This document shows, in pieces, positions 1-35,812 of a stretch of 35,812 bases of DNA. Made by a program: the position numbers and the translations under genes. Source of the stretch: a virus; IMG/VR virus record IMGVR_UViG_3300034152_000396, positions 1 through 35,812 of that record. One strand, given 5' to 3'. The notes under the pieces are model-generated. The model ran no database searches, was not told the DNA's origin, and saw nothing but the letters and a program-made list of their open reading frames with translations. Position 1 is the stretch's first letter; every line of letters starts with the position of its first letter.

Positions 1-141
1 CATCCCCTCGGTCACGTTCCGGAGGTGTTAGTCAGCATTAGGTCAGGACCGGCCGTCGCGAGGGCTCGCAACGCCTGGGCTGCCTCTTCGGCTGTCACGC
101 CGGTCTGGCTCACGACCCGCGCCATATTGACGACACGCTCC
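1..141. repeat. 141-bp terminal direct repeat, copy 1 (circular contig overlap)
   Basis: Bases 1-141 are identical to bases 35672-35812. The copy runs through the 3' end of the 81-codon gene at 12-257 and stops inside it, with no boundary that would suggest a natural element. An exact overlap of this kind at contig ends is what a de Bruijn assembler leaves on a circular or circularly permuted molecule, and 141 is the largest default k-mer of one common assembler. I read it as circularity rather than a physical terminal repeat. Unique length is 35,671 bp. Confidence 0.95.
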
Positions 142-257
142 TCCAGTTCCGCATCGGTGAGGTGGGAGACGTCAATCCCCCACCTCGCCAGCTCACGCCT
201 CAGTGAGGCATGAGGTCCTCCGCGCCGGTCCCACCATCTTTGCAGACGCCAGAGCAC
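12..257 (-). CDS. hypothetical protein, 81 aa
   Basis: I do not recognise this gene. It starts at GTG (255-257), two bases after the TAG of the upstream gene (260-262), so it is probably translated by coupling; no good Shine-Dalgarno site is visible. A longer reading from 323 would overlap the upstream gene by 64 bases and is less likely. The N-terminus is rich in W and R; the middle (around residues 25-70) is a predicted helical segment with an acidic DAELEERVV stretch and an alanine-rich EEAAQALRALA stretch, then a short tail. It is soluble by eye. It ends at TGA, just before the next gene on the circle (35659). The contig junction cuts this gene, so its last 43 codons appear again at 35683-35812. 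Confidence 0.7.
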   Translation of the reverse strand: MLWRLQRWWDRRGGPHASLRRELARWGIDVSHLTDAELEERVVNMARVVSQTGVTAEEAAQALRALATAGPDLMLTNTSGT

Positions 258-259
258 GA

Positions 260-529
260 CTACAGATCCAGCCGATCGAGAGTGTCGGCCACGATCGCCG
301 TTTGACACTGGATCTCGCAGCATCGATTCCGCAATTCGATTGCGTGCTGCGACATCGGGGGCTCCGGTTGAGGATTGTCAGGAGCCACCTCCGGCCCGCG
401 CTCTCGGCAGACCGGCGTTAGGTTCACCCGCAGCTCCTCGATCCGCTCACCCAGCACTCGCACCGCCGTCTCCAGCTCGCCGGACTGTTTCGCGACCATC
501 CGCGGGCGTTCCTGCGTCGTTCCGTCCAT
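260..529 (-). CDS. hypothetical protein, 89 aa, N-terminal coiled coil
   Basis: Function unknown. ATG at 527-529 has a strong ribosome site (AAAGGAGG, 8 bases upstream). Residues about 10-40 form an amphipathic helix (ELETAVRVLGERIEELRV) that may be a coiled coil; the middle is proline-rich; the C-terminal part carries paired cysteines (RNRCCEIQCQ) followed by a helix. There is no signal peptide. It is the first gene after a 200-base gap containing two hairpins, and it is translationally linked to the 81-codon gene behind it. It could belong to the early operon that continues into the DUF2303-type pair. Confidence 0.75.
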   Translation of the reverse strand: MDGTTQERPRMVAKQSGELETAVRVLGERIEELRVNLTPVCRERGPEVAPDNPQPEPPMSQHAIELRNRCCEIQCQTAIVADTLDRLDL

Positions 530-548
530 CCCACCGTCCTCCTTTCTC

Positions 549-567
549 GACTGCCAATCCGGCAGTC
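549..567 (-). promoter_or_regulatory. hairpin just upstream of a ribosome binding site
   Basis: Perfect 7-bp inverted arms (GACTGCC / GGCAGTC) with a 5-base loop. On the minus strand the stem ends only a few bases before the AAAGGAGG site of the gene at 260-529. It could protect the mRNA 5' end after processing or modulate initiation. It lacks a U tract, so it is a poor intrinsic terminator. Confidence 0.45.
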
Positions 568-657
568 GGTCCGCCGTTGTGTCGTGCCACCCACCGTAAG
601 TGCAAGAGTCTAGCGGTATTTCGCGCCGCGCTGACCCGCGTGCGGCATGCGCTGGAA

Positions 658-682
658 GGACCCGAGGCGAGGACTCGGGTCC
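658..682 (-). terminator. 9-bp stem hairpin, possible terminator or processing site
   Basis: Arms GGACCCGAG (658-666) and CTCGGGTCC (674-682) pair perfectly around a 7-base loop. It lies 50 bases after the stop of the gene at 732-1118 in the 530-731 gap. No U run follows on the minus strand, so termination would need Rho or be partial. Apart from this and the hairpin at 549-567, I see no gene and no convincing promoter in the 530-731 gap. Confidence 0.45.
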
Positions 683-731
683 CCCAGTCGCACCGGGCCG
701 GTCCCGCTGCGGGCGTTCGACCGACCCAGGT

Positions 732-1118
732 TCAAGGTACGGCTCCCACCGTCGGGGGTCGTGTCGATCTCGCGTCGTCGATCACCCTCGACACCGCAGC
801 CAGCGTCGCGCGATCTGCCGTCAGCCTTGGTGCCAGCAGCTCCAGGATCCGCTCAGCGTAGCGGACCGAGGGCGGTCCCACCTCTCGCTCTACCACCCCC
901 GGCTCGATCTTGCCGTGGACTCTCACGAGCTGCCACTCGATCCGATCCAAGATCCGGGCGTATTGGATCGCCAGCTCAATAGGGACAGTCCTCTCCGCCG
1001 GCGTCCTCGCCAGGATCTTCCGCACCACTCCCTCGTTACGTGAGACCGGCCTCCCGGGGGTCTTAGTCCTCGACCCAAAGGACCGGGGGCTCTCTTTCTG
1101 CATCTCGGATTCCGACAT
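732..1118 (-). CDS. hypothetical protein, 128 aa
   Basis: Unrecognised protein. ATG at 1116-1118 is chosen over the GTG at 1130 because a GAGAG element sits five bases upstream; either start overlaps the end of the upstream gene (1063) by about 55 bases. The N-terminal 30 residues are basic and polar, probably disordered (SRTKTPGRPVSR). From about residue 35 the chain looks helical: TVPIELAIQYARILDRIEW, then a basic stretch, then RYAERILELLAPRLTADRA and a final AAVSRVIDDARS helix. It has no export signal and no catalytic motif I can name. Operon context (early minus-strand genes) is the only hint of role. Confidence 0.7.
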   Translation of the reverse strand: MSESEMQKESPRSFGSRTKTPGRPVSRNEGVVRKILARTPAERTVPIELAIQYARILDRIEWQLVRVHGKIEPGVVEREVGPPSVRYAERILELLAPRLTADRATLAAVSRVIDDARSTRPPTVGAVP

Positions 1119-1344
1119 TGTAGCTCTCACGATCTAGCATTCCGGTGAACTCAAAGATCAGACGTCCGCCGATCTTGAGGTCGTGCCGGCGCTCGTACCT
1201 TAGCACCTTGGAGAGGGCAGCGGGGTGCGGGCGTATGATGACTTGCCAGGGAGTCGAGGACGGGCACGTCCCCCGGAAGCCGGCATGCGGGCCCCCCTGT
1301 AGGACATAGCGCGCAACCCCGCTCTCCCCCCTCCAACCCGTCAC
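1063..1344 (-). CDS. hypothetical protein, 93 aa
   Basis: Function unknown. The start is the GTG at 1342-1344, which overlaps the TGA of the upstream secreted protein (GTGA). The chain contains a Gly/Arg-rich N-terminus, then alternating beta-like segments (PWQVIIRPHP, LKIGGRLIFEFTG, RESYNVGIRDAE) and ends VLWVED. It looks like a small beta-rich domain. The start is the least sure part: a purine-rich stretch at about 1324-1335 could serve a start a few codons later. It overlaps the downstream gene by about 55 bases. Confidence 0.6.
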   Translation of the reverse strand: MTGWRGESGVARYVLQGGPHAGFRGTCPSSTPWQVIIRPHPAALSKVLRYERRHDLKIGGRLIFEFTGMLDRESYNVGIRDAEREPPVLWVED

Positions 1345-1637
1345 GGTTGTGGCGGAGCGATCCCCGACGCCAGCGTCCGCACAATCCCACTCCACCACCC
1401 ATTCATCCACCAAAACCACCCGCCCCCATACAGCCAGCCCGTCCTGCACCAGTCGCGCTCATCATCGGCTGGATCGGACGCCTCTCGGGCGGGCGGTGCT
1501 ACAGGAGCCGGGGCGCTCTTCTTCACGGTTGACGCAGCGCACGCGGAGTCCAGGGAGAAGCCCACGGCAACGACGCTCGCAAGCAGCTCCAGCGCGACCA
1601 CCACGCAGATCGTGTGTAAGACTCTCTTGTTCTTCAT
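1341..1637 (-). CDS. small exported protein, 98 aa
   Basis: ATG at 1635-1637 with AAGAGGTGACAGG upstream. The N-terminus is a signal peptide: basic MKNKR, a hydrophobic core (ICVVVALELLASVVAVGF) and a small-residue region (ACAAS) suitable for signal peptidase I near residue 31. The mature part is Pro/Ala-rich and then tryptophan- and glycine-rich (GWLYGGGWFWWMNGWW). The W-rich segment could be a surface or membrane-interface element. It is third in a run of exported or membrane proteins (41-aa membrane protein, 454-aa secreted protein, this). I cannot assign a function; exclusion of superinfecting phage or cell-envelope modification would fit but is speculation. Confidence 0.7.
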   Translation of the reverse strand: MKNKRVLHTICVVVALELLASVVAVGFSLDSACAASTVKKSAPAPVAPPAREASDPADDERDWCRTGWLYGGGWFWWMNGWWSGIVRTLASGIAPPQP

Positions 1638-1641
1638 CCTG

Positions 1642-1866
1642 TCACCTCTTCTGATCGAGTGAGTAATGCCGGAGCACCGCAAGCTCCTCCGGAGACACCT
1701 CGGGGATCTTGTGCAACACGAGCTTCTGGATCGCCTGGCGTAGTGTCTCACGGCTCTCTGGATCGAGGATGCAACGGTCCTCGGCCCATAGCTGATTCTC
1801 AAAGCCCTGGATCAGGCGCTCCACGAGGATCTCGGAGTCTGGCGGCATATGCGGATGAGGCTTCAT
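1642..1866 (-). CDS. hypothetical protein, 74 aa
   Basis: ATG at 1864-1866 overlaps the TGA of the 454-aa secreted protein (ATGA), with GGTGGGG as ribosome site, so the two are translated together. The protein is helical and soluble: ILVERLIQGFENQLWAED, ETLRQAIQKLVLHKIPE and SPEELAVLRHYSLDQ. There is no export signal, no cysteine pair motif and no family I recognise. It lies between two exported proteins. Confidence 0.75.
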   Translation of the reverse strand: MKPHPHMPPDSEILVERLIQGFENQLWAEDRCILDPESRETLRQAIQKLVLHKIPEVSPEELAVLRHYSLDQKR

Positions 1867-3227
1867 CGCCCCACCTTGAAAACGTGAAACACCGGACGCT
1901 CCGTCACGCCATCGTCATACAGCTCGGTGACGAAGAGCCACCCCGAGTGAGGATCATCGGGCGGGACTTCCGTTTTGGGGCAGTATGCCACCCCACCGAG
2001 ATTCGGCCCGCTACCGATCAGATAGGACGTCAGGTCGAGCACCGCGTACGGTTGGGGTTCCCAAGGTTCCATAAGTCCCGCGGCTACGAGCCCAAGATCC
2101 CGCGCGCGGAAGAATGCCAGCTCCGCACGCAGCGCCTCAGCTTGAAAGCCTCGATTCCCGCCACAATTCGAGCACTCGCACACGGGCGGGCAAGTTTGCC
2201 CGTTCGGGTATCCGTACCAGCAGCGCGCCGTCCCATCCCCATCCGCATCAAACGCCTTGCGACGCGCGAACACGACGGCGCGCCGCGGACCGTCCTCGAT
2301 AAACGCCGCGCCCGTGTAGGCGTCCTCCGGACAGTGATCTATGATGCAATTATCCGAGGGGTTCTCCCAGCACGCCAGATCATCGTAACGCAGGAGCGTC
2401 GTCACGGAGAGCATCGCGCCGGACTCCACAAGCTCCCCAGCAGTGTTGTAGGGATTGTAGGCGTAAAGCGTCGGCCCACTCGGTCCCTGTCCATCTCGGT
2501 GCCGCCCGCACACTAGGCGGCGCCCCTCCGTCCAGCGATACGCGAACCATTCCGGGAGTTGGAAGAGGTAGCCGTTGGTCTCGATCGCGTTCGGCGTGAG
2601 ATTCCACGGGCCCACGGTTTGCGGATTCGCGAGGTTGAGTCGAAACGCGAAGTGCCGCGGGCCGTCCGTGTACTCGTAGTGTTTGCCGACTTGCCCGTGG
2701 AGGCGCTGCGCGCCCCCACGCCACCATATCTCCACGTCCTTCAGTTTCATCTCGCCGCGGTAGGGGCTGCCGCCCTGTAAAACGGAGCCGCGATAGAGCG
2801 CCCCGTAGGAATTGGCGATCACCGGGCGTGGAATGGTGATCTCGTAGAGCTGCTCGGGGAATCCGGGCTGCCCCATGTAGACGCGATGCCCAGTGCAGAA
2901 GAGCGAGCCCCGGCTGTTGTCGCCGTAGGCGTAGTATTCTTTCGCCCCGTCGCCAAAATCGAGGTCCGAGGGACCGCCGAACGCGCCGAAGTACGTGAGG
3001 TCAAGCTCGGGGTCGATATCGTGAATCCGCATCCCGGCCGGATCCTTCACGAAGCCGGGTCCGATGCCTCGCTCGCGGAACGCCTTGCCCGCGGCAAGAT
3101 CGCCCTCCGGCGTGCCGGGCTTCGGTCCGCAGCCGCCACCGATCAGTAAAGCCCACGAGAGCAGAATCCCCACGATCGCGAGCCCCACTGCGAACCCGCG
3201 CACTTCACGTCCCAGTTTCGGACTCAT
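1863..3227 (-). CDS. large exported protein, 454 aa, probable beta-rich ectodomain
   Basis: ATG at 3225-3227 follows GGGGGAGAGA. Residues about 7-33 form a hydrophobic export segment (VGLAIVGILLSWALLIGGGC), ending in a cysteine that resembles but does not match a strict lipobox, so it is either a lipoprotein or a signal-anchored protein. The ectodomain is rich in aromatic and glycine residues, with repeated beta-like blocks (LDLTYFGAFGGPSDLDFG, GALYRGSVLQGG, HFAFRLNLANP) and a final SGWLFVTELYDDGV..VFHVFKV block that looks like a propeller blade. It has a DADGDG calcium-type loop and two cysteine clusters (CPPVCECSNCGG; CWENPSDNCIIDHC), suggesting disulfides. I recognise no enzyme family. A protein this large and exported, inside a phage early operon, may be a host-acquired accessory gene. 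Confidence 0.8.
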   Translation of the reverse strand: MSPKLGREVRGFAVGLAIVGILLSWALLIGGGCGPKPGTPEGDLAAGKAFRERGIGPGFVKDPAGMRIHDIDPELDLTYFGAFGGPSDLDFGDGAKEYYAYGDNSRGSLFCTGHRVYMGQPGFPEQLYEITIPRPVIANSYGALYRGSVLQGGSPYRGEMKLKDVEIWWRGGAQRLHGQVGKHYEYTDGPRHFAFRLNLANPQTVGPWNLTPNAIETNGYLFQLPEWFAYRWTEGRRLVCGRHRDGQGPSGPTLYAYNPYNTAGELVESGAMLSVTTLLRYDDLACWENPSDNCIIDHCPEDAYTGAAFIEDGPRRAVVFARRKAFDADGDGTARCWYGYPNGQTCPPVCECSNCGGNRGFQAEALRAELAFFRARDLGLVAAGLMEPWEPQPYAVLDLTSYLIGSGPNLGGVAYCPKTEVPPDDPHSGWLFVTELYDDGVTERPVFHVFKVGR

Positions 3228-3285
3228 TCTCTCCCCCTTCCTCAAACTCGACGAGCGGCACTGCGTCAATCCGTGCGAGGATCGC

Positions 3286-3411
3286 TCACGGTGCCCACAC
3301 CCCCACCCAGCGGTTGAGCTGCGCGACGAGCCACCCAATAAGTACGGCAAGCACGAGGAGCGAAAGCACCAGCTTGATCCCACCCCATCCCTGGTTCTTC
3401 TTCTCACTCAC
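3286..3411 (-). CDS. 41-aa single-span membrane protein
   Basis: GTG at 3409-3411 overlaps the end of the upstream gene (stop at 3404-3406). The protein is a short polar N-terminus (MSEKKNQGWGG), one strong transmembrane helix (IKLVLSLLVLAVLIGWLVA) and a 10-residue W-containing tail. The basic N-terminus predicts an N-in topology. It is one of a run of envelope-directed genes. Very small membrane proteins of this type in phages include holin-like, lysis-inhibition and exclusion proteins; nothing here chooses among them. Confidence 0.65.
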   Translation of the reverse strand: MSEKKNQGWGGIKLVLSLLVLAVLIGWLVAQLNRWVGVWAP

Positions 3412-3733
3412 GGTGCAGGCTCCTCGTCTCGAATATGCCCTCCAGGTCGGCCTCGCGCCGCATGATGAGGCGCGCGTAGCGGCTGCGATAGTTGTTGTTC
3501 AACCTGAACTCGGGCGAGTTCGCGTCTGTCGTCAGGAGCCCCTTGCGCCAGCGCAGCACCTCGAACAGCATTCCGATGCCGCAGGCGCGGTGCCCCACCG
3601 CCTTCCAGCGTCTCGCGAGCGTGACGAGTTCGACGTAGATTCGCGGGTTTCCCTCGTGGAAGTCCTGGAACATATCCTCGATCGAGGGTCGCTCATCGGG
3701 ACGCACGAACTCTGGCGACGTCTGCGCCGTCAC
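3404..3733 (-). CDS. conserved phage protein of unknown function, 109 aa
   Basis: GTG at 3731-3733 overlaps the TGA of the HNH gene (GTGA) with GGGGGAG upstream. The pattern NPRIYVELVTLARR, a FEVLRWRKG segment, then EFRLNNNYRSRYARLIM and EGIFETRSL near the end matches, from memory, a widespread small phage protein typically found beside replication and nuclease genes. Its role is not known. It is helical, soluble and has no metal motif. Its neighbour order (HNH, then this) supports an early/DNA-metabolism context. Confidence 0.75.
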   Translation of the reverse strand: MTAQTSPEFVRPDERPSIEDMFQDFHEGNPRIYVELVTLARRWKAVGHRACGIGMLFEVLRWRKGLLTTDANSPEFRLNNNYRSRYARLIMRREADLEGIFETRSLHRE

Positions 3734-4056
3734 GATTCTATCTCCCCCAGGACATATTGCTGGAAGCCTCTCAGGTGTGGCACGAACCACGCCGAATGGA
3801 TTAGCGGGAACAGCCATCCCTGATCCAGATCGAGCTTGGCCTGGATATGTAGGTGGCACTGTTGGCAGAGCGCGGCGAGATTCCAATCTGCGCAGTTCGA
3901 CGGGTCCATGTCGAGATGGTGGACCGTCAGAACGTGTCCGGGCTCGTTCGGGTGGCCGCATCGCTCGCACTTGTATCCGTGCTTGCGTTTCACGGCCTCG
4001 GCGATCGCCGGCCAGTCCTTCGGATACTCGGCTCCGGGTTTCGAGTGTCGCGGCAT
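3730..4056 (-). CDS. HNH endonuclease domain protein, 108 aa
   Basis: ATG at 4054-4056 with AAAGG upstream. The HNH/zinc fold is clear: a CxxC knuckle (C30, C33 in YKCERCG), the beta strand with the catalytic histidines (VLTVHHLDMDPSN, H46/H47), the asparagine in ADWNLAAL (N59), and the second knuckle with the last histidine (LCQQCHLHIQ, C64/C67/H70). This is the metal-dependent nicking or cutting domain found in many phage enzymes. It is free-standing and lies in the replication block, not beside terminase, so it may be a solitary endonuclease or homing-type enzyme rather than a packaging partner. Confidence 0.9.
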   Translation of the reverse strand: MPRHSKPGAEYPKDWPAIAEAVKRKHGYKCERCGHPNEPGHVLTVHHLDMDPSNCADWNLAALCQQCHLHIQAKLDLDQGWLFPLIHSAWFVPHLRGFQQYVLGEIES

Positions 4057-4073
4057 ATCCGGCCTTTCGCGCT

Positions 4074-4388
4074 TCAGTTCGTTGAGGGTCCTCCCTGGCG
4101 CTTCAGCTTCTCCGCCGCCAGTGCTTGGAGCGTTGCGTCGTCGATCGCTTCCAGGATCGTCTGCGAGCCTCTAATCGCTCGCGTCGTGTTTTGGAAAACG
4201 ACATCCCACGCTGCCGCTTTGTTTCCTTTCGCCAGCGCGAGCGCCTCTACCATGCTCTCGCGTGTGCGTTCTTGAAGGTAGCGCGTAGTCTCGACCACCA
4301 TTCGCTCCACCGGCATTGCGAGATTGTCGGCAATCACACGCTGCACGAAAATGTTCATTCGCTTGCGGTACTTATCCGCCAGACTCAC
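4074..4388 (-). CDS. hypothetical protein, 104 aa
   Basis: GTG at 4386-4388 with GAGGAG 7 bases upstream; it overlaps the end of the previous gene by 17 bases. The chain is almost wholly helical and basic at the start (LADKYRKRMNIFVQRVIADN), continues through VERMVVETTRYLQERTRESMVEALALAKGNK, and ends with AIDDATLQALAAEKLKRQG. It may oligomerise. No family recognised. It is co-transcribed with the initiator and HNH genes. Confidence 0.7.
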   Translation of the reverse strand: MSLADKYRKRMNIFVQRVIADNLAMPVERMVVETTRYLQERTRESMVEALALAKGNKAAAWDVVFQNTTRAIRGSQTILEAIDDATLQALAAEKLKRQGGPSTN

Positions 4389-4584
4389 CGTCGTGCTCCT
4401 CTTGTTTTCGCTCGTCCAGCTTCGCCAATTCATTCCCGGGCCTTGCGAAGTCCTCGCCACACACACGGGCCCGCTCGCCCAGGTTAGTGAGCAGAGCGTC
4501 GGTCTCTTTGGCGAGGCGGAGCAGCGCCTTCAGGCGCGCTATTGCCTCCGTAGTATCAACGGTCACCTTGATCGGTCCGGCCAC
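4372..4584 (-). CDS. hypothetical protein, 70 aa
   Basis: The GTG at 4582-4584 has an excellent ribosome site (AAGGGGAG, 6 bases away). An alternative ATG at 4638 overlaps the stop of the initiator gene (ATGA) and would add 18 residues, but it has no ribosome site of its own except by coupling. The protein begins with a beta-like GPIKVTVDTTEA, then a long helix (AIARLKALLRLAKETDALL) and an acidic tail. Small proteins with an N-terminal strand followed by a long helix are common next to phage replication genes. Function unknown. Confidence 0.7.
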   Translation of the reverse strand: MAGPIKVTVDTTEAIARLKALLRLAKETDALLTNLGERARVCGEDFARPGNELAKLDERKQEEHDGESGG

Positions 4585-4634
4585 GTTTCTCTCCCCTTTC
4601 GTGCTCTTCGTTTCACTCATGTCGCGATCGTCGA

Positions 4635-5948
4635 TCATGCCGCCCTCTCTTCTCGCCGGCGATCGAGGAGTTTCTCGATCCCTTGGCGCAGATCACTCTG
4701 CACGTCGCTCGTCGCTCCGTTCAGTGCAGCACGGAAGTATCGCTCCCGATCTGCAAGCACGACCCGGTCGCGCTTACACCTCTCGATCACCCACGCGGTC
4801 GCCAGGCGTCGGTACACGGTGACGACGCAGTGCGCAGACAACTCCTCCAGCCGATAGTCGCGCTCGTCCCACACGAAGAACGAACGCAGTAGGCGCTTGA
4901 TCTCCTCGCGCTCTGGCGCGCGATTGAGCAGCTCGGCGATCGCCCAGCGTGCAATCTCATCATCCGGGACGGAGGCGGGGACGTCCGTGAGCACGGAGTC
5001 GATTATGCCCACCCACGATGGAGCCGGTCTTCCGGCCCCCGCCTTGGTGGCGCTACCCCCCTGGGCATGCTCCTGCTGCGGCGCCCCCGCCAAAGGGACG
5101 ACCCGGCCCGTACCTTTCAGCAGCGCGTCGAATGCCTCGGCCGCGGCGTCATGCTCGCCGGCCTCAGCTTTCGCCAGAATGTCCTTTATAGTGGACAGTG
5201 TCTCTCCCGACTTGTCGGGGGTGCGCTGCGCCAATGTTTGAGTCTTCTGTTTATCTATGTTTTGCCCGACACCCATGTCGGACGACTTTGTCGGGGGTCC
5301 CCCGACACCCGTGTCGGACGAGTTTGTCGGGGGTCTATCGCGAGGCTCCGATGAATCACTCAAAGTGTCGGCGTCCGGGGCCGGGTGCGACGAGGGCAAA
5401 GTCCCCGGGTCCCCTGGCTCGACGGTCTCTCCGCCGAGCGGGTCGGACTTGTCACTCTCCGACCCCGGAGCGCCAGAAGAGGGAACGGGCGGTGGGGGTG
5501 CGGCGGCATCCCCGGGGAGTGCAGGTCCCTCCCCGTCCAGCCCGGCCTCCTCCCCGAACAACGGGAGCCCAGCCTGATCGGGGAGGGGCTCAAGGTGTGG
5601 GAAGTAAAGGCTCGGCTTTCCCAAGCGTTTCTCCACCGTCAGCGCGCGCGCGGTGACGAGCTGCTCCACCATGCGCTCCACCGTGCGCTCGCTCACGGGC
5701 TGCATATCGCCGCGGACCGAACGTCCCGGCGGCAGCCGCGAGGCGAGGTAGCGCAGGCTTGCATCGCAGCGCCCCCGCCGACCATGTCTGACCACGCTCG
5801 CGATCTCACTCCACAACAGCACGGCCCGGGCAGAGACGCGCCCCTCTACGGCCGCTTGCCCGAGCCAAAATGGAAAGACGCGCAGGGCCCCGATCGGCAC
5901 CTCGCGTCGGTTTGCCCCGCCTTCCAGGGCCCCGTCCGTCGCCGCCAC
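4635..5948 (-). CDS. replication initiator/replisome organiser-like protein, 437 aa
   Basis: GTG at 5946-5948 follows GAGGAG. Residues about 15-115 form a winged-helix DNA-binding domain: FPFWLGQAAVEG, a helix ARAVLLWSEIASVVRHG, then DASLRYLASRL and the recognition region SERTVERMVEQLVTARAL followed by a wing. A long acidic, proline-rich linker (about 120-240) contains a tandem 12-residue repeat (PPTNSSDTGVGG / PPTKSSDMGVGQ) encoded by iteron-like DNA. The C-terminal part (about 310-437) is helical and may recruit host helicase. The arrangement (DNA-binding head, linker containing the origin repeats, partner-binding tail) is that of lambda O and related initiators. No helicase or polymerase is encoded, so replication would depend on host enzymes. 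Other wHTH regulators are possible but less likely at this size. Confidence 0.75.
   Translation of the reverse strand: MAATDGALEGGANRREVPIGALRVFPFWLGQAAVEGRVSARAVLLWSEIASVVRHGRRGRCDASLRYLASRLPPGRSVRGDMQPVSERTVERMVEQLVTARALTVEKRLGKPSLYFPHLEPLPDQAGLPLFGEEAGLDGEGPALPGDAAAPPPPVPSSGAPGSESDKSDPLGGETVEPGDPGTLPSSHPAPDADTLSDSSEPRDRPPTNSSDTGVGGPPTKSSDMGVGQNIDKQKTQTLAQRTPDKSGETLSTIKDILAKAEAGEHDAAAEAFDALLKGTGRVVPLAGAPQQEHAQGGSATKAGAGRPAPSWVGIIDSVLTDVPASVPDDEIARWAIAELLNRAPEREEIKRLLRSFFVWDERDYRLEELSAHCVVTVYRRLATAWVIERCKRDRVVLADRERYFRAALNGATSDVQSDLRQGIEKLLDRRREERAA
5206..5334. other. candidate replication origin: iterons plus AT-rich patch
   Basis: Inside the initiator gene. Two 34-bp units (5265-5298 and 5301-5334) differ at only two positions and each contains CCGACA-N4-TGTCGG followed by a half-site ending TTGTCGGGGGT. 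A third, shortened unit, CCCGAC-TT-GTCGGGGG, lies at 5206-5221. Between the short unit and the pair is a 34-base patch (5231-5264) that is about two-thirds A+T in an otherwise very GC-rich genome, a plausible unwinding element. Repeats inside the initiator gene are the lambda-type arrangement. Confidence 0.65.
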
Positions 5949-6015
5949 GGCTCGCTCCTCGCACCCGTCCGCCGTCCGCCGAGGGGAGCCGGGCGCCTTC
6001 CCCCTCGGGTCCCAT

Positions 6016-6291
6016 CTACGCCGCCCGTCTACGTCTAGGTTGTTGCCGCTGCTGGCGTTCGCGCAGTCGTTTCTTCTGCTCGCGTCGTTTCGTGCGCAAT
6101 CTCCGGGATGCCGGGAACGGCTCGCCGTCGTTGTAGTCGCGCTCCATCTGCGTCGTCCCCCGACGCAGCAGGCGCTCCACCGCGGTCGCCTCGTCGAGGC
6201 ACCACGGAGGACCCGAGCACGCCTCCACGGCGTTCTCGAACCGCTCCACGATCTCCCGGTCGATCTTGAACGTCTTCCCTACCCTCGGCAT
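6016..6291 (-). CDS. ribbon-helix-helix type DNA-binding protein, 91 aa
   Basis: ATG at 6289-6291 with GGAGGGAAG upstream. The N-terminus GKTFKIDREIVERFENAVE has the strand (alternating TFKID) plus helix of a ribbon-helix-helix fold, followed by a second helix (EATAVERLLRRGTTQ). The C-terminal 35 residues are extremely basic (RTKRREQKKRLRERQ and onward), suited to non-specific DNA or RNA binding. It is the first gene after the promoter at 6408-6437, whose spacer holds a GGTTGACC palindrome, and is followed 67 bases later by the initiator. RHH dimers bind palindromic or direct short repeats, so autoregulation through that site is an attractive inference. Confidence 0.65.
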   Translation of the reverse strand: MPRVGKTFKIDREIVERFENAVEACSGPPWCLDEATAVERLLRRGTTQMERDYNDGEPFPASRRLRTKRREQKKRLRERQQRQQPRRRRAA

Positions 6292-6407
6292 CTTCCCTCC
6301 ATCGGGACGGATGCGGAGCCCGCATGTTAGGTGAGGCCGTCGCTCAGCCGGTAGCGGGCTCCGCTCCGTATCCACGGGACTCAGCGCCGGTATCTCCGGC
6401 ACCGATG

Positions 6408-6437
6408 ACACTAGGTCAACCCGGTTGACCGTGTCAA
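6408..6437 (-). promoter_or_regulatory. replication operon promoter with overlapping palindromic operator
   Basis: On the minus strand there is a consensus -35 TTGACA (6432-6437), an 18-base spacer and a -10-like TAGTGT (6408-6413, three of six matches). The spacer is the palindrome GGTCAACC-N-GGTTGACC (6414-6430), so a bound protein would block polymerase. The predicted leader to the ATG at 6291 is about 110 bases. The half-site recurs in tandem at 8302-8328. Confidence 0.6.
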
Positions 6438-6444
6438 GCCGGGA

Positions 6445-6740
6445 TGCCAGCCTCGCCACGCCTGGACTCGCCACGCCGTGCCGAGCCACGCCCGGCCGGT
6501 CCTAACCGCGCCACGCCGCGTCAGCCGCGCCATTCCCAGCCATGCCACACCTCACCGCGCCAGTCCGTGCCGTTCTTTGCCTGCCGTGCCACGCCCCGCC
6601 CCGCCAAGCCTTGCCCCGCCCCGCCAGGTTCAACGATTGCCAGCCGAGCCTCGCCGCGCCATCCCGCGGCGCGCCTAGCCTCGAATCGCCAGCCGTGCCC
6701 AGCCACGCCACACCGAGGCTTGCGCCGCCTTGCCGCGCCC
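6445..6740. repeat. degenerate GGCNN/NNGCC pentamer array
   Basis: This fills most of the 6292-6744 gap, which holds no gene I can support. On the plus strand GCC triplets recur at 5-base spacing or multiples of it with variable bases between (for example GCCACGCCGTGCCGAGCC). A sample of 14 consecutive GCCs gave steps of 5 or multiples of 5 except one step of 9. On the minus strand, the direction of the neighbouring genes, it reads as GGCNN. The 5-base period rules out coding. It ends next to the replication promoter. Function unknown. Confidence 0.8.
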
Positions 6741-6744
6741 CGAG

Positions 6745-7254
6745 TTATGCCCTTTTCCTTCGCTTCCTCGCAGCCTTTGTCCGTAGGAATCGCGCGTCAC
6801 CCTCTTTGATGATCTCTTCCAGCCACCGTCCGTGTGTCGCGAACTCGGAGGCAACAGACGCCAGTCCCGCCACGCGGTCGATGTATCCTCGCAACCGTGC
6901 CCACTCCACCGCGATCTGCTGACGAGCAGACTGCTTGTCGCTCATTACTGACATGGTGAGCCGGTATCCCTCGCCGCAGGATACCGCGCCGGCGACCACC
7001 CGCAAGACTTCAGGGGACGAGCGATGAGTACCCGTGTGCATGAAGACCTTATAGGCTTCCATCACGTGGCGAGCTTCGTGCATTCGCAGCGTATGTCCGG
7101 CCTCGGCATCGTCCCACGTGAAAAGACGATGAAGGGGAGAGCGTTTGTGTTTGGCCGCGCGGACGAGTTCCTCCGGAGTTATGGCGTCCGGTTCTCTTCC
7201 TTGCAGCAGCTTCGTGACTTCAGCGCCCTCTGATTCTGTGAGTTTTCGTGGCAT
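6745..7254 (-). CDS. conserved phage protein of unknown function, 169 aa
   Basis: ATG at 7252-7254, with GAGGAG ten bases upstream, is preferred over a TTG seven codons earlier that overlaps the ribosome site. The segment TPEELVRAAKHKRSPLHRLF..WDDAEAGHTLRMHEARHVM matches from memory a protein family often seen in phage early operons, in which a short-range helical domain with a WDD motif precedes a beta-like segment. The rest is helical with a very basic end (TKAARKRRKRA). It may bind nucleic acid, but no function is established. It overlaps the extended (post-amber) reading of the upstream gene by 35 bases. Confidence 0.7.
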   Translation of the reverse strand: MPRKLTESEGAEVTKLLQGREPDAITPEELVRAAKHKRSPLHRLFTWDDAEAGHTLRMHEARHVMEAYKVFMHTGTHRSSPEVLRVVAGAVSCGEGYRLTMSVMSDKQSARQQIAVEWARLRGYIDRVAGLASVASEFATHGRWLEEIIKEGDARFLRTKAARKRRKRA

Positions 7255-7969
7255 CGACAGTTTTCTCCTCGACAATCTGAAAGAGTCCCCAACCCATACC
7301 CGCGGAGTTCGTGCTGTCCGGGCGTCCTTCTCCGATCCCTACCCACTCGCCAGCTACCGCGTACAGATTGGCGATGTCCGAATGCGAGAACTGATCCAGG
7401 TTGAACTTGATGAGTGCTTTTGCGGTCTAACCCGGAGCCCACATAGCACGAGTTCGGATGTCCGGCGGGCGTGCGCGTCCCGAGTTCCGCACCACCGACT
7501 CGATCCGCTTGGGACGCCCGTTGATCTTCACGAGTGGGGTGGCGGTGAGTTCGTCATAGAAATCGGGAACCACCTGAATCGAGAGCTTGGCACGGGTCAT
7601 CGCGAAGCCCTTGACCTTACACGCACTGATCGCAGCATCCCGCAGCGCGTTGGTGGGAATCCCTCGCTCGCCCTTCGGTCCTCGATACATAGCCTCGGCG
7701 AACTCGCCCGCGAATCTCCTGGGCTCGCGCTTGATGTTCTTTCGCGCCTGATCGCCCAGCTCCATCTTCTTACGCATAGCACGCTGCGCTCTCGCCGTCA
7801 TGCGCTGCTGGACGTACGCCTCCACCCCCTTCATACTGACCAGAAGATAGCCAACATTAGGGGGGGTGATGGTGATTCGTTCGATCCCTTCCTCGAATCC
7901 TTGCCCTTCGTGTTCACTGTTGAGCTGGTTTTCTGCCGCCTCCGTCGAATCCTGCTGTACCTCTCTCAT
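7220..7969 (-). pseudogene. conserved phage protein interrupted by in-frame TAG (180 + 68 codons)
   Basis: The ATG at 7969 starts a reading frame that stops at TAG (7427-7429) after 180 residues. Directly after the TAG, in the same frame, the sequence continues with protein-like residues (TAKALIKFNLDQFSHSD, then VGIGEGRPDSTNSAGMGWG) to a TGA at 7220-7222. That ending matches my memory of the C-terminus of the same conserved phage family, whose members read IRVRAMW-PG-x-x-A before it. So the full gene is about 249 codons with one amber. A TGG to TAG mutation would explain it; readthrough or sequencing error are alternatives. TAG ends many genes here, so it is not a recoded codon. Family role unknown; it sits among early genes. 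Confidence 0.75.
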
Positions 7970-7987
7970 TTTCGTTTCCTCGCCGTC

Positions 7988-8233
7988 TTAGAGCCTGTGG
8001 CTCTCTTCGTCGGGCGTTGGCCCGTCTAGGAATCCGAAGAGCACGCCGCGCGCATACTCCCCGGGGTGGCACTTGATCCAGCAGGCGGCCGGGTAGTCGC
8101 CGGCGCGCTCTGCTTCTCGGGCGACCGTACGGGCACAGAAGCGAAATCCATCGGGCAGCCTACCCCAGGCCGCCCACACGCCCGCGATCACCTCCAGAGG
8201 CGCCCTTGCCGGACGCTGGCTTCCGCCGTCCAT
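7988..8233 (-). CDS. hypothetical protein, 81 aa
   Basis: ATG at 8231-8233 with AGGAGGCG upstream. It is the first gene of the leftward unit that starts opposite the plus-strand operon. The chain reads as a compact globular domain: LEVIAGVWAAWGRLPDGFRFCARTVA.. followed by AERAGDYPAACWIKCHPGEYARGVLFGFLDG. Two cysteines lie in ACWIKCH. No family recognised. Being promoter-proximal and divergent from the other operon, it may be an early gene. Confidence 0.75.
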   Translation of the reverse strand: MDGGSQRPARAPLEVIAGVWAAWGRLPDGFRFCARTVAREAERAGDYPAACWIKCHPGEYARGVLFGFLDGPTPDEESHRL

Positions 8234-8261
8234 TGTCGCCTCCTGGCTCTGGAATGGGCGA

Positions 8262-8291
8262 ACCTTACTCGATTCGGGCCCGGGCCGGCAA
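8262..8291 (-). promoter_or_regulatory. candidate leftward promoter for the gene at 7988-8233
   Basis: Minus-strand TTGCCG (8286-8291), 18 bases, then TAAGGT (8262-8267). The match to consensus is moderate (-10 three of six). It would start transcription about 25 bases before the ribosome site of the 81-aa gene. It faces away from the plus-strand promoter at 8304-8332, and the tandem GGTTGACC boxes lie just upstream of both. Confidence 0.35.
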
Positions 8292-8301
8292 GCTCTTTTT
8301 C

Positions 8302-8332
8302 GGTTGACCGGGTTGACCGGGTTGACTAAAGT
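8302..8332 (+). promoter_or_regulatory. plus-strand operon promoter built on three tandem GGTTGACC boxes
   Basis: Three 9-base units GGTTGACCG, GGTTGACCG, GGTTGACTA (8302-8310, 8311-8319, 8320-8328). The first contains the -35 TTGACC (8304-8309); a 17-base spacer leads to -10 TAAAGT (8327-8332, four of six). The first gene starts at 8390 behind AGGAGG. The box is the half-site of the palindrome in the replication promoter, so the two operons are probably co-regulated. Confidence 0.65.
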
Positions 8333-8389
8333 CCGGGGTGGCGGGGGCCGATACAGGAGAGGAGCCGCCCCCGGGAACAGGAGGTCGTT

Positions 8390-8797
8390 ATGGGTTCCGA
8401 GTTCGTCGCTCGACGTCCGCGGCCCGGCCAGTACCTCGTCTCGCTCGACACGAGACGAGTGTCCGGTCGGGTCGTTTCTATTCGCTCACGCGATCGCCGC
8501 GTGCGGATCGAGCGCAGGAACGGCGAGAGATTCTACACCTGGGCGGACTGGGAGGAGCTGCAGTACGGGCCCGGGCGCTATCGGTTCGTTGACGTGGTAC
8601 CGCCAACATTCACCGAAAAGCGCAAGTTGGAGCCGAGCGAGCTGTGCGTGGACTGCAGGAAACCGGCCGAGATGGTCTTTCACTCGTTCAAGCTGCGGCG
8701 GGGCTGGAGCGCAGTTCCCGTCTGCCGGCACCACTGGGGACTGCGCGAGGAGCAGCGCCTCGCGCAATTCTACGCCAAACATGGGGGGAAGCGATGA
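8390..8797 (+). CDS. hypothetical zinc-finger-like protein, 135 aa
   Basis: First gene of the only plus-strand operon. ATG at 8390 with GGAACAGGAGG upstream. The N-terminal half is beta-like and basic (GQYLVSLDTRRVSGRVVSIRSRD, then RFYTWADWEELQYG), resembling a small barrel domain. The C-terminal half carries a probable zinc site: ELCVDCRKPAEM, then PVCRHHWG. Together this suggests a nucleic-acid-binding or protein-contact factor. It overlaps the next gene by ATGA. No known family; a host-takeover or regulatory role is a guess from position. Confidence 0.75.
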   Translation: MGSEFVARRPRPGQYLVSLDTRRVSGRVVSIRSRDRRVRIERRNGERFYTWADWEELQYGPGRYRFVDVVPPTFTEKRKLEPSELCVDCRKPAEMVFHSFKLRRGWSAVPVCRHHWGLREEQRLAQFYAKHGGKR

Positions 8798-8979
8798 GAC
8801 TGCAGCTCTGCTCGGACGAGGGCGAAGTCCTGGAAGTGTGGGAGGATCTCGCTTACAAGGGGGCGAATTACGAGCACCCCGAGGACGTGAACAAGCTCGC
8901 GTTTCCTATGGCGTGGGCATTCATTCGTAGCTCGATCGTGGACGCGATCCAGCGCCGCGAGGAGGAGAGGGTGCGATAA
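8794..8979 (+). CDS. hypothetical protein, 61 aa
   Basis: ATG at 8794-8796 overlaps the TGA of the previous gene (ATGA), with a GGGGGAAGCG ribosome site. The protein has a beta-like N-terminus (MRLQLCSDEGEVLEVWEDL), then YKGANYEHPEDVNKLAFPMAWAFI and a C-terminal helix ending in EERVR. It is acidic and soluble. No family recognised. Translation is coupled to its neighbours on both sides. Confidence 0.7.
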   Translation: MRLQLCSDEGEVLEVWEDLAYKGANYEHPEDVNKLAFPMAWAFIRSSIVDAIQRREEERVR

Positions 8980-9152
8980 TGAAGGGCTCGCGTTTCAATC
9001 ATCACGGGTACCGCGTCTGCTGGAGTGATCGGCGACGCGCGAACATCGCCCCGCTTCGCGTCTCCTGGCGCGCCGCTCTGGCCTGGCTCCTGATCTGCGG
9101 CGCGCTCGGTTTCGCACTCTTCTGGAGTCTCGCTCGCGAGGTGTCGAAATGA
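8979..9152 (+). CDS. 57-aa single-span membrane protein
   Basis: ATG at 8979-8981 overlaps the TAA of the previous gene (TAATG) and its TGA overlaps the next ATG (ATGA). A basic 35-residue N-terminus (SDRRRANIAPLRVSWR) precedes one hydrophobic helix (AALAWLLICGALGFALFW) and a short tail SLAREVSK. N-in topology is expected. It is adjacent to a second membrane protein, so the two could form a pair in the envelope. Role unknown. Confidence 0.65.
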   Translation: MKGSRFNHHGYRVCWSDRRRANIAPLRVSWRAALAWLLICGALGFALFWSLAREVSK

Positions 9153-9649
9153 ATCGAATCCCTAGACGTCGTCCTCCGACGACGGAGGAGGCAATGGAAG
9201 AGCTGCGCGCTTCCCTCGACAATCTGACGCAGGTCGTGATCGCGCAGGTCCGCCTGAATCTCTCCAGGCTCCTCGCGCTGGCGTTCGTTCTCTTTGTGCT
9301 GGCCGTCGGGCTCCTCTGCACGTCGGATGTTGAGCCGGTGACGGGAGAAGAGCGTATCAGCCACCATGTCGAGTCTTACCAGATGGGGGACTCGGTCTAT
9401 TATCACGTTGTCGCAGAAACGACTCACGTAGAGACACCCGAGGAGCGGGAGATCAAAGAGCTGAGGCGTCGTGCTCGACGTCTGGACGAGGACGCCTCCT
9501 ATTGTTCGGCATATCGGCCGGGAACGATTGATTTAGCGGTAACGAAGTATCACGCTCTGCACGCCGGCGCGGCCTGTCGGATCGCGGCATCGACTTTGCG
9601 CCGCGAGGCGCGGGAGTTAGAGCGCGAGCTGGAGGGGGGTGGGGAATGA
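9149..9649 (+). CDS. membrane protein with charged C-terminal domain, 166 aa
   Basis: ATG at 9149-9151 overlaps the preceding stop. Residues about 16-40 form an amphipathic helix (AMEELRASLDNLTQVV), residues about 40-57 a transmembrane helix (LLALAFVLFVLAVGLL) and the remaining ~110 residues a periplasmic-type domain with alternating charges (EEREIKELRRRARRLDED) and two cysteines (SYCSAY, AACRIA). The layout of one TM helix plus a coiled-coil-prone ectodomain resembles inner-membrane spanin subunits, but it is far from the endolysin and no lipoprotein partner is seen. It may instead be an envelope-stress or exclusion protein. Confidence 0.65.
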   Translation: MNRIPRRRPPTTEEAMEELRASLDNLTQVVIAQVRLNLSRLLALAFVLFVLAVGLLCTSDVEPVTGEERISHHVESYQMGDSVYYHVVAETTHVETPEEREIKELRRRARRLDEDASYCSAYRPGTIDLAVTKYHALHAGAACRIAASTLRREARELERELEGGGE

Positions 9650-9906
9650 ACCGGGCACGCCGACGCCGGCGCCGCGGACGGATCGTCGCGGTGCGCACGG
9701 GGCGCAATCGCGCGCTCGTGATCGCCGAAACCCCGCGCGGGCAGCCCGCCCGCTTCGCCTTCGTGGACGTCGAGCCTGGACCCCTGCGGTCGCCGCCGCG
9801 AATCTCGCCGGCGACCGCCGCCTGGGTCCGCAATCAAGGCGAGGTGTACGTCCCCACGCTCGAACACGAGCCCCGGTCCGCCATTCCTGGCGGTCACGCA
9901 CGGTAG
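9646..9906 (+). CDS. hypothetical basic protein, 86 aa
   Basis: ATG at 9646-9648 overlaps the previous TGA, with GGAGGGGGGTGGGG upstream as ribosome site. The first ten residues are nearly all arginine (NRARRRRRRGR), followed by beta-like stretches (IVAVRTGRNRALVIAET, RFAFVDVEPG) and a proline-rich second half. This looks like a small nucleic-acid-binding protein, perhaps with an SH3- or KOW-like barrel. No family identified. Confidence 0.65.
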   Translation: MNRARRRRRRGRIVAVRTGRNRALVIAETPRGQPARFAFVDVEPGPLRSPPRISPATAAWVRNQGEVYVPTLEHEPRSAIPGGHAR

Positions 9907-9916
9907 GGGGTGGACA

Positions 9917-10156
9917 ATGGCCTGCGAACGCCGGCAACGGAACGGAACCTGCGCGCACAGTCAGTGCCCGTATCCGATGGAAAGCGGATACGAGTGCGTG
10001 GAGATCGTGGTGGACACCGACGGGACGTCCTTCTGTGAGGTGGGGGAGGCATGCCCGGCTTATCAGTGCCCGTCGCGCTGGGATGCCGGGGACTTGGAAG
10101 CAGCCGAGCGCGCCCTGAGACTCTTTGAGGCACTGTATCCGGAGCCGGACGCCTGA
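9917..10156 (+). CDS. cysteine-rich small protein, 79 aa
   Basis: Last gene of the plus-strand operon, 10 bases after the preceding one; ATG at 9917 with GTAGGGGGTGG upstream. It has seven cysteines (C3, C12, C17, C27, C40, C46, C51) and H14 in the first 51 residues, then a helix (GDLEAAERALRLFEAL). With no export signal, the cysteines probably bind one or two zinc ions. It could be a zinc-ribbon adaptor. Function unknown. Confidence 0.7.
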   Translation: MACERRQRNGTCAHSQCPYPMESGYECVEIVVDTDGTSFCEVGEACPAYQCPSRWDAGDLEAAERALRLFEALYPEPDA

Positions 10157-10181
10157 GAGGCTCCAGGAGCGCCGATCGCCA

Positions 10182-10213
10182 GGGCCCCGGTGGAATGAGA
10201 CCTGCCGGGGCCC
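10182..10213 (+). terminator. hairpin after plus-strand operon
   Basis: Perfect 9-bp arms GGGCCCCGG (10182-10190) and CCGGGGCCC (10205-10213) with a 14-base loop, 26 bases after the stop of the last plus-strand gene. No U run follows. It lies in the 10157-10347 convergent gap, which has no gene. Confidence 0.55.
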
Positions 10214-10266
10214 GATCGCGTCCTGGCCCGCCCTCAGCATTCACGAGGGGCCCGAATAGAGCGCCG

Positions 10267-10302
10267 GCCCGGATCTCCGCGCCCAGTTCGCGGAGTCCGG
10301 GC
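10267..10302. terminator. long bulged hairpin between convergent operons
   Basis: GCCCGGA + CTCCGCG (10267-10281, one bulged T) pairs with CGCGGAG + TCCGGGC (10289-10302) around a 7-base loop, 14 base pairs in all. Being symmetrical, it can act on transcripts from both sides: the plus-strand operon ending at 10156 and the minus-strand late operon ending in the tRNA gene. Confidence 0.55.
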
Positions 10303-10347
10303 CGTACGCCTCGCCGCCGGGTTGGGCTCCCCGGGCGCCGGCGGCCT

Positions 10348-10422
10348 TGGTAGCGGGGGCGGGACTCGAACCCGCGACCTACAGGATATGAGCCTGTCGA
10401 GCTGCCACTGCTCTACCCCGCA
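10348..10422 (-). tRNA. tRNA-Met (CAU), initiator-like, CCA encoded
   Basis: A 75-nt cloverleaf folds on the minus strand. Acceptor 2-7 GCGGGG pairs with 66-71 CCCCGC, while U1 and U72 do not pair. D stem GAGC/GCTC, anticodon stem ACAGG/CCUGU with loop CUCAUAU (anticodon CAU), T stem GCGGG/CCCGC with loop UUCGAGU, discriminator A and an encoded CCA. The unpaired 1-72, the A11-U24 pair and the acceptor arm resemble bacterial initiator tRNA-fMet; the third G-C pair of the anticodon stem is replaced by A29-U41. It starts 9 bases after the last late gene and is probably cut out of that transcript. An isoleucine (lysidine) tRNA is the alternative. Confidence 0.93.
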
Positions 10423-10431
10423 ATTCGTCCT

Positions 10432-10764
10432 CTAGTCGGGCAGAGACGCCGCGAACCCCGCCAGCGGCGCCCAGTTCGTGACGAGCCGCACTTTCTCCAG
10501 CGCATTCAGGCGTAGCATCGGGAGCACGGTGGGGCCGCCGACGTTCAGAACCATGTCGGACAGGCTCTCCAGCGTGGAACCCTCCGGGAAGGGCAGCAGC
10601 ACCTTGTCGGTGAAGTCGGTGACGAACTCGTCGAAATCAGCCAGGACGGCCGGATCCGCGCCGTCGGCGGCCTCCCCCGACCCGGGAACGATCGCGTCAG
10701 CCCATACGTCGAGCTGCTTCACCATGTCCACGACGGACAGGGAGAGAAACACCTTTGCTTTCAT
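10432..10764 (-). CDS. hypothetical protein, 110 aa, end of late operon
   Basis: ATG at 10762-10764 overlaps the TGA of the upstream gene. The protein is acidic and mostly helical: KVFLSLSVVDMVKQLDVWAD, a Gly/Ala/Asp-rich loop, DFDEFVTDFTDKVLLPF, then PTVLPMLRLNALEKVRLVTNW. No export signal. It lies two genes after the endolysin, followed by the tRNA. It is not recognisable as a spanin. Function unknown. Confidence 0.75.
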   Translation of the reverse strand: MKAKVFLSLSVVDMVKQLDVWADAIVPGSGEAADGADPAVLADFDEFVTDFTDKVLLPFPEGSTLESLSDMVLNVGGPTVLPMLRLNALEKVRLVTNWAPLAGFAASLPD

Positions 10765-11042
10765 CTCAGCCTCCGGATCAGTCCTAACAGAGTGCGTGCC
10801 CCGTGGAATACAGTGCGCCCTCCGTGAAAGACGCTCTTGCCAGCATTCAGGGCGGCCTCCGTGATTATGGCGATCTTGAGCCCATCCTCCGGAGATCCCC
10901 CCAGGAGAGCCGCCGCAGCCTGTCCGACCACCACGTTCTGCGTCGTGCCCGTTGCCTTGTGTGGGAGCTTGGTCTTGTGCTTGGAGAGCGCCCCGAGAGC
11001 CCCCGAAATCGCCACCCCTGCGGCCAGCTCAAGCCCCGTCAT
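10761..11042 (-). CDS. small protein downstream of endolysin, 93 aa
   Basis: ATG at 11040-11042 follows GAGAGGGGCGGG. Two moderately hydrophobic segments (ELAAGVAISGALGALS, residues 4-19; and VVVGQAAAALLGG to AIITEAALNAG, residues 37-68) flank a basic loop, and the C-terminus is basic (GARTLLGLIRRLR). The position directly after the endolysin would suit a lysis accessory protein, but the hydrophobic segments are weak for a holin. I leave it unassigned. Confidence 0.7.
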   Translation of the reverse strand: MTGLELAAGVAISGALGALSKHKTKLPHKATGTTQNVVVGQAAAALLGGSPEDGLKIAIITEAALNAGKSVFHGGRTVFHGARTLLGLIRRLR

Positions 11043-11066
11043 CTTACCCGCCCCTCTCTCCCGCCG

Positions 11067-11606
11067 CTAGAAGTTTTGCGATTCCTTCAGCAGCTCCCAG
11101 CCGGTCCATTGGCCCCCGTCATCGTACTGCAGGTGGACGGTCTCCCAGCCCCAGCGTCCACTCCACGTCATCCGGCACGCCTCGCCGAGCAGCCCCGCCT
11201 TCTCGATCAGATCGGCCCGCTCCCACGCGGCCTTGCCGTCTACGATCGGGACGAAGTCTACAGCCAGCGCACCCTCCTCGCCGCCGACCCTGAAGCGTTG
11301 ATGGAAACTCGTGCCGGGCACGGCCTTCGTCACTGGCTTGCGGGGCGGGGGTCCGGGCTGCGGCGGTGCGTTCTCCAGGATCTCGGCGAGATGGTGGAGC
11401 CGCTGGGCTCGGAGTCGGCGAACCGCCCAGGCGATTTGTGAGCGGGTCCGGTTGCGCCGATATAGGCACGCCTGCTCCTCGGGGCTGCGATACGTGCAAG
11501 TGATGAGTAGCTCGATCCCCGGCTGCTCCTCCTCCCACGCCTCCAGCCATTCCGCCACCGAGCCCCGCGCGTAAGGGTGCAGGTCCTCCAGGCTTCGCGA
11601 TGCCAT
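11067..11606 (-). CDS. endolysin, M15-family D-Ala/L-Ala-D-Glu peptidase, 179 aa
   Basis: ATG at 11604-11606 with GGGGAGG upstream. This is a zinc peptidase that cuts peptidoglycan stem peptides at lysis. The hallmark segments are present: TCTYRSPEEQACLYRRNRT (residues 37-55), the zinc motif PGTSFH (H102) with the zinc-binding aspartate in ALAVDF (D117), and WETVH (E155 catalytic, H158 zinc). Two insertions are unusual: about 35 residues after RRNRT (helical, then a proline-rich PPQPGPPPRK) and about 8 residues between H102 and D117. There is no signal peptide, so it needs a holin; none is certain here. Confidence 0.9.
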   Translation of the reverse strand: MASRSLEDLHPYARGSVAEWLEAWEEEQPGIELLITCTYRSPEEQACLYRRNRTRSQIAWAVRRLRAQRLHHLAEILENAPPQPGPPPRKPVTKAVPGTSFHQRFRVGGEEGALAVDFVPIVDGKAAWERADLIEKAGLLGEACRMTWSGRWGWETVHLQYDDGGQWTGWELLKESQNF

Positions 11607-11620
11607 TGCTCAGTCCTCCC

Positions 11621-12685
11621 CTACGTGATCGTCGCCCGCGTTGCAAAGAGCCCGAAACCCATCGTTTCGAGGGAGCGATACGTGCTCCAGTAGATCAGCC
11701 CGGGCGACTGTCCCGATCTCACGCGGAACTCCCCGCGCAGTGTCACGTAGTTGACGTCGGGCGTGTTCCAGAACACCACCTCGGCCAGCGCCCCGTCGCC
11801 GGAATCGTACCAAGTCCCTAGCAGATCATATTGTGGCATTACCGTGACCTTGGACAGCGTCCAGTCAGGGAGGGTGCTCACGTCGAGATTCATCACCTCG
11901 CGCGTCACCCAGCCATCGGGTTTCGTGAACGTCGCAGTCGCGCCCTCGACACCGTCCACGCGGATGACGAGCCGGAATAGCTTGTTATCATCTGTCGTCT
12001 GCGTGACGAGTGAGCCGGTCGAGAAGAGCGGAAAGGACCCGATCGCGCGCGCGTTGATTCTCTCGCGCACAATGTCGGCGTCGGTCAGCATTCCATTCAT
12101 ATCGGTGTCAGAGACTAGCTCCGGCGTGGGACTGCCGACGAAATCGACGACCACCCACGTGGAGTCCCCCGTGTTGCGGTATCCGGCAACTTGCAGGTCG
12201 TGGACGTAGACGACGCAATAGGAGCTGGCGCTGGCGGTCCACGTGGTGTTGGGAACTCCCATCGCATGTCCGGAGAGCGAGAGCCGGTCAACATCCGGAG
12301 TCTTCAGGAAATAGACCTTGCCGGCCGTGCCGAGGGTACTCCAGCTCCCGCCCGACTCGCGCGCCTCGACGTAGATATCGAACACGTGGACGTATCCGTC
12401 GAGCAGCGCGGAGATGTCTATCGAGGTGAACCCGTCGATCGTGTACTCGGTCGAGTTGAAGTTACGCGCGGTGCTCGTCGCCGAGCCGAGCGAGAGCTTG
12501 ATCCTCCACTCCCACGAGGACGAGTTCCCGGGCCGATATCCGACGACACCGAAACTCCATCCCGCGCTCGCAACCTGGCGGTAGTCCAGCTCTGCGCGCA
12601 GATAGGCAAGGTTGGCGTACATATTGTCGAGCTTCGTCTCCTGCGGCGTGTCGCCCGAACTCCACTCGACGTCAACATACGGCAC
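11621..12685 (-). CDS. putative tail tip/receptor-binding protein, 354 aa
   Basis: GTG at 12683-12685 with AGGAGG 8 bases upstream. The N-terminal segment (KLDNMYANLAYLRAELDYRQ) is a helix that could attach to the tail tip, followed by beta-sandwich-like blocks (SFGVVGYRPGNSSSWEWRI, GYVHVFDIYVEARES, STWVVVDFVGSP). Residues in SDTDMNGMLTDADIV match the EF-hand/dockerin loop pattern DxDxNGxLxxxD, suggesting bound calcium. The C-terminal half is again beta-rich. Being the last structural gene before lysis, it is a good candidate for host recognition. No specific family recognised. Confidence 0.65.
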   Translation of the reverse strand: MPYVDVEWSSGDTPQETKLDNMYANLAYLRAELDYRQVASAGWSFGVVGYRPGNSSSWEWRIKLSLGSATSTARNFNSTEYTIDGFTSIDISALLDGYVHVFDIYVEARESGGSWSTLGTAGKVYFLKTPDVDRLSLSGHAMGVPNTTWTASASSYCVVYVHDLQVAGYRNTGDSTWVVVDFVGSPTPELVSDTDMNGMLTDADIVRERINARAIGSFPLFSTGSLVTQTTDDNKLFRLVIRVDGVEGATATFTKPDGWVTREVMNLDVSTLPDWTLSKVTVMPQYDLLGTWYDSGDGALAEVVFWNTPDVNYVTLRGEFRVRSGQSPGLIYWSTYRSLETMGFGLFATRATIT

Positions 12686-12697
12686 GGCTCGGTCCTC

Positions 12698-13303
12698 CTA
12701 CGGATCGAACGGGAACGTTTGATCGACGCGGCCCGCGATCACCACGAGATCCTTATAGACCACGGTAACATCATACTGCGAGTAGGTGTGGAAGCCTGCG
12801 TAATTGGCGAGCACGAACACGTGCGCCCACGCACAGAAGTAGTCGGCCTCCGTCGTCGCATTCATCAACGGGAACTTGGCGAGCACCGGGGAACCGTCGA
12901 GCCATCCGCTGCCCGGCGTCTGCTGAAGCTGCGGTGTCACCGTCAGCGTCCCCTGTCCAGTCGGTGGGGCGGGAGTCCACGCAGCGTTGACGATTGCGAG
13001 CCGCGTCCAGCTCGGGATATGGAGCGTGGGCACGGTAAAATTCATCGTGATTGCGTTCGTGACGAGCGTTGTCTCCGTCGTGCGTGTGAACTTGAGTCGA
13101 AACTCCGAGGTCCCTCCCCAGGTCACCGAGCCGGCGTTCGTGTAGTATCCCGCGGAGACGCCGATCGAGGAGGCAATGATGCGGTGCCGCAGCAGTTCGC
13201 GGTTGAAGTCCGCATTTCCTTGCTGCGCGTCGAGCTTCTGCTCCGTCATCACTTCCTGATCTGCCCAGGGATCCAGCGGAATCCATTCGGCAGTAACGGA
13301 CAC
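12698..13303 (-). CDS. putative tail fibre/tip protein, 201 aa
   Basis: GTG at 13301-13303 with TAGGAG upstream. The N-terminus (MTEQKLDAQQGNADFNRELLRHR) is helical and its TxxKLD..N....REL pattern resembles the start of the 354-aa neighbour, so the two may share an attachment element. The rest is beta-rich with many T, S and aromatic residues (SEFRLKFTRTTETTLV, FVLANYAGFHTYSQYDVTVVY). It is probably a virion surface protein at the tail tip. Confidence 0.65.
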   Translation of the reverse strand: MSVTAEWIPLDPWADQEVMTEQKLDAQQGNADFNRELLRHRIIASSIGVSAGYYTNAGSVTWGGTSEFRLKFTRTTETTLVTNAITMNFTVPTLHIPSWTRLAIVNAAWTPAPPTGQGTLTVTPQLQQTPGSGWLDGSPVLAKFPLMNATTEADYFCAWAHVFVLANYAGFHTYSQYDVTVVYKDLVVIAGRVDQTFPFDP

Positions 13304-13312
13304 GGCGCTCTC

Positions 13313-14902
13313 CTACAGGATTTGATCCGAAGAGTCCACGTACGAGACGTTGATCCTCGCGAAGTCTGCGAGCACGACCGGGTCGGCCCACGCGACCATC
13401 TCCACGACGTTCTCCATCGCGTCCAGTGCGACCTGCGCCACCTGTACCTTGACGAGCGACTCCGATAGTTCGGGCTCTTTGACTATCAGCAGCTCGGACA
13501 GATCGAGTGCGGCCAATTCGTAGAGCGTGCCCCGCACACGATAGCGCCTCACGTAGTCTTTGCGACGGTTGAGGGCTTGTTGTGTGACGTTCTCGATCTG
13601 CGATGGTGTCCAGCGCCACGGCGACTCCAGCTCAACCGGGAGGTCGATCGAGTCGGTGAACGGGCTCGAATCGTCGCGCACCTCATATTCCGCCGGCGTG
13701 CCGTCGAGCGAGTAATACTTGAACGTCACGCGGGTCGCGTGCATCGACTTGTCCTCTTCTCGCTCTGCGTTCAGTACCGAGACCGTCAGCAACGAGTTCG
13801 GGTTGCCAGTTATCACTGCTCCCCCGGTTCCGGCGTCGTCCGGGTGGAAGTGATAGATTCCGATGCGGCCATTGCCGAGCGGGAACAGCGTACAATTCAC
13901 GCCCTTGAGGATCCCCTCGATCATTTCCATGAACTCGGTGTCGATCTCGAACACGCCCTCGATCCGCTGCGTCGAGAATCGTCCCTCCACCGTACTCCAG
14001 GTCGAGATCGCTCCGTCATCATAGGCGAGTTGCGGCGTGCCGGAGCCGACGTCGCGAACAGTACCGATCGCGAGACTGATTAGCTGCTTCAGCACCGTGA
14101 TCGGATTGAGCTGTGCGGTCGTGTACTTCTGCGACGTATACAGGCGGAACTTGTCCCCGTTGGCGAAAGTCCCGCCCGCCCAGCCGGTGGAGGGGATCAT
14201 CACTATGTTGGTCACACCGAGCCGCTTGATATATTGGTTCGAGCCGGTGGAGAGTCCGGTCTGATTGTAGGCGGGCTCGTCAACGTGGATTATGTCGAAC
14301 GTCGTCGAGCCAGTGAAGCGGATCTCGTAGGTGAAATTGCCGAGCGAGGATTCGTTTCCACCCACGAGCGACGGCGGATAATTGTTGTTGTAGGACGAGG
14401 ACCCGGGCGCCACGCTGGCGTTCTTCACCTGCGACACCCACCCGGTAGTCGTCCACGCCATGTCGCGCGGAATCTTGCCGGTCAGCATGTCCATGATCGG
14501 ATCGCGCACACTAAGGCGCACGAGTCCATCGCTACCGACGCGCGACTTCTCGACTCTGCCGGAGGCGAACGTTGCCCATTCGTCGATGCCGACGAAACCG
14601 AGGCGCACCTCCGCCCACTTGAATAGAATCGAGGAGCCAGTCTCGAACCAGTTCGGGGAGTTCGGGTTGAACGTCAGATCATCATGGGTAAACGCGACCG
14701 TCCACTCCATCCCCTCGACAACGCCGTGCTCGCGCTCGCGCTTGCGGATCAGGGGAGAAAGACTCTTGACGTTCTCCAAGTCGGACAACACGACAAGCTG
14801 ATTGCTACCGCCGTCAGTGTCCGCACGCATGCGGATCTGTACGGTGAGAGCCTCGCCGTAGGGGTCATTTGCTTCGGCGATCCACGCAGCAGACGGCGGC
14901 AT
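13313..14902 (-). CDS. putative tail hub/baseplate-like protein, 529 aa
   Basis: ATG at 14900-14902 with TAGGAGGCG upstream. The N-terminal region has hub-like features: an acidic beta segment, then RLGFVGIDEWATFASGRVEKSR followed by GLVRLSVRDPIMDMLTG, the pattern of a beta-barrel sharing a strand with a lrDp motif. The central part is long and beta-rich, and the C-terminal third (YVRRYRVRGTLYELAALDLSELLIV) resembles the hub gp27-like second half. By position (after the fibre-like genes, before lysis) and size it fits the central tail hub or tail tip protein. Family not certain. Confidence 0.6.
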   Translation of the reverse strand: MPPSAAWIAEANDPYGEALTVQIRMRADTDGGSNQLVVLSDLENVKSLSPLIRKREREHGVVEGMEWTVAFTHDDLTFNPNSPNWFETGSSILFKWAEVRLGFVGIDEWATFASGRVEKSRVGSDGLVRLSVRDPIMDMLTGKIPRDMAWTTTGWVSQVKNASVAPGSSSYNNNYPPSLVGGNESSLGNFTYEIRFTGSTTFDIIHVDEPAYNQTGLSTGSNQYIKRLGVTNIVMIPSTGWAGGTFANGDKFRLYTSQKYTTAQLNPITVLKQLISLAIGTVRDVGSGTPQLAYDDGAISTWSTVEGRFSTQRIEGVFEIDTEFMEMIEGILKGVNCTLFPLGNGRIGIYHFHPDDAGTGGAVITGNPNSLLTVSVLNAEREEDKSMHATRVTFKYYSLDGTPAEYEVRDDSSPFTDSIDLPVELESPWRWTPSQIENVTQQALNRRKDYVRRYRVRGTLYELAALDLSELLIVKEPELSESLVKVQVAQVALDAMENVVEMVAWADPVVLADFARINVSYVDSSDQIL

Positions 14903-14911
14903 CGGCGCCTC

Positions 14912-15238
14912 CTATGGTGCCGGCCAGGTCACCTTTTTACCCGGTAGCTTCGTCCTCTGCGTGGCACTGAGGTGATCCGTCTGGCTATACGACTGGATCT
15001 CGGATACCATCGCGGCCTCGATCAGGGTGGTCGCGCTGCCCGTGTTCCACTCCGCGATGATACCCGTATGATCGGACTCGTGGGCTTCCAGCCAGACCTG
15101 GACCGAGCCGTCTTCGTGCAGATCGACGAGAAACTCGATTGTATTCGTGTTCTCGGGCGTTCCCATTCCCTGATACCACTCCGGGCCCGTGGAGTGCGGC
15201 GGCACCATCTTCCGGCGTACGTTCAGCACTTCCGCCAT
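14912..15238 (-). CDS. hypothetical tail-region protein, 108 aa
   Basis: ATG at 15236-15238 with GTAGGAGGAAAC upstream. The N-terminus is basic (NVRRKMVPPHSTGP); residues about 30-65 are beta-like (NTNTIEFLVDLHEDGSVQVWLEAHES); the rest is Ser/Thr-rich and ends KVTWPAP. It lies inside the tail gene run, so it is probably a virion component or chaperone for tail tip assembly. No match recognised. Confidence 0.7.
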   Translation of the reverse strand: MAEVLNVRRKMVPPHSTGPEWYQGMGTPENTNTIEFLVDLHEDGSVQVWLEAHESDHTGIIAEWNTGSATTLIEAAMVSEIQSYSQTDHLSATQRTKLPGKKVTWPAP

Positions 15239-15250
15239 AGTCGTTTCCTC

Positions 15251-16267
15251 CTACAGGCTGATCAGCCAATTCGAGAACGAGTTGCGCCAGTCGAGATCAT
15301 CGGGCGAAGTGTCCGCGAATCCGCACCGGGTATTGTTGGATCCCGACGTCGTCCACGAGAGGGCGGACGTCTGCTCGACCGAGGTAAACGTCAGCGCAAC
15401 CGTCGCGCGGCCGAGCAGCGCGTACGTGTATTGACTCGGTGGAGAACCGGACCCCGGGATTTTCAGGCCGTTCTGGCAATAGAACTGATTCAGCACGGAG
15501 GTTTTCGGTTCCGTCACGTCGCCGTAGATATCCCACAGACGCCGGATATATCCGTCATCGTGCCCGCCGGCATACGTGAGTCCGATCACTTGTGTGTCGA
15601 ACACGTTGCACTGCCACCACCCGCGAATCCGGACTCCGCAGAGCCACTTATTATGTTCACCCCACGGCTGCATGCGGAGGCAACAGCCCTGAATGGTGCA
15701 GGTGTTCGCCTGCGCGCCATAGTTCCCCGCCCCGGCCTGATCGGCAAGCCAGAGCGCGTACGGTTCCGTGATCTCAGTTGCGTTGTTCGTGCTGTAGCGA
15801 TTGTCGATCTGCAGGCCGAACAGCCCCAGCCGGATGTATTCCGAGTTCTGTGGCTCGGCCAGGATCACGGGCTCGGCGTTTCCGTTGCCGCGGATCTTCA
15901 CGGACGCGGGTAGGAAGAACGCACGCGACGTCATCGCCGCATTGACAAGGGATACGGGCTTTTTGACTGTTACCTTCTCGTTGTAGGTACCCGGTGCGAT
16001 GAGGATCGCGTATCCGAAATTGCCCCAGTCCTTCGCCTCCGCCTCGTCTACGGCTCCCTGGATCGTGTCAAAGTGCCGGCGCTCGTTCCCGGTGGGAAGC
16101 CCCTGCGTGAACAGGTTCGCCTGGGTGAATGTCGAGGCGACGTAATACGTGTAGTGACTCGCCAGGATATGGTCGATACAGTCGCGGTTGACGTTGATTT
16201 CCGTTGCCCAGTCGGTGTCCCCCTGCGCCGGCTTGGCGAGGTGGAGGTGGTCGGTATAGGTGCTCAC
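15251..16267 (-). CDS. tail fibre/tailspike-like protein with right-handed beta-helix, 338 aa
   Basis: GTG at 16265-16267 with GGAGGTG upstream. Residues 1-32 (HLHLAKPAQGDTDWATEINVN) match the common N-terminal attachment motif of phage fibre proteins. Residues about 65-110 (FDTIQGAVDEAEA.., ILIAPGTYNEKVTVKKPVSLV) have the pectin-esterase/pectate-lyase type opening of a beta-helix: TIQ-A-V-A, PGTYNEKVTV, KPVSLV. The remainder has beta-helix-like rungs with N and G turns (IRGNGNAEPVILAE, CTIQGCCLRM). It is likely the host-receptor or polysaccharide-binding spike. I see no catalytic residues that prove enzyme activity. Confidence 0.75.
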   Translation of the reverse strand: MSTYTDHLHLAKPAQGDTDWATEINVNRDCIDHILASHYTYYVASTFTQANLFTQGLPTGNERRHFDTIQGAVDEAEAKDWGNFGYAILIAPGTYNEKVTVKKPVSLVNAAMTSRAFFLPASVKIRGNGNAEPVILAEPQNSEYIRLGLFGLQIDNRYSTNNATEITEPYALWLADQAGAGNYGAQANTCTIQGCCLRMQPWGEHNKWLCGVRIRGWWQCNVFDTQVIGLTYAGGHDDGYIRRLWDIYGDVTEPKTSVLNQFYCQNGLKIPGSGSPPSQYTYALLGRATVALTFTSVEQTSALSWTTSGSNNTRCGFADTSPDDLDWRNSFSNWLISL

Positions 16268-16270
16268 GAG

Positions 16271-16708
16271 TTACACCTCCTCAATTGTGAACTCCACCGC
16301 GTACCGCGTTCCCCGCTGCGGGACCGGGTGGAACTCCTTTTGGATCCAATGGACCGTGTAGTACGTCTCCTCGGCGTAAGCGTCCGGCATAAACTTGAAC
16401 CGGCGCGCATCCCAAAACTGCACGAGCGAGTCCACGTCTGAGTCCCCGAGATCGCCGAAGTGAAACACCCACAGGCGCTTGCTTGCGAACTTGCGGGCCC
16501 CGAGCAGGATTCCCGCACGGCGATGCTCCACCTCGCCGACGATGCGGTGATCGTCGCGTGTGGGATCGTCGCCGGGGATCTCGTTGTCCGGCAGGACGTA
16601 CTTGTATCCGGTATCTGAGCCCCCATAGTCCTCCTGACCGTATGGGCTCGTCCCGTACTCGCCCTCCTCCGTTGCAGACGGCGGAAAGAGCTTGAACGCC
16701 GACGGCAT
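16271..16708 (-). CDS. putative distal tail protein, 145 aa
   Basis: ATG at 16706-16708 with GGAGGGAGCA upstream; four bases separate it from the next gene. The chain has an acidic, Gly/Tyr-rich first third (EEGEYGTSPYGQEDYGG), then a beta-rich core (HRRAGILLGARKFASKRLWVFHFGDL) with an aromatic-rich end (RFKFMPDAYAEETYYTVHWI, RYAVEFTIEEV). Small beta-rich proteins immediately after the tape measure are typically distal tail proteins that join tube to tip. I place it there by position and size. Confidence 0.6.
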   Translation of the reverse strand: MPSAFKLFPPSATEEGEYGTSPYGQEDYGGSDTGYKYVLPDNEIPGDDPTRDDHRIVGEVEHRRAGILLGARKFASKRLWVFHFGDLGDSDVDSLVQFWDARRFKFMPDAYAEETYYTVHWIQKEFHPVPQRGTRYAVEFTIEEV

Positions 16709-16717
16709 TGCTCCCTC

Positions 16718-19339
16718 CTACTGCTGGCGGTACCGCTTCTTCACGACGCGCTCGATCACGTCGTGGAGCTTGGTAGCAAAGCGCGTCCAGGAATCCTCAT
16801 CCTCGACCACGAGGAGCGAGCCCTCTCCTACTTTCACCTCCACGTTGATCGTCGTCCCGCCCATCCCGGCGCCGGCGAGAGCGGACATATCCGGGATCGC
16901 ACCTGTTCGTATTCCTTCCAGAAGCGGCCCGAATCGCCGCGCGGGTTCCCTGGGGACAACGAACTCGTCCGGCGTAAACATTCCCAGCACTGAGTCCCGA
17001 GAGCCTTCTCCGGGAATCCACCCACCGCGCGCGAACTTGGGGAGAGCCTTCATAAACGCGAGCATCGTTGCGATCATGCCGATTGCCATCACGATGCCGA
17101 CGAACGGGATCCCAGCGTGCGCTTGGAATGTCTTCCCGGCCGCGGCCTGTACGCTCGCGGTCGTGGCCGTGGCCGCGCTTTGCCGCTCGGCTGCGTCGAG
17201 TGCGAGCCGCGTGGACGTGCCCTCCATCTTGGCCTGCGTTTGCATCGCCTCGCCGGTCTTTACGGTCTTCCATTTCACAGCCTCGCCCCACACGACGGAG
17301 CGCACCATGTCGCCGACGACTTTGAACGAGGCCCGCCGCATCTCGTCCCAGATCAGTTCGCGCCGCTGCTTTCCCGTCATGTCCTTTTCGAGCAGCGACT
17401 CCCACCCGCGGTCCCATGTTCCCTTCATTCCCCGCGTGAACTCGTCCGCCACCACGAGGGCCTCGTCCAGCTCGGCAGCGAGCGGGACGGCGATATCCGG
17501 GATTTTCACCTCCGGGATCTCGATCTCCGGGATCGTCACCTCGGGGACTACGATCTCGATTCCGTCTTCGGCCTCACGGGCCGCGAGCTGCTCGGCGCGC
17601 TTGGCCTTGAGATCCCGGATCGCCTTGTCCTGCGCCGCCACCATCCGATCGAGCCCGCCCTCGAATCGCTCGACGACGCCTTCCCACTCGGCCCCGACGT
17701 CCACGAAGCCGGCAAGCATTTCGGCCGTGCCCGCGGTGAACTCCTCGACGACGCCGCCCAGCGCCTCACGGAGTGAAGTTCGCGAGAAGATCGCGCGCCA
17801 TCCAGCGGCGACCATACGCGCGGCGGAGTCGAAAAACTTGTCCACGATCAGAATCGCAGCGCCGAACGACTCGGCAACGGTGCGCACGAGCAGCACGAAG
17901 CCCTCGCCGGCAAAGCGTCCCACCGCGACTATCGTTCGGCCGATTCCCTGGAGTGTTATCACCACCTTCTCGGCGTGGTAGCGAATGTCCTCCCACACGT
18001 TCTTCCACGAGCCGGCTTTCGCATGCGCGACTCCGAGAAGCGCCGCCAGGACACCGATCGCGACCGCCCACCGATTCACCGAAGACGCCATAAAGAGCGA
18101 CCATGAGGACGCGACTTTCGTTGCGGTTGCGACCGCGTAGAGCACGCCCGCGAAGTACAGTCCTCCCTCGGCAGCTCCTCGGATTACGGTTGCGTGTTCT
18201 TTCACGAACTCCGCGCCGGCGACGGCCCAGGCGCCCACCTTTGCCAGCGAGTCCGCAACACTCGCAAAGATCCCCGCCACCCTCGGCCCCTGAGCGGCAA
18301 CGACGCCGGCGGCCTTGTCGAATCCCTCCCGGAGCTGAGTGTCCACCGCTCGAAACGCCGAGATCGCCACCTCCTCCAGTGCCGAGCGCAGACGGAAGAA
18401 CGCACCGCGCACGGTGTTCTGCTGGATCTCGTAGGCTTCCCATGCGGCCTGAGTGCCCGTGATGTTGGCCTGCAGCTCTCGCAGCGAGCCGGAGCCGGCC
18501 TTGATGAGTGCTCCAAACGCCGGGCCGGCACGCTTGCCCATTAGTCCCATGATCTCCGCCGCAGGGATCCCGCGCTCCCTCACTTCGTCAAGAACGCCAG
18601 CGAGGCCCTTCGTTTCAATGATGCCCTTGGGCAAGATATGAGCGTACTTGTCCGCGTTGGCCGTCAGCTCCAGTATGATCCCGCGCAGTGCAGTGCCGGC
18701 CTCTGCCCCGAGTATGCCGGCCTTGGAAAAGATCCCCAGCGCGGCGACAGCCTCCTCGAACTTGATATTGAACTGTCCGGACGTGCCGGCGGCCTTCTTC
18801 AGCGCCTCGTCGAGGCGCTCGAATGAAAGAAGCCCGAGCTGCGTGGAGCGCACGAGCGTGTTCGCCACCTGCGCGGCGTTCACGCCCTGATCGGAAAAGG
18901 TTGCCATCGTGATCGCGGTGAGTTCGGCAGCCGACGCCATATCGGACAGGGTCGCGCCGGCGAACTTCAGCACGGCCTCCGAGGAGCCAATAATCTCGTT
19001 TACGTCCATCCCCGCCAGCGCGAGGTTGAACATTGCGTCGGAGGCTTGTGTTGCGGAGAACGCAGTCGTCGCACCGAGGGTCCGCGCCTGTTTCTCGATC
19101 GCGCCGAGCTGCCCGCGCGCCTGCACGGATACCGAGGCAATGTTCGCGAGAGACTGCTCGAACCTGGAGCCGATCACAGCAGCCGCACCCGCCGCGCCGG
19201 CCGCGGCCAGTGCTACGCCGCGCATAGAGCGATTGGCCTGGCTCCGGAAGCCGGAGAGATCACGGTTCGCGCGTGCGAGTCCCTTGCGCCAGCGTGAACC
19301 GTCGAGTGTGAGCATTGCTCGAATAGTACGGTCGGCCAT
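16718..19339 (-). CDS. tail tape measure protein, 873 aa
   Basis: Sets tail length and is ejected with the DNA. The first 240 residues hold the TP901-type tape measure domain: ALAAAGAAGAAAVIGSRFEQ, LGATTAFSATQASDAMFNLA and TALRGIILEL. The middle has two hydrophobic stretches (LYFAGVLYAVATATKVASS, WAVAIGVLAALLGVAHA) and the C-terminal part another (GIPFVGIVMAIGMIATMLAF), typical of tape measure proteins that insert into the inner membrane. Residues about 593-617 carry a striking pentad repeat of PE(V/I)xI. An 873-residue tape measure predicts a siphovirus tail about 130 nm long by the usual ~0.15 nm per residue rule. Start ATG at 19337-19339 directly follows the chaperone stop. Confidence 0.9.
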   Translation of the reverse strand: MADRTIRAMLTLDGSRWRKGLARANRDLSGFRSQANRSMRGVALAAAGAAGAAAVIGSRFEQSLANIASVSVQARGQLGAIEKQARTLGATTAFSATQASDAMFNLALAGMDVNEIIGSSEAVLKFAGATLSDMASAAELTAITMATFSDQGVNAAQVANTLVRSTQLGLLSFERLDEALKKAAGTSGQFNIKFEEAVAALGIFSKAGILGAEAGTALRGIILELTANADKYAHILPKGIIETKGLAGVLDEVRERGIPAAEIMGLMGKRAGPAFGALIKAGSGSLRELQANITGTQAAWEAYEIQQNTVRGAFFRLRSALEEVAISAFRAVDTQLREGFDKAAGVVAAQGPRVAGIFASVADSLAKVGAWAVAGAEFVKEHATVIRGAAEGGLYFAGVLYAVATATKVASSWSLFMASSVNRWAVAIGVLAALLGVAHAKAGSWKNVWEDIRYHAEKVVITLQGIGRTIVAVGRFAGEGFVLLVRTVAESFGAAILIVDKFFDSAARMVAAGWRAIFSRTSLREALGGVVEEFTAGTAEMLAGFVDVGAEWEGVVERFEGGLDRMVAAQDKAIRDLKAKRAEQLAAREAEDGIEIVVPEVTIPEIEIPEVKIPDIAVPLAAELDEALVVADEFTRGMKGTWDRGWESLLEKDMTGKQRRELIWDEMRRASFKVVGDMVRSVVWGEAVKWKTVKTGEAMQTQAKMEGTSTRLALDAAERQSAATATTASVQAAAGKTFQAHAGIPFVGIVMAIGMIATMLAFMKALPKFARGGWIPGEGSRDSVLGMFTPDEFVVPREPARRFGPLLEGIRTGAIPDMSALAGAGMGGTTINVEVKVGEGSLLVVEDEDSWTRFATKLHDVIERVVKKRYRQQ

Positions 19340-19675
19340 CTATGGCAAAAGCCTCCGGAATCCTCTGCGCAGTTTCGCCTTGAGCGTCTCTTTGCGTTCC
19401 TGGGCTTTGCGGTGCTCTTCGTGCGCGGCGCTCGTCTGCTCCGCGATCACGTCGAGAATCCGCATCACCGTCTCGTCCTGATCCTCCAGTCCGCCGACGT
19501 CTGGCAGCGCGTGATAGAGGACCGCGCGCCGCGCGAGCCGCAGGTAATACGCGATCTCGGCCGTGATCCGCGGCTGCACTCCGCGCTCGACAGGACAGCG
19601 CCGGCAGAATCGGTCGGGCTCGCCGCAGGACGAACAGTCCCGAACGACCCCGCCGGCGAGCTGGACGTCCGCCAC
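19340..19675 (-). CDS. tail assembly chaperone second frame (gpT-like), 111 aa alone
   Basis: This frame is normally reached by -1 frameshifting from the upstream chaperone gene at GGGGGAA (19696-19702), just before that gene's TAG, giving a fusion product of about 259 residues; a GTG at 19675 could start it separately. It has two cysteine pairs near the start (DCSSCGEPDRFCRRCPVE), a likely zinc site, then helical segments (TAEIAYYLRLARRAVLYHAL and a long basic helix AHEEHRKAQERKETLKAKLRR). In lambda the G-T product links the tape measure to the tail tube during assembly. Location directly upstream of the tape measure supports this. Confidence 0.75.
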   Translation of the reverse strand: MADVQLAGGVVRDCSSCGEPDRFCRRCPVERGVQPRITAEIAYYLRLARRAVLYHALPDVGGLEDQDETVMRILDVIAEQTSAAHEEHRKAQERKETLKAKLRRGFRRLLP

Positions 19676-19692
19676 GTAGCGCGCGGCCCGCT

Positions 19693-20118
19693 CTATTCCC
19701 CCAGCAGCTCCTCCTCGCTCTCACGTCCTTTGATCGTGAGGTAGAGGTCGTCTGTCACCGCGCTCGGGAGCAGATCGTACACGGGGCCGGTGATCTTCTC
19801 CGCCGGCGTGCCGTCTGGATTCTCCACGTTCTCGATGGAGACGACGGCGCGCAGACACGTCTCGCGCATGATATCGCCGTAGAGCTGGGATTCCCGTCCC
19901 TTGCGATCTCGCCGCGTCGTTGCATTCCCGAGCGCGCGCTGATCGCGACCCTTGAGGTTGCGGTACCAGAAGCCGAGCCACTCCGCGCCGCTCTTCTCGG
20001 GCCGCGGCGCCTCGGGATCTGTCACCTTTCCCACGAGCTTCTCCGTCGTGCTGTCCACGAGATAGGCGACGTATCCGCAGTCCTCCCTCGCCGTCGAGGG
20101 TTCGTGCAATCTGAACAT
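19693..20118 (-). CDS. tail assembly chaperone first frame (gpG-like), 141 aa
   Basis: ATG at 20116-20118. It directly follows the major tail protein and precedes the tape measure, the standard place for chaperones that coat the tape measure. Features: ECGYVAYLVDSTTEKLVGK..-like N-terminus (GYVAYLVDSTTEKLVGK), a basic middle with EWLGFWYRNLKGRDQRALG, and an acidic C-terminus ESEEELLGE. The slippery GGGGGAA that shifts into the next frame lies at its end, so some ribosomes should make the longer product. Family assignment is by position rather than by a strong motif. Confidence 0.75.
   Translation of the reverse strand: MFRLHEPSTAREDCGYVAYLVDSTTEKLVGKVTDPEAPRPEKSGAEWLGFWYRNLKGRDQRALGNATTRRDRKGRESQLYGDIMRETCLRAVVSIENVENPDGTPAEKITGPVYDLLPSAVTDDLYLTIKGRESEEELLGE
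19696..19702 (-). other. probable programmed -1 frameshift site (GGGGGAA)
   Basis: On the minus strand, codons CTG-GGG-GAA-TAG end the first chaperone frame; slipping back one base at GGGGGAA gives GGG-GGA-ATA and an open frame through to 19340. The heptamer allows P-site GGG re-pairing, with a middle mismatch in the A site. The tail chaperone frameshift is conserved across long-tailed phages. Confidence 0.6.
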
Positions 20119-20142
20119 GCTTCCCGCCTTTCCTCTGTCGGT

Positions 20143-21141
20143 CTACGTGTAGGCGGCCGAGGATCCGTCCTTGACCACCACCGTGATGAGGGGATTACTC
20201 CCCTTGAACGCCTTGCACATGAGCGTCGCCATAATCGACTCGGCCCCCGTGCCGACGGACTGGGCGAACGAACCGACCACGTGCGCCTGCGGGATCGTGA
20301 TCTGCACGTAATTTGCTCCCATGATGTATTTGATGTCGATTCCCACAGTCTTCCCGTTCTCCCAGGCGTCGTACGAGTCCTTGGATCCCGAATCGTCGAT
20401 AAACTCCCGGGTGATCTCGAACGTCAGCTCCCGTCCGCCCTCGTTGATGCCGTCGGGCTGTGAGTCGCCGACGTCGATTCCGGAATACACCTGCTCGCGG
20501 CTGTACTCCATCTTCCAGGACTGCACGGCATCGTCCTGCGCGAGCCCGCCCCCGTCATACTCGATCTTGAAGAACGCCGAGCCGTCCTGCAGGTGCGCCC
20601 AGCCCGGGGGCTCGTCATCATCGCCCACGGAGATCGAGGGAGAAGACAGACTCGCCGACGGCGTCGCGAGATTGCAGAACAGCCCGCCGGCGTTGATCTT
20701 GGCGTAATCCCTCATGGGTTGATCGAACGTGAACGAGCCGACACGGCAGCCAACGCACTCTTGAGTGTGATCTGTGCCGCCCGTGCCGATCTGCACGTCC
20801 CGATCCACCTTCAGGTTGGCGTACTGCGAGTTCGTCGCCGGCGTGAGCGTGTGCGTCGCAGGACCGGCTGCCCAGGTGTCCGTGCCGAGCAGCAGATAGA
20901 AGAGATACCCGATATCGAACGCGCTCCCCTGCATGCCGTCGATCACCCAGTTATAGTCCGTTCCGCACCGGGTGATATGCAGGATATCCGCCTGCTGCGA
21001 GGTGGTGCGCTCGTACGTGACCGGCGCGCCGGGAGTGTCCACGTCGTCAGCGATCGGGTAGACCTGGGGGCTTGCAGTGCTGCTCGCATCCGCTGTGCGA
21101 GCGAGCCCGGCAATCCCTTTCCACTTGGGAGTCCCGGCCAT
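20143..21141 (-). CDS. major tail (tube) protein, 332 aa
   Basis: ATG at 21139-21141. The protein is beta-rich throughout and matches the phage tube fold: GAPVTYERTTSQQADILHI, GYLFYLLLGTDTW, HTLTPATNSQYANLKVDRD, GSFTFDQPMRDYAKINAGG, and the C-terminal AHVVGSFAQSVGTG, ATLMCKAFKG and ITVVVKDG. It lies between the tail terminator genes and the chaperones. The length is larger than minimal tube proteins, so it probably carries an inserted surface domain around residues 150-240. Hexamer rings of it would form the tail tube. Confidence 0.85.
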   Translation of the reverse strand: MAGTPKWKGIAGLARTADASSTASPQVYPIADDVDTPGAPVTYERTTSQQADILHITRCGTDYNWVIDGMQGSAFDIGYLFYLLLGTDTWAAGPATHTLTPATNSQYANLKVDRDVQIGTGGTDHTQECVGCRVGSFTFDQPMRDYAKINAGGLFCNLATPSASLSSPSISVGDDDEPPGWAHLQDGSAFFKIEYDGGGLAQDDAVQSWKMEYSREQVYSGIDVGDSQPDGINEGGRELTFEITREFIDDSGSKDSYDAWENGKTVGIDIKYIMGANYVQITIPQAHVVGSFAQSVGTGAESIMATLMCKAFKGSNPLITVVVKDGSSAAYT

Positions 21142-21144
21142 TTC

Positions 21145-21351
21145 CTAGCCCTCCTCCTCGGGCTCGGTTGCCCGGGGCTGCTCTATTGGCCCGCCGTCCG
21201 TCGTTTCTACCGTCGCCCAGCCTTTCACAACGTAGGTCCGCACCTCGTCCTCGCTCATGCCCAGGTCTGCCGGGTCGTACTCGTGATCGGGGACGAGGGA
21301 GACGTCTCCGCGCACCACCGGGCGGATCATATGGATTCGCTTAGGCAGCAT
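21145..21351 (-). CDS. small tail-region protein, 68 aa
   Basis: ATG at 21349-21351 with GAGGGGACG upstream. The first 40 residues look folded (HMIRPVVRGDVSLVPDHEY, DLGMSEDEVRTYVVKGWATV); the C-terminal 20 are acidic and disordered. It sits between the tail terminator and the major tail protein. Small proteins in that slot are often chaperones or minor tail components. Not recognised as a known family. Confidence 0.7.
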   Translation of the reverse strand: MLPKRIHMIRPVVRGDVSLVPDHEYDPADLGMSEDEVRTYVVKGWATVETTDGGPIEQPRATEPEEEG

Positions 21352-21367
21352 TTCGTCCCCTCACTCG

Positions 21368-21814
21368 TTAGAGCAGAACGTCCGGAGTCGCCTGGGCGAT
21401 CCGGTAGGTGATCTCGTAGTCCGCCGTCATTCTCCCGACGGGCTTGTCCTGCTCGCCGGAGAGTTCGATGGTCGTGCTCGCGTGCGTAATGTCTTTGCAC
21501 TTCCCGCCCAGGAACGTGTCCGCGAGCAGGATTTCCTGCGTTTCTTTGTCCAGCTCGTCGAGCGTGTGCTCCATTGCGGAATTGGCTTTCGCGCGCCCCT
21601 CGACGCGAAGGATCATTACGCGCTCGACGTGCCCCGCCTGGCTTGGGCTTGTCACGGTGCGATCCTCCGGGGAGTAGACGGCCAGCGCCGGGAGATCGCT
21701 GTCCCCGTACGGCCACACACGCGAGTCGTGCACTCTGCTCCCGGCAGTCGTGCCGCCGTTGAGGATCTGCGTGTGGCAGTGATCGCGGAGCTGCTCGCGT
21801 GCGTGATCGGCCAT
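21368..21814 (-). CDS. tail terminator, lambda gpU-like, 148 aa
   Basis: ATG at 21812-21814. It resembles lambda gpU, which caps the tail tube and joins it to the head: an N-terminal helix (HAREQLRDHCHTQIL), then TTAGSRVHDSRVWPYGDSDLPALAVYSPED with the SRV..RVxP and LPAL pattern, and beta segments HVERVMILRVEGRAKA and MTADYEITYRIAQATP. Position between the gpZ-like gene and the major tail protein is as in lambda (Z-U-V). Confidence rests on pattern plus synteny. Confidence 0.8.
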   Translation of the reverse strand: MADHAREQLRDHCHTQILNGGTTAGSRVHDSRVWPYGDSDLPALAVYSPEDRTVTSPSQAGHVERVMILRVEGRAKANSAMEHTLDELDKETQEILLADTFLGGKCKDITHASTTIELSGEQDKPVGRMTADYEITYRIAQATPDVLL

Positions 21815-21820
21815 CGTGTT

Positions 21821-22423
21821 CTATCTCCGTGAGGCTCGGTTGAGTCTGCGGATCAGCTCGCGGGGGAATATGCGCTGCACGAAGTCCGAGGCGTGGCGGT
21901 TTGCGAGCACGTTTAGTGCCGTGCCGGCTGTGTCGGAAATGTCCACCTTGAGGGGCTCGATCGGTGTCTGCGATTCTCCCCACTTGCGCGGCGCCTTCTT
22001 ATCTGGCGTCGGGCCCGGGTAGCCGGGGCGCCTGAAGACCATCGGGCGCCCGTGTCCCATGCCGCGCGCGATGAACGCACCCGGCCAATCGCGACCGTAC
22101 CAGGCAACGCCGCCGCCGGGCCCGCGATTCCAGGTCGCGCCAAAGCGCGCGGGATTCAGGGGTTGAATGAACGCCTGAAACTCCGCGGCCAGCTTTGCGA
22201 AGGACGCGCGATAGAGCCGGACCCGGCGGCGAATGTATTGCTGTTTGATCCCGAGGCGGCGCGCGAGGAGCCGTACCCACCGGGTCCGGAGCATCTGCCA
22301 GGCACGATTGAGACTCCACGACGCCGCACCGACGTACACCTTGTCGCCGGCTTCCAGCATCCGGCGCACTTCCCGGTCGTCGATTTCCAGACGTACGTCG
22401 AGTCCAAGCGTGCGAGGTGGCAT
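21821..22423 (-). CDS. minor tail protein, lambda gpZ-like, 200 aa
   Basis: ATG at 22421-22423 overlaps the TGA of the upstream gene (TGATG). It matches the prophage minor tail Z type: a long N-terminal helix (SLNRAWQMLRTRWVRLLARRLG), IKQQYIRRRVRLYRAS, a glycine-rich GTWNRGPGGGVAWYG loop and PMVFRRPGYPGP. Z helps make the tail competent for head attachment. The protein is strongly basic. Downstream are gpU-like and tube genes, in lambda order. Confidence 0.8.
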   Translation of the reverse strand: MPPRTLGLDVRLEIDDREVRRMLEAGDKVYVGAASWSLNRAWQMLRTRWVRLLARRLGIKQQYIRRRVRLYRASFAKLAAEFQAFIQPLNPARFGATWNRGPGGGVAWYGRDWPGAFIARGMGHGRPMVFRRPGYPGPTPDKKAPRKWGESQTPIEPLKVDISDTAGTALNVLANRHASDFVQRIFPRELIRRLNRASRR

Positions 22424-23247
22424 CAGCCGAGATCCTCCAGGACGAGCACTGAGGTCCCGTCATCGCGTGGGTGTTTCGCGCGGATCGTGAACTCGCGCTG
22501 TAGACTGTCGATCTCCAGGAAAGTCCCGAGCGGGAACTCGTCCACGAGGGCGGTCTCCGCGATCACCTGCGGACGTTTGCCCTCCACGCCGAGCTGCTGC
22601 CGATAGGGCTCCTGGAAGATCGCGGGGATGCGCACCTGCGTGGGTTGGGTGCCGATATCGACGTACAGGAACTCCTCTAGGAACTCATCAAGCAGCCCAG
22701 TCTCCGGGAGTTTCGGTGAATAGGTCGTGATCTCACGGGCAAGGCCGACGTGCGCGAGCGTGGACTTGTCCGCTTCCCCCTGCCAGTCGGAATACGTTTG
22801 AACTCGAATCCAGCACGGTCCGTAGAACGACACGCCCTCGATCTCGAACTGGCTCGCCTGCGCGGTGTATTGGAACGGATTCGGCGAGAGATGCGGCATC
22901 CATCCCGGGCAGCCGCCCAGCGGGGGAATCTCGGGTCGATCGCCGGCACTGCGGCACCATGTCCACGGTCCGCTTTCGTGATTCGAGACGAAGAGGGTGC
23001 CGTACATGCCGCCCTGTCCCTGGATCTGCTGGGTGCACTCCAGGGAAATGATCTGCCCGCACTTGATCGGGTTAGCGGGTCCCACGATCCGGATGTTGTC
23101 GGCCATCGGATCTCCCCCCACGCGCCCCAGGATTAGAAGGTCCTTCTCCGTGCCGGGCGCCGGCGCTTCGCTTTTCTGGAGCTGCCAAACAACGAAGATC
23201 AGCAGCAGTGCTCCGGCGATGCCGAGCACGGTTCGTAGATTCCGCAT
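22423..23247 (-). CDS. membrane-anchored protein ending in a FII-like domain, 274 aa
   Basis: ATG at 23245-23247 with GGAGG 8 bases upstream. Residues about 6-24 form a hydrophobic segment (VLGIAGALLLIFVVWQL), followed by a linker, a middle domain with WTWC, GGCPGWMP and GPCWIRVQTY blocks (three conserved-looking cysteines, possibly beta-sandwich) and a C-terminal domain from about residue 180 that resembles the 95-aa head-tail joining protein next door. A second ATG in frame at 23104-23106 has its own strong ribosome site (GGGGGAG), so a shorter, soluble 227-aa form is likely. A phage joining protein with a membrane anchor is unusual. Confidence 0.7.
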   Translation of the reverse strand: MRNLRTVLGIAGALLLIFVVWQLQKSEAPAPGTEKDLLILGRVGGDPMADNIRIVGPANPIKCGQIISLECTQQIQGQGGMYGTLFVSNHESGPWTWCRSAGDRPEIPPLGGCPGWMPHLSPNPFQYTAQASQFEIEGVSFYGPCWIRVQTYSDWQGEADKSTLAHVGLAREITTYSPKLPETGLLDEFLEEFLYVDIGTQPTQVRIPAIFQEPYRQQLGVEGKRPQVIAETALVDEFPLGTFLEIDSLQREFTIRAKHPRDDGTSVLVLEDLG

Positions 23248-23535
23248 CTAGCCTACCTCCTCCATCACGAGCAGACTCATCCCCGTGCCGTCGGGTTGGA
23301 TTCTGCGGACATAGAAGAGCGCGACCCCGGTTATGTTGACTAAGGTTCCCGTCGCGATGCTCAGTGAAGTGATATCGGCGTCCTTCACTAGGAGGGTTGG
23401 ACGAGTTCCGTCAACGTCGAGCACGTCCTGATTGTTCGCCGTGAAGATCCCGTACAGCGGGTCCGTCCCGATGAGACAAGCACGCGCGAACTCGTTCGTG
23501 TCCAGGAACTCGTCCAAGTTCTCCGTAAACGGCAC
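23248..23535 (-). CDS. head-tail joining protein, lambda FII-like, 95 aa
   Basis: GTG at 23533-23535. It matches the FII type attachment protein: N-terminal helix (ENLDEFLDTNEFARACLIG), the segment GTRPTLLVKDADI, then GTLVNITGVALFYVRRI and QPDGTGMSLLVME. FII-like proteins sit at the head-tail interface and bind the tail terminator. Location between the capsid and gpZ/gpU-like genes agrees. It is slightly shorter than lambda FII. Its C-terminal half is similar in pattern to that of the 274-aa neighbour. Confidence 0.8.
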   Translation of the reverse strand: MPFTENLDEFLDTNEFARACLIGTDPLYGIFTANNQDVLDVDGTRPTLLVKDADITSLSIATGTLVNITGVALFYVRRIQPDGTGMSLLVMEEVG

Positions 23536-23550
23536 CAGGTCTCCTTTGCG

Positions 23551-23826
23551 CTAATCCTCCTCGCCCTTCTTCCCGCCGGGCTTGAGGGCCGCTGCTGCGT
23601 GCGTCGATAGCGGCCCTGCTTCTCCGCCGCCCTCGATCGCCGCCACCTCAGCCGCGCCCTCGCCGACGAGGATTCGCGCATCCTTCGTTGAAACTTGCTT
23701 ACCCTTCCCGACGGAAAGAATCACGGGCTTTGCTCGGTCGCCGCTCTCCACCCGATGACACTCGCCGTCGATCCAGACACTCCGCAGCAGCTTGATCTTG
23801 GAGACGCGCGGGGGTTCTTTCGCCAC
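23551..23826 (-). CDS. hypothetical protein after capsid gene, 91 aa
   Basis: The GTG at 23824-23826 has GGAAG and an upstream GGAGG; an in-frame GTG two codons earlier is an alternative. Residues about 10-65 form the likely folded part (KIKLLRSVWIDGECHRV, AKPVILSVGKGKQVSTKDARILVGEG); the last 25 are Ala/Gly-rich and acidic-basic mixed. Small beta proteins between capsid and FII-like genes are commonly head-decoration or connector accessory proteins. Not identified. It follows a strong hairpin. Confidence 0.65.
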   Translation of the reverse strand: MAKEPPRVSKIKLLRSVWIDGECHRVESGDRAKPVILSVGKGKQVSTKDARILVGEGAAEVAAIEGGGEAGPLSTHAAAALKPGGKKGEED

Positions 23827-23856
23827 CTTCCACACTCCTCCGCCGTCGTGCGTAGT

Positions 23857-23882
23857 GGGGACGGGTGGCGCCACCCGTCCCC
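23857..23882 (-). terminator. 26-base perfect palindrome downstream of capsid gene
   Basis: Thirteen-base arms GGGGACGGGTGGC/GCCACCCGTCCCC with no spare loop bases. It lies in the 167-base gap after the capsid stop (23994), before the next ribosome site. As RNA it would be a very stable hairpin, with no U tract. A partial terminator, RNase processing site or mRNA stabiliser that raises capsid yield are all possible. Confidence 0.6.
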
Positions 23883-23993
23883 CGGCCTCGCGCTGGAGCC
23901 GGTCGCAGCCCTTGGGAACCGGACGGCGGGAAACGATCCCCTCCGGCTCGGTCCTGCCCCACGATCGACGCGAGCGCCTACCTCGCGCCGCTA

Positions 23994-26468
23994 CTAGGCG
24001 GCAGCGTTCAGGTCGTTCGAGTACGAGAAACTCGCACCGTGGCGGATCACAACGTCCACGTCCTGGAAGGCACGCAGAACGAGCCCACCCGACGTGACGA
24101 GGGTTGCCTCGTCGGGCTTGAGATCGAACGCGCCCCACAGACAGATGATGAGATCCACCCAGTTCCCGTACAGCACCTCCGTCAGGTTCGAGCCGCCGCC
24201 CTGGCTCCGATCGTCCCGGAGATTCTTTGTCGCGAAAGCACGGTATCCGTTCACCGTGTTGTCGCGATCCCACATGAAGACACCGGCGCCAGGATCTACC
24301 GCCTTCGACTTGAGGTGTCCGCGTCCCTTCGGGGTCGTGACGTACGCGAGCGAACCGTAATCCGCGTTCGCGTCGGCCACGTCCGTCTCGAACTCGATCA
24401 CCTTCGCCCAGGTCGCCGCAGCGCCCGCGGGCCCGAACTCGACATCACCGACGCCGGTAGCGCCGACCACGCCTTGGGGTTGGTTGTTGCCCGCCCCGGT
24501 GCCGCGCAGCGCAGCGGTGTCGATCGCTATCGCGACCACCCGGTTCAGATCGTCGCGCACGACACTCTCGACGGCCGGCGAGGTTTGCTTGAGAGCGCGC
24601 CTCGTCATCCCCGTTGCGGCCCCGACGGTCTTGGGGCTTGCCGTGATCGTGTCGAACGTCGGATCGGACACTCCGGGTGCCCCGCCTTCGGCCACCCATG
24701 CCGCGGTCGCGCCTCCGGTCTGCCGCGGGAAATCCTGATCCCCGACGAGACCGTCCATCGTCCTCGCACCGGCCTGCGTCACCACCATGCGGTTGCGCAG
24801 CAATTCGATGAACGAGCCGGCGAGGTGCTCCGTCCCGCGCAGCGGTTCCGCGCCGGCACCACCCCCAATTTCCAGCGTACGCTGGAGCTGGAGAAATGCC
24901 GCGCGCGTCAATCCGCGCGTGAGGTAGCTCGGATCGACCATCACGTCGTTGGGGACAAAGAACCCTTGCGGTGCACGGTTGAGCCGATCGGCGAGGGTTT
25001 TCGACGCCTCGTGCTCCAACCCGGCGTGGGTCCAGTCCTTGTCGAGGTACGCCTGGATCGCGCGAAAGAGCGAGTATCGCTTGACGTCCTTCTCCGGCAT
25101 TCCGAGGTAAGCCGGATTCTGGCCCTCCTGCTCTTGATCGCTCTCCTCGGGCGCACCGCGTGTGACAACTTGCTGATCGTCGCGGTTGCTGATTGCCTCC
25201 AGCACCGCGGCGTTGAACTCATCGACTCCCCGGCTCTCCTCGACGAAGCGGTGGGCGAGTTCCTCCTGATCGTGCTTCTTTCCCACCGCGAGGATCGCGG
25301 AGATTCGGTCTCTCTCGGCCTTGCGCTCTTCATCGCGCATGGCCTTGATTTCCTTTTCCTCCATCTCGCGTGACTCCTCCCGGTCCTCACGGGGGTGCTC
25401 GACCGTCGTTTCCGTCGAGGACTCCTCCCCGCTTCTGGTTTCGATCTCCACGCCCTCGATCTCGACGAGCTGCTCGTCCTCAGCAGCGGAGCGTCCCACG
25501 CCCACCGTGCAATCCTCAGCGACGCTCATAAGCGAAATCTCAAGCGGTCCCCAGTCCACCGCGCGGAATTGCAGATCGCCCCCACCCGCCCCGGCGGGAA
25601 CTACCACGCCTCGCGCGGCCTTGTCGTCAGGTGCGCGTTTCTCCCGGCGGAGCCGGTAGACGCGATATCCGATCGAGACGTTGCGCCGGATGCCGTCCTG
25701 AACATCCTGCAGCGTCTCCTCGGCGAGCGCCGAGCGCCCGAAACGAACGTCCGCCCAGCCTCGACGGTCCGTTCCGATTCCGACGTCCTCGACGACACCG
25801 ACGTGCTTCTCCAGGTTGTGATTCAGCAGCAGCGCCCCGCCCCTACGGATGCGATCCAGCCTCACACTCCCGGGAGAATGATCGAGCACCTCAGTCCCGA
25901 ACCACCTCTCGACGGGCTGCTCGGAACTGAAGGTCAAGCGTACGGTGCGCTTTTCGCCGTCAATGTTCGTAACCGCGGCGGCGCCGGCGTCACGCCGGAG
26001 AATACCGAGCCGCAACGGTTCGCCGGCGAGCAGCGCCTCGCGCTTCGCCTGCAGCTCCTCGGGCCTCATGTCGAACGACACCGCCCGCGAGAGTTCCTGC
26101 TCCACACCTCGTTCGTCCTCCTGCAGTGCTGCGACGTGACGACGCAAGTGCGCCTCCGCTTTCGCCTTTAGCTCCGCGGATATCCTCGTCTGTGGGAGCC
26201 GACTTAGAGCATTCGCAAGATGCGGGCGATCGACAGAGGTATGCTCTCCGGGACTCTTGACGTTCGGCCCGTGGTGCGGCAGATGCCGCAGCGAGCGCGG
26301 CACCGTCTTGCCTTCCTCGTCCTTCTCGCCGCCCGGTTCGATCACCGCGAACGCGGCATCGGGCAGCTTGTTGATAAAGGCCGTACTCCAGACGGCCCGC
26401 TCGTCATCGAGCGGGAGCTTCAGCTCGACGTCCTGCTGCGGCCCGGATTCCTTCTTCTCCTCCGGCAT
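23994..26468 (-). CDS. fused prohead protease and HK97-type major capsid protein, 824 aa
   Basis: ATG at 26466-26468. Residues 1-130 form an extra N-terminal domain (LRHLPHHGPNVKSPGEH.., RPHLANALSRLPQTRIS). Residues about 170-330 are a prohead protease with its histidine (LLLNHN, H217) and serine (NVSIGYRV, S265). Residues about 365-445 are charged coiled coil, corresponding to a scaffolding delta domain (KEIKAMRDEERKAERDR). From about residue 455 to the end is the HK97-fold capsid protein (GFFVPNDVMVD, a TAAWVAEGG motif, TVGAATGMTRRALKQ, LAYVTTPKG, AFQDVDVVIRHG). Fused protease-capsid genes are known in some phages but uncommon; cleavage after maturation is expected. Most of the shell is made from the C-terminal part. 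Confidence 0.9.
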   Translation of the reverse strand: MPEEKKESGPQQDVELKLPLDDERAVWSTAFINKLPDAAFAVIEPGGEKDEEGKTVPRSLRHLPHHGPNVKSPGEHTSVDRPHLANALSRLPQTRISAELKAKAEAHLRRHVAALQEDERGVEQELSRAVSFDMRPEELQAKREALLAGEPLRLGILRRDAGAAAVTNIDGEKRTVRLTFSSEQPVERWFGTEVLDHSPGSVRLDRIRRGGALLLNHNLEKHVGVVEDVGIGTDRRGWADVRFGRSALAEETLQDVQDGIRRNVSIGYRVYRLRREKRAPDDKAARGVVVPAGAGGGDLQFRAVDWGPLEISLMSVAEDCTVGVGRSAAEDEQLVEIEGVEIETRSGEESSTETTVEHPREDREESREMEEKEIKAMRDEERKAERDRISAILAVGKKHDQEELAHRFVEESRGVDEFNAAVLEAISNRDDQQVVTRGAPEESDQEQEGQNPAYLGMPEKDVKRYSLFRAIQAYLDKDWTHAGLEHEASKTLADRLNRAPQGFFVPNDVMVDPSYLTRGLTRAAFLQLQRTLEIGGGAGAEPLRGTEHLAGSFIELLRNRMVVTQAGARTMDGLVGDQDFPRQTGGATAAWVAEGGAPGVSDPTFDTITASPKTVGAATGMTRRALKQTSPAVESVVRDDLNRVVAIAIDTAALRGTGAGNNQPQGVVGATGVGDVEFGPAGAAATWAKVIEFETDVADANADYGSLAYVTTPKGRGHLKSKAVDPGAGVFMWDRDNTVNGYRAFATKNLRDDRSQGGGSNLTEVLYGNWVDLIICLWGAFDLKPDEATLVTSGGLVLRAFQDVDVVIRHGASFSYSNDLNAAA

Positions 26469-26477
26469 GGCAGCCCC

Positions 26478-26882
26478 CTACGGACGAACGGTCACAATCC
26501 AGGCGTTGCCCCAGGCGCTCGTTGAGGCCGAGTCGCAAACTTGGATCACGCGCACGCGCCACCCGGACCACTTACTAGCAAGATCCGTCGTGGAACCCGC
26601 CCAGCCCTTCGCGACCGTCATGCTATCGACGCTCTTGAACTTGGTGGACGTGGTGTCGGGCGACACCTGCAGGTAATAGACTGTCGCCGAGTCGTTGAGA
26701 CCGTTTACCCACAGTCCGGTAACGTCCTCTCGGACAAAGATCGACGCCGAGGTGTCCGCCGCTACGACCGAGTCCCCTGTCGAGCCGCCCTCCTGCTTGG
26801 TCACCTTCTGCGGCTCGATCTTTGCCGCCACGCAGAGGAGCGCGACGAGGCAAAGCAGTGCCCCGAGTGCTCTCCACTTCAT
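26478..26882 (-). CDS. exported protein between capsid and portal genes, 134 aa
   Basis: ATG at 26880-26882 with AAGGAGG upstream. The N-terminus is a signal peptide: MKWRALGALLCLVALLCVAAK. After a short linker (PQKVTKQEGGS) the mature domain is beta-rich (SATVYYLQVSPDTTSTKFKS, WSGWRVRVIQVCDSASTSA, NAWIVTVRP). There is no obvious enzyme motif. Its site between portal and protease-capsid genes is unusual for an exported protein. Compare 29461-30087 and 30090-30509. Confidence 0.7.
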   Translation of the reverse strand: MKWRALGALLCLVALLCVAAKIEPQKVTKQEGGSTGDSVVAADTSASIFVREDVTGLWVNGLNDSATVYYLQVSPDTTSTKFKSVDSMTVAKGWAGSTTDLASKWSGWRVRVIQVCDSASTSAWGNAWIVTVRP

Positions 26883-26916
26883 TGGATCCTCCTTCCTCTC
26901 CGTGTCTGCTTCGCCG

Positions 26917-27135
26917 TCAAGCCTCGGAGCCGCGCGCCGGCGCCGGTGTCGCGTCCCCCGGGTAGTAGTGCTCCATCTTTCCCTCGATCCGTGCAGTCCG
27001 TTCTCCCACGTCTGAGAGTTTCCTGGAGAAGTCGCGCAGCACGGGAACGAGAACCGCTTGCAGGACGAGCACGAGACCGAGCAGCACCTCCAGGACCCGC
27101 AGCTCAATCTGCAGCCCAGCGACTAGATCGTTCAC
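26917..27135 (-). CDS. single-span membrane protein, 72 aa
   Basis: GTG at 27133-27135 overlaps the portal stop (GTGA); the run of GAGGAG codons at the portal end supplies the ribosome site. One long hydrophobic helix (LRVLEVLLGLVLVLQAVLVPVL, residues about 12-33) is followed by a charged helix (RDFSRKLSDVGERTARIEGK) and a short tail. A longer upstream frame is a shadow of portal. It could be a holin-like protein, but the location far from the endolysin makes this only a guess. Confidence 0.6.
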   Translation of the reverse strand: MNDLVAGLQIELRVLEVLLGLVLVLQAVLVPVLRDFSRKLSDVGERTARIEGKMEHYYPGDATPAPARGSEA

Positions 27136-28721
27136 TCCTCCTCGTCCTCCTCCTCTTCCTCGTCCACCGCCGTGGTTCTGCTCTTCGCGGTGCTCGGCGC
27201 AGGGCTGCTCTTGATCTCGGTTCTGATCTCCTCCAACATCGCGCTCGGGTCTCCATAGCGTGAGCGGATGTAATGAGACTTGGAACGCACGCCGTGGTCG
27301 ATCTCGTCCATTGCGCCAGAGACTTCCTTTGCGGGATCCACCCACTTCCAGATCCGCGGCCACCACTCCACCGCCTGATACTTCTCCTCGCGATCTGGAC
27401 GCAGCACTCCGAGCACGCGCCCACCGCCGCCGGAAACCCGCACCGCGCCGGCGAGCAGTGCAACCTGCAGCCAGGAGCGGTACACCGGATCGCAAAGATC
27501 CTCGATCAGCCAGTCCTGGATCGCGGTCCAGATATCCTCGTCCGAGAGCCGCCCCTCGCGCAGCGAGGAGTAATTGACGTTCTCCAGATCGTTCGCGAGC
27601 AGGTTGTACGAGACACCGCACCCGGCCGCGATCGAGCGCAGGCACGCCTTCCAGAACGCGGGATACTGCTCGTGGGGATAGGTGGGATCCCAGCCCTCGA
27701 ACTTGACTCCAACGGGGAGCTTGCGGGTAATGCCGGGCTCGAACTCCTCGATCTCGGGAGCGTTCTCGGGATTCGTTGCGTCCGCGGAAGCGTCGCCGGC
27801 GAAGCGCCCACCCTCCTCCTGATAATAGTGTCCCATCTTAGAGGCGCCACCGCGCGCGTTCACAATCGCGGTATCTTCGTACGCCTGCAGCATGTTCATC
27901 CGCATGAGAGGCACGGCGAGCCAGGGGATCCCGCGGCGCAGCCCGGCCTTGTCTTTCACGTACAGGTGGATCATCGAATCGGCCGGCACGCGCACGTGAT
28001 TGCCGCCCCACCGATAGGTGAATATGTAGTGTTGGCGGAAATCCTCGCGCGTGTCGCACACCCAGTAGGCGACGGGGCGGTGCCGCTGATTGAACTCGAT
28101 CCCGTGCCGGATGTAGTTTCCATTCGAGAGCGAGCGGTCCAGCGTGACGTCCAGCAGCTCGGGATCGAGGAGCTGTACCTGAAATGCAAACGGGCCGAAC
28201 GACTTCCCGCGATAAAGCCGCAGGAACGCCTCTCCATCCTCCGCTACTGTTCCCAGTGCTGCGCGCTGCATCGCTCGCCAGGAGAGCGTGCCCTCGACGT
28301 CGCAGTTTTCCTTCCTGCCCCATTCTTTCCAGGCGTTTTGCAGCGCGATGTTGGCGAGTGTGTCCGGCCGCCCGTCTGAATCTGTCGTCTTCGCCTGCAG
28401 CCCGATGCCCTTCGCGCCGAGTACATTCGAGACCACAAGCTGGCGGAATCGCTTCGCGTGATCGTAGTTCTGCATGCCGTCACGCGAGCGGGCCCGCAGC
28501 ACTTGGAGCTGCGAGCGCACGACGGCGTCGGGAGTTTGCGGAACGGTTGTCCAGCCCTCGGCAAGCCGGCTCGTACGCCCGCTCCCGTACTCGCGCAGGA
28601 TCAGATCGGCAGTCTCGCGAACGTCGTGGACGTGATAAGTAAGCGTAAACGAGGATCCCCGGCGCTGCGGCGCCCGTGAGGTATCTTGGCGAGAGCGGCG
28701 GAAGAAATCACGCAGTCCCAT
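27132..28721 (-). CDS. portal protein, lambda gpB family, 529 aa
   Basis: ATG at 28719-28721. It forms the dodecameric ring through which DNA enters and leaves the head. Matches include VRETADLILREYGSGRTSRL, the conserved N-terminal helical domain, GTVAEDGEAFLRLYRGK (clip/wing region), PFAFQVQLLDPELLDV, a FNQRHRPVAYWV strand pair, the VPADSMIHLYVKDKAG..RGIPWLAVPLMRMN core and the stem-like SYNLLANDLENVNYSSLREGR. The C-terminus is a run of acidic residues. It lies directly after the connector gene and before the protease-capsid fusion, as in lambda B-C-E order. Confidence 0.92.
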   Translation of the reverse strand: MGLRDFFRRSRQDTSRAPQRRGSSFTLTYHVHDVRETADLILREYGSGRTSRLAEGWTTVPQTPDAVVRSQLQVLRARSRDGMQNYDHAKRFRQLVVSNVLGAKGIGLQAKTTDSDGRPDTLANIALQNAWKEWGRKENCDVEGTLSWRAMQRAALGTVAEDGEAFLRLYRGKSFGPFAFQVQLLDPELLDVTLDRSLSNGNYIRHGIEFNQRHRPVAYWVCDTREDFRQHYIFTYRWGGNHVRVPADSMIHLYVKDKAGLRRGIPWLAVPLMRMNMLQAYEDTAIVNARGGASKMGHYYQEEGGRFAGDASADATNPENAPEIEEFEPGITRKLPVGVKFEGWDPTYPHEQYPAFWKACLRSIAAGCGVSYNLLANDLENVNYSSLREGRLSDEDIWTAIQDWLIEDLCDPVYRSWLQVALLAGAVRVSGGGGRVLGVLRPDREEKYQAVEWWPRIWKWVDPAKEVSGAMDEIDHGVRSKSHYIRSRYGDPSAMLEEIRTEIKSSPAPSTAKSRTTAVDEEEEEDEEE

Positions 28722-29345
28722 CTAGTAGGTCCCCGCGGCCGGGAAGCGGCCTCGCACGAGCGCAGGGGATTCCTGATCGCGCCGGTATCGTTCCTGGGCG
28801 AGGTGGCGATCCCAGTGGGAAGCGTAATAGCCCTCCATCCGCACGAGATCGTCCCAGGAATAGCGGGCGAGAGCGCGACCCGCGATCGAGTACGAAGCCT
28901 GATCCTTCGTCGCCTTGCCAACGAGCAGTGCGCGGATCGCGTCCAGCATCTTCTTGACGTGGGGTCGAATGTCGAGCCCGGTCGTGAGTCCCCCCGACTC
29001 CAGGTTCACCTTCACGAAAGACATGCCCCAGCGCAGGTACTTCCGCTCGGTCGCGCCCGCCTTCTGGACGAACTCCTGCCAGCGGTACTCCCCGAGGAGT
29101 CCGTCATCGCCGAGGTTCGAGAACTGGGCGGAGGTTTCGGCCGTGGTGAGAACCGTTGTCCAGACTCCGCCGCCGGCGTCAGTAACAGTGCCGACGGTTG
29201 TCGGGACGAGGATCTGCTTGTCCGATGCCATAAAGGCATACAGGAGCGACCACCCGTCAGCGTTCGGGTAGTCGGAGTGCGTAACCGTCCACTCTAGGCG
29301 TTCAGTGCGGGTAAACTCGAACGGTGGAGCGTTGGGCGTGGACAA
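28722..29345 (-). CDS. head-tail connector: fused N-terminal beta domain and gpW-like domain, 207 aa
   Basis: TTG at 29343-29345 is preferred because GGGGAGG lies six bases upstream; a start at 29429 lacks this. Residues 1-110 are beta-rich (FEFTRTERLEWTVTHSDYPNADG, WSLLYAFMAS.., YRWQEFVQKAG) and resemble a domain that, from memory, starts many phage proteins placed between terminase and portal. Residues about 130-207 (HVKKMLDAIRALLVGKATKDQ, YSIAGRALARYSWDDLVRM, then EGYYASHWDR) match the helical gpW-type connector. The fusion places both functions in one chain, adjacent to the portal it would bind. Confidence 0.8.
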   Translation of the reverse strand: MSTPNAPPFEFTRTERLEWTVTHSDYPNADGWSLLYAFMASDKQILVPTTVGTVTDAGGGVWTTVLTTAETSAQFSNLGDDGLLGEYRWQEFVQKAGATERKYLRWGMSFVKVNLESGGLTTGLDIRPHVKKMLDAIRALLVGKATKDQASYSIAGRALARYSWDDLVRMEGYYASHWDRHLAQERYRRDQESPALVRGRFPAAGTY

Positions 29346-29409
29346 GGCGCACCTCCCCGCGCTGCCCACGCCATACCGCAGGCGCGCACGGGGAGGCAAT
29401 CCAGGAGCC

Positions 29410-29446
29410 GGAGGTACGGTACCGCGCAATCACGATCCGTACCTCC
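29410..29446 (-). terminator. 10-bp stem hairpin in the gap before the connector gene
   Basis: Perfect arms GGAGGTACGG (29410-29419) and CCGTACCTCC (29437-29446) with a 17-base loop. It follows the stop of the exported-protein gene (29461) and precedes the connector by 64 bases. No U tract. It could separate packaging and structural expression levels or act as an RNA processing site. Confidence 0.5.
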
Positions 29447-29460
29447 AGAGCACGATTTTG

Positions 29461-30087
29461 TTACGGCAGGGTGTCAGCCCGGCACAATCGGAACCAGAAA
29501 GCGGGAAGCCTCACTCCGGCCGAGCAGTCGAGCGTCCAGGAGAGCACTGCGTTCCCTGCGACTGCGAACGTGCTCTCCGGCCAGTCATAAATGCCGCCGG
29601 CCGAGAACACGTGCTCGAACAGCTTGACGGCGGCATCATCGTCAGCAACCGTCCGGAAGCAACGCAGAGTGCAAGCTACCGCGCCGGTGAATCCTGAGAC
29701 AGTCCCGCCCAAGCCCATAACGCGCGAATCGTGGTGGACCGGAACGCCCGCGCTCAACGTCGCCGCATGCCCGGCACCCGTAGTGTCCATCGGGATTCCG
29801 TTCGGCGAGAACCGGAGAAAACCAGACGAGTGCGAGGTCGAGTTCCGAGCGATCTGGATCGGGGCTGAACTTGTGATGTAGCGTGAGTGCGTGGTGTCAT
29901 AGTCAGCCACTCGTCGCGTGAGTTGATGGATCCAGCGAAATCCGGCCTGTCCCGGCGCCGTCTCTCCCTCGTACACCTTCGCCTCTTCAGCCGTCCACCC
30001 GCCGCCAGTGAGATAGAGCAGTGCACAGAGTCCGGCCAACGCCCCGAGCGCGCGCAGGATCGCGCGTGTCTTCTTTTGCGTTCTCAT
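29461..30087 (-). CDS. exported/anchored protein, 208 aa
   Basis: ATG at 30085-30087 with GGGAGG seven bases upstream; it starts three bases past the preceding stop. A signal segment (AILRALGALAGLCALLYL, residues about 9-26) follows a basic start MRTQKKTR. The mature part is beta-rich with many Ser, Thr and Gly residues (RYITSSAPIQIARNSTSHSS, GHAATLSAGVPVHHDSRV, GGTVSGFTGAVACTLRCF, GNAVLSWTLDCSAGVRL) and three or four cysteines that could pair outside the cytoplasm. Same signal-plus-beta design as the 134-aa and 139-aa proteins nearby. Function unknown. Confidence 0.7.
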   Translation of the reverse strand: MRTQKKTRAILRALGALAGLCALLYLTGGGWTAEEAKVYEGETAPGQAGFRWIHQLTRRVADYDTTHSRYITSSAPIQIARNSTSHSSGFLRFSPNGIPMDTTGAGHAATLSAGVPVHHDSRVMGLGGTVSGFTGAVACTLRCFRTVADDDAAVKLFEHVFSAGGIYDWPESTFAVAGNAVLSWTLDCSAGVRLPAFWFRLCRADTLP

Positions 30088-30089
30088 CG

Positions 30090-30509
30090 TCACGGCCTCC
30101 CATTCCAGCCGTAGATATACAAGCCGTTTGAGGTCGGGTTGGTCACGCAAAACAGCCCGATCGCACAGATGTCCGGGAGCGTAAGAGTCGCGCCGGCGGG
30201 AACCAGAAACTTGACGTAATCGTCGCCGCTGTTCGCGCTCCACACACCGTCCCATCCCGGTGAGTACATGGTGTAGACGCGCACCTCAAGCTCAGCGGTG
30301 TGTGCGTTGTAGAGCGAGAGGTGCTGGACTTCCTGGCGATTGGCCGCCGTCGAGGTCAATCCGTTGCCGGCGTAGTTGAAGTATTGGATCACCGAGTGCG
30401 CCGCCGTCACCTTGGCCGAGTTGTGATAGCTGGGATACGGACCGCTTTGTGCCAGGGCGGGCGACGCGAGCAGCGCGAGGAGCGCCGCGAGAACGAGAAA
30501 CCTAGACAC
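30090..30509 (-). CDS. exported beta-rich protein, 139 aa
   Basis: GTG at 30507-30509 with GGAGG eight bases upstream. Signal peptide FLVLAALLALLASPALAQS has a textbook AxA cleavage site after residue 21. The mature part is beta-rich and aromatic (VIQYFNYAGNGLTST, LSLYNAHTAELEVRVYTMY, VKFLVPAGATLTLP, GLYIYGWNG). It follows the large terminase, where a cytoplasmic head protein would be expected. The mature fold looks like a small virion-type beta sandwich, but the signal peptide argues that it acts outside the cytoplasm. Confidence 0.75.
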   Translation of the reverse strand: MSRFLVLAALLALLASPALAQSGPYPSYHNSAKVTAAHSVIQYFNYAGNGLTSTAANRQEVQHLSLYNAHTAELEVRVYTMYSPGWDGVWSANSGDDYVKFLVPAGATLTLPDICAIGLFCVTNPTSNGLYIYGWNGRP

Positions 30510-30514
30510 CTCCC

Positions 30515-32494
30515 CTACCTCCTCCGCCGCCAGCCTGTCATCCAGCCGGAACTCCGGCGCTTTGGCCCTTGAGTCTCCGCCGCCTGTCCCTCTTTCTGGA
30601 GTTCGCGCTGACGCCGGCGCGCCTCCAGCTTGCGCGCGATCACGTCGAACACCGGATCGAGCAGGTAGAGTGCGGCCATTGCGTAGACGCGACAGTCCAG
30701 GGCCTCGTTACGCTGCCCGGGCGGGAGCACCCATTCCGGCTTCGGGAAACCCTTTTGATATCGCATCTGCCGGCGCTCTGCGGTGAGCTGCGCAAAGTAT
30801 TCCTCCCCGTGCGCTTCGTCGATCGGGAAGTGCGTGTATCCGGGCCCGGGTTCTTTGAGCCTGAGTCGAGAGTACAGAATGGCCTTCGCCTCGTCCACCC
30901 CGACGAGAACGAGATGGACCGGGCGCCGGCTGCGTCCCCGCCGGCGCGGTTTCGCGGCCGATAGGAGCGGACGCCCACCGCCGCCCACGCCCTTGAGGGC
31001 CCACACGTTGCGGATCTCGCGGTCCCGGACGTAGCGGTACACGACGTCGTCCGAATACGAGGCGTCCACGCCCACAGCATTGACCCGGAATCGCTCCCCG
31101 CTCGCGTGCTCGTACGTCTTCTCCAGCACCTCGTCGAGCCGCTCCCAGGCTTGCGGGCGATCGGTGGGAGAGCGGATCACCCGGTAATCGAGGCTCCAGC
31201 TTTCCTCAGCCTCGCCCCAGCCCACCACCTCGATCTCTAGGCGATCAGCCTGGACGTCTACGCCGGCGGTGATGACGAGTACGCCCTCCGGCGCCTCGTG
31301 CTCGAACCGCTCCCGGCGAGAGAATAGATCCTTCGGGGCCCGCTCGCCGCGCTCCTCGAACGTCTCCGCAAGGCACGTATTCGTCCAGACTTGCAGCGCC
31401 TCGCGCCCGAGTCGCTTCGCGCGCAGGAAGTCCCGCACTCCATCCTCCCACGAGTACCACCCGAGCGGGGAGTACAGCGCGGAGAGGTGATATCCTCGCG
31501 TCCGTCCGTCGCCCTTCGCCGTCGGCACCCACCCGCCGCGGGCGAGCATGCGCGTTTTGTGGTGCTCCTGGATCTCTCGGCCGCACTCTGCACAGATCAT
31601 CCGCACCGTTTCCGGGTAGTGCTCGGTCTCATCGGCGTTCTTGTCCCAGCGCAGGCTTGCCCACGTGATTTGTTGGCGATGGTCGCAGAACGGGCACGGC
31701 ACGAGATAGATCCGCTTATCCGACGCCTCGTACCCGGCCTCGATTCGGGAGCCGCCCTTGATTGTCGGCGACGCGGCGTGGAAGATTTTGCGATTGCGCT
31801 TGTAGGTCGCCGTCCGCTTCAGACCGATCTCGACCGGGTCGCCCTCTGCGCCGGCGCTGATCGGGTAGCGGTCCTCCTCGTCGAAAAACGCGAAGCGGAT
31901 CGGCATCATCGACAACGACGCCGGCGAGTTCGCCCCCACCATCCGCACAAGCCCGCCGTCGAACTCCTTGAGACGCACGGTATTGCTGGAGTCTTTCGTG
32001 CGCGACGGCCGCACCCGCTCGCGCAGCACCTCGCACGCCTCGATCATCGGCGCAATGCGTTGCTTGCTGTACGCCTCCGCTTGCTCAAGCGTGGGCTGCA
32101 CGTAGAGCATCGGCGCCGGACAGCGGTGGATGACGTATCCGAGCCAGTTATTGCCTACCTCGGTCGCGCCGAGCTGCGTGCCCTTCATAAAGACGACGGA
32201 CTCGGTGGGATCGGACGGCGAGAGGGAATCCATAATCTCGCGCAGGTACGGCGTGCGCGAGGTGCGCCAGGGGCCGGGCTCCACGCTCGACTTGGAATCG
32301 AGGATCCGGAACTCGTCCGCCCACTCTGAGACGGTGAGAATTGGCTCTGGTTTGACGGCTGTGCGGATGCGCGTGCGTAAGCTGCGGAGCGAATCCTCCC
32401 ACAAGCCTCCGTCAGCAGGCGGGGCGGCAGTCTTGCGAGGCGTGCGCCGGCGACGGGGCGCTTTACGCCTTCGGGATTCCTTCAGTTTCGGCAA
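30515..32494 (-). CDS. terL: terminase large subunit, GpA family, 659 aa
   Basis: TTG at 32492-32494 overlaps the small subunit gene by 32 bases. It is the DNA-packaging motor and nuclease. ATPase: Walker A KGTQLGAT (residues 104-111), Walker B FAFFDEED (201-208), adenine-type motif before it. A zinc knuckle CPFC (267-270) and CAEC (301-304) lies between, as in many GpA proteins. Nuclease: acidic residues in AGVDVQADRLEI (D413), AVGVDASYSD (D477) and EALDCRVYA near residue 617. The C-terminus is very basic. The GpA type often cuts at cos sites with its Nu1-like partner, but headful cutting cannot be excluded. Confidence 0.95.
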   Translation of the reverse strand: MPKLKESRRRKAPRRRRTPRKTAAPPADGGLWEDSLRSLRTRIRTAVKPEPILTVSEWADEFRILDSKSSVEPGPWRTSRTPYLREIMDSLSPSDPTESVVFMKGTQLGATEVGNNWLGYVIHRCPAPMLYVQPTLEQAEAYSKQRIAPMIEACEVLRERVRPSRTKDSSNTVRLKEFDGGLVRMVGANSPASLSMMPIRFAFFDEEDRYPISAGAEGDPVEIGLKRTATYKRNRKIFHAASPTIKGGSRIEAGYEASDKRIYLVPCPFCDHRQQITWASLRWDKNADETEHYPETVRMICAECGREIQEHHKTRMLARGGWVPTAKGDGRTRGYHLSALYSPLGWYSWEDGVRDFLRAKRLGREALQVWTNTCLAETFEERGERAPKDLFSRRERFEHEAPEGVLVITAGVDVQADRLEIEVVGWGEAEESWSLDYRVIRSPTDRPQAWERLDEVLEKTYEHASGERFRVNAVGVDASYSDDVVYRYVRDREIRNVWALKGVGGGGRPLLSAAKPRRRGRSRRPVHLVLVGVDEAKAILYSRLRLKEPGPGYTHFPIDEAHGEEYFAQLTAERRQMRYQKGFPKPEWVLPPGQRNEALDCRVYAMAALYLLDPVFDVIARKLEARRRQRELQKEGQAAETQGPKRRSSGWMTGWRRRR

Positions 32495-33008
32495 GCTCGT
32501 CGAGTCCTCCTCGCACTTCCGCCTGGATCACACGCTCGATCTCGCGCATGTCCTTACAGCCCAGCAGATCAGGTGCGACACGGCCCGCCACCATCAGCAT
32601 GCGATTACGGAGCGCACGGAAAAACCGGAACTGCTGCGCGCCGGCGAGGTCAACCGGCACCACCCGCCGGCGGCGCTCGTCGAGATCAAGCTGCTTGATC
32701 TCAGCGTCGATCGCCGCGATCCGCGCGCGGTGCTCCGAATACGAGCCTTGTCCGTTGTTCCCGTTGCCGCCGCTCTGGACCGCGGCGCGCGCCTTGGGAT
32801 GCGACTTCGCGGGGTTGGTGTTCCGGGCCCAGTCTTTGTCCGCCTTGGCGGCGTCGATCTTGCCCCAGCGGTTGCGCGTGATCGTGCCGCGCTTCAGGGC
32901 CCGCTGCACTGCCGAGGCGCTCTGTCCGGGTAGTTTCTTGCGGCGTCGGTGCTCCGCGTAGGCGCGGACCGTACAGCCTCGCTCGGTTCGTCCCTTCGGG
33001 ACCGGCAT
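32463..33008 (-). CDS. terS: terminase small subunit, Nu1-like, 181 aa
   Basis: ATG at 33006-33008 with GGGGGC upstream. It should bind the packaging initiation site and hand DNA to TerL. The N-terminal part is a winged-helix type unit (VRAYAEHRRRKKLPGQSAS, VQRALKRGTITRNRWGKID) typical of small terminases of this kind, followed by a linker (NPAKSHPKARAAVQSGGN) and a coiled-coil-prone helix (RIAAIDAEIKQLDLDERRRR). The C-terminal part (AQQFRFFRALRNRMLMVAG) is helical. Order TerS-TerL is standard. Confidence 0.85.
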   Translation of the reverse strand: MPVPKGRTERGCTVRAYAEHRRRKKLPGQSASAVQRALKRGTITRNRWGKIDAAKADKDWARNTNPAKSHPKARAAVQSGGNGNNGQGSYSEHRARIAAIDAEIKQLDLDERRRRVVPVDLAGAQQFRFFRALRNRMLMVAGRVAPDLLGCKDMREIERVIQAEVRGGLDELAETEGIPKA

Positions 33009-33009
33009 A

Positions 33010-33192
33010 TCAGCCCCCCGACTTCGTGACGTCCCTCGATTGCACCTCTGCCCAGTCCATCACGTCGCGCAGACGATAGCGGACCGTGTGGCCCCCGAGC
33101 TTTACGAACCGGGGCCCGCCGCCCTGGCTTCTCAGATTGCGCAGCGTGTGGGGGGATATCTGGAACAGATCGGCGACCTGCTCCGGTGTCAA
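33010..33192 (-). CDS. excisionase-like HTH protein, about 60 aa
   Basis: The domain LTPEQVADLFQISPHTLRNL.., then FVKLGGHTVRYRLRDVMDWAE is a MerR/excisionase type helix-turn-helix (HTH_17). The start is unclear. TTG at 33190-33192, twenty bases after the RusA stop, gives a 60-aa protein; the only ATG upstream in this frame (33358-33360) would add 56 low-complexity residues lying wholly over the RusA C-terminus. No integrase is present, so it is more likely a small regulator than an excisionase. It directly precedes the small terminase. Confidence 0.7.
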   Translation of the reverse strand: MTPEQVADLFQISPHTLRNLRSQGGGPRFVKLGGHTVRYRLRDVMDWAEVQSRDVTKSGG

Positions 33193-33211
33193 GTACCTAT
33201 CGGGACCGCCA

Positions 33212-33652
33212 TTATTCCCCGGCGCCGGTGCCGGGGAATCCGGCTCGCCACCATTCTCCGGCTGCTGGGACTGGCTCGATGATGAGTTCGACTCGCGGGT
33301 TTTGTTTGTCCGGCGGCGCTTTCCGAACGTCCTTCCACTCGACCTGTCGGTCGTTCCCATACGCGAACCCCTCCAGAACGTCGAGAATCAGACTCTCGTC
33401 GAGATCCGGGAGTCTGCTTGCATAGTACACAAGCGCCGTCACCTTGACGGCCTGGGGAGCCCTGAACAATGGCCGCGGGAGCCGCCGCAGTGAAAACGCG
33501 GTCTGGAGCTGCAGCCGAGCGCCAGCCACGTACGCCAATGCCTCCGCGGACTTGATACTTCTCTGGCGCCGGCGCCCGCTGCGGTCCGTAGTCCAGCCCG
33601 GCCGGCGCCGGTTCGCCTTGCTGTACGGTTGGCCCAGGATCGTGAGCGTCAG
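33212..33652 (-). CDS. rusA: RusA-family Holliday junction resolvase
   Basis: Endonuclease that cuts four-way DNA junctions to resolve branched DNA before packaging. The metal-binding acidic set is present: LPDLDESLILDVLEG with D83 and D85, and GNDRQVEW with D101; the N-terminal LTLTILGQPYSKAN and the end NPRVELIIEP also fit RusA. The start is uncertain. CTG at 33650-33652 overlaps the upstream TGA and gives 146 aa; the nearest ATG is 28 codons earlier (33734-33736) and would overlap the 64-aa gene. The final 21 residues (AGEWWRAGF..) extend past the usual end. Confidence 0.85.
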   Translation of the reverse strand: MTLTILGQPYSKANRRRPGWTTDRSGRRRQRSIKSAEALAYVAGARLQLQTAFSLRRLPRPLFRAPQAVKVTALVYYASRLPDLDESLILDVLEGFAYGNDRQVEWKDVRKAPPDKQNPRVELIIEPVPAAGEWWRAGFPGTGAGE

Positions 33653-33843
33653 AACTGGATCACAACAGCTCGCAGTGTTGGCCGCGAGAGTTCGTCCCGA
33701 TTCAGTCGCGCACGATCGGGATCGCTTGTCTGCCATCGCTTCACGTCCGGGTCCCGGGTCCATTCCGTACCTGTCCACCATTCCCGCACGGTGCCGAGAT
33801 GTCCCTCGATCGGCACGTCCCGTGCGATTGCGTATCTCGGCAC
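33649..33843 (-). CDS. hypothetical protein, 64 aa
   Basis: GTG at 33841-33843 with GGAGG five bases upstream; its TGA overlaps the start of RusA. The protein is tightly built and aromatic (TVREWWTGTEWTRDPDVKRW, TSDPDRARLNRDELS), ending in RAVVIQF. It resembles small phage proteins that often precede RusA, whose function is unknown. An alternative ATG four bases earlier reads the frame that would extend RusA, but the tryptophan-rich frame looks more like a protein. Confidence 0.7.
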   Translation of the reverse strand: MPRYAIARDVPIEGHLGTVREWWTGTEWTRDPDVKRWQTSDPDRARLNRDELSRPTLRAVVIQF

Positions 33844-33854
33844 TCATTCCTCCG

Positions 33855-33992
33855 TTACGCGAGCACGTAATCCTCGTGATCGAAAACACGCCCGAGCCAC
33901 ATACGCCACACAGCAAAATGCCGGCGTCCAGCTTTGTCTTGATAGTGACTCCGATACGTCAGCGGCACGAGCTGCTTCAGATACCATCCCAC
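33855..33992 (-). CDS. small conserved-looking protein, 45 aa
   Basis: GTG at 33990-33992 has a very strong ribosome site (GGAGGAGGG). The protein reads LKQLVPLTYRSHYQ, then RRHFAVWRMWLGRVFDHEDYVLA. This pattern (LPLTYR, FxVW+MW.G+.F) matches my memory of a family of tiny phage proteins, mostly annotated hypothetical. It is basic and aromatic and may bind nucleic acid or a partner. It falls in a gap where longer frames are absent. Confidence 0.7.
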   Translation of the reverse strand: MGWYLKQLVPLTYRSHYQDKAGRRHFAVWRMWLGRVFDHEDYVLA

Positions 33993-34008
33993 AACAGTCC
34001 CTCCTCCA

Positions 34009-34341
34009 CTATCCGAGCACTTCAGGATACGCTTGCTGGAGCGCGCAGAGAACGTCCTCGTCGCTCTGGATCGCTACCGACGTCAGTCGATACTCCGTCA
34101 CGTGTCGAACCGTGGCGCCGGTGCGATTGATCGGATGCTTCGGGTACTCCCACTTCACCTCGGCCGGAAACTCGAACTTGTGAATCTTGAAGGCCAGCGC
34201 GAGGTACCACGTCGGCCGCGGTGGGATCGCGTCGCGCTGCAGCAGCAGCGTCCCGACCTGCTTGCCGTCGAACCCGTCCAGCACCGGCACGATCACTGAG
34301 CGATGGAGTGTCTCCACCGGGCTCTCGCCTCTTGTTTTCAC
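34009..34341 (-). CDS. hypothetical protein, 110 aa
   Basis: GTG at 34339-34341 overlaps the TGA of the upstream gene, with GAGGGACT as ribosome site. The chain is beta-rich: ETLHRSVIVPVLDGFDGKQV, TWYLALAFKIHKFEFPAEVKW, TGATVRHVTEYRLTSVAI. The final helix (DEDVLCALQQAYPEVLG) is acidic. No export signal and no known family. It belongs to the early run that ends in RusA. Confidence 0.75.
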   Translation of the reverse strand: MKTRGESPVETLHRSVIVPVLDGFDGKQVGTLLLQRDAIPPRPTWYLALAFKIHKFEFPAEVKWEYPKHPINRTGATVRHVTEYRLTSVAIQSDEDVLCALQQAYPEVLG

Positions 34342-34610
34342 AGTCCCTCTTTCTTGTCTGGTTTCTCGACGATATCAATCGGTGTGCCGGCAGCCTTCGC
34401 GGCCTGGAATACGGCACGATCCACGCCGCGCGCGAGCACCTGGAAAAATACGCCCATGAGGTCAGCAAGCGTCGGCTCCGCTCCCCCCGACACGAGCAGG
34501 CGGCGATTGGCGGCCTCGATCTTCTGCCGCATCTCCGTCTCAACGGGCCCGATGATTCGCCCGATCGGAGCCCCCGGCTTGCCGTCCCCATCGCCTCCGG
34601 ATTTCTTCAC
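34338..34610 (-). CDS. hypothetical protein, 90 aa
   Basis: GTG at 34608-34610 follows AGGAGG by five bases; a GTG two codons earlier is possible. The first 20 residues are Gly/Lys-rich and disordered. Residues about 18-75 are helical (GPVETEMRQKIEAANRRLLV, TLADLMGVFFQVLARGVDRAVFQAAKA); the tail DIVEKPDKKEGL is charged. Unknown. It lies directly after the DUF2303-like gene. Confidence 0.7.
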   Translation of the reverse strand: MKKSGGDGDGKPGAPIGRIIGPVETEMRQKIEAANRRLLVSGGAEPTLADLMGVFFQVLARGVDRAVFQAAKAAGTPIDIVEKPDKKEGL

Positions 34611-34619
34611 TTCCACCTC

Positions 34620-35333
34620 CTACGCGAGGACTTTCAGCTCCTCCGGTACAGCCTCACGGAGCCAGGCGGCCACGCGCTTGACTGCCTCCAGCTTCCAGGC
34701 GCCGCCATCAGCCTCGAACAGCGCGACGGCCAGCCTCTCGCCTTGCTTGCGAACACGCACGACGAACAGAGACTCCGGCTGATCGACTTCCCGGAAAGTC
34801 CGGAACGGAGCCAGCGAGATCGGACTCGGTAGATCACGGCGATCAGCAAGCGCGACGCCGGCCGCGGCAGTCACCCGCTGCGTCACCCCATCGTCCATAT
34901 GCGTCTGGATCTCGTCCGCCGTCATCGTGCCGAGCGCCTTCAGGAGTGCCGCGCGTTGCGTGGTGTCCACAAAGAGTGTTTGGATCCCGATCAGCGCGTT
35001 CTCCTGATCTTGCCACTCATCGAATGGGAAACCTTCCTCCTGGAGTTCGGCGCCGGCAAGAAACTCCCGCTTGCGATCGAGTGGGTGAAGTTCCGAAAGC
35101 AACCCCACGACTGACGGTTGCGCGACGTGAAGGACATGCTCGGTGAGGTTCGGTTTGTCGATGCCGGAGCGGATATAGTCCACGAGTCCGGTCAGTGTCC
35201 GGAAAGGTAACGTGGGAGCCCGTGGCTCCTCGATCGGTCTCAGATTGCGGACCGTGTAGTGCCGCTCCCCGATCTCGATTTCCGGATCGTCCGTCAGCTT
35301 TACTATTTGCTGGATCGCTTCGGCCTCCATCAT
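34620..35333 (-). CDS. DUF2303/YfdQ-like protein, 237 aa
   Basis: ATG at 35331-35333 overlaps the preceding TGA, with GGTGGGG upstream. Residues 10-60 read IQQIVKLTDDPEIEIGERHYTVRNL.. then EEPRAPTLPFRTLTGLVDYI, and residues 75-120 include HVAQPSVVGLLSE and DRKREFLAGAEL; this matches the DUF2303 family of phage and prophage proteins (YfdQ in E. coli). The C-terminal half (PISLAPFRTFREV, ESLFVVRVRKQGERLAVALFE, AWKLEAVKRVAAWL) is the second family block. Function is not established; these genes usually lie in phage early operons beside the partner found here at 35330. Confidence 0.85.
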   Translation of the reverse strand: MMEAEAIQQIVKLTDDPEIEIGERHYTVRNLRPIEEPRAPTLPFRTLTGLVDYIRSGIDKPNLTEHVLHVAQPSVVGLLSELHPLDRKREFLAGAELQEEGFPFDEWQDQENALIGIQTLFVDTTQRAALLKALGTMTADEIQTHMDDGVTQRVTAAAGVALADRRDLPSPISLAPFRTFREVDQPESLFVVRVRKQGERLAVALFEADGGAWKLEAVKRVAAWLREAVPEELKVLA

Positions 35334-35659
35334 TCCCCACCGCCTTTCACCGTCGTGAACGCCTCTAGCTGGTTCGGATCACGTCCCAAGGCGACGCGAC
35401 GTCCCCCATGCTCCACGAGATGGACAACCGCCGCCTGCGGTTTGAGTCCGGCCAGCTTTGACTTGCAGTCGATCACCACGCCGGCGGCGTCGCGGCTCTC
35501 CGCCGGCTGCAAGGTGATCTTGAGAGTGATCGTACGCGGCGCAACGGCTTGGGTGTTCGGATCGTCGATATCCGCGAGCACCTGCAGCAGCTCGCGATCG
35601 AACATCTCACATGCCGCACCGCCGCCGATCGTCTCCAATCCCACAGGTTCCAGCTTCAT
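35330..35659 (-). CDS. replication-terminator-family-like protein, 109 aa
   Basis: ATG at 35657-35659 with AAAGGGGG upstream is chosen over the GTG at 35686 and the ATG at 35674. The chain fits a family often annotated replication terminator protein in phages: LETIGGGAACEMFDRELLQVLADIDDPNT, ITLKITLQPAESRDAAGVVIDCKSKLAG, and a C-terminal VVHLVEHGGRRVALGR. The annotation in databases is not backed by function that I know of. It is directly coupled to the DUF2303-like gene, an arrangement seen from memory in other phages. Confidence 0.75.
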   Translation of the reverse strand: MKLEPVGLETIGGGAACEMFDRELLQVLADIDDPNTQAVAPRTITLKITLQPAESRDAAGVVIDCKSKLAGLKPQAAVVHLVEHGGRRVALGRDPNQLEAFTTVKGGGE

Positions 35660-35671
35660 CGTTCCCCCTTT

Positions 35672-35812
35672 CATCCCCTCGGTCACGTTCCGGAGGTGTT
35701 AGTCAGCATTAGGTCAGGACCGGCCGTCGCGAGGGCTCGCAACGCCTGGGCTGCCTCTTCGGCTGTCACGCCGGTCTGGCTCACGACCCGCGCCATATTG
35801 ACGACACGCTCC
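35672..35812. repeat. 141-bp terminal direct repeat, copy 2
   Basis: Identical copy of bases 1-141; it begins two bases after GTTCCCCCTTT at the contig end. See copy 1. It should be removed when the genome is treated as a circle. Confidence 0.95.
35683..35812 (-). CDS. partial copy of the 81-aa gene at 12-257 (contig overlap)
   Basis: The last 43 codons of the 81-aa hypothetical protein, stop TGA at 35683-35685, cut by the end of the contig. It is the same gene as 12-257, not a second locus. Confidence 0.9.
   Translation of the reverse strand, partial: ERVVNMARVVSQTGVTAEEAAQALRALATAGPDLMLTNTSGT

Follow-up and report, generated by a model that had tools for sequence, protein, structure and literature searches.

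What kind of tRNA is encoded at positions 10348-10422 of this virus genome, and why would a phage carry it? Open papers on phages and initiator tRNA offered little on the purpose of phage initiator tRNAs. The window, by which we mean the whole stretch of 35,812 nucleotides that was analysed, is a 35.8-kb IMG/VR virus record of class linear, possibly a fragment, with a G+C content of 58-69%. It carries one tRNA, which was identified by both ARAGORN and Rfam as a tRNA-Met(CAU) at 10348..10422 on the minus strand, 75 nt long with an encoded CCA. The Rfam match (RF00005, 64 bits, E=7.8e-12) covers the full length. Read on the minus strand and divided into its structural parts, the tRNA is U GCGGGG UA GAGC AGUGGCA GCUC G ACAGG CUCAUAU CCUGU AGGUC GCGGG UUCGAGU CCCGC CCCCGC U ACCA. 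The tRNA parts, as read from these letters, and the two neighbouring features are as follows.

10352..10422, minus strand: acceptor stem, with U1 (10422) unpaired opposite U72 (10352), followed by six pairs including G2-C71, C3-G70 and G4-C69
10400..10412, minus strand: D arm, with the initiator-type pair of A11 (10412) and U24 (10400)
10381..10397, minus strand: anticodon arm ACAGG CUCAUAU CCUGU, compared with bacterial and viral initiators
10432..10764, minus strand: last open reading frame of the late block, 110 aa, not assignable to a known family; its end lies 9 nt ahead of the tRNA
10266..10303, minus strand: strong G+C-rich hairpin lacking a U run, found by folding, downstream of the tRNA and between the convergent gene blocks

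The U-U mismatch at 1-72, the A11-U24 pair and the two G-C pairs of an expected three in the anticodon stem, on which the original prediction had been built, are all present on the minus strand. Since base -1 is also U, no neighbouring 5′ end would allow positions 1 and 72 to pair. In the anticodon stem, A29-U41 (10395, 10383) replaces a G-C pair, and G30-C40 and G31-C39 are kept; the anticodon CAU lies at 10388-10390, and U38 (10386) adjoins C39 (10385). All stems are paired, and the D and T loops retain the bases expected in a working tRNA. The cloverleaf has a calculated energy of -30.9 kcal/mol, comparable to those of two chromosomal initiators (-30.5 and -30.3 kcal/mol). In a bare-RNA calculation, which ignores modifications and tertiary contacts, the lowest-energy fold is not the cloverleaf, as a competitor at -33.7 kcal/mol lies 2.8 kcal/mol lower.

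To assign the tRNA to a class, two profiles were built from gathered tRNAs, one from bacterial initiators and one from elongator- and Ile2-type CAU tRNAs, and were tested on held-out members. Held-out initiators scored +34 to +53 bits and held-out elongator-type CAU tRNAs -51 to -23 bits, a separation that is large even though the initiators for training were collected by scanning for the U1-U72 pattern, which favours copies like the window tRNA. The window tRNA was assigned to the initiators by +29.6 bits over the elongator profile. Furthermore, the formylation determinants described in PMC7949028, namely a 1-72 mismatch, G2-C71, C3-G70 and A11-U24, were all found in its sequence. Both results bear out the initiator-like reading of the original prediction, and the identity as a complete tRNA-Met(CAU) of the bacterial initiator class is, as far as sequence can tell, well supported. 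An elongator tRNA-Met or a lysidine-modified tRNA-Ile2 would share the CAU anticodon, which is common to all three classes, but the classifier score, the U-U at 1-72 and A11-U24 already contradict such an assignment, and we consider it hardly credible.

Most of the features that had seemed unusual are ordinary. Initiators with U1-U72 are common on bacterial chromosomes, where at least 119 chromosomal stretches carry exactly this form, so that the mismatch was rejected as a phage signature; many Gammaproteobacteria and Bacteroidota chromosomal initiators share it. The presence of only two of the three G-C pairs, put forward as an oddity, is not special either. In a sample of 150 Pseudomonadota genomes, A29 turned up in 20, and in 31 of the roughly 115 matching genes, which means that three G-C pairs are not strictly defining for initiators, and 74 of 112 viral initiators among the IMG/VR matches listed have a base other than G29. 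The missing pair was accordingly rejected as a defect: some Pseudomonadota normally have A29-U41, and phages often do. Some of the IMG/VR initiator matches sit at contig ends and resemble host genes (18 of 68 lie within 300 nt of an end). Among 50 internal viral copies, 32 lack G29 and 9 carry U29, compared with 4 of 127 chromosomal U-U genes lacking G29 (among the matches listed). U29 itself was seen in 1 of about 349 bacterial genes versus the 9 of 50 internal viral copies (p=3.5e-8), the bacterial exception being an odd Chloroflexota match (G456).

The base in which the window tRNA is least like bacterial initiators is one that the original prediction did not mention. Its anticodon loop is CUCAUAU, with U at position 38. 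Among the matches listed, A38 is present without exception in the 127 chromosomal U-U initiators. A pattern search for a non-A38 version of the same gene gave no hit in either 299 genomes of Pseudomonadota or 301 of Chloroflexota, with a sensitivity such that the gene was visible in 80 of 150 Pseudomonadota and 95 of 151 Chloroflexota genomes sampled. The same search of IMG/VR returned 44 stretches (30 with C38, 13 with U38 and one with G38), several of them from one phage group. Most phage initiators keep A38: an unselected IMG/VR scan found a changed base in only 3 of the 120 stretches listed, two of these being the same tRNA, and set against about 242 bacterial genes this difference is weak on its own (p=0.036). 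Among other phage records, 4 of 19 were changed, namely Clavibacter phage CN1A (U), DSS3_MAL1 (U), Pseudomonas phage PaMx74 (C) and a fecal contig (C); the 19 had been selected from a list of similar records with their sequences still unread, and this list was ranked by similarity to the U38 query, which leaves a small bias.

Several single cases were also observed at this loop. Three separate viral contigs (L070, L169 and L318) carry the same U38 initiator-like tRNA with an odd T arm, GUCAUAAACGGUUCGAAUCCUACC, which is unusual or possibly degenerate. In the fecal phage contig MT838750 (L409:61-134), an initiator-like tRNA has the loop UUCAUUC, in which both positions 37 and 38 are changed. 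An annotated Met tRNA of Janthinobacterium phage Donnerlittchen (L396:61-137) has the loop CCCAUAA, where C replaces the near-universal U33.

Initiator-type tRNAs are numerous in phages, with 65 similar records in a phage collection and at least 120 IMG/VR stretches. Phage-encoded initiator tRNAs are already present in GenBank, at least one of them annotated as tRNA-fMet; the kind is uncommon but known. In Stenotrophomonas phage vB_Sm_QDWS359 (ON331942), the initiator is annotated as tRNA-fMet and lies near the terminase gene; unlike the window tRNA, it keeps A38 and G29-C41, has the loop base U32 and adjoins a tRNA-Ile gene. The tRNA of Clavibacter phage CN1A (KF669650) shares the loop CUCAUAU with U38, as well as A29-U41, U1 and A9, but differs in a longer D loop, A72 and other 27-28 and 42-43 pairs. 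It is unannotated in its record, as are initiator-like tRNAs in VBv52, which is without any annotation, PaMx74, NTR1, R6L and PHB04. Gordonia phage GodonK and Alishewanella phage Slicko01 (L395 and L411) each have two adjacent tRNA-Met genes, one of which is initiator-like.

The closest chromosomal initiators are from Chloroflexota. The nearest, from Anaerolineaceae (L281), has 67 matching bases and is identical in acceptor stem, D arm, variable region, T loop and the 1-72 mismatch. The window tRNA differs from it by A27-U43, A29-U41 and U38, where L281 has U27-G43, G29-C41 and A38, and by one swapped T-stem pair (51-63). Terminase relatives at E<=1e-60 were found in 48 of 299 Pseudomonadota genomes and in none of 400 Chloroflexota genomes. 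As the two signals disagree, a host assignment from tRNA similarity was rejected.

The genomic position agrees with a late role for the tRNA. The right two thirds of the window form a minus-strand late block with the small and large terminase subunits, portal, a fused protease/major head protein, neck and tail proteins, tape measure and endolysin. By gene order the tRNA closes this block, in keeping with the operon-end position given in the original prediction. The last late gene, on the same strand, has its stop codon at 10432, 9 nt before the tRNA 5′ end at 10422, and the tRNA is therefore probably co-transcribed with the open reading frame 10432-10764 and the late block. Plus-strand genes facing the tRNA end at about 10156, and the hairpin at 10266-10303 is a possible transcript end; the whole stretch around it folds slightly better than shuffled sequences (z -1.39). 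A scan for promoters and intrinsic terminators around the tRNA found none. The sequence, the initiator class and the genomic position of the tRNA are established. The 824-aa fused protease/major head protein (23994-26468, minus strand) is of the VP882, phiHAP-1 and Persinger kind with best identities of 30-41%, which places the phage far from described relatives, and its capsid and terminase relatives are distant. In the left arm (1-10200), genes lie on both strands and almost none match Pfam or PHROGs.

It had also been argued that about 20 GTG or TTG starts would make an extra initiator useful. Such starts do occur, in somewhat lower number (13 GTG and 2 TTG in 42 genes, from a heuristic and uncertain gene call). 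A single initiator tRNA reads ATG, GTG and TTG alike, and so the argument from start codons is weak.

A working initiator supplied late in infection is the most likely reading, with nuclease evasion as a testable addition. Probably, the phage-encoded tRNA(fMet) provides initiator from the late operon and tops up or replaces the host initiator when this is short or damaged. The gene would be transcribed at the very end of the late (structure and lysis) operon; host enzymes for tRNA processing would trim the transcript, host MetRS would charge it, and the host formyltransferase would then formylate it. The formylated tRNA could start translation of late mRNAs at ATG, GTG and TTG codons and add to or stand in for a host pool that is short or damaged. 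For the window tRNA, we infer its transcription, processing, charging and formylation, as well as its use in initiation and a benefit to the phage. This reading is favoured by a CCA-complete tRNA of the initiator class with intact stems and loops that sits directly behind the last late gene, and by the retention of initiator-type tRNAs in many unrelated phages. Against it stand the non-cloverleaf minimum fold and the results from relatives: no IMG/VR relatives were found for the two late genes tried next to the tRNA, and among 20 records with capsid relatives only 2 have any tRNA (Thr, Gly and Cys). The retained initiator determinants weigh against a captured host initiator, still working or nearly neutral, whose anticodon arm has changed to no purpose under relaxed constraint. 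The greater variability of pair 29-41 and of base 38 in viral than in bacterial initiators would fit such drift. However, the matched changes relative to L281 at 27-43, 29-41 and 51-63 keep every stem paired, and together with the retained initiator determinants they make selection for a working tRNA visible; purposeless change is, in our judgement, unlikely. Much less likely still is an origin as a relic left when a phage integrated into the initiator tRNA gene of its host. Phages often use tRNA genes as attachment sites, and the initiator matches near contig ends in IMG/VR would suit this origin, but here the full-length gene lies inside the record, and its 3′ part has no second copy anywhere in the window. 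The open reading frames scanned gave no match to an integrase family, in a record that may be incomplete, and an excisionase-like helix-turn-helix protein (33010-33360) is far from the tRNA and adjoins the terminase genes. On the basis of the single copy in the window and the lack of an integrase match, an attachment site was rejected.

A further possibility is that the phage retains the tRNA for an anticodon arm that, above all through U38, resists host nucleases such as VapC, which would be a special form of late initiator supply rather than its opposite. VapC toxins of Shigella and Salmonella cleave tRNA-fMet once, at A38|C39 (PMC4105405), and in the window tRNA it is U38 that stands beside C39 at the position of this enteric cut. 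PMC10264068 proposes, in general terms, that changes in the anticodon loop let phage tRNAs evade nucleases, and in both these tRNAs and the T5 tRNA-Lys that faces PARIS/AriB (PMC12409363) a phage copy of a tRNA targeted by defence enzymes has a changed cleavage region, as it does here; in contrast to those cases, resistance of the window tRNA is a hypothesis. A38 is present in all bacterial initiators examined and changed in the 44 viral stretches and four further phage records described above. On the other hand, most phage initiators keep A38, phages reportedly tend to forgo a tRNA-fMet gene of their own where VapC occurs (PMC10264068), and drift under weaker constraint would yield the same pattern. 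We regard evasion as a tentative explanation with a low probability. Since the base at a toxin cut site is changed with pairing and initiator identity kept, it can be stated as a testable hypothesis. It is likewise conceivable, though rather doubtful, that the non-A38 phage initiators form a recurrent, independently evolved nuclease-proof class that would sustain initiation after VapC-type cutting.

At base 38, the sampled bacterial initiators are fixed for A, whereas phages have altered this base, part of a known toxin cut site, more than once. The contrast offers a cheap and specific way to test whether initiator tRNAs are carried by phages in order to withstand defences that cut tRNA. Cultured phages changed at this base, such as Clavibacter phage CN1A and Pseudomonas phage PaMx74, make testing practical. 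If evasion is indeed the reason, translation starts would persist once VapC-type toxins of the host have cleaved its own initiator at A38|C39.
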